DNA from: [Chlorobium] sp. 445
Lineage (GTDB): Bacteria > Bacteroidota > Chlorobiia > Chlorobiales > Thermochlorobacteraceae
Assembly: GCA_002763895.1 (NCBI GenBank)
Contig: NSLH01000019.1
Span: 1 to 50,179 of the forward strand
Direction of reading: 5' to 3'
Length of the DNA: 50,179 bases
The notes beneath the pieces were generated by a model that was given only the letters and a program-made list of their open reading frames with translations, was not told where the DNA came from and made no database searches. Every line of letters begins with the position of its first letter. The stretch's first letter is position 1. Shown one piece after another: positions 1 through 50,179 of this stretch. The position numbers were made by a program, and so were the translations under genes.

Positions 1-364
1 GTACCATATTCTAACACATATTCCTGACGGATTTTTTCAGCCGGCAGTTGTTGGGCTTACGCACAGGCACAAAGCCTGCGCCAAGTTTATAGGCTAAGGC
101 TGCACCAAAAATAAACCCGCGCGATTCTATTGAGACGACCTTATCAATGCGCCTGCCTTTGTAGAGGGCGGCAAGCATATCGACCGTTTCGCTAAACATT
201 TTTTTTTCTTTCAGCACCGTTGTGATGTCTTTGAACATGATACCTTGCTTGGGGAAATCTGGCACCGTGCGAATTTTTTTCTCGAAGCGTTTGCTAAATG
301 ATTTGAGTTTTTTTTGCAATGCGCTATCCTGCTCGCGCAAAGCTTTTACATGTTTTTTTGGCAT
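1..364 (-). CDS. apt: Adenine phosphoribosyltransferase, 3' end off window, frameshifted
   Basis: Purine salvage enzyme that converts adenine and PRPP to AMP in the cytosol. The readable N-terminal part contains [16 protein letters not shown], typical of the Apt start, then [19 protein letters not shown] and FVPVRKPN, the conserved Apt core. After KPN the frame runs into NCRLKK and soon stops. One base lost near position 48 explains this: restoring it reads [15 protein letters not shown], the expected Apt continuation, up to the window edge. The PRPP-binding motif lies beyond the window. The N-terminus carries about 25 extra basic residues before the Apt core, so a start further inside is possible. 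Family assignment is sure; whether the gene is intact in the organism is not. Confidence 0.9.
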
Positions 365-539
365 ATCTTCTATTGTGATAGTTTTTTGTGATGCAGTATA
401 ATAAAAGTTTTACTTCTTGCGGTGTTATACAACTCACTAATGCCCTTGAACTACGAGCATTGATTCAGCATCGTACAAAACATTTTGCTAAGCTCAGACG
501 GGGAACTTTTTTGTTTGTTCTTGCCTTGTTATTTTCATT

Positions 540-565
540 ACCGACCGACTGGTCAGTTTTGACCA
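540..565. promoter_or_regulatory. Paired dyad upstream of the prenyltransferase gene, possible TetR-type operator
   Basis: Positions 544-557 (ACCGACTGGTCAGT) form an imperfect palindrome with five of seven matching pairs, resembling the ACYGACYRGTCRGT pattern of many TetR-family operators. It overlaps a perfect dyad, TGGTCA-N4-TGACCA, at 550-565. The pair sits about 45 bases before the start at 610, where a promoter would be expected. No regulator gene is visible nearby. The sequence symmetry is seen directly; regulator binding is inferred. Confidence 0.35.
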
Positions 566-609
566 TCAGTTTTGTACTTTTACAATTCTAAAACTTTGAA
601 TTTTGAATT

Positions 610-1647
610 ATGAACACGGCTTCAGAAACGATTAGGAAACCTGCGCGGCTCAATGTTGGCATGTGGCTAAAAGCACTCAAAGGTATTCCGCGTGTCTCAA
701 AAGAAGAGTGGCAAGAGTTGGACCTTGTCTCTCGCTGGCTTATTGCCACACGCTCGGCAGTTTTGGTGATGACCTTCACTTCGGCAGCAATTGGTGGCTT
801 GCTTGCCTACCGCGCTGGCAATTTTGATTGGCTCCTTTGGGGCTGCGTTGTACTTGGTCTGCTGCTCGCTCATGCCGCTAATAATCTCTTCAATGATTTA
901 ATTGATTATGTCAAGGGTGTCGACCGCGGTAATTATTTTCGTGCACAGTACGGTCCCCAACCTGTTGAACATGGCTTGATGACCGTGCGTGAGCAACTTA
1001 TCTTTGCCACTGTTACACTTCTCTTAGCACTTCTTCCCGGTCTTTATCTCGTGAGCGTACGTGGCGAATTTGTGCTGCAGCTGTTGCTTATTGGTGTTGT
1101 CTTCGTCATCTTCTACACTTGGCCACTCAAATACATCGGTCTTGGTGAAATCACCGTGATTGTGGTTTGGGGACCGCTTATGATTGGTGGCGGCTATTAT
1201 GTCATCACGGGCACATGGGATTGGAATGTGGTGATTGCCGGTTTGCCCTATGCGCTTGGTCCAACTTGCGTGCTTTTTGGGAAGCACATCGATAAATTAG
1301 ACAGCGATAAATCAAAGCGTATCTATACGCTGCCTGTCATTCTTGGTGAGCGTAATGCGCGCTATGCCGTGCTGTTTATGGCAGTGTTGCAGTATGTTTC
1401 AATTGTCTATCTCGTTGTTACGGGCTTCTTTTCACCAGCGATGCTGCTTGTTTTTCTTTCACTTTCAACGCTACCGCTGGTGTGGAAATTCTATCGCGCG
1501 CCAAAGCCTTCCACTAAGCCTGATGACTATGATGCCAACATCTGGCCCCTGTGGTTCTCTGCCGTGATTTTCATGCACAATCGCCGCTTTGGTGGTCTTT
1601 TCCTTTTAGGCTTACTAATCGACATTTTGCTTAAAAAATTGCTTTAA
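610..1647 (+). CDS. UbiA-family prenyltransferase, MenA-like
   Basis: Membrane prenyltransferase of the UbiA superfamily, 345 residues. The first Asp-rich motif is NNLFNDLIDYVKGVD, near residue 95, and the second is HIDKLDSDKS, near residue 230; both bind Mg-diphosphate in this family. Several hydrophobic membrane segments alternate with short loops. The NDxxDYxxGVD form is closest to 1,4-dihydroxy-2-naphthoate polyprenyltransferase (MenA), which would fit menaquinone synthesis. Other UbiA enzymes that make quinones or prenylate pigments cannot be excluded from the sequence alone. It lacks the longer N-terminal signature I would expect of chlorophyll synthase (BchG). The gene stands alone, is preceded by a dyad, and ends at a strong hairpin shared with rplS. 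The start at 610 is the first in-frame ATG; about 40 soluble residues precede the first membrane segment. Confidence 0.75.
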   Translation: MNTASETIRKPARLNVGMWLKALKGIPRVSKEEWQELDLVSRWLIATRSAVLVMTFTSAAIGGLLAYRAGNFDWLLWGCVVLGLLLAHAANNLFNDLIDYVKGVDRGNYFRAQYGPQPVEHGLMTVREQLIFATVTLLLALLPGLYLVSVRGEFVLQLLLIGVVFVIFYTWPLKYIGLGEITVIVVWGPLMIGGGYYVITGTWDWNVVIAGLPYALGPTCVLFGKHIDKLDSDKSKRIYTLPVILGERNARYAVLFMAVLQYVSIVYLVVTGFFSPAMLLVFLSLSTLPLVWKFYRAPKPSTKPDDYDANIWPLWFSAVIFMHNRRFGGLFLLGLLIDILLKKLL

Positions 1648-1677
1648 GTGTTTAGGCTTCTTGTTTTATGCAATGCA

Positions 1678-1703
1678 AAAGCCCGACATCGCTGTCGGGC
1701 TTT
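1678..1703. terminator. Bidirectional rho-independent terminator
   Basis: An 11-bp perfect stem (AAAGCCCGACA / TGTCGGGCTTT) with a TCGC loop lies between the convergent prenyltransferase and rplS genes. It has a T-rich stretch to the right on the plus strand and A residues to the left, so it can end transcription from both sides. Confidence 0.9.
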
Positions 1704-1733
1704 GTTGGTTTTTTATTGTTTAATGAGACTGCG

Positions 1734-2105
1734 TTAGACTTGTTGTGTTGCTTTCTCTTTAGCTTCAAGTTCTTTGACCTTGAGCGCAGCTTTTCCTGTA
1801 CGTTTGCGCAGGTAGAAGAGTTTTGCACGCCGTGCCTTACCACGCTTGAGCACCTCAATTTTTGCAATGGTTGGAGTATGCAGTGGGAAAATACGCTCAA
1901 CACCCACACCGTGCGACATTTTGCGCACCGTAATAGTCTCTGACAGTCCTTCTCCTCTACGGCTAATCACGACGCCATCAAAGAGCTGAATGCGTTCTTT
2001 GTCGCCCTCGACGACGCGTACATGCACACGCACAGTGTCGCCGTAGCGAAAATCAGGAATGTCGTTCTTCAAAAATCCAGCTTCAACAAGTTTTATCTTT
2101 TGCAT
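1734..2105 (-). CDS. rplS: 50S ribosomal protein L19
   Basis: Structural protein of the large ribosomal subunit, at the 30S-50S interface. The 123-residue product has the L19 hallmarks [51 protein letters not shown] (in two adjoining stretches) and [14 protein letters not shown]. It continues into a short Lys/Glu-rich tail ([15 protein letters not shown]). It is the last gene of the leftward ffh-rpsP-rimM-trmD-rplS operon, 68 bases after trmD, and is followed by the hairpin at 1678-1703. Length and motifs are normal. Confidence 0.97.
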
Positions 2106-2173
2106 TGTTTGGTTGTCCTTTCGGTTTAAGTTCTAAAAATGGCTCTAAAGTGCACTGCAGTTGCATTTTAGAT

Positions 2174-2851
2174 TTAACTTAGCAAGTCGGGTCGGCGCTG
2201 ACGTGTGCGTTCTAATGCATTTTGCTCACGCCACTTTGCAATTTCTTTGTGATTACCTGAGAGCAAGACCTCAGGGACTTTCATGCCGCGAAATTCTGCA
2301 GGTCGTGTGTAATGTGCGCAGTCGAGCTTTCCATCTTGGAAGGAATCCAAGAGTGCGGATTCAGCATCGCCCAGCACATTTGGCAACAGCCGCACAATCG
2401 CATCCATGAGCATCAGTGCTGGCAATTCACCGCCCGAGAGCACCACATCACCAACTGAAATTTCACGTGTTACCAACGCTTCTCTGACACGCTCATCGAC
2501 GCCTTTGTAATGTCCGCACAGCAAAATAAGATTGGTTTTGAGCGAAAGTTCGTTTGCAATTCTTTGCGAGAGCTGCTCACCGTCGGGCGTCAGGAAAATG
2601 ACCTCGTCATAGCATCGCTCTGCTTTTAATTTTTCTACGATGCAAAAAATTGGTTCAGGCATCAAGATCATGCCCGAGCCACCGCCAAATGGGTGATCAT
2701 CGACTTGCTGATAGTTGCCTTTACCGTAATCATGCAAATTGTGAATGAACACACTTGCTGCTTGCTTTTGCTGCGCGATCTTTAAGACCCCATGCTCAAG
2801 TGGGCTTGTAAAAAAACGCGGCATAACTGTGATCACATCAAATCGCATCAT
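2174..2851 (-). CDS. trmD: tRNA (guanine-37-N1)-methyltransferase
   Basis: Methylates G37 next to the anticodon of tRNAs reading CNN codons, using S-adenosylmethionine; this prevents +1 frameshifting. The 225-residue protein shows TrmD motifs: [31 protein letters not shown] and [20 protein letters not shown], which form the trefoil-knot SAM site. It ends with [21 protein letters not shown]. Two ATG codons open the frame (MMRFD); the second is equally possible. It lies 27 bases after rimM, in the usual ribosomal-protein/tRNA-modification operon. Confidence 0.97.
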
Positions 2852-2878
2852 CGTAATTTTTCAATTTTGCGACACTTT

Positions 2879-3382
2879 CTACAAAAACTCTTCGAAGCGT
2901 TTGAGCACTACACGTTTTTCGGTCAGATTTACTTCTTCGATAAACTCATCAAGCGCTGGCACCAGCACACTTTTGTTGCCACACTGAATCTCGTACGCAT
3001 CACAAGATGGCAGATTAACCACATCGTTTAGCGTTCCGATTAGCTTGCCGTTTGTGTCGTAGGCGATTAGCCCAACAAGTTCGTGAATATAGGCTTTGTC
3101 TTTACCGAGCTTGACAAGCTGCGTTTCATCAATGAAGAGAGACTGATTTCTCAGTTTTTCTGCTTCCTCGGGTGTCTCTACGCCTTTGAGCTTGAGCAAT
3201 ACAGCGTCTTGAATTAGCCTGGCGTGAGCTACCTCAATTGGTTTTGCGTCTTTTGCGCTTTTACCGATGTAGAGACGCTTACGCGACTTAAACTTTTCGG
3301 GAAAACTTGTCTCTATCTGCACTTTTACTTCACCTCTGACGCCATGCGGTTTTACGATGCGACCCACGATGAACAACTCCAT
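2879..3382 (-). CDS. rimM: 16S rRNA processing protein RimM
   Basis: Assembly factor for the 30S head that binds S19 and helps 16S rRNA maturation. The 167-residue protein opens with FIVGRIVKPHGVRGEVKV, the RimM N-terminal signature. It has the central LKGVETPEEAEKLRNQSLFI stretch and the PRC-barrel half, with GLIAYDTNGKLIGTLNDV and VPALDEFIEEVNLTEKRVVL. Neighbours are rpsP upstream and trmD downstream, the standard order. Length is normal and no damage is seen. Confidence 0.96.
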   Translation of the reverse strand: MELFIVGRIVKPHGVRGEVKVQIETSFPEKFKSRKRLYIGKSAKDAKPIEVAHARLIQDAVLLKLKGVETPEEAEKLRNQSLFIDETQLVKLGKDKAYIHELVGLIAYDTNGKLIGTLNDVVNLPSCDAYEIQCGNKSVLVPALDEFIEEVNLTEKRVVLKRFEEFL

Positions 3383-3437
3383 AGGCTTATCTATCGGAAG
3401 GCGTTATGCCGCCAGACGCCAGACAGCTGTATTTGGC

Positions 3438-3847
3438 TTAAGATGCGGCAGCTTCTTTAGCTTTTGCTTCAGCTTCTTTTTTCTTTTTGCGTCGCAGGGC
3501 TTTCTTTTTCAGGTTACGCGCCAGTCGCTCATCGCGTTTTTTGCGCCACTTTTCCATTTCAGCAGCAATTTCTTCGGCGCTCTTACCCTTCTTTTCAAGG
3601 TAGAGTTTGAGCAGCAAGCCTGAGTTGCTTAGCACACTGCGTGCGGTCGTGGTAGCTGCGCCCCCACACTCAGCCAGTACGCAACACGGTCTTCTTTGAG
3701 CGTGATAGAATGCGGTTTTTTCTTAGGCTCATAGCGACCTAAGTCCTCGAGAAATGCACCATCGCGGCGTGCGCGTGCGTCTGTTGCAACCAATTGATAA
3801 ATCGGCAGTTTTTTTCTGCCAATTCTACGCAAACGAATTTTGACCAT
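3438..3847 (-). CDS. rpsP: 30S ribosomal protein S16, frameshifted
   Basis: Small-subunit protein needed for 30S assembly. The start [20 protein letters not shown] and the stretch [11 protein letters not shown] are typical S16. The frame then breaks into LPRPHAVC-stop. The next frame continues with [21 protein letters not shown], the expected S16 second half, then a long Lys/Ala/Glu-rich tail. Adding one C near position 3655 joins them as [13 protein letters not shown] and gives about 136 residues. An essential ribosomal gene is unlikely to be truly broken, so a sequencing error is the simplest explanation. The gene starts 29 bases after ffh. Confidence 0.93.
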
Positions 3848-3876
3848 TGCTTGAAAGAGTAAGTGCGGTTTGAAGT

Positions 3877-5229
3877 TTATCGTTGAAGCATTCGTCCAAT
3901 CGGTAAGTTATCGAGCGAGAGTTTTCGTCCTGCAGATGCCATTTTGTTGATGGATTTTAGCATCTTTTTCATCTCATTGAACTGCTTGAGTAAGGCATTG
4001 ACTTCTTGGACCGTTGTACCGCTGCCACGCGCAATGCGTGCTCGTCGGCTGCCGTTGATAATGTCGGGCTGTCGGCGCTCCTGCTTTGTCATAGAGCAAA
4101 TGATGGCTTCGACTTTTTTGAGGTCTTTCTCGTTGATTTCATTAGCGGGCAGGAGTTTGTTCATGCCGGGAATCATGGATGCCAGATTTTGCAGCGATCC
4201 CATTTTTTTGATTTCTTGAATCTGTGCGTAGAAATCTTCCAAATTGAAGTCGTTCTCGAGCAGTTTCTTTTGCAGCTCTTGACTTTTTTTAAGGTCAAGT
4301 CTTTCTTGCGCTTTCTCGACGAAGCTGACAATGTCACCCATTCCGAGAATGCGCTGCGCCATGCGGTCGGGATAGAAAATGTCGAGATCTTCTAATTTTT
4401 CGCCCTGACTAATGAACTTGATGGGCTTTTGCACGACACTTTTGATAGAGAGCGCCGCACCGCCGCGCGTGTCGCCATCCATTTTCGTCAGCACGACACC
4501 GTCGAAATCCAACCGCTCATTGAAGGCTTTTGCGGTATTGACCGCTTCCTGACCCATCATCGCATCCACGACGAAGAGAATTTCTTCAGGATTCAATGCC
4601 TTTTTGATGTCTTCGGCTTCTTTCATCATCTCTTCATCGATTTGCAGACGTCCTGCCGTATCAATGATGGCAATGTCGCGGGCATTTTTGCGTGCGTACT
4701 CTACGCCTTCTTTTGCAACTTTGACCGCATTTTTTTCTTCTTCGAGCGCAAAGACTGGCACATCGATTTGTGCCCCCAGAGTTTTGAGCTGCTCAATTGC
4801 TGCCGGGCGATAGATGTCAGCGGCGACAAGCAGCGGGTTGCGTCCTTTCTTTTTGAGTAGCAGTGCAAGTTTGCCTGAAAAGGTCGTTTTACCTGAGCCC
4901 TGCAAGCCTGCAACCATGATGACCGCTGGAATGCGCGTGGTCTTGAGATTGAGCTCAGCTTGTGTGCCGCCCATCAGCGCCGTGAGTTCATCATAGACGA
5001 TTTTGACAATCATCTGCCCCGGCTGCACGCTCTTGATTACGTCTTGACCGAGCGCCTTTTTGCGAACATCTTCAACGAACTGCTTTACGACAGCGTAGTT
5101 GACATCAGCATCCAGCAAAGCGCGCTTGATATCACGCATAGCGTTGCCGATGTTAACTTCATTGATGCGCGCTTGCCCAGAAAGTTTACGCAGTGCGCTA
5201 TCTATTTTATCGCTCAGCGCTTCGAACAT
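3877..5229 (-). CDS. ffh: Signal recognition particle protein Ffh
   Basis: GTPase that binds the SRP RNA and the signal sequences of nascent membrane proteins, and docks to FtsY at the inner membrane. The 450-residue protein shows the N-domain helix bundle, then the G-domain motifs GLQGSGKTT (P-loop, near residue 108), DTAGR and [10 protein letters not shown]. The Met-rich M domain follows, with the RNA-binding [11 protein letters not shown] loop near residue 395. It lacks a long Met-rich tail but has normal overall length. It is the first gene of the leftward operon that continues with rpsP. Confidence 0.97.
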
Positions 5230-5290
5230 TACTTAACCGTGCGTTTTTGGAACCGTGCGTTTTGGTCGATTCTTCTTTAGTTGCTCTAGA

Positions 5291-5318
5291 AAAATAAAAG
5301 TCCGCAAAAACTGCGGAC
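5291..5318 (-). terminator. Rho-independent terminator after moaE
   Basis: A GTCCGC / GCGGAC stem at 5300-5318 with a 7-base loop is followed, on the minus strand, by TTTATTTTT. It lies 20 bases past the moaE stop and would end the leftward moaD-kinase-moaE transcript before ffh. Confidence 0.8.
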
Positions 5319-5337
5319 GGTAAAGTTAAGCAAACAT

Positions 5338-5808
5338 TTAGAAGTTTGCAACGCCTCTATCGCGTGCATGCATCAACCCAGACTTCTCCGTCAGCGAAGA
5401 CTTCCTTTTCCAAATTGGCACGGTGGATTTAACCGCATCGATAATGAATTTACAAGCTGCAAACGCTTCTTTACGATGCGGCGAGCTGACTGCAATTGCA
5501 ACGGCATCATCACCGATTTCTAATCGCCCAACGCGATGCACCATTGCAATTTTTCTCACAGGGTAGAGCTGCTTTACCGATGCTGCAATCTCACGCATTT
5601 TTTTGAGTGCCATGGATTCATAGGCTTCGTACTCGAGCCATAAGACATTTTCTTTGCCGCCTGAATGATTACGCACTGTGCCTACAAACAGCGCAAGTCC
5701 GCCGCACTCTGGCGCTCGCACAGCCTCTAAAACCTCTTGAATTGAGATAGGCTCGCTCATCAGACGCAAGAGCACAAGACTATCTGTTACAGTAACAAGT
5801 TGACTCAT
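5338..5808 (-). CDS. moaE: Molybdopterin synthase catalytic subunit MoaE, probable late frameshift
   Basis: Large subunit of molybdopterin synthase, which transfers sulfur from MoaD thiocarboxylate to precursor Z. Core motifs are present: GGLALFVGTVRNHSGGK, LEYEAYESMALKKMREIA, MVHRVGRLEIGDDAVAIAVSSPHR and ACKFIIDAVKSTVPIWK. After IWK the frame reads RKSSLTEKSG, unlike the family. One extra base in the A4 run (plus-strand T run 5406-5409) gives IWKKEVFADGEVWVDACTR with a stop at 5357, matching the usual C-terminus and restoring the WKKE lysines at the active site. The start at 5808 keeps the first beta strand; Met at 5760 is an alternative. It is last in the moaD-kinase-moaE unit. Confidence 0.92.
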   Translation of the reverse strand: MSQLVTVTDSLVLLRLMSEPISIQEVLEAVRAPECGGLALFVGTVRNHSGGKENVLWLEYEAYESMALKKMREIAASVKQLYPVRKIAMVHRVGRLEIGDDAVAIAVSSPHRKEAFAACKFIIDAVKSTVPIWKRKSSLTEKSGLMHARDRGVANF

Positions 5809-5852
5809 TGCGTAAAGAAAGTTTAGTTAAAATGATTATCATCGTTTGCTTT

Positions 5853-8070
5853 TCAGGCTTTGACCTTTTGTGCTTCTGTCTCTTTGAGTGTAGGGTCAGG
5901 CGCTATGATGCTTTCTGGTAACTCCATGATGAACTCGGCATATTCACCTTCTTGCGATTCTACCCAAATTTTTCCATTGTATGCCTGAATAATATCCCGA
6001 CTGATTGATAAGCCCAAACCAATTCCATCCGTTCCTGATTTCGTCGTAAAGAAGGATTGAAAAATTTTCTCTTTGAGATGCACTGGCAAGCCAAGCCCAT
6101 TGTCGCGGATGCAAATTCGCACCTTGCCCGGCAAATTACGTGTTGCCACAGTTACTTCAGCAATAAACTCTGCGCTAGGCTCTGTGTCAGCTATCATTTT
6201 CTTTTTTTCATAGACGGAATAAAATGCATTCTGTGTGATATTGAGAAAGACACGGCTGAAATCTTGCGGTGCGATGCGCACTTTTGGCAGCGTCTCGTCA
6301 AAATCGTACTTGAGTCTGACATTAAAACTTAAATCTTTCATCTTGTAGCTGTGGTAGCACAGTTGCACATATTCTTTGAGCAAAGCATTAAGGTCGGTTT
6401 CAATGCGTTCGCCTGAACTGCTGCGGCTATGTTCGAGAATTGACCTTACGATGCGCAAGGCGCGGACGGTATGATACTCAATGCGCTCCAATTTATCTCT
6501 CAGGCTTTTTATGGTTTGATTTGCACGCTCCTTCGATGGTGTCTCTTGATTCAAGAGTTGCATCAGTTGTTCGCAGTGCTCAATAGCTAGAGCGACAAAA
6601 CTGCTGATGAAGTTCAGTGGGTTTCGAATTTCGTGCGAGATACCTGCTGCCATTTCACCCAGCGCAGCCAGTTTTTCTTGTTGAACAAGTTGTTGCTGTG
6701 TCTCTTTGAGATTTTTGAACGCCGTTTCAAGTTTCTTGTGCTGCATTTCAATGAGTGCATTTTTGACACTCAGTTCTTCATTCTTCTCTTGCAAGATGCG
6801 TTTGGCTTGAATAGAGACACGGTAACGCCAGTAGAGCAAGGCAGAAATGATGAGCACGAGTAAAATGAGCACAACAAGCTGATTGCGAATCATGGTTTGC
6901 GCATCTTTTTCTTGTCGAAGCTGCTCGATTTCTTTTTCGCGTAGCCCAATCTGATAATTCACTTCTCGGCTTAGGATTTGATTCTGCACGGCTTGCGATT
7001 GCAAGCTATCTTTGAGTGCCGCGTATTTTTTGAAGAAGTGATGTGTGTTTGCAAAATTCCCTTTGGCTTCATAGAGCTTGGAAAGTGTCAGAAAACCCTC
7101 TTCCAGCGCTTTTGCATCTTTTACCTGCTCAGCAAGTTCAATCGCCTTTTGTGCATATGTGATGCCAACATCGTCAGTTTTTCATCTTGAGATGTACGAG
7201 TGCCTGCGCATTATAGACACGTGGAAAGTAGCGCTTTTCATTTGAGTTTAATGCCGACTCCAACATCCTCATGGCAGAATCATATTTTGCAGCAGCAATG
7301 TAGAGTTTGCCGAGTTGCAACTGATTGTAGGTTAGATCTATGCCCTCTTTTTGGCGGAGAGCTAAGGCTTGATGGGCTACAGCAAGCGCATGATCATATT
7401 CACCTTTTCGGCTATACACATCGGCTTGATAGCTCATTGTGGCTGCCAGTCCTTCGTTGTCTTGAAGTTCAAGCCAGACTTTTGCAGCTTTTTCTCGGTA
7501 TTCCAGCGCCTTCTCAAGTTGATTTTGGTTTTCAAATACCCACGCAATGTTGTTGAGCGACCATCCTTTGCCGCGCTTGTCACCAATTTTTTCACGCAGT
7601 TCCAGCGCTTTAAGATGCCACGCTAAGGCACGGTCGTTATCACCTTGATAGTTTGAGATGTTGCCCATACTGTGATAGCACCACGCCAGTGCTGTGTCAT
7701 CTTCAATTTGTCTGCTCAGTTCCATATCGCGCAACCTCACCTCGAGGGATTTAGCATACTCGCCTTTTATTTCATACATGTAGGCAATTGTGTTGAGGGC
7801 TTTTTCAAGTCCACGAGTGTAGTTTATAGATTCGGCAAGCGTTTGTGCCTGCAGTGCATATACAAGCGCCGTATCAGGCATAGTACGCCAGTAGGCACGC
7901 GCTAATGCATTGAGCGCATCAACCTTTTTAACACCGCTTTGAGAGCCAACTTCCTTGCGCAAGCTATCGACAATGACTGCTGGTTGCGCAAGCATCTCGT
8001 CTACGCTGAAGAGCATTGCGCTTGCCCACAGTATTGCTGCAGCGGCATTCAGGAAGTTTTTTACTTGCAT
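5853..8070 (-). CDS. TPR-repeat sensor histidine kinase, frameshifted
   Basis: Membrane histidine kinase of about 738 residues once one frameshift is repaired. It starts with a signal-like segment (MQVKNFLNAAAAILWASA), then several tetratricopeptide repeats such as AWCYHSMGNISNYQGDNDRA. A membrane helix (LVVLILLVLIISALLYW) and a coiled coil follow. Next are the H box GISHEIRNPLNF (His near residue 479), the N box FLNITQNAFYS, then DNGLGLP, FFTTK and GIGLGLSISRDII. The break lies in a T5/A5 run at 7178-7182: removing one A joins HLKMK to TDDVGITYAQKAIELAEQ. No receiver domain or response regulator is nearby. The gene sits between moaD (16-base gap) and moaE (44-base gap), so it is probably co-transcribed with both. 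Its signal is unknown. Confidence 0.88.
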
Positions 8071-8086
8071 TGATAACGGTTTAGAC

Positions 8087-8329
8087 TTACCCGCCGCACA
8101 CCGGGGGAATAATTGCAATTTCATCGCTTTCACGCAAGACTTGCGTGGGCTGCGCATACTCTTCGTTGATGGCTACTTGCAGCGACTTGAGTTCTCTAAA
8201 GCGCGGATAAACTGCTTTCAGCGCCTCTATCAAATCCTGTGCGGTTGCCCCTTCAGGCATTACAAAATCTAAATAGCTTTTTCCAGTGATATCGCGCCCT
8301 ATAGCAAAAAAATGAATGTGCAGTGTCAT
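8087..8329 (-). CDS. moaD: Molybdopterin synthase sulfur carrier subunit MoaD
   Basis: Ubiquitin-fold sulfur carrier whose C-terminal glycine is adenylated and thiocarboxylated before docking into MoaE. The 80-residue product ends in IIPPVCGG, the required double-glycine tail. It also has the beta-grasp pattern IHFFAIGRDITGKS, LKAVYPRF and VAINEEYAQ. It is the first gene of the leftward moaD-kinase-moaE unit and diverges from moaA across about 79 bases, which probably hold both promoters. Confidence 0.93.
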   Translation of the reverse strand: MTLHIHFFAIGRDITGKSYLDFVMPEGATAQDLIEALKAVYPRFRELKSLQVAINEEYAQPTQVLRESDEIAIIPPVCGG

Positions 8330-8408
8330 CCCTTGTTTTGTTTAAAGCCCCAAAAAAGCATCTAAAACTAAAAAATTTTTTCTAAAACGGTTTGCACGCA
8401 CTTTAAGT

Positions 8409-9500
8409 TTGAATTACTTAGGTTTGCAAACAACAAAACCACTTTGGAGCATGCACGAAAGCGCGGTTTTCTTGCCTATTCACTCAAGCTCGAATGTAGC
8501 TTATCCATCCAAGCTTATTGACAATCATGGGCGACCGATTACTTATGCGCGCCTGTCCGTTACAGACCGCTGCAACTTGCGCTGTCTATACTGTATGCCC
8601 GCTGAAGGTATTGATTTTCTTCCACACAGCGATGTGCTTTCCTTTGATGAACTCTTGCGTTTGGCACGACTCTTTGCCTTGCTTGGCATTAGCAAACTGC
8701 GCATTACAGGTGGCGAACCTTTCGTGCGCAATGGTTTGATAGAATTTCTTGAACGTCTTGCTGCCATAGATGGCATTGAGGAAATTAACATCACCACCAA
8801 TGGCGTGCTTACCGCACCGTTTGTCAAAGACCTCAAACGCATTGGGATTTCATCAGTCAATCTTAGTCTCGATACGCTCGATCGAGAGCGCTTTAAAGCC
8901 ATCACACGCCGCGATGAATTTGATGCCGTGATGAACACCTTTCATGCCTTGCTCGAACATGGTATTGCTACCAAGATCAATACCGTTGTTACAGAAGGCG
9001 TCAATACCCATGACATTGTGCCGCTTGCGCTGCTTTCTCGTGATTACCCTGTCTCTGTCCGCTTCATTGAAGAAATGCCCTTCAATGGCTCCGGTCAGCA
9101 TAAGCCGGTCCTGACTTGGAACTACACCAAAATTCTGGCTGTGCTCAAAGAAGCCTTCCCCAACATGATCAAACTCCAAGACGGGCCTTTTTCGACATCA
9201 ATGAACTATGCGATTGAAGGGCACTTAGGCACCGTCGGCGTCATTGCGGCTTACTCACGCACGTTTTGTGGCACCTGCAACCGCATTCGGCTTACCCCTA
9301 AGGGCGAGATTCACACCTGCCTTTATGATAATCGTGGCTATGATGTTAAAACACCGATGCGACATGGCGCCAGTGACTCTGAACTGGAAGCCTTGATTCG
9401 CCGATGTGTCAGTGAGCGTTACAAAGATGGCTTTGAAGCCGAAGCCAATCGCATCGGACACTTGCCCGTCACAGAATCTATGTCTACTATCGGCGGTTAA
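8409..9500 (+). CDS. moaA: GTP 3',8-cyclase MoaA
   Basis: Radical-SAM enzyme that starts molybdenum cofactor synthesis by converting GTP to 3',8-cyclo-GTP. The radical-SAM cluster motif is CNLRCLYC, within SVTDRCNLRCLYCMPAEG, near residue 55. ITGGEPFVR and NITTNGVL follow. The C-terminal second cluster has FCGTCNRIRLTPKGEIHTCL. The tail ends in a GG pair, as in active MoaA. The first 35-40 residues before LIDNHGRPITYARLS are unusual, so the start could instead be Met 8451. It is followed 39 bases later by the MOT1 transporter gene in the same direction. moaC and mogA are not in the window. Confidence 0.95.
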   Translation: MNYLGLQTTKPLWSMHESAVFLPIHSSSNVAYPSKLIDNHGRPITYARLSVTDRCNLRCLYCMPAEGIDFLPHSDVLSFDELLRLARLFALLGISKLRITGGEPFVRNGLIEFLERLAAIDGIEEINITTNGVLTAPFVKDLKRIGISSVNLSLDTLDRERFKAITRRDEFDAVMNTFHALLEHGIATKINTVVTEGVNTHDIVPLALLSRDYPVSVRFIEEMPFNGSGQHKPVLTWNYTKILAVLKEAFPNMIKLQDGPFSTSMNYAIEGHLGTVGVIAAYSRTFCGTCNRIRLTPKGEIHTCLYDNRGYDVKTPMRHGASDSELEALIRRCVSERYKDGFEAEANRIGHLPVTESMSTIGG

Positions 9501-9539
9501 TCTCAATCAAACATTTTTCCATCACAGGAATTTGCATGC

Positions 9540-10730
9540 ATGAGCACACCTAGCACGACTTTTCGCCTCAACATTCGCTTCGACCGCAATGAATGGAATG
9601 GTGCATTTGGCGACATTGGCACAGACTTGCCACTCCTTGCTGGCATGATACTTACAGCTCAACTTGACACGGCGAGCGTGCTTATCCTGTTTGGCACAGC
9701 GCAACTTCTTACAGGATTTTTCTATCGCCTACCCATGCCTGTCCAGCCCCTTAAAGCGATGGCAGCGCTTGTGATCTCGCAGAACCTCAGTGGCAACATT
9801 CTTTTTGGTGGTGGGCTTGCCATTGGCATCTTGATGAGCATCCTTGCACTGTCAGGCGCCCTGGAGTGGATTGCTAAATGGACGCCGCTGCCTGTGGTAC
9901 GCGGTTTGCAACTTGGCTTAGCAATCCAACTTGCATTGCTTGCGCTCAAAGATTATGCCATGCGCGAAGGACTTCTTGGCTACACACTTGCCCTGATTGC
10001 CTTCTTGATCATTCTTGCTTCTTATGTTCTTCAGCGCCCTTCTTATCCTGCTGCACTATTTGTGATTTTTCTTGGCGCTTGCTACGCCTTCTTCTTTGCA
10101 CCAGAGCCTCACCGCATTCCAATAGATAGCTTAACAATTTCACTACATAGTCCTGCCTTACACCAACCTCTGCTTGAGGATATCACACAAGGATTTTTGC
10201 TTCTTGCTCTGCCGCAGATTGCACTTTCTATTGGCAACTCAATTCTGGCTACAGCTCGCATCGCACAAGACCTCTTTCCTGAACGCGCCCCTCGTGTCAA
10301 AAAAATTGGTCTGACTTATGCTATCATGAATTTGATTGCGCCATTTTTTTCTGGTGCGCCTGTTTGTCATGGTGCAGGCGGTTTAGCGGGGCATTATGCG
10401 TTTGGCGCACGCACTGGCGGCTCGGTTATCATCTATGGTGCGTTTTATCTTGTGCTGGGTATTTTCTTTTCTAGCAGTTTTGATGTCTTACTTAAAGCTT
10501 TTCCGTTGCCTGTTTTGGGCGTGCTCCTACTCTTTGAAGCCCTTGCCTTGTTTCGGCTTGCATTCAGTGCCTCCACGGCTGCATCATTGCGCGACCTTAC
10601 AGCAATAGGATTAACCGCCTTTCTTGCCATTGGGCTACCCTACGGCTTTTTGCTTGCTTTGGTAGTCGGCACACTGTTTTTTATCTCTCTAAGCCCGGCT
10701 CCGATACTAGCCTCAAGTGAGGCGTCTTAG
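9540..10730 (+). CDS. MOT1-type molybdate transporter
   Basis: Integral membrane protein of 396 residues, related to the MOT1 branch of the sulfate-permease fold and expected to import molybdate. It shows the MOT1 signature GAFGDIGTDLPLLAGM near residue 22 and PMPVQPLKAMAAL near residue 65. The mirrored second-half motif is GAPVCHGAGGLAGHYAFGARTGG, near residue 280. About ten hydrophobic helices are visible. Molybdate specificity is family knowledge, supported here by the moaA gene directly upstream. No ModABC transporter is seen. It could act as the molybdate entry step for the surrounding cofactor genes. Confidence 0.88.
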   Translation: MSTPSTTFRLNIRFDRNEWNGAFGDIGTDLPLLAGMILTAQLDTASVLILFGTAQLLTGFFYRLPMPVQPLKAMAALVISQNLSGNILFGGGLAIGILMSILALSGALEWIAKWTPLPVVRGLQLGLAIQLALLALKDYAMREGLLGYTLALIAFLIILASYVLQRPSYPAALFVIFLGACYAFFFAPEPHRIPIDSLTISLHSPALHQPLLEDITQGFLLLALPQIALSIGNSILATARIAQDLFPERAPRVKKIGLTYAIMNLIAPFFSGAPVCHGAGGLAGHYAFGARTGGSVIIYGAFYLVLGIFFSSSFDVLLKAFPLPVLGVLLLFEALALFRLAFSASTAASLRDLTAIGLTAFLAIGLPYGFLLALVVGTLFFISLSPAPILASSEAS

Positions 10731-10872
10731 CAGAGCAGTTGTATTGCTTTCTCTTTTGCACTATCTTACACCAGTTTCTATTTTCCAGTTTCTTTTTCAG
10801 TTTGTTCGGGCTCATAGCCTTTCTTATTGCAATTCATTTTTATCAAACTCTATCAACTAAACCAACACAACA

Positions 10873-13800
10873 ATGAAGGGTCGTGTACTTTTTCTCATAT
10901 CCGTGTTTCTTTTGTCAGCGCAAGTCGTTTTTGCGCAAGAAAAGCCTTTCTACTACTACCATGGCAAAAAAATTGAGCTAAAGCCTTCGGTATCTGAAGT
11001 TTATGTCAAGTTTAGAAAAAATCTCCAAGCGGCTCGGAAGATGGATGCGCTGCGAAACATGCGCCAGCTTACTTTAGCCAAAGATCAATCTCCACTTCTG
11101 CAAGCGCTGCGCTATGAACTTGCTCCAAGTGAGCGCAACGAATCTGGCATGAAAAAGCTCTTAGCAGAGCTCAGAGCAAAGCCAGATGTCGAAGCTGCAT
11201 TTCCAGCTTATATCAGCGAGCTTGGCGATACGCTCTATGTTACGAACGAAGTAATTTACATGCCGAAAGTCAAGGGCGATTCTCGCTTGCAAGGCATGCA
11301 TGCAGAGCACAGTGCTACAGTTGTGGAAACTTTTGATATGGGACCGAACAAAGAGCAAGTACTGGTTCAACTTGCCGATGGAGTTGATCCGATTGTTGCT
11401 GCTCAAAGAATGGTGGAGAGTGGTTTGGTGGAGTTTGCCCAGCCTAATTTCATGACCATCTGCCACACGCATCAAAGCGCTGAGAAGTTCACCCCTCCCA
11501 CCCAGCCTGCGCCAGACCCCGATGAAGAGCGCGCCAGAGAAATCTTGAAAATTGTGCGTGAAGCCAAAAATCCGATGCGCGCAGCACTTCCTATCGGACC
11601 CATTCGCCTGTACTTGACCCCCAATGATCCTCTTTTTACCCAGCAATGGTTTTTACAAAACACGGGACAGACCATCGGTGGACAAGTTGGGGTGATTGGC
11701 GCAGATATCAGCACCGTGAGTGCGTGGGATATTACCACAGGCTCTTCTACAGTTGTAGTTTCCGTATGGGATTCAGGATATGATCTTGCTCACCCTGAAC
11801 TTGCAGGTCAAATCGTTAGCAGTTACGATGCCGCAGGTACGGATGGCAACACAGGTTTTGGTGGTCCTGCTGTACCAACTAACCCCGGGGCAGCAAATGA
11901 AAACCACGGGACACCATGCGCAGGTCTCATTGCGGCACTCACTAACAATAACGCCAGTGTTGCTAGCGTAGGATACAATGTTCGTCTTCATCTTGTTCGA
12001 AACGGCTTTAACTTTACTTCGACTGGTTCCTTTAGCACGACTGATGCCGTTATCGCGCGCTGTGCTGTAGCCACTGTTAACGTGGCTGGTCTAGTTGCGG
12101 TGAGCCAAAGTTGGGGCGGTGGCAGCGCCAATGCCTCGTGGGAAGCCAGTTTTGCCAGTGTGAGAACGAACGCTCGTTCTGGACTCGGTGCGGTCATGCT
12201 CTTCTCAGCTGGCAACGCTGGAACCAATGTTGTCGGATACCCTGCTCGTGCAGCTAACATCATTGCTGTGGGCGCCACAGACAACAGCGATCGCAAAGCC
12301 GGGTTTTCTCAATTTGGCGATTCTCTTGATGTGGTTGCCCCCGGCGTCAATACCCTTACCCTTGATCGTTCAGGTACAGCTGGCTATACTAGTGGAAATG
12401 AAACTTTCTTTGGTGGCACTTCTGCCGCATGTCCAGTTGCCGCTGGTGTCGTGGCTTTAGCGGCATCGGTCAATACTTCTCTTACAGGTGGCCAGCTCGA
12501 GGAAATTTTGCAGCGCTCTTGTGATAAAACTGGAAACTATCTCTACGGCACTGCTACAGGGCGAACACTCGGTCCATGGAATAATCAAATGGGCTACGGC
12601 AGAGTTAATGCCAGACGTGCCGTCCAAATCGCACAAGGCAATCCAACCCTAACCATTACGAACCCAATTCCCGGTAGCGCATGGCAAACAGGTCAGCCTG
12701 CTACAATTACTTGGTTTGTTAGCTCTGGCACCATCACGACCAATATCACAATTGAGCTCTATAAAGGTGGCGTATTTAACTCCACGATTTCATCGAGCGC
12801 GCCTAACACTGGCACTTTTAGCTACACCCCTCCTCTTGCACTTGCTGATGGGAATGATTATCAAATCCGCCTTACCGCTAATTCAGGTACAGTTATAGAG
12901 TTCAGTTCATTCTTTGAAATTTCTGCTTCTCCTTCCTCACCATTTGTCTACACACCCAGTAACACCTTTAACTTGAATACAGGTTATACAGACTTAGGCA
13001 CAAACGGCACAGTGATTACTACCAGTAACTTTGATGATGCAAACTCTGCACCTGTAAATATCGGCTTCAATTTCGACTACAATGGCAGAGTGTATAACCA
13101 ATTTATTTTGAATACTAATGGCTTTATTAAACTTGGCAATACCCAGCCTTCCTCTGCCGCTCTCTTCATCTCAAATCCACAAGACCAAACTGGTACAGGT
13201 GGTGCTATTGCCAGTACGAACCCTGCAGATACTGATATTCTCTCTATTTTCAATCATGACCTACAAGCGGGGACTTCAACTCCTGAGTACCGTGTTCATA
13301 CCACTGGAACTGCACCGAATCGCATCTGCACGATTCAGTTCAAAAATGTGCGTGAAAAACAAACTCCGCCCGGTATCCAGTTCAACAATATGAACTTCCA
13401 AATTCGCTTGCACGAGAACGGCATGATCGAGTTTGTGTATGGTACCTTCACGCAAAGCACAGCAACAGATGCGTTCAGAACGTTTGGTGTAGGCATTAAG
13501 GGGCTTTCGACTAGCGCCACCCAACTGGTTACTTTCCAGAAAGGCTCTACCACGGCGTGGAGCGCCGTTAACGCTGGAAGTGGCGCAAATGTTACCTTTA
13601 ATGTCCGCCGCACTGTGGGACCAGATGTTGGACGCACGTTCCGCTTTGTACCTTCTCGTCCTGCCACACAGCTTGCTATCATCAACCCGCTTGCTCCAAC
13701 AGTCAATAAAATTTTCGCGGTCGTCGCTGAAACCCGCGATGCCTTTAACTTGCCTCAGCCTACATCAGGCGGTACGGTGACACTTGCACTAACCAATGGT

Positions 13801-15633
13801 TCTGGCACGCTAAGCGGCAACTTAACTACAACAGTTAATCCCGGTCAAACACGCATTATCTTTAGAAACTTGACGTATAATGTGGCACAATCGGGGGTGC
13901 AGGTTCAAGCCTCTGGCCTTTCTCTTACGCCCGGGTCTGCAACGTTTACCGTCTCAGCCCTGCCCCCTGAACTGCTTTACGACAGCGGACCTCTTGTTAC
14001 CAATCCTGCCGAAGGCGTTAACTTTGCCGACGCCAGCAGTATCAGCACTGGCCTTAGCTCGTTTGGCTTTCAACACTCTATTTCTTCAGGATTCAGAGTT
14101 GCCGCTCCAATTACTGTGCCACCCGGTCAAGGTTGGAGAGTTGATTCTCTTATCTTCTTTGCTTATCAAACTGGTTCTACCACGACCTCTACCATCAATA
14201 ATGTAAATTTGAGAATTTGGCGAGGCACACCCGGTGCTTCCGGCAGTGAAGTCATCTTCGGCAATACTACAACCAACCGTCTTGCTCAAACGCGATTCTC
14301 GGGCATCTATCGTGTTACCTCATCGACACTCACCAACACCGATCGCCCTATCATGATTCAGAGAGTGCTTCCAAGCACTTCTGCTACGTTAGTTTTAGGT
14401 CCAGGCACCTATTGGCTCGACTGGCAAACTGGCGGTACTTTAGCCTCCGGTCCGTGGGTTCCACCAATTAGCATTGAGGGTCAGCCTTCAACTGGCAACG
14501 CACGCCAATTCGATGGCACAACATGGGCAGATTTGTTAGATAACGGATTTCCCCAGGGCTTACCTTTCCAAGTGTATGGTCAAGTTATCCCCGGCACATC
14601 GGTCACAACTGTAACTCAAATCGCTTCTATACCCACTGGTAACCCTACCGTTTTTGATTTTCCCGACCTCAACTTCACCTTCATCGGTGATGTCACCACA
14701 TCGGGCACTTTGACCGTGAACTACTACCTTGGACCGCCGATTGCAAGCACGCCTCCAGCAAACATTCTTCGCGTGAGTTCCTACTACTGGGATGTTACAA
14801 ACACAGGGGTCGTCTTTACGAATGGTCGCGTGCGTTCTAATATTTCCAGATTGTTAGGCGTTGTCAATCCACCCACACTGCGATGGCTACGCCGCGCCAA
14901 TAGCACGCAGCCTTGGTCTGATCTTGGTGCTGCGATTATCTCTGGTAACCTTGAAAGCACATCTCTCTTTAATTCCTTCTCGGAGTTCTCCATCGGCAGT
15001 GAGACCTTGGACAATCCACTTCCTGTTGAACTGGTGTCTTTCACTGGTGCTGCGACATCACAAGGTGTACGGCTGCAATGGCAAACTGCCTCTGAACTCA
15101 ACAATGCTGGCTTTATGGTGATGCGCACTACCGTCTCACCGAGTGGCGAGACACTCACACCAGCTTCCACTATTGCATCGTATCAATTTTCTAACGAACT
15201 GCGTGGTAAAGGTACAGTTACATCCGCCACAGAATATGCTTTCCTCGATAAAAACGTGGAAGCTGGACAGACTTACCGCTATCAATTGCGTTCAGTGGAT
15301 TTGGACGGTACGATTCATGACTATCCTCAGGTCGTAACGGTAGAAGTGCGTGAAGTTCCGCAGGCAAAAGTCTATGAGTATGCACTGGAGCAAAACTATC
15401 CTAATCCATTTAACCCCAGCACCATCATCCGCTTTACGATGAAAGAAGCTGGTACAGCGACACTTGTGATTACAGACATCTTAGGCAGAACGATTTTAAC
15501 GGAAACCATTCAAGCGCGCACTGGTGAAAATCAATATCGATTTGTTGCTAGTAACTTAGGCACGGGACTTTACTTCTACACGCTGCGTGCGCCCGGTTTC
15601 CAACAGACGCGCAAGATGATGCTAGTGAAGTAA
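10873..15633 (+). CDS. Secreted subtilisin-like serine protease with type IX sorting domain
   Basis: Large exported protease of 1586 residues. A signal peptide (MKGRVLFLISVFLLSAQVVFAQ) is followed by a propeptide-like region. The S8 catalytic domain has Asp300 in VWDSGYDLAHPEL, His345 in NENHGTPCAG and Ser517 in GGTSAACPVAAG. Next, near residue 593, is a domain resembling Kre9/KNH (TITNPIPGSAWQTGQPATI), then long beta-rich regions. The last 80 residues form a T9SS type A sorting domain (ALEQNYPNPFNPSTIIRF, GLYFYTLRAPGF, KMMLVK). It should therefore cross the inner membrane by Sec and the outer membrane by the T9SS, whose PorU/PorV homologues are encoded 7-12 kb downstream. Substrate is unknown. 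A terminator follows. Confidence 0.93.
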   Translation: MKGRVLFLISVFLLSAQVVFAQEKPFYYYHGKKIELKPSVSEVYVKFRKNLQAARKMDALRNMRQLTLAKDQSPLLQALRYELAPSERNESGMKKLLAELRAKPDVEAAFPAYISELGDTLYVTNEVIYMPKVKGDSRLQGMHAEHSATVVETFDMGPNKEQVLVQLADGVDPIVAAQRMVESGLVEFAQPNFMTICHTHQSAEKFTPPTQPAPDPDEERAREILKIVREAKNPMRAALPIGPIRLYLTPNDPLFTQQWFLQNTGQTIGGQVGVIGADISTVSAWDITTGSSTVVVSVWDSGYDLAHPELAGQIVSSYDAAGTDGNTGFGGPAVPTNPGAANENHGTPCAGLIAALTNNNASVASVGYNVRLHLVRNGFNFTSTGSFSTTDAVIARCAVATVNVAGLVAVSQSWGGGSANASWEASFASVRTNARSGLGAVMLFSAGNAGTNVVGYPARAANIIAVGATDNSDRKAGFSQFGDSLDVVAPGVNTLTLDRSGTAGYTSGNETFFGGTSAACPVAAGVVALAASVNTSLTGGQLEEILQRSCDKTGNYLYGTATGRTLGPWNNQMGYGRVNARRAVQIAQGNPTLTITNPIPGSAWQTGQPATITWFVSSGTITTNITIELYKGGVFNSTISSSAPNTGTFSYTPPLALADGNDYQIRLTANSGTVIEFSSFFEISASPSSPFVYTPSNTFNLNTGYTDLGTNGTVITTSNFDDANSAPVNIGFNFDYNGRVYNQFILNTNGFIKLGNTQPSSAALFISNPQDQTGTGGAIASTNPADTDILSIFNHDLQAGTSTPEYRVHTTGTAPNRICTIQFKNVREKQTPPGIQFNNMNFQIRLHENGMIEFVYGTFTQSTATDAFRTFGVGIKGLSTSATQLVTFQKGSTTAWSAVNAGSGANVTFNVRRTVGPDVGRTFRFVPSRPATQLAIINPLAPTVNKIFAVVAETRDAFNLPQPTSGGTVTLALTNGSGTLSGNLTTTVNPGQTRIIFRNLTYNVAQSGVQVQASGLSLTPGSATFTVSALPPELLYDSGPLVTNPAEGVNFADASSISTGLSSFGFQHSISSGFRVAAPITVPPGQGWRVDSLIFFAYQTGSTTTSTINNVNLRIWRGTPGASGSEVIFGNTTTNRLAQTRFSGIYRVTSSTLTNTDRPIMIQRVLPSTSATLVLGPGTYWLDWQTGGTLASGPWVPPISIEGQPSTGNARQFDGTTWADLLDNGFPQGLPFQVYGQVIPGTSVTTVTQIASIPTGNPTVFDFPDLNFTFIGDVTTSGTLTVNYYLGPPIASTPPANILRVSSYYWDVTNTGVVFTNGRVRSNISRLLGVVNPPTLRWLRRANSTQPWSDLGAAIISGNLESTSLFNSFSEFSIGSETLDNPLPVELVSFTGAATSQGVRLQWQTASELNNAGFMVMRTTVSPSGETLTPASTIASYQFSNELRGKGTVTSATEYAFLDKNVEAGQTYRYQLRSVDLDGTIHDYPQVVTVEVREVPQAKVYEYALEQNYPNPFNPSTIIRFTMKEAGTATLVITDILGRTILTETIQARTGENQYRFVASNLGTGLYFYTLRAPGFQQTRKMMLVK

Positions 15634-15653
15634 TCAGCATCGCTTATTGATGC

Positions 15654-15689
15654 AAAAGGCGTTTCCAGAGGAAACGCCTTTTCTTTTTT
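15654..15689 (+). terminator. Rho-independent terminator after the subtilase gene
   Basis: A 13-bp stem (AAAAGGCGTTTCC / GGAAACGCCTTTT) with a 3-base loop is followed by CTTTTTT. It starts 20 bases after the stop codon. Confidence 0.92.
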
Positions 15690-15704
15690 AGCTTTTTTCG
15701 AACA

Positions 15705-15732
15705 AAAAAGCCGCTTTGCATCGCGGCTTTTT
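15705..15732. terminator. Rho-independent terminator, mainly for the sigma-like gene
   Basis: A 10-bp stem (AAAAAGCCGC / GCGGCTTTTT) with an 8-base loop lies just past the minus-strand stop at 15752. It has T runs on both strands, so it can work in both directions as a back-up to the preceding hairpin. Confidence 0.85.
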
Positions 15733-15751
15733 GCTTTTGATTTTGGATACC

Positions 15752-16183
15752 TTAGTTGACTTTCTCGGTAACTTCTTGACCGATGAGCTTGCGTCCCCAG
15801 TGCAGCCAAACGCGTACCGTTGAGAGCGGCTGTCCAATCACTTGTGCAATTTCTGCATGGGACAAGCCAATGATATCGGCAAGTAGCACTGTAAGTTTAA
15901 AGTCAGCAGCCATGGTTACGAGCACACGCGCTACATCTTTGTCGTCAACTACTACACTGCTATCTTGCTCAATAGTCGCTTCTTGTCCGAACGATCGCAG
16001 ATACACATTGCGAAAGGCTTTGAAGAGTTCAACAGATGTTGCACTGTTGCCACCTTCAAGGTAAGTTTGACTTACGAGCATACCTGATGTTGCTTCGTCG
16101 CCACTCATCCAATAAGCCAGATTGTAGACATCATCAATCCTTTCTAACATCGCTAGGTAGGACGCTCCAGGTTGGTGATTCAT
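15752..16183 (-). CDS. Short sigma-70-like (ECF-type) protein
   Basis: A 143-residue protein with the layout of a small ECF sigma factor. The N-terminal helix LERIDDVYNLAYWMSGDEATSG resembles region 2.1-2.2. The C-terminal part, VLLADIIGLSHAEIAQVIGQPLSTVRVWLHWGRKLI (two adjoining stretches), is a region 4 helix-turn-helix. Region 2.3-2.4, which melts and reads the -10 element, looks shortened or missing, so it may be a degenerate sigma factor or a regulator. A Shine-Dalgarno AAGGAG sits 6 bases before the start (plus-strand 16190-16195). No anti-sigma gene is adjacent. Fold assignment is fairly sure; activity is not. Confidence 0.65.
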   Translation of the reverse strand: MNHQPGASYLAMLERIDDVYNLAYWMSGDEATSGMLVSQTYLEGGNSATSVELFKAFRNVYLRSFGQEATIEQDSSVVVDDKDVARVLVTMAADFKLTVLLADIIGLSHAEIAQVIGQPLSTVRVWLHWGRKLIGQEVTEKVN

Positions 16184-16319
16184 ATCGTTCTCCTTGCGTT
16201 AGTTTGAAGTTATTGTTACACATTTGCAGTCAATATAGTGCTGTACGGGCTCAATGTCAAGCTATTATTTTATCTTGTGTTAGTTTAGATTCCGTCTAAA
16301 ACGTCTCTTTCTTCGAGCT

Positions 16320-18590
16320 TTACTTTTGCATACCGATTGCCTCCTCAAGGGCATGAAAATACACTTTGTTGAGTTCGTTTAGGCTTGCTTCAAACACTTT
16401 TTGATGGTTGATTGAAATCTCAACCCGCTCTTTTTTCGTCTCCCCAATTTTTTGACAGATGAGCCCAAAAGATTTTGCTAGCGTCTCCAGCGCATGTTGT
16501 TTTTCTGCGCTAACACTAATCACCACTCGACCTTGCGCTTCTGAAAATAGTGTGGCTTGAATCGCTGTATCTGACGGTGCTAGCTCAAGATTTACACTAA
16601 ACCCAACTTGCACATCTTGATTGAGAATAGCGCTTTCAAGCAGCGCAATAGCCAGCCCGCCATCTGAGACATCATGCGCTGATTGCAACAACTTTTCTTT
16701 TGCTGCTGCTACCAAAAACTCTTGCAATGCTTTCTCTTCATCCAAGTCGCATGGAGGCGCATCAATCCCAAGTTCGCCATAGAAGTATGATAGGAACTCA
16801 GAACCGTTCAAGTCTTGGCTAAGTTTGCCGAGAAGATAGATACTCTCACCTGCTTGTTTGAAGGTTGCGGTTACGATATGGTCTGTATGCTCAATGAGTC
16901 CAATCATTCCAATCGTGGGCGTTGGATAGATAGCGACAGTTTCACCTCCAATCGTAGATTCATTGTAGAAACTCACGTTGCCACCTGTTACGGGTGTATC
17001 AAACTTTCGGCATGCTTCACCCATGCCCGCTACTGCCTCTTTGAATTGGAAATAAATGTCCGGTTTGTAAGGGTTGCCAAAGTTTAAGCAGTTCGTAATT
17101 GCAAGTGGTTTTGCGCCAGAGCATGCGATGTTGCGTGCACATTCTGAGACTGCAATTTGTGCGCCTTTGCGTGGATGCAAATAGACATAGCGCGCATTGC
17201 AATCAACTTTCAGAGCTAAGGCTTTCGTTGTGCCTTTAATGCGCACCACAGCTGCATCTGACACGCCTGCACTTACCACTGTGTTGGTGCGCACTGATGT
17301 ATCGTATTGTTCATACACCCAATGCTTGCTGGCGATGTTAGGTCGTGAGAGCATCGCCAAAATTTCTTTTTGAAAATCAATTTCCGTGTCTGGTTTCAAT
17401 TTCGGGAATGTGGTATTTGGCTTTTTCTCGATTGCTTCACGGTAGTAGACTGGTGCGCCGCCGCCTAATACCAAGGCTGGCGCAGGAATTTCTGCTACAA
17501 TCTCTCCGTTCCAACGCACACGCAGCATGCCATCGCTTGTAACGCGACCAATCACAACAGCACTCAAATCCCACTTTGAAAAAATATCAATTACCTGTTG
17601 TTCATAGCCTTTCTTAGCCACAATGAGCATTCGTTCCTGCGATTCAGACAGCATAATTTCGTAAGGGGTCATATGTTTTTCGCGTGTTGGTACGCGCTCA
17701 AGCTCGAGCTCCATTCCACCCGCCCCTGTTTTTTCTATTGCGCGTGCTGCCATCTCTGCTGATGAACAGGTCAGACCAGCTGCTCCCATGTCTTGAATGC
17801 CCACAACATAGCCGCTTTCAATAGCTTCTAATGTGGCTTCAAGCAGCAGTTTTTCTGTGAAGGGATCGCCTACTTGCACATTTGGACGTTTGTCTTCAGA
17901 ATTTTCGGAGAGTTCTTCTGATGCGAAGGTTGCCCCATGAATGCCATCGCGCCCTGTCGCAGAGCCTACAATCAAGACCGGATTGCCTTCACCACTTGCT
18001 ATTGCTCGTGCAACTTTATGATGCTCGACAATTCCAACAGACATGGCATTAACTAAGGGGTTATTTTGGTAACATGTCTCGAAATAGATTTCTCCGCCGA
18101 CGGTCGCAACGCCAAATGAATTGCCATAGTCACCAATGCCACGCACGACACCATCCATCAAATAGCGTACGCGCTCATCCTGCAGGTTTCCGAAACGCAG
18201 GGAGTTAAGTGTGGCAATGGGTCGCGCGCCCATCGTGAAGATATCGCGGTGTATGCCACCGACACCTGTTGCAGCACCTTGATACGGCTCGACAGCTGAG
18301 GGATGATTATGCGATTCAATTTTGAACGCAACGCCTAGTCCATCGCCAATATCGACCAGACCTGCGTTTTCTTCGCCTGCCTTAGCCAGCAACCGTGAGC
18401 CACTTCTTGGCAGTGTTTTCAGCACCGCAATTGAGTTTTTGTAGCTGCAGTGCTCCGACCACATCACCGAGAAAATGCCCAGTTCCGTGTAAGTCGGTGT
18501 GCGACCAAGAATGCGCAACATGGCGTGATACTCTTCTTCCAGCAGCCCATGCTGCTTTGCCAGTTCAAGTGTTACCGTTGGCTCTTGCAT
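16320..18590 (-). CDS. purL: Phosphoribosylformylglycinamidine synthase subunit PurL
   Basis: Catalyses the ATP-dependent amidation of FGAR to FGAM in purine synthesis; the small form works with PurS and PurQ. The product is about 756 residues, the PurSQL-type size. Motifs include [76 protein letters not shown] and [19 protein letters not shown] place the start at Met 18590 ([15 protein letters not shown]), because the upstream open frame runs through the terminator hairpin of the preceding gene. purS and purQ are not in the window. Confidence 0.95.
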
Positions 18591-18621
18591 TAGCAAAGTT
18601 TGCAGTAGTTTTAAGGTTAGT

Positions 18622-18664
18622 GTCCTAAAATAAAAAGCCTTTGTGGCAAAGTTCCACAAAGGCT
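18622..18664 (-). terminator. Rho-independent terminator of the porU-porV operon
   Basis: A perfect 11-bp stem (AGCCTTTGTGG / CCACAAAGGCT) with a 7-base loop is followed on the minus strand by TTTTTATTTT. It lies just beyond the barrel gene stop at 18686 and marks the end of the leftward envelope operon. Confidence 0.92.
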
Positions 18665-18685
18665 CGGGTTTCTTGCTCAACTCTT

Positions 18686-19906
18686 TTACTTCTCGTTTGG
18701 CTTCTTTTCTTCAGGTTTCGTTTCTTCCGGTTTCTTCTCTTCTTCTTTCTTCTGCGGTTCGCCTTCTTTCAAGATTGAGCGCAGCTGTTCCAAATTCCTT
18801 TCAATATCTTGGCGGCGACGACGCAATTCCTCAATTTTTCTTGCCGTGGATTCTTTGTCATCACCGATGTCTTCGAGTTTGCGCAGGATAATATCTGAGC
18901 CTTGTGAGCCTGTGGTAAAGTCAATCAAGCTTGGGTCTGCTGCACCACTCAAAATCGGCAGGATATTGAACTGCACGCCGAAGAGTACGCGCCATTCTGT
19001 GTAGTTTGTAGGCGCATTTGGTGGACGACGTACGATTCCAAACGCACCGTATTGCGTTTTGTCTTCTCTGCCAGTCAGTTGGTAGTCGAAGCCGAGTGTG
19101 AGTGCAAGGAAATCCACAGGTTTTAAGCGTGCACCTGCGGAGATAAATGCCATGGCTTCTCGCGTGTACGCCTGAACGGGTGGCTCAGAGATAAATACCC
19201 ATCCCCAGATTTCAAGCATCAGGTCAACTGATGTTGTCGGATATTTTAAGCCAAGTGAGTATGTAATCGCATTGCTATTGGCTTCCACTTCAAAGTTTCG
19301 CCCTGGCGTATTGGAGATATTCTTACCAGCATCAAAGTAGTTGTAGAGCCCAAGGTTGAGATTGACGTTGAACGATTCTCTTGGAAAGAGGTTATCGGAA
19401 TAGTAAGACAGTAGCACATTGATACCGACTTCGGGGCCACCTGCTGAGTACGGGTTACCAAATTGATTCCAGCGACTTGCCAGCGGAAGCATAAAGGTGG
19501 CCATACCGCCGACATAGACATAGTCATTTGCGATGCCAAAGGAAGCTACTTTTGCCGTTAAAAATATGCGCTCAAATACATTTGATGCAGCATCTTGATG
19601 ATGAATGTCGCTGTAGATAAGCGGATTGAGTGCTACCAAGATATTATTTGTGAAGGCGTAGTCGAGGTGAATCGAGTTGGTTACGATAGAATGCGCTACA
19701 AGATTTCCTAACTGTCCTGCATAGGCTCCTGCAACTGTACTAAAATCAAAATGCGAAAAGAAGGTAAGGCTGCCCTGCTTAGGATTAAGTGCCTCTTGAG
19801 TGCGAATGAGGCGACTACTTGCTGTAAAAGCGTACTGTGCCCTCGTCTCCGCAGCGATTCCTCCTAAAAGAACAGTGAGCAGAAGTAGGTAAAGCGTTTT
19901 TCTCAT
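18686..19906 (-). CDS. Outer-membrane beta-barrel protein with coiled-coil, charged tail
   Basis: I do not recognise a named family. The 406-residue product starts with a signal peptide ([24 protein letters not shown]). About 270 residues of alternating amphipathic strands follow, such as [12 protein letters not shown] and [15 protein letters not shown], as in outer-membrane barrels. The last 90 residues are different: a helical segment [20 protein letters not shown] that should form a coiled coil, then a Lys/Glu/Pro repeat tail ([16 protein letters not shown]). Such a tail could reach the periplasm or peptidoglycan. It is the last gene after porU, porV, the FN3 lipoprotein and the SLBB gene, so a role in T9SS assembly or surface anchoring is plausible but unproven. 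Confidence 0.7.
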
Positions 19907-19944
19907 TGTATTTATCCTCCGATTGATCGTCTATGGTTTCCAGT

Positions 19945-20475
19945 TTAGTTTCTTGCAAGTTCGCGGTTCAGGATGACGATGAGGAATATAGCATTCACAA
20001 TGCCAAATATAGCATTTGTTACGGTAATAATGGTATTCAACACACTAATTGGACCGCCGGGCACAATCACCGTATCACCTCGTAGCAGTGCTGGAAAATT
20101 TTGTTCCCCTGTTTCAATGAACTTGTCTATATCGACTCGCACCACTTTCTCCACTACTGCGCTGTCCACCCGAGCATATCGTACAATGCGAATATCATCG
20201 AGTTTTGCTGTTGGGGCTGGTCCTCCCGCAATTGAGAGTAAGGATACAAGGTCAGTATTGTAGGGCACATAGTATTTTCCTGGACTGCGCACTTGACCCC
20301 AAAGATTTACATCAATTAAGATCCCTTGTCCTTGACCAAAAAAATATGCCGACGGCGCACTACTTGGGCTTTGAGGAGTCTCACCTTGCGGTGTTGTTCC
20401 AAATACTTGGGCTTCTGAAACACTTTGTGCGAAAATTACACAAAGTAGGACGACAAAGCAAACTTTTTTTCGCAT
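19945..20475 (-). CDS. SLBB-domain exported protein
   Basis: A 176-residue protein with a signal peptide (MRKKVCFVVLLCVIFAQSVSEAQ) and one SLBB domain (LIDVNLWGQVRSPGKYYVPYNTDLVSLLSIAGGP), the beta-grasp module of polysaccharide-export outer-membrane proteins such as Wza. RGDTVIVPGG closes the domain. A C-terminal hydrophobic helix (VTNAIFGIVNAIFLIVIL) may be membrane-inserted, as in Wza-type proteins. It lacks the N-terminal Poly_export domain, and no capsule genes are near. It sits between the FN3 lipoprotein and the barrel gene in the porU-porV operon. I infer a periplasmic or outer-membrane ring-like partner of that locus. Confidence 0.75.
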   Translation of the reverse strand: MRKKVCFVVLLCVIFAQSVSEAQVFGTTPQGETPQSPSSAPSAYFFGQGQGILIDVNLWGQVRSPGKYYVPYNTDLVSLLSIAGGPAPTAKLDDIRIVRYARVDSAVVEKVVRVDIDKFIETGEQNFPALLRGDTVIVPGGPISVLNTIITVTNAIFGIVNAIFLIVILNRELARN

Positions 20476-20505
20476 TTCGGCAAATTTTATGGTTTTTTAA
20501 CGGAC

Positions 20506-21345
20506 CTAATTTATGCTCACGCGAAATCCCAAAAGTTCTGATGCGGTGCCATAGCGTCGGTCAATATCTTCTGGGAAGGCTTGAACCTGCCAGCGATATT
20601 GTACGCCACTCTCCAAGCGCTTAAAAACCCGCAAGCCATTTGGAATCCGCCTTACTGGACTTGGCGCTTGAAACACTTGACCAAAATTAATGCTCACTGT
20701 ATCCCGATCACGGAAACTTGAGCCATCATACAAAATAGCCACGCAGTCTTCTTCAAAGAAGGTATCAAATCCTCGGAACTCATAGAGCTTGAGCACATAG
20801 AATCCGCTTGCGAATGAGGGTTTGCCCCACTCAAAGTAGATGGTTGTATCACTGCGTGAGAACACCAGTTGCCCAATCGGTGTTCGTGGTTCCACACGCG
20901 TTGCCAAGCGAAATGATTCTGGCACTGAACGCTCACTTCGTGCTCCCCTGCGCGTGTAGGCTTCGATCTGATAGTAGTATTGTACATCTGGTACAGCTGC
21001 TGCATCAATAAACACCGTGTCGGGCAGCCCAATTGCTTCTTGCGAGCCCAGTGGAATCTCACGCAGCAGTCGAAAGTTAATCGGCAGCGTGGTATCCTGT
21101 GCGACTTCACTGGTTCTAAAGACACGATATCCTGCAAGGTCTCTTTCGGTATTTCTAAACCATTCTAATCGAATTGCATTTTGTCCCGGCACTGGGCGAA
21201 TGCCGCGCTCTACTTTTGCCGTATCAGATGACTTTGGCACGAACTGCGGTCGACGCGGTGCTGGGGGCTCTGGGTCAGGCGGACAGCCCAGCAAGAGCAG
21301 ACTCATTGCAACAGCCCCAATAAGAAAAATCCCTGTTCTCGTCAT
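20506..21345 (-). CDS. Lipoprotein with fibronectin type III-like domains
   Basis: A 279-residue lipoprotein. The lipobox is LLLGC, near residue 21, followed by a Pro-rich linker (PPDPEPPAPRRPQF). Two FN3-like segments follow: NAIRLEWFRNTERDLAGYRVFRTSE with VQYYYQIEAYTRRGARS, and a second with TIYFEWGKPSFASGFYVLKLYE ending in QYRWQVQAFPED. It should be anchored in the outer membrane and bind another envelope protein or glycan. It lies 9 bases after the porV stop, so it is almost certainly in the same operon. No specific function is known to me. Confidence 0.75.
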   Translation of the reverse strand: MTRTGIFLIGAVAMSLLLLGCPPDPEPPAPRRPQFVPKSSDTAKVERGIRPVPGQNAIRLEWFRNTERDLAGYRVFRTSEVAQDTTLPINFRLLREIPLGSQEAIGLPDTVFIDAAAVPDVQYYYQIEAYTRRGARSERSVPESFRLATRVEPRTPIGQLVFSRSDTTIYFEWGKPSFASGFYVLKLYEFRGFDTFFEEDCVAILYDGSSFRDRDTVSINFGQVFQAPSPVRRIPNGLRVFKRLESGVQYRWQVQAFPEDIDRRYGTASELLGFRVSIN

Positions 21346-21354
21346 CGCTTACAG

Positions 21355-22407
21355 CTAGAAAAACTCTGCTAAGTTTACAGTTAGCCCAATTCGGTGCGGG
21401 GCGCCTAATTCGCTCGATTGATACGCATAGTCAATGTAGAACGCACGAAAGAGAAAGATGCCTGCACCGAGTGTTAGATTACGGTCATAACTGCCGATGC
21501 GTAGGGCGAGCAAATCACGGAAACGGTATTCTAATCCTAGCGAGGTCAGTCCTTCATACTTTGTGTCGCGTGTGATGAGCAGAATCACCGAACTGTATAG
21601 AAATTCTAGTGGCTGTTTGTACGAGGCGTGAATCAGAAATGAGCGTGGAATAGCTGCGCGCGTTCTCAGGTCTGTATTCCATGCAATCGTGGTATTGAAC
21701 AGATCTTTGACCGTCAAGCCAAAGACGAGATCACCGAAGATTTGTCTGCCAATGAAGTCTCCGAGTTTAAACTTGATGAGTGTGCCGATATCGACGCCCA
21801 CACCATTGCCCGAAAAGCTCACACGTCGATCGCCGCCAAAACTTTGCGACACATACTTGAAGGTTACGCCCAGTGGGATTTCAATCGGCAAGCGAAAATA
21901 TTGCCAACCAAAATCGACGGTATTGATCAGTGTCTTGGCAATCGAGATGAATAGCGCATCATCATTGTTTGAGAACGTTGCGCCACCATTGTCTAAAATA
22001 CCCGCTCGAATTTGTCGGAAGTAGTCGCCTCGTGAGCCTGTTGGTTCATCGGTCAAGGGGATATTTGCAACACTGTTGCGAATCCAATTAAATGAGGCAC
22101 CGATACCTGCACCTAAATCTTGAGAGTAGCCAATGTGGAAGTAATTTGAGAGTGGATTGCCAATTGAGCCAAACTGATTGGAATACATCGTTGAGATATA
22201 CTTGCCCTTGATGAGTGCAAGCGCAGACGGGTTCCAAAAGAACGCAGAGCCATCTTTGTTATCGATTGGCGTAAACTGTCCGCCCACACCTAAAGCGCGT
22301 ACGCCCAGCGGGATATCCAAAAAAGCTGCAGCATATCGCTCTTCCTGCGCTACTGCATAGCTTGACATGAGTAACGCCAGACTCATTAGCAGAAATTGCT
22401 TTTTCAT
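21355..22407 (-). CDS. porV: PorV-family type IX secretion outer-membrane protein
   Basis: A 350-residue outer-membrane barrel of the PorV/PorQ group. It has a signal peptide (MKKQFLLMSLALLMSSYAVAQ) and the family opening FLDIPLGVRALGVGGQ with AFFWNPSALALIKG. Amphipathic strands continue to a final aromatic residue (IGLTVNLAEFF), as in barrels inserted by BamA. In known T9SS, PorV collects cargo from the translocon and hands it to the sortase PorU. Here the gene starts 18 bases after porU, the pairing expected for PorV rather than PorQ. Assignment to PorV over PorQ rests mainly on this neighbour. Confidence 0.82.
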   Translation of the reverse strand: MKKQFLLMSLALLMSSYAVAQEERYAAAFLDIPLGVRALGVGGQFTPIDNKDGSAFFWNPSALALIKGKYISTMYSNQFGSIGNPLSNYFHIGYSQDLGAGIGASFNWIRNSVANIPLTDEPTGSRGDYFRQIRAGILDNGGATFSNNDDALFISIAKTLINTVDFGWQYFRLPIEIPLGVTFKYVSQSFGGDRRVSFSGNGVGVDIGTLIKFKLGDFIGRQIFGDLVFGLTVKDLFNTTIAWNTDLRTRAAIPRSFLIHASYKQPLEFLYSSVILLITRDTKYEGLTSLGLEYRFRDLLALRIGSYDRNLTLGAGIFLFRAFYIDYAYQSSELGAPHRIGLTVNLAEFF

Positions 22408-22425
22408 CTTGATTTACTTTAAGGC

Positions 22426-25400
22426 TTAGCGCAGGCGCGCGATTTTGATAATCTCTTCTAAGACTCGCCCTCTTTGAATCACACGTATTTTGGCGTAGTA
22501 CACTCCATTTGCTACGCTGTTGCCACGCTCATCTAAGCCTGACCATTCTATCACACGCCCCCCTACCTGCGTGAAAGTCAAATTTGCATTGTTCTCAAAA
22601 CCGGGCGGCGCTACACCAGGCTGACGAAAGGTATTGATGAGCCGACCTGAAGCAGTATAGATTTTGATTTCAAACTCATCGGCAGGCTCCTGACCAATAA
22701 TTTCATAGCCAATAAATGTGCGGTCTTCAAATGGATTGGGGTAAGCGCCATAGACGCGCAAACGAAAGTTTTCTTCAACGACAAAGCGCAAGGTGTCGCT
22801 GCGACGCACATTCAGATTTGCATCATAGAAAATAAATGCTACTTCTTGTTGTCCGTTCGGAAATTCATCGTCGTAAGTAATTCCTACGCTATTAGCATTT
22901 GGAGAAGAGATTGGAATATTGAGTTTCTCTTGCACCGCAGCAGAGCTATCACCATTGCGAATGACACGAATGAATTGACGATCTAAATAAATCCCGTTTT
23001 GATCTTGCAAGACCGCCACGATTCTTGGACGACGTGGAGCAAACCCGCCGGGCGCATATTCCTGACCTTCAATGCCGAGCGTAATCCGCGGCTGTGTTTG
23101 GTCGTTGGTATGCATCACAGCAAAGGTACCAAAGCGGTTGTAGTCGATTGCTACCGTATTGACATCTGGTTTCGACTGAATTGGAATGCGTAGCCAGCGC
23201 TCGATGTCTTCAGAAAAGAAATAGCCATTGACAAATGTGCGGCGTGTGGCAAAGTCTCTAGGATTCAGACGCATAGTAAGACGCAGCGGTCGCGCAAGTG
23301 TTATTGCTGAATCTACAGGTGTGATGCGATAGGCTAAACGTGTTGTGGCGGTGTCAGATTGTGAAGCCAGTCGCACAAATTCGTTGTCAGGCTGTCCGAC
23401 TTTTACGGGATTTTCAATACGCTCTACTTTGAGCGCTCCACTTCTCGAAAAGGTCTCTGGTTCATAGCTTAGCGTGCAATTGTTATCGATTGGCACACTT
23501 GCGCCTGTGGTGTTTTGTACTTGCACAAGGTTGTAAGTGATGGTGCGCTGATTAGAGAGATTATTTCTGACATCAACATCTGGTGCGATAGTTGTATCAC
23601 TAATAACTTGCACAGCAATGTTGTAGCTTTGCAGCAGCCTGAAGTCTGCAGGAACCGGCACTGTTGCACGCACTTTGCCATTTGCTGGAATTTGCACATT
23701 TGTCGTGCCAATCACTCGCCGTACTGCTCTCAGCGTTGGGGGAATGTTCTGAAAGAGAGAATTATTGACAGAGTTTTCGTAGAAAATCACACGTGTTGGA
23801 CTTGCGACATTGCTCCAGTTGTAGACCTCTGCGCCAATCGTGATACGATTATCCTCGAGATAAAAATCAATTGTAGGATTGTCGTAGAACTGATTCAATC
23901 CTGCGCGGGCTTGTTGCACAGCTGCTACATCTGCTCGTTCGCCTACGACACTTTGCACGTTCTCGGAACGACTTTCTTCGCTGCCTGCGCGTACCACGGC
24001 TGAATAGGTTACAGTATGACCGCGCCGCATCGCTGTGGCTGGAATGCTGCTTGTTGTTACAAACACACCGGGTGCACTTGAGTCTGTTGGCAAATTCGCC
24101 TCAAAGACCGTCTCGCTTGTTTGCGTCGCACTATTGACACGTGTTACAGTTGCGCGTACCGTTACACTTTGCACCTGCTGACGCGCATCAACGCGCACTG
24201 TAAAATTCACCGCTCGATTTTCGCTTGTACGAATGTCGCTGGATGGTACCACACTGCGAATAAACGGTGCAGAATTGCTAAAGCGAACAACACCGCTCAC
24301 ATCTGCTCTTGCATCTTCAGAAATGATATGCGCTTTGAACTGTCCTCCACCACGCGAGAAATTGAGAATGTTTGTTCTTGTAATCGCTGGTGGTTGTGGT
24401 AGGATAATCACAAGACTGTCGGCAAACTGACCGCCAATTACTTGCCCGATTCTGCCGTTTCTGACTTGAAAGAGAATTGTACTTGTGGTTACTTCCAAAT
24501 TATTTTGGTCTGTGATTCTGCCAAATCCGTTGCCGTTTGTAATCCCGTTTACCGTTCCACGAATTACCAAGCGTCCCCCAACGTTTGTCAGATGCGTTGG
24601 CAGTTCCCAACGAATTGCGGGCTCTCCAGTGGGTGTGCTTCTGCGTGGCAGCGCTAAGCGCAATGCCGGATCGCCAAACACACCGTATTGATACATCATG
24701 GTTGGAGCTTGCAGAGTGTAGATATCGCGATACTGCAAGTAATAACGAATTTTGCCACGAAAGAGCATATCGCCGATCGAGAGATCTTGAAATCGCTCAT
24801 TGAGCAGAAATTCGTAAATCGATTGAGCCATTAAAAAATCATTGATAAACCAACCAAGCCCTGCTGATGCAATCATACCGATGCACCCTCGCTCCGGCGA
24901 TAAGATGAGCTTTTCAGTTAGCGTAATAGGACTATTGACGAAAGTTCCACGTACGCTTGAAAGATCGTCGAAGGCACCGACAAAACAGGTCATGCTGGTA
25001 ATGAATGGCAAGCGCGTACCATTGCGCAAGCGATCGACGGCTTCGCGTGTTAGCACCTGACTATCTCCCCAGATACCTCCGCCACCGTGTCCCATAAAAT
25101 TCACAACCAACGCCCCAGTTTGATTGAGGGTATTGATGAGCTGATCTTGACCTCCACGATATTTATCAAGTGGCGCTGTGGCATCCAGACGGTTACGTCC
25201 TGCTGCAGTGTGCAAGCGATCGACAAACAAGGTTCGGTCAATGTATCCATCGATGAGCTGATCGGTCTGCACCACTTTATCTACCAATGTACCATCAGCA
25301 ATAGAGCCCCTACCGCTTTCTGCTTCGCCTGCAATAAGCAAAATACGGTTGCGCCATTCACCTAAGGTTTGCTGTTGCTCGTAGGTAATGAGTTTCTGCA

Positions 25401-27944
25401 AGTAAGCCTGCAGATCATCTTGATTTTGTGCAGGTATGCGTGCAATTTGCAAATCAGGCACAAGGTCTAATTGTCCCGAGGCATCAATACCATCAATCAT
25501 CGCAAACCAAGCATCAGAAGCCGTTGCGCCAAAAATGTAGGTTTGCACATGCATCGTGGGCACATCAGTTGGAGCGATCTTGCCAAACACTGCATCGCCA
25601 ATTAGCAGCACATATGTCGGCGATTCACGCCATTCTCGATAAGCATAACTCAAAAACTCCCTTATTGCATATGGACTTTTGATACCATCATTAAACTCAT
25701 CGTAGATATTATCTACTGTCGTTACCAGCACTCGATCGGGCTCACGCAAAGCTCGCAGACGGGCTTCTCGATTTTCCTTGTAGGCGCGTATTGGACTTAG
25801 CAGATTGTTTGCGTCTTTTTCGGTAAGAAATGCGCGTGAGGTAATGATGATGAAGTTGTAGGCATTATTTCTGTCACGCAATCTCACACTTGGCTCAAAG
25901 AGATTTGCAGGCGTTACTTTTTCAATGCGCAGTGGTAGCAGTTTCTTTGCATTTGTTATGCCAATATAGCGCACGTCTGCTGGGCTTAGCACTTCATCTT
26001 GAAAAATGGCGCGGAACTCAAATTTTCCTGTTCTCTCACCACGTTCATCAATGATTTCATACTGCTCGACTGTAAAATTGCCTAAGCGCCCTGTACCTTG
26101 TTTGTAGATTTCAATATCAGGCGTCGTAAACCCTGAGATTACAAACTGATAGCGTCCCGGTCTTGCCTCTGGCGGCGTTGTAAAGACAATTTCATTTTCT
26201 ACAGCACGATACAAGCGACGATAAGTGACCTCCAGCCAGTTGAAGTAAAACAGAGGCGCCGACACACTTGGGTTGGCTTCGCCGCTCCCCACCCGTGCAG
26301 CAGACACCCCACCAAGTAATCGGTGCGCTAACGGTGAGAGCCCTGAACGAATGATAGCTGCAGGTTGATTTGTTCGTCCATCGCCCCACTCGGCTCTCAT
26401 GACTTGTATGAAATCCACTTCCAAGCTAAAGAAGATATTGGCTATAAATTGTGGGTTGCGCCCATTTGCACTGCTGATACCATGCAAAGCTGCACGCAAA
26501 ATGATGGAATCGGTCGTATTGTTCGTCTGTGGTGCTGGAATAGAGATAGGTAATGTCGTGCCGCGGTCTGTTGCCACTTGTGCCCAGAAGCGCTTATCTC
26601 CTGCATCGCTGTGATTGCGTGTGCGTCGGTAACCCGGAGAGTTGAAAACATCATGGACAAGTGCAAATCGCTCTGATAAGAGATCGTTCTCAAAGTGCAG
26701 GGTCGAGCGAAACGACTGATTGCGCAAGTTAATCACACCGCTAATCCCCCGCGGCTCTGCTGGAATCTCGACCAAGCGTAGCCCTCGATTGCTCGGTGTG
26801 AGAGTCTGTTCCCAGTAGAAGTAGTAGACATTCTCATCGGTGTAGGGATCATTATACATCTCTGGGCGATTCGGGTCTGAAAATGCTAAGCGATGCGCTT
26901 CACCAATAAATTCCACATAGTCATCTCGATTGAAGCGACCATCCTGCTCACCGCGGACATAGATGGGCACTTCGCGTCCTTTGTTGAAGAGTCTGAAGGT
27001 GCGTGGATCAGCGGAAAAAAATCTCGTGGGAGTTCTGCATCTTGAAACTCAAAAAAGCCAATGCGATACACCCCATCTTTGTCGACAATGAAGCGATACT
27101 TTGGCACTACTGGCAACCGCCCGAAGACACTCTGCTGCACGCCCATCGCCTCTGAAAAGGACATCAATTTGCCACCTATGGTTTTCTCAAGTGGCGTGTA
27201 GGGACTGCGTCGGCGTGGCGACTGACGCATCAATTCAGCTTCATCAAGATCAACCTTAAATTCTTCTGGCGTTGATTCTTGTGTATTCAGTGTGCACTCA
27301 ATTGTAACTTTCTGAGCATAGCGCAGTGTTTTAGTCGCTGGCACATAAATGTATGGTGAGATTGTCAGGCTTGTCAGCGGTGTGCCGCGCATAGAGCCTG
27401 CGTAGAACCATTTAAGTTTTTCTTTTGGGAAGTTTTCCTTCTCTGAAATTTTCAATTCTGCCTTTACTTGCCCGCGCCATTCATCTCGTGCACCGATTGG
27501 CACATCATTTAGCTTCTCAGGATGAGCTTTCAGCACGACATTTTGCAGCACACCGACACCCTCTTCCGCTACAATCCTTGCCGATTGCACAGCCGCTTGC
27601 AAAACATAATGATAAGATGGGATGCGGTAGAGTTGATTCATCATCAGATGGTTAGTTGTCAGCGAGGCAATCTCCTGCTCGACATTGTCTTCGCTTACCT
27701 GTATTTCTCTCACGAATGGCACAGCAAATTCTAATACAAGCCGCACTTTGCTGTTATCTACCTTTGCCACAGACACCACTGAGGAGGGTTCAAGCGATAT
27801 CTTTTCGCTCTTGCTCGAGGGTGTTATGTGCTGCGCCAGCAGTCTTTGAGGAAAAAGAGTAAGAAGCAACCATAAAGCGGTACTTGCAGCCAACACATGC
27901 CGCAGATGAATATGCGTCATTAAAGTTTTGATCTTGTTAGTCAT
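22426..27944 (-). CDS. porU: Type IX secretion sortase PorU (C25 cysteine peptidase), frameshifted
   Basis: Cell-surface sortase that removes the C-terminal sorting domain of T9SS cargo and attaches the protein to the surface. After repair of one frameshift the protein is about 1839 residues. The N-terminus has a signal peptide (HVLAASTALWLLLTLFPQRLLAQ). The gingipain-like C25 domain has the catalytic His in NFMGHGGGGIWG (near residue 950) and Cys in SMTCFVGAFDD (near 985). The end has a CTD-like fold (VYGAYPNPFEDRTFIGYEI). The break is a T7 run (plus-strand A run 27015-27021); one more T joins ELPRDFF to SADPRTFRLFNKGREVPIY. The start may instead be Met 27920. It lies 119 bases after secA and heads the envelope operon. 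Confidence 0.9.
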
Positions 27945-28063
27945 GCAGTCTGCTTTTGTGCAGTGATGAGGCGGTATGCATGAATATGAGTGTTTTTTAG
28001 CTGTTGCAAAAATATAGGCAGCAGTGCAATCTATCAAGTTCTCAATTTGTCCCCTTGTTTGCT

Positions 28064-31000
28064 TTACCTTGCCGCTACAGCTTTGCCATGACAGTTCTTG
28101 TATTTTTTGCCACTGCCACAAGGACATGGGTCATTTCGTCCGGGTGTTTTCTCTACTCGGATTGGCTGTTGCTTCGGCACTTCTTCTTGCTCTATATCAG
28201 CGTTTGCTTGGCTCTGCACTGCGCTAGAACTATACGCGCTTTGTGCCTCTGCATGAACAGCTTTAAGTCGACTGCGCTGCACACGACGTGGCTCCATGAC
28301 TGGCTGTGCGACAGGATACAGCTTGAAGGCAACAGATAGCGTTTGTGCAGCAATCTCATTCAGCATCTGCACAAAGAGCTCGAAGGCTTCTTTCTTATAT
28401 TCCAGCAGCGGATCTTTCTGACCGTAGGCGCGTAGGTTAATTCCCTCTTTAAGGTCGTCAATGTCGCGCAAGTGCTCACGCCACTTTTCATCAATGACAC
28501 TTAGCACCGCAAAGCGCTCAATGCGTCCCATCATCTCATTGCCAAGTTGCTCTTCCTTGCGTTTGTAGAATTCGCTTGCGGTGTGATAGACTAACTCCTT
28601 TACACCTTCTTTGCCAAGGGCGGCAAATTTGTCTCGCGTCAGTTCAATCGGGTACACTGAGCTCTCGCAGCACTTGCTCCTTTAAGCCTTCAGCGTCATA
28701 ATCGCCAACATATTTTTCTGCGATTTGCTCGGCATAAGTATCTAAGAGATCGAAGATTTCCAGGCGAAGACGTTCTTTGTAGAGCGCATCACGACGGCGC
28801 GCATAGATGATCTCACGCTGTTGGTTCATCACATTATCGTATTCCAGCAGTCGCTTTCTGACTCCGAAGTTCTGTTCTTCGACTCGGCGCTGAGCACGCT
28901 CAATAGATTTCGTTACCATGGGATGCTCAATCACATCGCCCTCTTGATGCCCTAATCTATCCATGATTGAAGCGATGCGCTCTGAGCCAAAAAGACGCAT
29001 CAGGTCATCTTCGAGCGACACATAAAATTGCGAGATACCCGGGTCGCCCTGCCTGCCTGCGCGTCCACGCAACTGCCTATCAATGCGGCGTGCTTCGTGT
29101 CGTTCTGTACCCAGAATGAACAGCCCACCGAGTTCTTTGACACCCGGACCGAGCTTGATATCCGTGCCACGCCCCGCCATGTTTGTCGCAATCGTTACCG
29201 CTCCCTTTTGTCCTGCTTGTGCAATAATTTCCGCTTCGCGTTGATGCTGCTTGGCATTTAGCACATTATGCGGAATCTTCCGCATCTTGAGAAACCGTGA
29301 TAGCGTCTCAGAGACTTCCACGCTTGTTGTACCCACCAGCACAGGTTGCCCTTTCTTGCGCAACTCTTCAATTTTTGCAATCACAGCGTTGTATTTCTCA
29401 CGCTTGGTCTTAAAGACTAAATCTTCTCGATCTTCTCGGATGACTTTTTTGTGCGTTGGAATGACCACAACATCGAGCTTATAGATTTCAAAAAACTCTT
29501 GTGCTTCGGTTTCCGCTGTGCCTGTCATTCCAGCAAGTTTTTTGTAGAGCCGAAAGTAATTTTGCAGCGTAATGGTCGCCATCGTTTGCGTCTCGCCTTC
29601 GATCTTGACCCCTTCCTTGGCTTCGATGGCTTGGTGAAGCCCGTCGCTATAGCGGCGTCCAGTCAAAATGCGTCCTGTAAATTCATCGACAATCAGCACC
29701 TTGCCATCTTGCACGACATATTCATCATCGCGTTCGTAGAGCGAGTAGGCGCGCAAGAGTTGGGAGACATTGTGAATGCGTTCCGATTTCTCAGCAAACA
29801 CTCTATAAAGTTCGTCTTTCTTTTCTTGTTTTTGCGCCTCTGAAAGATTTGGATCATTTTGAATTTTTGCGATTTCCGTGCCCACATCAGGCAGCACAAA
29901 GAAGTCATGGTCTTGATTAGCATCAGTAATGAGCAGGCGCCCCTTTTCAGTCAAATCAATTTGATGGAATCGCTCGTCTATAGAGTAATAAAGTTCATCA
30001 TCAACTTCATGCATGCGCCGGGCGTTGTCGCGCAGAAACTCGTTTTCGACCATCTGCATCAGGCGAGCATTTGCGCCTTCGCCAATGAGTTTGATGAATT
30101 TTTTGTTCTTTGGCTGACCGCGTTTGGCACGCAAGAGCCCAAGCCCTGCCTTAAACTCCCAATCTTTATCAATCTTATCTTTTTCGGTAAGCAGCTTTTC
30201 GACTTCGCTTAAAATTTTCGCCACAAGGTTCTGCTGCGCTCGAACAAGCCGCTCGACCTTTGGTTTGAGCTCTATAAATTTACTCGTATCGGATTGTGGG
30301 ACGGGACCAGAGATAATCAGTGGCGTACGCGCTTCATCGATGAGTACAGAGTCGACTTCATCGACAATAGCATAGTTAAACCCACGTTGAACAACCTCTT
30401 CTTTGTCGGTTGCCATATTGTCGCGCAGGTAGTCGAAGCCAAACTCGTTGTTGGTGCCAAAGGTTACATCAGCGGCGTAGCTTTGTCGGCGTTCTGCTGA
30501 GGTCATATCTGAGAGAATGACCCCGACTTTGAGATTATGAAATTCATAAATCGGTCCCATCCATTCACGGTCGCGTTTGGCAAGGTAGTCGTTGACAGTA
30601 ACAATGTGCACGCCGCGTCCTGTCAGCGCATTGAGAAAGGCTGGCAGCGTTGCAACCAGCGTTTTGCCTTCGCCCGTCGCCATTTCCGCAATTTTACCTT
30701 CATGCAGCACAATACCGCCAATCAGTTGCACATCGTATGGAATCATGTCCCACTTAATCGTCGTGCCGCCTGCAACCCACTCTTTGCCAACTAGCCTGCG
30801 GCAGGTATCCTTGACAATTGCAAATGCTTCGGGAAGAATCTCGTTGAGAATTTCTTCAGTGGCGTTGTGCAGTTCTTTCTCAAGCGACTCGATTTTCTCT
30901 TTGATATGTTGTGCTTCCTCAAAGGTCAGATCGAGATTGCTCAGTTTTTCCTTCTCAGCACTTAGTTCTTCTTCGATTTCTGCCGTGTAGTCTTTGATGC

Positions 31001-31154
31001 GAGCTTTGAGCTCTTCAGTTTTAGCACGCAGTTCATCATCGCTCAGCTTCTGAAATTCCTCGTAGTAGCTATTGATCTCCTCGACAATCGGCATCAGACG
31101 CTTGACATCCTTGTCATGCTTCGTTCCAAATACTTTTTCCAAAAATTTCAGCAT
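28064..31154 (-). CDS. secA: Preprotein translocase ATPase SecA, frameshifted
   Basis: Motor that drives unfolded preproteins through SecYEG. The long N-terminal piece holds the DEAD motor motifs [32 protein letters not shown], and the second RecA half with [12 protein letters not shown] and [14 protein letters not shown]. It breaks at VLRELSVPD-stop. The next frame gives [22 protein letters not shown] and the C-terminal zinc motif [17 protein letters not shown]. Removing one C from the CCC run near 28650-28652 makes one protein of about 1029 residues, the usual Chlorobi/Bacteroidetes size. A broken essential secA is not credible, so sequence error is likely. Confidence 0.95.
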
Positions 31155-31203
31155 ATCACTTTTGTTTAGTGTTGCATGGCTTCATTTAAAAAAGAGCGCA
31201 GTT

Positions 31204-31631
31204 CTAAAGCGCTTGCTTTCCTTCTTGGCTTGTTTCTCGCTTGAGCACCCATTCACGAATGTAAGAGACAATGTCTGCCGTTGGCGTGCCCGGCACAAAG
31301 AGTTTTCCTGTGCCCATTTCTTGCAGTTTGAGAATGTCTTGTTCTGGGATAATTCCGCCCCCCATGAGCAAAACATCGTTCAAACCTTTTTCGCGCATTA
31401 GTTTGAGCACACGTGGAAAAATTGTCATATGCGCGCCGCTCAATACACTGATACCAATCACATCAACATCTTCTTGTAGAGCCGCTTGCACAATCATCTC
31501 TGGCGTTTGGCGCAGCCTGTGTAAATGACTTCCATACCCGCATCGCGCAACGCTGCAGCAATAACCTTTGCACCACGGTCGTGCCCGTCCAAACCCGCCT
31601 TGGCTATGAGCACGCGAATCGGTCTATTCAC
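31204..31631 (-). CDS. Cobalamin-binding domain protein (methylmalonyl-CoA mutase C-terminal type), frameshifted
   Basis: A stand-alone B12-binding domain of about 142 residues. It carries the full base-off/His-on signature: GLDGHDRG (His ligand to cobalt), GISVLSGAH and [12 protein letters not shown]. This matches the small B12 subunit of methylmalonyl-CoA mutase or a related mutase that acts on acyl-CoA esters. The open frame breaks after EVIYTG; one missing base near 31515 reads [14 protein letters not shown], the family continuation. The start appears to be GTG ([13 protein letters not shown]), because an in-frame stop lies upstream and no ATG follows it. It is 49 bases upstream of secA on the same strand. 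The catalytic mutase subunit is not in the window. Confidence 0.85.
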
Positions 31632-31823
31632 AAGTTCGAGTTCTTCTTGTTTTAAGTAGAGTTACCACATACTACTCTGCACTTACTGAATTTCAAAGAT
31701 AGTGAAATCGCTTTGCTACGCCAATGCCCGAGCTATGCAAAAAGCTCTTGCACAAAAGAAATTTTTTATGCATATTTGTATCCCAACTTGTACGAAAGTT
31801 CTTTGAGTTCATTATGCGAGTAT

Positions 31824-31896
31824 GCGAGAGTAGCTCAGCTGGTAGAGCATCACCTTGCCAAGGTGAGGGTCGCGAGTTCGAACCTCGTCTCTCGCT
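31824..31896 (+). tRNA. tRNA-Gly (GCC)
   Basis: The acceptor stem GCGAGAG / CTCTCGC, the D arm AGCTCAGCTGGTAGAGC and the anticodon arm CACCT-TGCCA-AGGTG with GCC fold normally, as does the T arm CGAGTTCGAACCTCG. The discriminator base is T and CCA is not encoded. A terminator hairpin follows. Confidence 0.96.
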
Positions 31897-31907
31897 CACA
31901 ACACACT

Positions 31908-31936
31908 GCCTTGCGTTTGCAAGGCTATTTTTTTTC
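31908..31936 (+). terminator. Rho-independent terminator after tRNA-Gly
   Basis: A GCCTTGC / GCAAGGC stem with a GTTT loop (31908-31925) is followed by TA and a run of eight T. This implies that tRNA-Gly and the downstream tRNA-Ser are separate transcription units. Confidence 0.88.
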
Positions 31937-31957
31937 TTGCTTCCCCCTTGTTTTTCC

Positions 31958-32005
31958 CTGTTAGCAAGGATGCTAACAGAAACTCTACAGAAACTCTGGA
32001 ACTCT
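31958..32005. repeat. Hairpin and short tandem repeats before tRNA-Ser
   Basis: A perfect 8-bp inverted repeat (CTGTTAGC-AAGGAT-GCTAACAG, 31958-31979) has no T run on either side. It overlaps two exact tandem copies of ACAGAAACTCT (31976-31997), and AACTCTGG is repeated up to the first bases of the tRNA. It occupies the place of the tRNA-Ser promoter or leader. Function is unknown. Confidence 0.5.
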
Positions 32006-32094
<89 letters not shown>

Positions 32095-32118
32095 CTAGCA
32101 TGCACCCTAAAGTCTCGC

Positions 32119-32162
32119 TGGCAAAAAATTAAAGGGCTACACGCACCCTTAGCGTATAGCCC
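32119..32162 (-). terminator. Rho-independent terminator after the cold-shock gene
   Basis: The inverted repeat GGGCTACACGC / GCGTATAGCCC (one mismatch, 32134-32162) is followed on the minus strand by TTTAATTTTTT. It lies 40 bases past the csp stop. Confidence 0.8.
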
Positions 32163-32201
32163 CAAAGGCATCACAGCGGAGACAGAAATGTGCTTTTTTC
32201 G

Positions 32202-32473
32202 CTATCTTGCAGTCCCATCCACATTTGAACCCGATCCTGATGTCGGTGTTCCTGACGACACTGGTGTCAACTGCCGCACATTTTGCGCTTGCAGTCCTTT
32301 CGTCGTCGTAATCAGTTCAAATTCGACCGGTGCCCCAGGATCCAGCATCTTATACTTGCGGTCCGAGTTGATAGCCGAATAATGCACAAAAATATCTTCA
32401 CCGCCGTTTGGATTCAAAATGAATCCATAGCCTTTTTGCCGTCAAACCATTTGACATTGCTACGGTTTGCCAT
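32202..32473 (-). CDS. Cold-shock domain protein, frameshifted
   Basis: Small single-stranded nucleic-acid-binding protein of the CspA family. The N-terminal frame reads MANRSNVKWFDGKK. One base lost in the A5/G2 run (plus-strand 32433-32437) then restores GYGFILNPNGGEDIFVHYSAI, which holds the RNP-1 (KGYGFI) and RNP-2 (DIFVHYSAI) motifs. The repaired protein is about 90 residues and ends in a Ser/Gly/Thr-rich tail (SSGTPTSGSGSNVDGTAR) not seen in typical CspA. The start at 32473 is supported by a GAGGAG ribosome site 8 bases upstream. A terminator follows the stop. Confidence 0.9.
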
Positions 32474-32944
32474 TGCTGATACTCCTCTCGTTTACTGCGT
32501 TTGAAAATTCTGCCCCGCCACTTACTACCAGCTAAATGTTCTCTTCTCTCTCCGTAGCAATGTAGAAGTTGCCCCCCGCTTCATCAATTCGACTTTCTCA
32601 AAATCTCATTTCTTTACAGTCGATACAGCCGTTTTTTTCTTCTGTGATTGATCTAACTTATGCTTACTTGCTAAGTCTCTGACAAAATTGCTTTAGCGCC
32701 CTATGTTTGGCTGTAAAATTCTGCCTATTCTCTGGCATTACTTTTGTCATAGTCATTACCCTTTTTTTGATAAAAGGGACACTTTTTGGCATGCTGCCTG
32801 ACAACTTTTCCTGCTCTAATTTGTTTTTTTTAACGAAACTTTAAGTTTGGCATAGCGTTTGTGCATGTGGAACTCAAGAATCTTCTAACACAGCGTGAGC
32901 GGGCTCACACCGTTCGTGCTATAAAAACGAGAGGGATAGAAATT
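32474..32944. other. Intergenic region between csp and clpC
   Basis: A 471-base stretch between divergent csp and clpC with no supported gene. It holds the csp ribosome-binding site (32482-32487, minus strand), many T-rich tracts, and the clpC leader. I see no CIRCE (TTAGCACTC-N9-GAGTGCTAA) or CtsR-type repeat. The open frame that extends upstream of clpC from 32861 lacks family similarity and overlaps a palindrome. Confidence 0.6.
32895..32908. promoter_or_regulatory. Palindrome in the clpC leader
   Basis: GTGAGC-GG-GCTCAC, six perfect pairs, lies 37 bases before the clpC start. It may be an operator or a small mRNA hairpin. It does not match a known heat-shock operator. Confidence 0.3.
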
Positions 32945-35494
32945 ATGGACAGCAACTTCTCCAGTGGGGTGCAATCAGCTTTGCGCTTCAGTCGCGAGGA
33001 AGCTCTACGGCTTGGATATGACCACATTAGCACGGAGCATCTTATGCTGGGTCTTTTGCGCGATCGGGATAACACCGCTGTGAGGACCCTAGAAAATCTG
33101 GGCGTCAACATTGATGCATTGAAAAAATCCATTGAAGACGTTATTGGCACATCAAACGGCGTGCCGTTCTTTGGCAATCTCCCCCTGACAAAATCTGCTG
33201 AGACGGCACTGCGTCGTATGGTGCTCGAGGCACAAGCCATGAAATCATCGTTCATCGGCACAGAGCATTTGCTTCTTTCTCTGCTGCGCGATGAACAATC
33301 TCTTGTTTCGCAAACGCTTTCGGAGTTTGGCGTAACCTATCTTGATGTGCGACGCGAACTCACGGAGCAGTCTGACTTGCTTTCTGCTTCGGCGTCCTCT
33401 GAAAAGAGCGATGAACCAGAACTTGTAAGTGCAAATGATACACCTGCGGCACCTGAACCGCCAAAATCGCGCCCCATGCCAAAGGGTCGCAGTAAGACCC
33501 CTGCGCTGGACACCTTCGGGCGCGACCTTACTAAACTTGCTCAAGAAGATAAACTCGACCCTGTGATTGGTCGTGAAAAAGAGATTGAGCGTGTGACGCA
33601 AATTCTATCGCGTCGCAAAAAGAACAACCCTGTGCTTATCGGTGAGCCTGGCGTTGGCAAAACCGCAATTGCTGAAGGTTTGGCGCTGCGCATTGTCAAG
33701 CGGCAAGTGCCCGCTGTGCTCTTTGGCAAGCGTGTTGTAGCGCTTGACATGGCCTCTCTCGTTGCTGGCACAAAGTTCCGTGGACAGTTTGAAGAGCGCC
33801 TGCAAGCCATTATGCAAGAACTTGCTAAATCGCCGGATGTGATTCTCTTCATCGATGAACTTCATACCATTGTTGGTGCCGGCGGTGGTCAAGGCTCACT
33901 TGATGCCTCTAATATCTTCAAACCTGCGCTTGCACGCGGCGAACTGCAATGCATTGGGGCAACTACGCTCGATGAATATCGTGAATACATCGAAAAAGAT
34001 GGGGCACTCGAGCGCCGCTTCCAGAAAGTGATGGTTGAACCACCAACAGCTGAAGAGACATTGCAAATTCTGGAGCAACTCAAAGGGCGTTACGAAGCAC
34101 ATCACAATGTGCGCTACACCAAAGCGGCACTTGAAGCTATCGTCAAACTTTCTGATCGATACATTCAAGATCGTTACTTCCCAGACAAAGCTATCGATGT
34201 GCTCGACGAAGCCGGTAGCCGTGTGCATCTGTCTAATATCAAAGTGCCACAAGATATTCTAGATTTAGAAGCCCAGCTTGAGCGATTGCGCAAAGAAAAA
34301 ATGGACATGGTCAAACAACAACGCTTTGAGGAAGCAGCGCGCTTGCGTGATGAATACCATCGCATGCAAACAGAACTCAAAGCACGAGAAAAAGCTTGGG
34401 CAGAATCCAGCGAAGTCTTTGAAGTTACAGAAGACGCCGTTGCTGCAGTGGTTGCAAGCATGACTGGTGTACCTGTTGAGAAAGTTGGCACCAGCGAGTC
34501 GCAGAAACTCTTGCAACTTCCTAATGAACTCAAGCGCGTCGTGATTGGTCAAGATGAAGCCGTAGAAAAAATTGCGCGTGCGATTCAGCGCAGTCGTGCT
34601 GGTCTCAAAGACCCGAATCGACCTATTGGCTCCTTTATCTTTCTTGGTCCAACCGGTGTCGGCAAAACGGAACTTGCTAAAGCCCTTGCTCGACAGCTCT
34701 TTGGCAATGATGATGCGCTGATTCGCATTGATATGTCGGAATACATGGAGCGCTTCAATGTGAGCCGTTTGGTTGGCGCGCCGCCTGGATATGTGGGCTA
34801 TGATCAAGGTGGCGAACTGACCGAAAAAGTGCGACGCAAACCCTATTCTGTCGTCTTGCTCGATGAAATCGAAAAAGCGCATCCTGATGTCTTTAACTTG
34901 CTTTTGCAATTACTCGATGATGGTATTCTGACCGACGCACAAGGTCGGCGTGTAGATTTCAAGAACACCATTATCATCATGACATCGAATATCGCTGCAC
35001 GCGATATTGAAATGCGCGCCAGAGGCAGAATGGGCTTTGCCATTGAAACCGAAAACGATAAGTTCAATTCAGTCAAGGCGACTATAGATGAGGCACTGCG
35101 CCGATTCTTCTCGCCCGAATTTCTCAATCGCATTGACGACGTGATTGTCTTCAAACCACTTACAAAAGAGCATATTTCGAAGATCATCGATCTGATGCTC
35201 GAGAAAGTCTTTGCACGGTTTAAGACACTGGGCATGTCGGTGCACCTAAGCGATGCTGCAAAGTCTTTCCTTATCGAGAAAGGCTATGATGCAAAGTTTG
35301 GTGCCCGTCCCTTGCGCAGAGCTTTGCAAAAGTATGTCGAAGATCCACTGGCAGAAGAACTGCTGCGCATGCGCTTCAAGCAAGGTAGCACGATTGAAAT
35401 CGGCTTTAGCGAAAGTGAGGGCAAACTGACTTTTACTGAAGTCGCACCTCAAGTTGATGTGCAAACCAGTGTCGGTACATTAAGCAGTCAGTAG
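32945..35494 (+). CDS. clpC: ATP-dependent Clp protease ATPase subunit ClpC
   Basis: Hexameric AAA+ unfoldase that feeds substrates to ClpP. The protein is about 849 residues: two Clp_N repeats ([26 protein letters not shown] and the second with [16 protein letters not shown]), a first AAA module with [13 protein letters not shown], a UVR-type coiled segment ([19 protein letters not shown]), a second AAA module with [14 protein letters not shown], and the ClpC C-terminal domain. I start at Met 32945 ([21 protein letters not shown]), which fits the family and has GAGGG 9-10 bases upstream; the frame is open further back to 32861. Confidence 0.97.
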
Positions 35495-35514
35495 TGTGTT
35501 GCTTCCTGCGGTTT

Positions 35515-35561
35515 TCAGGCAGAGTGTTTTCCGCAATGCTGTAGCGGTTAGCTCTGCCTGA
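35515..35561. other. Nested inverted repeat after clpC
   Basis: A 10-bp perfect stem (TCAGGCAGAG / CTCTGCCTGA) encloses 27 bases that contain a second CCGC / GCGG pair. It starts 20 bases past the clpC stop. There is no T run, so it is not a standard terminator; it may stabilise the clpC mRNA 3' end. Confidence 0.45.
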
Positions 35562-35692
35562 GACCAAAATGTTATCCCACTTCATAAGCATAACGCTTCT
35601 GCCCACACTATTTGCCGCTATCCCCGTTTTTCTTACCTTAGCTTAAATGCGCTGCAGAGCGCCTCTACATTTTTTGAAAGGAGTATAACTTT

Positions 35693-36958
35693 ATGACTTA
35701 TCTTACTGGCTCAACTCAACCGCAGCCATCATCATTGATTCCTACCTCAGCACTCGCACCGCAGTCTAAGGAGACACTGTGTAGCAGCTGTGGTTTATGC
35801 CAAGTGCGTGCGTGGCCCGCTAAAGAAAGTTTTGAGAGTTGTGTCTTCGAACTCGGCTGGCTTGGCAATGCTGAAACGGCATTATACGGTAGAGAACGCT
35901 CACAAGAGGACTTAGAGGAAATGCGCTTTGGCATCATGCGTGCGCGATATATTGCGCGGCTTCGCTCACCGATTCCCGAGGCGCAGTGGAGTGGCATCAT
36001 TACGCGCCTTGCAGCCAAAGCCCTTGAAACAGGCATGGTTGAAGCTGTTGCCACTCTACATCGCAGCAAAGTCGACTACTTTTTTCCTGAACCTGTTTTA
36101 GCGCGCACTTCCGCTGAAGTTTATGAGGCGCGTGGCAATAAGCCCGTAATTTCACCTACGCTCAAAAGTTTAGAAACCGCCTACCGTCAAGGCGTAAAAA
36201 AACTTCTTGTGATTGGCGCCTCTTGCCATATCCATGTCTTGCGCGATTTCCAGCAACGCTTTCCATATCTGTGCGATATGCAGATTCTGACCATCGGCAT
36301 TCCGTGCGTCGATAATGTTAAACCAAAGAAACTGCGTTGGGCTCTGGAGCGCATTTCTAAATCTCCAAGCACCGTTCGGCATTATGAATTCATGCAAGAT
36401 TTCACGGTGCATCTCAAACATGAAAATGGGGAGATTGAAAAAGTTCCTTATTTCTCACTGCCACGCGAACTTTCGCAGCCTGACGTCTTTGCGCCCAGTT
36501 GCATGAGCTGCTTTGACTACATGAATGGTCTTTCCGACATTACAATTGGCTATGCAGCGGCACCTCTTGTCAAAGATGAAAAACGTCAGTTTATCATTGT
36601 TCGCACAGAAAAAGGTGAAACGCTTTTTCAACTCATCAAAGATGAACTAGAGTTTTTCCCTGAAGAATCCTCTGGCAGCTGCGCTGATGCGGTCAAAATG
36701 AATGTTCAAACTATGCTCGAGCGCTGGCAACGCGCCGATAAGCAAACTGGTCGACGCATTCCAATCTGGCTCGGCAGAGTGATGGCGTTTATTCTCTCAC
36801 GATTTAGTTTCAAGGGCATAGAGTTTGCGCGCTACTCTATTGACTTTCATCTTATTCGCAACTACTACTTTGTCAAAGAGCGCTATCCTGAAAAGCTCCA
36901 GACACTTGTTCCAAAGCATGTCTATCGGCTGCTCGAGAAGTATGGCTTTGAGCCGTAG
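35693..36958 (+). CDS. bciB: 3,8-divinyl (proto)chlorophyllide 8-vinyl reductase, ferredoxin type
   Basis: Iron-sulfur flavoprotein of 421 residues with the coenzyme F420 hydrogenase beta-subunit fold. It reduces the 8-vinyl group in (bacterio)chlorophyll synthesis using ferredoxin. Seen here are CSSCGLCQVRAWPA near residue 30, ESCVFELGWLG and YGRERS, then LLVIGASCHIHVLRDFQQRFPYLCDM and IGIPCVDNVKPKK. A late cysteine pair lies in PSCMSCFDYMNGLSDITIGY. These features match BciB of green sulfur bacteria more closely than FrhB of methanogens. The ribosome site AAAGGAG is 9 bases before the start. It stands alone between clpC and the esterase gene and is the best evidence that the organism is a phototroph. 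Confidence 0.88.
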   Translation: MTYLTGSTQPQPSSLIPTSALAPQSKETLCSSCGLCQVRAWPAKESFESCVFELGWLGNAETALYGRERSQEDLEEMRFGIMRARYIARLRSPIPEAQWSGIITRLAAKALETGMVEAVATLHRSKVDYFFPEPVLARTSAEVYEARGNKPVISPTLKSLETAYRQGVKKLLVIGASCHIHVLRDFQQRFPYLCDMQILTIGIPCVDNVKPKKLRWALERISKSPSTVRHYEFMQDFTVHLKHENGEIEKVPYFSLPRELSQPDVFAPSCMSCFDYMNGLSDITIGYAAAPLVKDEKRQFIIVRTEKGETLFQLIKDELEFFPEESSGSCADAVKMNVQTMLERWQRADKQTGRRIPIWLGRVMAFILSRFSFKGIEFARYSIDFHLIRNYYFVKERYPEKLQTLVPKHVYRLLEKYGFEP

Positions 36959-36974
36959 GTGCGCATCGGCGCGC

Positions 36975-38495
36975 TCACTTGAGGAGTGTCATTTTTCGTG
37001 TTTGTGAAAATTCATCGGCGCGCAGCTGATAAAAATACATGCCAGAAGTCAGACCGTGCGCTGAAAAGTATGCGCGATAGGCTCCAACCTCTTGCACTTG
37101 ATTGACCAGCGTTGCGACTTCACGTCCCAGCACATCAAAGACTTTCAGGCTCACCTTACTGCGCTTGGGAAGTGTGTAAGCAATTGTTGTCGTTGGATTG
37201 AATGGATTGGGGTAGTTTTGCTCTAAGCGAAATTCTTTTGGCAGTGCACCATCACTTTCACGCACACTCGATGTTGCTGCAAAAAAGTAAGTGAGCATCT
37301 CGCTCAGCAAGGCGCGCCAATTTCCCCAAGAATGTCCTTCGTTGACTTCGCGATAACGTACAGGATAGCCTTTTTCTTCTAAGTTCCGCCGAAAGGCTCG
37401 TGTATTGCTTTCGCCATCGAAGAGTGTGCCTGTTGAAAGAAAAAATTTCAGTGGCAAGCGTGCCCGCTGTTGATACTCGGCAGCAACGCTTGGCGCTACC
37501 CAGAGCGCTGGAGATTGCATGGCAATTAAACCAAATGTTTGCGAGGCATTCAAACCAAAATACGCTGCATTTAATCCGCCAAGCGACGTGCCCAAAATCG
37601 CACGCTGTTCTGCACGGCGCACGGTGCGATAAAGCGAATCAATGTGCGGCACGAGCTCTGCTGCCACAAAGCTCAGATAATTTGCATTCGTTACCAATTC
37701 TGACGCACGCCGATTTTGTGAGAGATTATCTGGATTTCTGGGATCAATGAAGACGGCAATGACCGGTTGAATGCGTCGCTCAGCTATAAGGTTATCTAAG
37801 ACAATCACCATGCTGCCCATCGCATCGTTGGCGTATTCGTGTCCGTCTGTTACATAAATCGTTGGCATCGGTTGCGCGCTTGCAGCGTCGTATCCAAACG
37901 GCGTATAGACTCGATACTGCACCGTGTAGCCTAATTGTGCACTTTGTATGCGTTGATTTTCAGAGAGACTGCCACGCTGCGCTGTGCGTAGAACAACCTC
38001 AGGCGAGGGGCGATAGTTCGGCATTCGCAGTTCAGAGTTTGGACCGAACCCACTCATCTGCGTTAGCGGATTGTTTGGGTCCAAAATCCAAGTCGAGCCG
38101 TTGAGCACAATTTTGTAGTCAATACGTGCATCACTTGGGAAGGATTGTTCAAGCAACCAGATGTCAGAATTTGGCAGTAAGTTGCCGCTATTGCGAATCT
38201 GTGAAGCATTGCCCCAACTGTTGAAATCGCCATTCCAACGCACGCTGCTGGCATTGCCACGATAGAGAAACCCTACTGAATCCCCAATCGCAAACGGAAT
38301 GCGACGTGCCTCTTGCATAGCTGACCAAAACGCATCGAGCTTTGCTCGTCCTGCAGCATCCGTGCTCTGCAAAGCAAGTTGCAAAAGCGTATCTCGCCAC
38401 GCTTGAAATGAGGAGAAACTTTGAGGGCTGGGCTGTGCATGCACTTTTGCTAACGCCAGCAGCAGGCAGAGGGCAAGCGTAAGTAATTTCTTCAT
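36975..38495 (-). CDS. Secreted esterase (enterochelin-esterase-like) with type IX sorting domain
   Basis: Exported alpha/beta hydrolase of about 506 residues. A signal peptide (MKKLLTLALCLLLALAKVHAQ) is followed by a beta-sandwich region (VGFLYRGNASSVRWNGDFNSWG) like the N-domain of Fes-type esterases or a CBM48. The hydrolase domain has YVTDGHEYAND, the nucleophile elbow GTSLGG (Ser near 304) and the His region EGHSWGNWRALL. The C-terminus is a T9SS type A sorting domain (FRLEQNYPNPFNPTTTIAY, GMYFYQLRADEFSQTRKM). Start Met 38495 gives the clean signal peptide; the frame runs open further. Likely substrates are esters of siderophores, sugars or phenolics; none can be named from the sequence. 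Confidence 0.87.
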   Translation of the reverse strand: MKKLLTLALCLLLALAKVHAQPSPQSFSSFQAWRDTLLQLALQSTDAAGRAKLDAFWSAMQEARRIPFAIGDSVGFLYRGNASSVRWNGDFNSWGNASQIRNSGNLLPNSDIWLLEQSFPSDARIDYKIVLNGSTWILDPNNPLTQMSGFGPNSELRMPNYRPSPEVVLRTAQRGSLSENQRIQSAQLGYTVQYRVYTPFGYDAASAQPMPTIYVTDGHEYANDAMGSMVIVLDNLIAERRIQPVIAVFIDPRNPDNLSQNRRASELVTNANYLSFVAAELVPHIDSLYRTVRRAEQRAILGTSLGGLNAAYFGLNASQTFGLIAMQSPALWVAPSVAAEYQQRARLPLKFFLSTGTLFDGESNTRAFRRNLEEKGYPVRYREVNEGHSWGNWRALLSEMLTYFFAATSSVRESDGALPKEFRLEQNYPNPFNPTTTIAYTLPKRSKVSLKVFDVLGREVATLVNQVQEVGAYRAYFSAHGLTSGMYFYQLRADEFSQTRKMTLLK

Positions 38496-38542
38496 TATCA
38501 ATTTTGCTACTTTGCACACTTAGTTGTTTCAAAATTACTACG

Positions 38543-39043
38543 ATGGCAACGAGGCATAAAATTTTTTCTTTTCTCATGCAACTCTTCATCCTCTGCTTTT
38601 TGACAAGTCTCTCTATGCTTTGGCAAGAAGTTGCAGCGCAACCGTCGGATAAATTCCCGATAGAAATCAAATGGCGCGGCAACGATATTGTCGGTGATAG
38701 TTTGGTTAAATTGCTCAAGGCGCACATTCATCGTTCGCCTTCTTTGCGCCTTGTTGAACCGCAAGGCGCACAAGTTCGCCTGATTTTGATTATCACAACA
38801 ATGGAATCACCTGTCTTCCAGCTTTTGGCAAAGAATCGGTTTATTCGCAAAAATGAAATCGCCTCGCAGTACTCTGTGATTTGGGTTTCATCGGTGCCAG
38901 GGGAAATGCCATGGTATTTAGCTGACCAAATTGGGATGTGTCCGCCGAATTCTAAATTAAACGATCTTGCACAGAGTTTAATTGAAACCACTACAGAAGA
39001 GATTTTGCCACAATTTCGCCGAATGATTCGCTTTATTAGGTAG
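38543..39043 (+). CDS. Small exported protein of unknown function
   Basis: I do not recognise this 166-residue product. It begins with a signal peptide (MATRHKIFSFLMQLFILCFLTSLSMLWQ, cut near VAAQP). A mixed alpha/beta domain follows: SLVKLLKAHIHRSPSLRLVEP, AQVRLILIITTMES and SQYSVIWVSS. The pattern resembles periplasmic beta-alpha-beta proteins but no catalytic motif stands out. I place the start at Met 38543 for the signal peptide. The gene is divergent from the esterase gene with 47 bases between the two starts. Confidence 0.65.
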   Translation: MATRHKIFSFLMQLFILCFLTSLSMLWQEVAAQPSDKFPIEIKWRGNDIVGDSLVKLLKAHIHRSPSLRLVEPQGAQVRLILIITTMESPVFQLLAKNRFIRKNEIASQYSVIWVSSVPGEMPWYLADQIGMCPPNSKLNDLAQSLIETTTEEILPQFRRMIRFIR

Positions 39044-39075
39044 CAAGTCTACATCTTTCGTTCTCATCACAGTCC

Positions 39076-40247
39076 ATGACAATGTATCAATCGCATTACT
39101 CTCGTTTTTTAGGTGCTGCACCACACCGCTTGCATTTTGCGGCTCATAGCCATCATCTTTGGCTTGATGTCACGCGTGAGGCACAACTGCAATACTGGGA
39201 CGACAGCGCACGCTATGCCGACAAGAAATGGCGCCACATCTTTTCGACTGTCATTCCTGAAGCACAGCGGCATATTGCATCGCTGCTTGAGCTTTCATAC
39301 CCTGAACAAATTGTTTTTGCGCCGAACACGCATGAATTTGTCGCGCGCCTTTTCTCCGCACTCGATTGGTCAAAGCCTGTAAAAATTCTGACGACAGACA
39401 GCGAGTTTTATAGCTTTTCGCGTCAACTGGCACGCTTGCAAGAAGCCATGCCTTCAATGCTTCTTGCACGCAAGATTCCTACTGAACCTTTTGAGACTTT
39501 CGAGGCGCGCTTTTGTGAGGCAATTGCAAACGAGAGATTCGATATGATTTTCTTTAGCCATGTGTTTTTCAATTCAGGGTTCGTTATCTCCGACTTAGAG
39601 CGGCTCGTGAGCAGTGTTGCTTCTCCCAAGACGCTTATTGTCATTGATGGCTATCACGGGTTTTGTGCAATTCCTACATCGCTGCGCAAGATTGAATCGC
39701 GTGTGTTTTATCTCTCGGGGGGGTACAAATATGCGCAGTCAGGCGAAGGGGTATGCTTTTTAGTTGTGCCAAAGGGCTGCACCTTGCGTCCTGTTTATAC
39801 AGGCTGGTTTGCTGAATTTGGTGCACTTGCTGAAGAGCACCACGAGGAAGTCGCCTACAGCAGCGACGGACAGCGATTTGCGGGGGCAACCTTCGATCCA
39901 AGTGGTCTTTACCGTTTTAATGCTGCTATGCGTTGGCTTGCTGCGCAGCATCTTAGCGTAGAGGCAATTGACGACTACGTCAAGCACTTGCAAGCGTGTT
40001 TTTGCAGCGCCTTGAAGCATCGTCCATCAAGGCTTTACCACTTTCTGCTCTGCGACCCTCGCGCAATCTGACACAGTGCGGACACTTTCTTACATTTGAA
40101 CTCGAAGATGCTGCTGCACTTGAAGCCGCACTTTTAGCAAAGGATATTTATATTGACCGCCGTGCCAATCGTTTGCGTTTCGGCTTTGGACTCTATCACA
40201 CTCACGCCGATATTGATCGCCTGATTGAGCGATTGCAATCGTTATAG
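39076..40247 (+). CDS. Class V aminotransferase, kynureninase-like, frameshifted
   Basis: PLP-dependent enzyme of about 390 residues after repair. The start HYSRFLGAAPHRLHFAAHSHHLW resembles kynureninase-type proteins. The cofactor region has FNSGFVISDLERLV, VIDGYHGFCAIP and the PLP lysine in YLSGGYKYAQSGEGVCF. The frame breaks at HRPSRLYHFLLCDPRAI-stop. One extra T in the T5 run at 39999-40003 joins LQACFLQRLEASSIKALPLSAL to CGHFLTFELEDAAALEAALLAK, the small C-terminal domain. No tryptophan-catabolism genes are adjacent. A selenocysteine-lyase/cysteine-desulfurase-like role is the alternative. Confidence 0.8.
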
Positions 40248-40278
40248 TTTTTACACCGTGCCTTGTGGCTTGCAGAAT

Positions 40279-41387
40279 TTAGACCAGTTGCACTTCCACA
40301 GATTCTAACACTTTGGCAACACACTCAATCATTTCTTCGGTAAGTTCCGGATACATAGGCAGAGAGAGAAGTTGATGCATTTGCGAGGCAGCGACAGGGA
40401 AATCTTGCACGGTGTATCCAAAACGCTGATAGGCTTTCAGAAGCGGCAGCGGCGTTGGGTAGTGAATCCCTGTCTCCACGCCTTCTGCTTTGAGTCTTTC
40501 TATGACTTGCTCACGGTTTGCCACACGCACCACAAACAAGTGATAGACATGGCGCGAATATGCTGGTTCTTTTGGCAAGATGATCCCTAAGTTGGCAAGA
40601 TACTTTTTGTAGAGTGCAGCATTGCGCCGACGCGCTTCAGTCCACTTTTCTAGATGCGGCAATTTGACGCTGAGCACCGCCGCTTGCAAGCCATCTAGAC
40701 GGCTATTGCGTCCTTCAACCTCGTGTTCGTTTTTCCTTGGCTGTCCGTGATTTGCAATCAAGCGTGCTATGCGAGCAATTTCATCATCGTTTGTCACCAT
40801 TGCGCCTGCATCGCCATAGGCACCTAAATTTTTCCAGGATAAAAGCTAAACGAGGCGCAGTTACCGAATGTGCCAGTCATTTTACCTTTGTAGGTTGCGC
40901 CGTGCGACTGCGCACAGTCTTCCATGACTTTGAGTTGGTGTTTTTGCGCAATTGCCATAATCTCGTCCATTTCTGCTGGCAAGCCATAGAGATGCACAGG
41001 CACAATCGCTTTGGTGCGCGGCGTAATTTTTTCTTCAATTTTGCTCGGGTCAATCGTGTAGTAGTCAGGTAGAATATCCACAAACACTGGTATTGCCCCA
41101 ATGTTTGAGACCGCCTCAGAGGTGGAGATCCAAGAGTTTGCCGGTACAATCACTTCATCGCCTTGACCGATGCCCATGGCTTTAAGCAAAATCTCAAGTG
41201 AATCTGTACCATTAGCACAACTGATGCAGTGTTTTACACCAAGATATTGCGCAAACGCCTCTTCAAACGCTCTTGCATATTTGCCGCTGATAAATGCCGT
41301 CTCTGCAATCACATTTGCAATGGCTTGATCAATCTCGGCTTTGAGCGCATGGTACTGAGCTTTAAGATCAACAAATGGAATTTTCAT
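40279..41387 (-). CDS. DegT/DnrJ/EryC1-family sugar aminotransferase, frameshifted
   Basis: PLP-dependent aminotransferase of about 369 residues that adds an amino group to nucleotide-linked keto sugars. It begins [19 protein letters not shown], with [42 protein letters not shown] and [10 protein letters not shown]. The PLP lysine lies in SFSFYPGK, exactly where the frame breaks. One more A in the A5 run (plus-strand T run 40829-40833) gives [23 protein letters not shown], the standard motif. The C-terminal part has VYHLFVVRV and [15 protein letters not shown]. No other sugar-nucleotide genes surround it. Confidence 0.9.
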
Positions 41388-41594
41388 TTTGAGTCTTTTT
41401 TTGGCACAATGCGTGCAATTCTACACGGTTCTTTCCACAAAACCAAAACCTTGCTTTGCACACCGATTGACTTCATGCTCGCCTTTTTCTTTTGCGCAAA
41501 CACAGATTGGACGTATCTTTTATGTTTGTGTGCTTTTTGTTAAGAGTTCTTTTTTCGTGCTGAATACCTTAACACTATAACACAATCACCTACC

Positions 41595-42515
41595 ATGTCT
41601 GTTATTCGTTTGGGGTTGGAGTGGTTTCTCAACCCAGATCACGCACCGTTTATGATTGCCGAAGAAAAAGGCTGGCTAAAAGAAGCAGGTCTTTCGCTTG
41701 AGCTTATTGAGCCTAAAGCACACCTTGATGCGATTGACGCTATTGAGCGTGGTGACCTTGATGTTGCGATTACAGAGCCAATTCATCTTGTGCTTGATGC
41801 TGCAAAGGGCAAGTCGATTGTTGGCTTTGCGCGCTTTTTGCACACGAACGGCGGTGTGATGTATTTGAAACATCGCGGCATTTTGCGTCCGCGCGATATG
41901 GTCGGCAAACGCGTGCAGTATCCGGGTGCACCCGGTCCCGGCGGTCTAGCTATTGTGCGCACTATGATTGAAGCGGATGGTGGACCTAAGGACGCACCGC
42001 TTACCGCAGTCAACAATAGTTTCTACCACACGGATGCGCTTGCAGAAGGCAAAGCCGATGTTGCTACGCTTGTGTTCTACAATTTTGAAATTATTGAAGC
42101 GCGTCATCGTGGCTTGGAAGCCGAATTCTTTGCGCTCAAAGATTGGGGCATTCCTGACTTTTGCCAACTGATTCTGATTACATCGCCACATCTTTTAGCT
42201 TCCCGAGAATCCGACATTCGTGCGCTGCTCAAAGTTTTAAGACACAGCATTGACTTTATTCATCAGCACCCTGACGAGACCAAGCTCATTTACCTTAGCC
42301 GTACGGGCACGGCACTTGATGATACACTCAGCAACGCCATTTATGATGCCACTGTCCCCTGTTTTACGTTTGACTTTACGCTCTCGGCAGAGTATCTCGA
42401 ATCACTTCAAGCATGGCTTTATCGTACAGGGCAAATTGAAAAACAGCCTGATGTGCATACCTATTGGACTAATCGCCTTGCGCTTGGCGATGTCTTTACT
42501 TTTGCTATACCCTAA
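41595..42515 (+). CDS. ThiY/THI5-like substrate-binding protein without signal peptide
   Basis: A 306-residue protein with the NMT1/THI5 periplasmic-binding fold: LGLEWFLNPDHAPFMIAEEKGWLKEAG, DLDVAITEPIHLV and GKRVQYPGAPGPGGLAIV, then FYHTDALAEGKADVATLVF. ThiY proteins bind formylaminopyrimidine for an ABC importer, and yeast THI5 makes the thiamine pyrimidine itself. Here the ATG at 41595 leads straight into the first strand, with no signal peptide or lipobox, and no permease or ATPase gene is adjacent. The Cys-rich CCCFC motif of yeast-type THI5 is absent. The ligand and place of action are therefore open. Confidence 0.75.
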   Translation: MSVIRLGLEWFLNPDHAPFMIAEEKGWLKEAGLSLELIEPKAHLDAIDAIERGDLDVAITEPIHLVLDAAKGKSIVGFARFLHTNGGVMYLKHRGILRPRDMVGKRVQYPGAPGPGGLAIVRTMIEADGGPKDAPLTAVNNSFYHTDALAEGKADVATLVFYNFEIIEARHRGLEAEFFALKDWGIPDFCQLILITSPHLLASRESDIRALLKVLRHSIDFIHQHPDETKLIYLSRTGTALDDTLSNAIYDATVPCFTFDFTLSAEYLESLQAWLYRTGQIEKQPDVHTYWTNRLALGDVFTFAIP

Positions 42516-42583
42516 CTGTTGTGCCTCTACACACTTTGGATTGATTAGATTAGTTTAGTGCACAAAATTTTTCAACTTCAGCT

Positions 42584-43018
42584 ATGAAGAAACTTCTTGC
42601 TTTGTCGCTTTCACTGACGCTGCTTACACTAGCGGCTTGCCAACAGCAAAATCCTGTCGTACCAGAGATTATTCGGCGTACAGTTGGGCTTTTTCGCGTC
42701 CTGAAGCCTGCACAAGATTCCTTTGTTGTTTTGAGCACAAGCGATACGCTCCAACTTTCTTGGGAGACTGCGGCTTTTGACTTATCTGGCAATATCAAGT
42801 ACAATGCTATTCTTGACCTTGATTCCAACTTTGACAATGGTCGCGTTTTGAGCATAGAGACTACTGTAGAAAGCCTTCGCATTAGTGCTCAGACCTTGCA
42901 GAGCTTGCCTTCGTTTCGCAACGACACCTTTTACTTCTACACTGTCTTTGCAACCAACCTGCGTGAGACACTCCGCTCTGCGAACAGGCATATTTTCTTT
43001 TTACGTGTGGAGCAATAA
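42584..43018 (+). CDS. Small outer-envelope lipoprotein, SusE-like beta domain
   Basis: A 144-residue lipoprotein with the lipobox LTLAAC near residue 19. The mature part has a beta-sandwich pattern (TLQLSWETAAFDLSGNIKYNAIL, DLDSNFDNGR, FYFYTVFATNLRE), as in the N-domain of SusE/F-like surface proteins. Its stop lies 2 bases before the GlcD start, so the two are co-transcribed and probably translationally coupled. No named function. Confidence 0.7.
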   Translation: MKKLLALSLSLTLLTLAACQQQNPVVPEIIRRTVGLFRVLKPAQDSFVVLSTSDTLQLSWETAAFDLSGNIKYNAILDLDSNFDNGRVLSIETTVESLRISAQTLQSLPSFRNDTFYFYTVFATNLRETLRSANRHIFFLRVEQ

Positions 43019-43020
43019 GT

Positions 43021-44442
43021 ATGATTGCAAAAAGTGTGCTCAAGACCTTGCGTGAGCTTGTTGGCAGTGAGAACTATTCAGACTCGGAGCTTGACAAATT
43101 GCTCTATTCTTACGATGCGACGCCCATGCTGCGTCAAAAGCCCGATGCGGTCGTTATTCCTCGCTCTGCCGAAATTATTTCTAAAATCATGATGCTGGCA
43201 AATCAAGCTGGTTTTGCTGTTGTGCCACGCGGCTCTGGGTCAGGGCTTTCAGGCGGCAGTGTGCCTGTTGAAAATAGTATTGTCTTGCTTTTCCCGCCGA
43301 TGAACCGCATCCTTGAAATTAACGAGGAAGATTTTACAGCCACTGTTGAGGCTGGCGTCATTACAGCGACACTTCAAAAAGCGGTTGAAGCCAAAGGGCT
43401 TTTTTATCCACCTGACCCGGGCAGTGCGACAATTTCCACCATTGGTGGTAACATCGCTGAAAATGCTGGGGGCTTGCGGGGTTTGAAATATGGCGTAACC
43501 AAAAACTATGTGCTTACAGTGGAAGTTGTCTTGCCCTCTGGCGACCTTGTAACGCTTGGCACACGTTCGATCAAAGACGTTCAGGGCTTGAACCTCAAAG
43601 ATGTTTTCATTGGCTCAGAAGGCACGCTGGGCATTTTCACCAAAGCCACGCTTCGACTGCTGCCCAAACCCGCGGCATCAAAAGTGATTTTAGTGCATCT
43701 CGAGTCGCTGGCAAAGGTCGGTGAGTTTGTTGGCGAAGTTGCGCATGCGCGCGTCGTGCCCGCTATGTTTGAGTTTTTAGACCAAACCACGATTCAAGCT
43801 GTGGAAGGCTATGCTAAAATTGGTTTGCCTACCAACATTGCTGCACTGGTTTTGATTGAACTTGATGGACATGCTGCCGTTGTGGAAGAGGATACTGCAA
43901 CGGTCTTTCGCATTGCCCAAAAACTGGGCGCAAGTTTTGTCAAAGCCGCTGAATCTGACGAAGAAGCCATGAAATTGAAACTGGCGCGCAAATCTGCTTT
44001 CTCTGCTCTGGCACGCCTAAAACCCACCACGATTTTGGAAGATGCTAGTGTGCCTCGCTCCGCCCTGCCTCAGATGCTGGAACTGACGCAACGCTTTTCT
44101 AAAGCGCATCAAGTGCTTGTCGGAAATTTCGGACACTTAGGCGATGGGAATTTGCACCCCACTTGCCTGATCAGTGAGCGCGATAAGGATGAGGTGCATC
44201 GCAGTGAACTTTTCTTCGAAAAAGTATTTAATGCCGCCATTGATTTTGGTGGCACCATTACAGGTGAGCACGGCACTGGACTTGCAAAGAAAAAATTTCT
44301 TGAGCGAGCTGCTGGTGAAACCCAAGTTGAAGTCATGCGTCGCTTTAAGGCTGCGCTCGATCCCAATAATGTTCTCAATCCTAATAAAATTTTTGATTCA
44401 CGCGTTTTCTTCAAAACCAAGTGCGAGCGGCGTATAGCTTAA
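43021..44442 (+). CDS. FAD-linked oxidase, GlcD-type (glycolate or D-lactate dehydrogenase)
   Basis: A 473-residue flavoprotein of the PCMH/VAO family. FAD-binding motifs are VVPRGSGSGLSGGSVPVENS near residue 70 and DPGSATISTIGGNIAENAGG near 140, with IGSEGTLGIFTKATL near 200. The C-terminal cap ends with GNFGHLGDGNLHP and ITGEHGTGLAKK, the conserved active-site region. It oxidises an alpha-hydroxy acid such as glycolate or D-lactate. The partner iron-sulfur subunits GlcE/GlcF are not adjacent, which favours a single-subunit enzyme of the D-lactate dehydrogenase type. A lipoprotein gene sits directly upstream. Confidence 0.87.
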   Translation: MIAKSVLKTLRELVGSENYSDSELDKLLYSYDATPMLRQKPDAVVIPRSAEIISKIMMLANQAGFAVVPRGSGSGLSGGSVPVENSIVLLFPPMNRILEINEEDFTATVEAGVITATLQKAVEAKGLFYPPDPGSATISTIGGNIAENAGGLRGLKYGVTKNYVLTVEVVLPSGDLVTLGTRSIKDVQGLNLKDVFIGSEGTLGIFTKATLRLLPKPAASKVILVHLESLAKVGEFVGEVAHARVVPAMFEFLDQTTIQAVEGYAKIGLPTNIAALVLIELDGHAAVVEEDTATVFRIAQKLGASFVKAAESDEEAMKLKLARKSAFSALARLKPTTILEDASVPRSALPQMLELTQRFSKAHQVLVGNFGHLGDGNLHPTCLISERDKDEVHRSELFFEKVFNAAIDFGGTITGEHGTGLAKKKFLERAAGETQVEVMRRFKAALDPNNVLNPNKIFDSRVFFKTKCERRIA

Positions 44443-44490
44443 TGCCTTAGCAGCGTCACGATTTCAAACACACCACCGTGCCTTTGTATG

Positions 44491-44515
44491 AAAAAAGGCA
44501 ACTATGACAGTTGCC
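44491..44515 (-). terminator. Rho-independent terminator after pspA
   Basis: A GGCAACT / AGTTGCC stem with a 5-base loop (44497-44515) is followed on the minus strand by TTTTTT. It lies 34 bases beyond the pspA stop. Confidence 0.8.
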
Positions 44516-44548
44516 CTGCAAGTTTTGGCTTTTTGATGACTGATGCGT

Positions 44549-45316
44549 TTAGAGGGCTGACGAAGTTGTATTTGCTCCGCTTGTTGCACTTGTGCCAGAA
44601 TCAGCAGCAGGCAACATGCCCATCTTGCGCTTGAGTTCCAGTAAGGAATCGGACGCCGCTGCTTTTGAGGGCGTTGCCAACACTTTGTTGATTTGCTCAT
44701 CCACGGTTGTCGTGGCTTCTGCAATTTGTGCGTAGGCTTCGGCTTCTGCTTCGGTTTGTGTTACGCGCTCTTTCATCTTTTCAAGCATTGCAATCGTACC
44801 TGATGCATCCACGCCCGAGAGCTGCTGATTGATTTTCTTCGTGGCTTCAGCGGCTTTCGCTCTACCCTTGAGTGTTATCAGTTCATTTTCGTAGCGCGTG
44901 ATGGTAGATTGAAGTTTTTGCACTTTCGCTTGCAAAGCATCGGACTGCTGCTGCTGGATTTGGGCATCAGCCAGCAGTTGGCGACCACGCGACTCAAACT
45001 CTTGCTTGCGATTGAGGGCTTCTGTTGCCAATCGCTCAGCTTCTGCCATATCCAGATCGCCAGCTTGTGCGCGCTGCAGGAGCGCCATGGCTTTGCGCTC
45101 ATACTCTTGAGCTTGACGCAACTGATCTTCACCATCTTTGCGCAGCCGCACAGCAACCGCTTTCACTTGCGCAAGCGCTTGAATTGATTTTGCTAAATCA
45201 GCACGCAATTCACGAATACCTTGCTCCGTCATTTTCACAGGGTCTTCCATTTTATCGACGACTGCATGCGCTTCCGATTGCGCAACTCTGAAAATTCTTC
45301 TGAATAATCCTGCCAT
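44549..45316 (-). CDS. pspA: PspA/IM30 (VIPP1-like) membrane-repair protein
   Basis: A 255-residue ESCRT-III-like protein that coats and repairs membranes under stress. It begins MAGLFRRIFRVAQSEAHAVVDKMEDP, the amphipathic helix and start of the family. A long coiled coil follows (QALAQVKAVAVRLRKDGEDQL, QEYERKAMALLQRAQAGD), and it ends with an Ala/Ser/Thr-rich tail. It is the last of three genes: DnaJ-like, YbjN-like, PspA. In phototrophs such proteins support the photosynthetic membranes; whether that applies here is inference. Confidence 0.92.
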   Translation of the reverse strand: MAGLFRRIFRVAQSEAHAVVDKMEDPVKMTEQGIRELRADLAKSIQALAQVKAVAVRLRKDGEDQLRQAQEYERKAMALLQRAQAGDLDMAEAERLATEALNRKQEFESRGRQLLADAQIQQQQSDALQAKVQKLQSTITRYENELITLKGRAKAAEATKKINQQLSGVDASGTIAMLEKMKERVTQTEAEAEAYAQIAEATTTVDEQINKVLATPSKAAASDSLLELKRKMGMLPAADSGTSATSGANTTSSAL

Positions 45317-45320
45317 AAAA

Positions 45321-45327
45321 CCTCCTT
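45321..45327 (-). promoter_or_regulatory. Strong ribosome-binding site of pspA
   Basis: AAGGAGG on the minus strand, 4 bases before the ATG. It is the best Shine-Dalgarno seen in the window and suggests high translation. Confidence 0.8.
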
Positions 45328-45347
45328 CAAATTTTTAGAGTTTGTGT

Positions 45348-45764
45348 TTATGCTTTTGCGTATCTGAGAAGTTCGCTGCTGTGTTCAGCCAAACCGAACG
45401 AGAGCGCTTCAATCGAAGCGTACAGTTCATTTGGATCCAAATTCTCGATTTGCAGTGTGTCTCGGAAAATGACGTTTTTACCTTCTTCATCGAGCACAAA
45501 TGCTCCATGAACTAAGGTACGGTTCATTTTGAGCAATTTTTCATAAAAATCACCCGGATTTTCTGGCACGGGCATGATGACTTGCTCAATGACTAAAATT
45601 GTATCCTCGCAGTCAATCACCATATTTTTAATACCGTATTCTTCATCTTCGACTACCAAAATTTCATTTTGTTCGTCTTCTTTGACAATCTTCAAGTCCA
45701 TATCCAGAATCATATTCTTTATCGCTTGGAAGCGGGTTTCCACTTCGTTGAACGGATTTTGCAT
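45348..45764 (-). CDS. YbjN-domain protein
   Basis: A 138-residue acidic protein with the YbjN / type III chaperone-like alpha-beta fold: VETRFQAIKNMILDMDLKIV, NEILVVEDEEYGIKNMVIDCED, ENPGDFYEKLLKMNRTLVHGAF and LQIENLDPNELYASIEALS. YbjN-like proteins are often encoded with PspA; the function is not settled, perhaps protein binding or stress adaptation. It is 31 bases upstream of the PspA start and 32 bases after the DnaJ-like gene. Confidence 0.8.
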   Translation of the reverse strand: MQNPFNEVETRFQAIKNMILDMDLKIVKEDEQNEILVVEDEEYGIKNMVIDCEDTILVIEQVIMPVPENPGDFYEKLLKMNRTLVHGAFVLDEEGKNVIFRDTLQIENLDPNELYASIEALSFGLAEHSSELLRYAKA

Positions 45765-45796
45765 AGTCTTTTGTCGGATTTAGTTGGTGGTTGAGT

Positions 45797-46321
45797 TCAA
45801 TTTTTCTTACTTAAATATTTCGTGAGTTCTTCGTACGCGCGGTTAATGCCCTTTGTGAGCTCTGTTGCAATCTGCTGCTTTTCAGGCTGCCCAGCAAACT
45901 TATCGGGATGATACTTAGCGACCATCTTTCGCCATGCTCGCCTGACCGTCTCCAAATCTGAACCATAAGGAATTTCTAAGTTCGCATAGTAGCCCGCTAT
46001 TTTTGAGTCCATGCTCGATGCTGAGCTGTAGCGCGATGAACTTCCATAACTTTGATTTTGATAAGAATCGCGCCAGTTGTGCTGATAGAACTGTTCACTA
46101 TCGCTGTAGCTGTAACCTTTATCCTGCTTGTAGTGTTTTTTTTCTTGATGCGCTTTCTGCTGCGCCTGATACGCTCGATAGGCTTTTTCTCTTGCCCGAT
46201 TGTATTGCAGCTCAAACTCACGTAGCAAGTCCTCCAAGCGAGCCTCTGTCAAACGCTCTGACCTTAAGCCTGAGAGTTGGTATGCTTTTAACACTCGGAT
46301 TAGACGTGATAGGACACTCAT
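45797..46321 (-). CDS. DnaJ-like J-domain protein
   Basis: A 174-residue co-chaperone with its J domain at the C-terminal end (GYYANLEIPYGSDLETVRRAWRKMVAKYHPDKF), including the HPD tripeptide that stimulates Hsp70. The N-terminal half is helical (RSERLTEARLEDLLREFELQ), followed by a Tyr/Ser/Gln-rich linker. It lacks the Gly/Phe and zinc regions of true DnaJ. It heads the DnaJ-like/YbjN/PspA operon, so it may recruit DnaK to the membrane-stress complex. Confidence 0.88.
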   Translation of the reverse strand: MSVLSRLIRVLKAYQLSGLRSERLTEARLEDLLREFELQYNRAREKAYRAYQAQQKAHQEKKHYKQDKGYSYSDSEQFYQHNWRDSYQNQSYGSSSRYSSASSMDSKIAGYYANLEIPYGSDLETVRRAWRKMVAKYHPDKFAGQPEKQQIATELTKGINRAYEELTKYLSKKN

Positions 46322-46553
46322 TTGGGTTTAGGTCGTATATTTAGGCAAGTGCACAGTTACAGATAATACTTTGCATGTTGCCTTCTGCGTTCTTGACTGC
46401 GCTGCTGACACACTTGTTGATTTGACTAATCTAAAATATCTGAGCGTTTCATCAAAATCGCTTAACTATGAAATAGTGTCGGACAGGCAACTTTCACTTG
46501 CATGGGTGCGTAAATCAAGCACTGCTTCACTATACGTTCAACACAACCGTCAA

Positions 46554-48805
46554 ATGTCTCTTTCGCATTTTGGAATTCACTTTCTTTTCAAGAATCGCAT
46601 TATTCGTTTTGTTTTTCGAGTCTGTTGCTTGTTTTTTTTCCTTTTTGTCACTTCTGACGCTCCTGCACACCCTCATGCTGATTCCATCCGTGTGGGTTCG
46701 TTGAAGAGGCTTTTTATCAAGAAAGCCATTGACCGCATCACGATTGACGCACACCTTAACGAACAGGCGTGGCAAGACGCTGAGGTTGCTACTGGCTTCA
46801 TACAGAACTTCCCATTTGATACCTCACTTGCTTGCGCACAAACCGAAGTGCGTGCCACATACGACGATGCCACACTCTACATCAGTGCCATTTGCTATGA
46901 TCACTCCAACGCCGATTTTGTCGTGCAATCGCTTCGGCGCGATTTTGGCTACGAAGATAACGACAACTTTAGCGTCGTCATAGACCCGCTCTCGAATCAG
47001 ACCACAGGCTTTTTGTTCAGCGTTAGTCCTTTTGGCGTACAGTCTGAAGGGCTCATTTCAGGTGGCGGCGGGTTTGGCTCCAGTGCCACTTGGGACAATG
47101 CCTGGCAAGCAGAAGCACGCATTGATTCTGGTAAGTGGATCGCAGAGCTTGCCATTCCCTTCAATACGCTGCGCTTCAAGAGCGGCACTGGCAGCTGGCG
47201 CATCAATTTTGTACGCAATAACCTCAAAGTCCCTGAAAGCTCCTCTTGGGCACCCATTCCACGCGCATTTCGCATCGCTAACCTTGCTTTTGCTGGCGAA
47301 CTGCTCTGGGAGAGTGCTCCTGAGAACCGTAGCGCAAATCTCTCTTTTATCCCTTACACCATTGGCAGCATGAATGCAAATTACCAAACGCGCACATTCC
47401 CCAATCCGACCGCAAACTTCGGCGGCGATGCCAAACTTGCTCTCAGCTCTGCACTTAACCTTGACTTGACCTTCAATCCTGATTTTTCACAAGTCGATGT
47501 CGACCGACAAATCACGAACCTTGATCGCTTCACCATCTTTTTTCCTGAACTGCGCCAATTTTTCTTAGAAAATAGCGACCTTTTTTCATCGCTGGGTTTT
47601 TCACGCATTCGTCCATTTTTTCTCGCCAAATTGGTCTCTTTAACGGTCAGCCGACACAAATTCTGGCTGGCGCGCGGCTCTCGGGCAATCTGGATGCCAA
47701 TTGGCGTATCGGCGCCCTCACGCTTCAAACAGCGCGCAACGATTCGCTTCGGTATAATGGGAACAATTACTCCGTTGCTGTACTGCAACGCCTGCTCTTT
47801 GAGCGCTCAAGCCTGACGGTCTTTGGCGTCAATCGTCAAGGGGCAAATTATCGCGGCATTGAAGGCAATGATTTTAATCGCGTCTTTGGCGTGGATTTTA
47901 ATCTCGGCACCTTCGATGGGCGATGGATTGGACGCTTGTTTTATCACCATAACTTTACCCCACGCGCTCAACCACATCAATACGCTACCGCACTTTTCCT
48001 GCGCTATGAACAGCCCGAGTTTCGCTTGGAATGGAACCACGAGTTTATCGGCGAGCACTATAACCCTGAAGTCGGCTTCGTGCCCCGACGCGGGGTCTGG
48101 CGCTTTGAACCACAAGCTACTTACCGCTTCTACCCTAAGTCAAATTTCATCAACAATCATGGTCTGGATTTTCGGCTCGATATGTATCGATCGCAAGACT
48201 TCAACACCGAACTTGACCGAGCGCTCGAGCTCACTTACTTTTTCAATCTGCAAAACACCGCTCGATTTGGCATCGCTTTCAGAGACATCCTTACTCGACT
48301 GACTTTTCCTTTTGACCCTACTGGACGCAATGAACCTGACAATCAACTGTCCTTGGGGGTCTACGAGTATCAAATCTATGGCGCTTATTTTGAGACAGAC
48401 TTGCGTGAGCGTTTTTCTCTTTCTGGCTCTGGCAACTATGGCGGGTATTTCAATGGCAATCGTTTTCAGTATAGCCTGACAGCACGCTACCGTGCGCAAC
48501 CTTACGGCTTAATTTCACTTGGGCTTGAACAAAATTACATCCTGCTGCCCGAGCCCTTTCGCAGTGCAACACTCACTTTGCTGCAAGGACGCTTCGATCT
48601 TTCTCTTACACGCGAACTTTTTATCACCGCATTCTTGCAGTATAACACACAACTCGAAAACATTAACCTCAATGCTCGCTTGCAGTGGCGCTTTGCCCCA
48701 ATGAGCGATGTCTTCCTCGTCTATACCGATAACTATCACATAGAAACTTTTGGTGTTCGCAATCGCGGCGTGGTGCTAAAAGTAACATACTGGTTCAATG
48801 CCTAA
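46554..48805 (+). CDS. DUF5916 protein: CBM9-like domain plus outer-membrane barrel, frameshifted
   Basis: About 750 residues after one repair. A signal-like stretch (IIRFVFRVCCLFFFLFVTSDAPAHP) leads to a CBM9-like domain (IDAHLNEQAWQDAEVATGFIQNFPFD, TEVRATYDDATLYISAICYD). The DUF5916 region follows, with NFGGDAKLALSSALNLDLTFNPDFSQVDVDRQ split over two stretches and FFPELRQFFLENSDLFSSLGFSRIRPFF. One T is missing in the T6 run at 47616-47621; adding it reads FFSRQIGLFNGQPTQILAGARL and continues into barrel strands to the end (VVLKVTYWFNA). The start at 46554 is chosen for the signal peptide. It may bind or transport sugars; the family function is not established. The gene overlaps the next one by 8 bases. 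Confidence 0.85.
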
Positions 48806-49303
48806 GCTTCAAAAATTATCTCTGGCGGACAAACCGGCGTCGATCAAGCCGCGCTGCAACTTGCGCTCGAACTTGGCTTCGACATCGGCGGCTGGTGCCC
48901 ACCCAACCGTGCCTGCGAAGACGGTCAAATCCCCGATATATTCCCGCTTATTCCAACACCCGAAGAACACAGCACACGCGCCCCACACATCGCCCGCTCC
49001 CTGCGCACCGAATGGAACGTACGCGATAGCCACGCCACACTGATTCTCCTGCCCGATACACTCCAACCCGACCCCGGCACTGCTTGGACAATCGCGTGCA
49101 CCCAACACTATGGCAAACCTTCACTGATTGCCAACCCCTTCTCAACACAGGCTACACACACCATCCTCCAATGGCTCTTGAGACTGCAACCCTCAACACT
49201 TAACATCGCCGGTCCAAGCGAAAAGACTTGCAACGGCATCGCACTTGCTACAGCACGCACCTTGAAACCTGCGCTCTTACAACTCAAACACACTCAAGCC
49301 TAA
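48798..49303 (+). CDS. YpsA/LOG-type 'putative molybdenum carrier' protein, frameshifted at its fifth codon
   Basis: The ATG at 48798 overlaps the stop of the DUF5916 gene. After MPKLQ one A is missing in the A5 run at 48811-48815. With it, the frame is open for about 168 residues: KIISGGQTGVDQAALQLALE, GGWCPPNRACEDGQIPD, FPLIPTPEEHSTRA, NVRDSHATLILLP, TAWTIACTQHYGKPSL and a later NIAGPSEKTC. SGGQTGVDQAAL and the phosphate-binding GP near the end are marks of the Rossmann-like family named 'putative molybdenum carrier' in plants. Molybdenum binding is only suggested for the family. The open reading frame is easily missed because the in-frame start is lost. Confidence 0.85.
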
Positions 49304-49362
49304 ACTCCACACGATATTTTCCGCTTTTCGTATCTTCTTTTCAACTCAAACAACACTGAACG

Positions 49363-49845
49363 ATGAAAACGCAAGTCCTTGACACACTCTCCGACTACGA
49401 ACTCGAGCGCGGAAAACCCATGCCAAACTTTAACCACGGCTACATTCAAGCTAACCTGATTGTCAGTCTGCGCCAGCAATACGGCAAGCAGTTTTCCGTA
49501 GTCTCTGAAGTCTCTATTCCGACACCAACGGCAAGTGTTACGCCCGATGTCTTGGTCTTCAACAAGCGCCCCGTTAATTGGCTTGAAATTAAACCTGAAC
49601 TTGCTGAACCGCCAATTCTTGCTGTTGAAATTCAAAGCCCTTCGCAAGCAATGGAAACACTCCTTGAAAAAGTCAAAGCTCTGCTTGAAATCGGAGTAAA
49701 ATCCGTGTGGGTGATTCAACCTGCGCTGCAAACTGTGTCCGTCTTCACTGCATTTGCACCACCCAAAACCTTCGTACAAGGCACAGTCAGCGACCACACC
49801 AGTGGTATTGAACTCTCGCTTGCAGAAATTTTCGCAACCGAGTAA
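49363..49845 (+). CDS. Uma2-family (DUF820) PD-(D/E)XK nuclease-fold protein
   Basis: A 160-residue protein with the Uma2 restriction-endonuclease fold: FNHGYIQANLIVSLRQQYG, then VTPDVLVF (Asp), ILAVEIQSPSQAME (Glu-x-Gln) and LEKVKALLEIGVKSVWVIQP. This is the PD-(D/E)XK core. Such genes are abundant in cyanobacteria and Chloroflexi and occur in Chlorobi; their role is unknown. The gene is free-standing and ends 2 bases before the convergent arsC fragment. Confidence 0.85.
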   Translation: MKTQVLDTLSDYELERGKPMPNFNHGYIQANLIVSLRQQYGKQFSVVSEVSIPTPTASVTPDVLVFNKRPVNWLEIKPELAEPPILAVEIQSPSQAMETLLEKVKALLEIGVKSVWVIQPALQTVSVFTAFAPPKTFVQGTVSDHTSGIELSLAEIFATE

Positions 49846-49847
49846 AG

Positions 49848-50179
49848 TTACGCGCCAATTCGCGCAAGCATGTCTTTGACTTTTGCTTCAATTAAATCGC
49901 GCACTTTGCGAAACTCTTCGGGCTCCATGTGTTTCGGGTCGGGAATTGCCCAGTCCTCACGAATCTTGGCGCGCACAAAGGGACATTCATCGCCGCAACC
50001 CATCGTTGCCACAAAATCATACTCGATATCGGGAATTTCATTGAGCGATTTTGATGTGTGTGTGGTAAGGTCGTAGCCAAGTTCCTTCATCGCTTCAATG
50101 GCTTTCGGATTGACCTTGCCCGACGGCGCGAGCCTGAAACTGTAGGCCTCCACATTCCCCCGTTGCCGTGAATTTTTAG
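49848..50179 (-). CDS. arsC: Arsenate reductase / low-MW phosphatase family, 5' end off window, frameshifted
   Basis: The C-terminal part of an ArsC-type enzyme: SGKVNPKAIEAMKELGYDLTTHTSKSL, YDFVATMGCGDECPFVRAKIREDWAIPDPK and EEFRKVRDLIEAKVKDML. The cysteines in MGCGDECP match the redox pair of thioredoxin-linked arsenate reductases. The catalytic CTGNSCRS loop lies off the window. Near the edge, the frame before VEAYSF reads poorly; a changed length of the C5 run at 50157-50161 would give LKIHGNG-NVEAYSF, the expected sequence. The open frame from the GTG at 50153 is therefore not the real start. Confidence 0.85.
   Translation of the reverse strand, partial: KNSRQRGNVEAYSFRLAPSGKVNPKAIEAMKELGYDLTTHTSKSLNEIPDIEYDFVATMGCGDECPFVRAKIREDWAIPDPKHMEPEEFRKVRDLIEAKVKDMLARIGA

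Follow-up and report, generated by a model that had tools for sequence, protein, structure and literature searches.

A conserved gene block joining a third clade of PorU-like C25 sortases to PorV-like and OPX-like SLBB proteins

The window analyzed here is a stretch of 50,179 nucleotides, contig C19 (NSLH01000019.1) of the 2.8-Mb draft genome of [Chlorobium] sp. 445, which we take to be a hot-spring bacterium related to the green sulfur bacteria. Its minus strand carries a block of five genes. These encode a PorU-like sortase paralogue of the C25 family of ∼1,840 amino acids, hereafter the window type, with an interrupted reading frame (positions 22426 to 27944); a PorV-like protein, putatively of the PorV/PorQ family (21355 to 22407); an FN3 lipoprotein with an LLLGC lipobox (20506 to 21345); a secreted SLBB protein with a single C-terminal hydrophobic helix (19945 to 20475); and a predicted 12-stranded outer membrane barrel with a presumably periplasmic C-terminal coiled-coil helix and a variable Lys/Glu/Pro tail (18686 to 19906). 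In the list of open reading frames, the successive gaps between these genes are 18, 9, 30, and 38 bases, which bears out the sequence-only reading of this DNA as five genes on one strand, 9 to 38 bases apart. That reading also placed a single terminator at the end of the block. Indeed, inspection of the sequence and a terminator scan located an intrinsic-terminator-like stem-loop at positions 18665 to 18635 of the minus strand, a 12-pair stem followed by the T tail TTTATTTT, between the stop codon of the barrel gene and the likely purL start at position 18590. Given that the window contains 11 terminator-like sites, with 11.0 expected from shuffled sequences, this terminator is credible because of its placement and stem length and not because of the site count.

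On the same strand, the block is followed by purL (16320 to 18590) and directly preceded by a frameshifted secA (28064 to 31154, in open reading frames 28644 to 31154 and 28064 to 28657). Because secA adjoins the block, the transcription unit may start there rather than at the PorU-like gene. The four intact genes of the block are under purifying selection, with dN/dS values of 0.03 to 0.12 in the cases where dS was not saturated. Elsewhere in the window, domain matches confirmed the two previously noted cargo proteins of the type IX secretion system (T9SS), an S8 protease (10873 to 15633, plus strand) and an esterase (36975 to 38519, minus strand), each with a Por_Secre_tail domain.

The two fragments of the PorU-like gene encode the Propeptide_C25 domain (PF08126, 25.8 bits; upstream fragment) and the C25 domain (PF01364, 258 bits; downstream fragment). 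The catalytic His and Cys residues are retained in all 38 aligned C25 proteins, the window type among them, which places these sortases in the PorU family in the wide sense, as C25 proteins with both catalytic residues. Window-type proteins score only 165 to 332 bits (the window protein itself, 165 to 240 bits) against the canonical PorU model NF033707, whose cut-off is 420 bits. The same genome encodes a canonical PorU of 1,373 amino acids on contig C40 (5393 to 8782), which scores 943 bits. One canonical PorU was detected in each of the 40 T9SS-containing genomes tested, most of which carry further, larger C25 proteins. The PorU2 model NF052324 (cut-off, 450 bits) likewise gives window-type proteins just 155 to 256 bits. 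A PorU2-like paralogue encoded on contig C13 of this genome scores 431 bits and is just one member of its clade, in which 431 bits is the maximum.

A phylogeny built on 447 columns of the C25 domain, with 16 window-type proteins, 6 canonical PorU proteins, and 16 other large proteins, resolved three clades, with support values of 98/98 for the window type, 100/100 for canonical PorU, and 97/95 for the PorU2-like proteins, and the window-type proteins fell outside the canonical PorU clade. Judged from its sequence, the C25 protein of the window is a paralogue from a third supported sortase clade and not the canonical PorU. Each of the 16 window-type sortases in the tree has an SLBB gene beside or near its PorV-like gene. 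“PorU” annotations in this phylum thus span at least three paralogue clades.

The PorU2-like C25 paralogues occur in polysaccharide gene clusters (loci L086, L182, L184 to L190, and L193 to L195). In a set of 46 of their neighbors, picked partly by eye and giving counts rather than an enrichment test, 8 matched WecG/TagA/CpsF and 9 matched Glycos_transf_1. The frequent adjacency of PorU2-like genes to a WecG/TagA/CpsF glycosyltransferase gene suggests that these sortases are paired with particular glycans.

The PorV-like protein had no Pfam match at E values of up to 1, PF19572 included, and scored 20.7 bits against the canonical PorV model NF033710 (cut-off, 250 bits). For NF033709, the model of the PorV/PorQ family with a cut-off of 90 bits, it scored 66.6 bits and its relatives scored 67.7 to 91.5 bits. 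A profile of the PorV-like protein matched Flavobacterium johnsoniae PorV (PDB entry 6h3i) with an E value of 3.7e-6. From these sequence comparisons, the shuttle of the window is best described as a probable PorV/PorQ-family protein that is not canonical PorV. Canonical PorU adjoins a PF19572-matching PorV in five loci, and in the genome studied here no canonical PorV gene was seen in the 16-kb region surrounding the PorU gene on C40. Another PorV-family paralogue, encoded on contig C1 and thus outside the block, scores best to PorV2. In three loci (L177, L183, and L191), canonical porV/porU genes lie beside a gene for a protein of 1,015 to 1,028 amino acids, comparable in size to the NCBIfam T9SS-dependent M6-like inactivated metalloprotease.

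The fourth gene had been described as an SLBB protein with a C-terminal membrane helix, and this description holds. The protein matches the SLBB domain PF10531 with 27.7 bits (cut-off, 27 bits). Behind its signal peptide, a short linker modeled with low confidence leads to a single SLBB domain and a C-terminal helix of 34 residues (positions 142 to 175; pLDDT, 71). Its best match in a structure search was WzaB of Myxococcus, a class-3 OPX protein (E value, 5.6e-6), followed by Wza, and a sequence profile also retrieved WzaB (7.5e-6). OPX proteins by definition require an N-terminal Poly_export domain (PMC9603273). The SLBB protein contains the other OPX hallmark, at least one SLBB domain. However, neither it nor its relatives matched Poly_export (PF02563). 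Because this domain defines the family, the SLBB protein is, in terms of its sequence, OPX-like and not a member of the OPX family. The C-terminal helix is uniformly hydrophobic, with a moment of 0.17 to 0.44, and ends in basic residues. Given these properties, it is most likely an inner membrane anchor that would leave the SLBB domain in the periplasm. For the same reasons, an outer membrane-spanning role like that of Wza_C is unlikely.

A profile search of the phylum separated SLBB homologs into two tiers, a strong one (E values of 1e-54 or lower) from 19 genomes, in each of which the gene is linked to a PorV-like gene, and a second one, mostly with E values of 1e-10 to 1e-34. Members of both tiers have the same length, the SLBB domain, and the helix, often with an aromatic/aliphatic-Arg-Asp motif ahead of it. 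At 18 second-tier loci and two loci from Chlorobiaceae, the SLBB gene mostly lies beside a gene for a co-polymerase-like protein of the Wzz/GNVR/tyrosine-kinase type with 470 to 800 amino acids, Wzz/GNVR domains being confirmed in two of these neighbors, and at none of the 20 loci is it beside PorU or PorV. In the SLBB tree, the labeled groups cluster far better than in shuffles, and a single clade of sortase-linked SLBB proteins was not rejected (p-AU, 0.305). The sequence-only reading listed the three proteins encoded after the PorV-like gene as no known T9SS parts. They nevertheless have some relatives, in that the SLBB protein belongs with the SLBB proteins of polysaccharide export.

The third gene does encode an FN3 lipoprotein, as previously noted. 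Its Cys21 is invariant across 16 homologs, and a profile of the family matched the FN3 domains of titin and fibronectin chains. About 12 of the 16 homologs carry acidic residues a few positions after this Cys, a pattern that resembles the surface export signals of Bacteroidota lipoproteins. This lipoprotein probably lies at the cell surface, adjacent to the sortase.

As for the fifth gene, its description as a barrel with a coiled coil has stood, but only some genera have the Lys/Glu/Pro tail. The model of this protein (mean pLDDT of 64, i.e., moderate confidence; the AlphaFold models of the block proteins are all single chains of moderate confidence) contains 12 predicted strands followed by a 46-residue helix (positions 336 to 381). 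Because the number of strands is even, both ends of the barrel can be predicted to face the periplasm. The coiled-coil helix is conserved as far as the distant family f5; the tail is absent in families f3 and f5 and was therefore rejected as an essential part of the protein. A structure search returned generic barrels alone (FapF, COG4313, and NanC), with low TM-scores, and a search of PDB sequences with the barrel profile found nothing. The barrel gene is tandemly duplicated in three genomes (L081, L082, and L083). A distant barrel paralogue that has no coiled-coil tail adjoins an MCE/MlaD-like protein of ∼297 amino acids in several genomes, including the one studied here (L084, contig C1, 135445 to 136521; L114, 7298 to 8599; L115, 7775 to 9085; L117, 7586 to 8941; and L119, 6816 to 8291).

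The distribution of the block was analyzed in 98 genomes of the class, of which 86 are from Chlorobiaceae (family f2), and in a phylum sample of 392 genomes. The five-gene order is kept in 15 genomes, 11 from three families of the class (f1, f3, and f4) and 4 from f5, which links the three extra genes to a PorU-like/PorV-like pair, the outcome sought by the neighborhood search proposed earlier. Two of the 11 (G095 and G097) have their window-type sortase genes cut by contig ends. In a further f1 genome (G092, 84% complete), the C25 and PorV-family proteins are all more distant paralogues. The PorU-like protein, the PorV-like protein, the FN3 lipoprotein, and the barrel were not found in any of the 86 Chlorobiaceae genomes. 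In the class, secA lies upstream of the block wherever the contig allows, and this place is kept in nearly all relatives; purL follows the block in the f1 and f3 genomes, with one exception. The four f5 genomes, recovered with the barrel profile, have the same order starting from secA, with glnB replacing purL downstream.

A four-gene order, in which the block ends after the SLBB gene, is found in two further families. The neighborhoods of PorV-like genes in family f22 include the FN3 and SLBB genes in two genomes and only the SLBB gene in one, all of them without the barrel; family f35 has the FN3 and SLBB genes but neither the barrel nor secA; and in family f24 the PorV-like and SLBB genes are ∼2 kb apart. 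From these loci it follows that the SLBB and FN3 genes form the wider core and the barrel is an addition. The earlier suggestion of a Chlorobi-specific complex does not survive the presence of the module in f5, f22, and f35.

SprA/Sov scored over its cut-off in every module-bearing genome and was absent from the three Chlorobiaceae genomes tested. The sequence-only reading tied its proposal to linkage with porU/porV and to genomes that have T9SS. Both hold for the module; the wider SLBB family, however, extends to genomes that lack T9SS, lying beside Wzz-type genes in Chlorobiaceae. In Porphyromonas gingivalis, PorZ delivers A-LPS to PorU. PorZ was found in all module-bearing genomes, over its cut-off in all but two, and the new genes were accordingly rejected as a replacement for it. 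The chemistry of P. gingivalis PorU with A-LPS has been described, and A-LPS accumulates in the periplasm of its T9SS mutants (PMC8545088). A 2016 survey found T9SS in Bacteroidetes only (PMC4793230). Among the freely available papers searched, none contained both “type IX secretion” and “SLBB” and none was devoted to PorU2/PorV2.

The block can be compared with four known arrangements. Similarly to the PorU-PorV-PorQ-PorZ attachment complex of P. gingivalis, it places a C25 sortase with both catalytic residues beside a PorV-like barrel in genomes that also encode SprA/Sov and PorZ, but its sortase of ∼1,840 amino acids lies outside the canonical PorU clade, its shuttle is not canonical PorV, and it includes three extra proteins. 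NCBIfam PorU2 and PorV2 (NF052324 and NF052325), a putative second sortase and shuttle, also combine a non-canonical C25 protein with a PorV-family protein, and in the same genomes. However, the window type forms another clade, well below the PorU2 cut-off, the PorU2-like proteins are encoded in glycan clusters with no adjoining SLBB gene, and the PorV2-like protein of this genome is encoded away from the block, on C1. The class-3 OPX proteins of Myxococcus with their partner barrels (WzaX/S/B and WzpX-type porins) share with the block a short SLBB protein, WzaB being the best match by both fold and sequence, and, in part of the lineages, an adjoining barrel gene. In contrast to them, the SLBB protein of the window lacks Poly_export and has the additional C-terminal hydrophobic helix, its barrel is 12-stranded rather than 18-stranded, and the neighboring gene is that of a protein sortase and not of a co-polymerase. 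Finally, the short SLBB proteins beside Wzc/Wzz in Bacteroidota and Chlorobiaceae are alike in length, domain, and helix, to the point that one profile detects both groups, and differ in having polysaccharide co-polymerase genes as neighbors and, at the 20 loci read, never PorU/PorV.

A conserved gene module around the third sortase clade is therefore well supported. In the reading that we favor, with a probability of roughly 0.45, it is a dedicated T9SS sortase/shuttle module for cargo attachment, separate from canonical PorU and PorV, with partners that would connect it with an anchoring glycan. The PorU-like paralogue would be bound to the surface through the PorV-like barrel, where, given its homology to C25/PorU proteins and its intact catalytic His and Cys, it would cut the C-terminal domain from some of the T9SS cargo proteins and attach these proteins to the anchor. 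The secreted SLBB protein, whose C-terminal helix most likely holds it in the inner membrane and leaves the SLBB domain in the periplasm, would probably handle a glycan in the periplasm, and this glycan would be the anchor, as polysaccharide export is the function of the closest relatives of this protein. The FN3 lipoprotein would probably sit at the surface next to the sortase. The barrel, present in part of the lineages, could provide an extra outer membrane partner with its coiled coil reaching into the periplasm. Attachment of part of the cargo to a glycan that the SLBB protein helps present is suggested by the families of its parts, the ties of the PorU2-like proteins to glycan clusters, and the PorU/A-LPS chemistry (PMC8545088). 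The block hints at a separate route for fixing proteins to the cell surface. A sortase clade with an OPX-like SLBB gene in its own operon would allow the connection of protein sorting with glycan traffic to be examined in a cultivated organism. Several observations weigh against this glycan role. PorZ is present in all module genomes, so the need for an extra part for glycan delivery is not obvious, Poly_export is missing from the SLBB protein, and the block contains no co-polymerase or glycosyltransferase gene. Also against the favored reading are the absence of the barrel from two families, of FN3 from one genome, and of a visible sortase from G257.

Some of the same observations would fit a different role, possible but somewhat less probable, in which the three extra proteins only scaffold the PorU-like/PorV-like pair, structurally or in recognition, and protein rather than glycan is the ligand of the SLBB domain. 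The scaffold could be a tether to the periplasm or inner membrane or could select cargo. The conservation of the barrel coiled coil across both groups, a C-terminal SLBB helix with sufficient hydrophobicity to be an ordinary transmembrane segment, the lack of glycan genes in the block, and the PorZ already in place are all consistent with it. However, SLBB homologs outside the module almost all adjoin polysaccharide co-polymerase genes, which argues against it.

The cargo attachment reading can be taken further, to a third class of T9SS sortase with its own glycan line, in which protein sorting and polysaccharide export would be physically coupled, which we consider unlikely. Here, the SLBB protein, anchored in the inner membrane, would pass the glycan anchor through the periplasm to the barrel and the surface FN3 lipoprotein, and the PorU-like enzyme would join it to cargo there.

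The first two genes had initially been taken for porU and porV themselves, a view in line with a C25 domain and a PorV-like barrel encoded in one operon. A canonical PorU/PorV pair with accessory parts peculiar to Chlorobi is nonetheless very improbable, as the same genome has its canonical PorU on C40, the window type is a separate C25 clade, the PorV-like protein has no match to PF19572, and the module extends beyond Chlorobiia.

Nor is the first gene a single open one. It is split into open reading frames 26886 to 28127 and 22426 to 26970, in different frames, with the change at a run of seven T residues (27015 to 27021, minus strand). A gene that is truly broken, or phase-variable through this run, with the module switched off in this organism, would explain the position of the frameshift and the runs of 6 or 7 T at the equivalent spot in some relatives. 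We regard this as most unlikely, because the relatives read through this spot in one frame and the gene is intact in all those with a complete copy. Moreover, secA and the DUF5916 gene (46371 to 48805) of the window and the PorU2-like C25 gene on C13 (L086) are split as well, so that the frameshift is probably an assembly error; the assembly appears to contain indel errors in these three genes.

Synteny between secA and purL that is conserved without any functional relation among the genes would agree with the conservation of these two neighbors but can hardly explain a block that stays together with other downstream neighbors (glnB or a sufS-like gene) and where secA is not adjacent (L132), and that is wholly absent from Chlorobiaceae, which have no PorU-like and PorV-like genes. 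In the genome G257 (L133, 8970 to 13037), the PorV-like and SLBB genes are kept, no window-type sortase was found, and the PorV-like gene is preceded by a gene for a lipoprotein of 145 amino acids that resembles the sortase C terminus and is perhaps its remnant.
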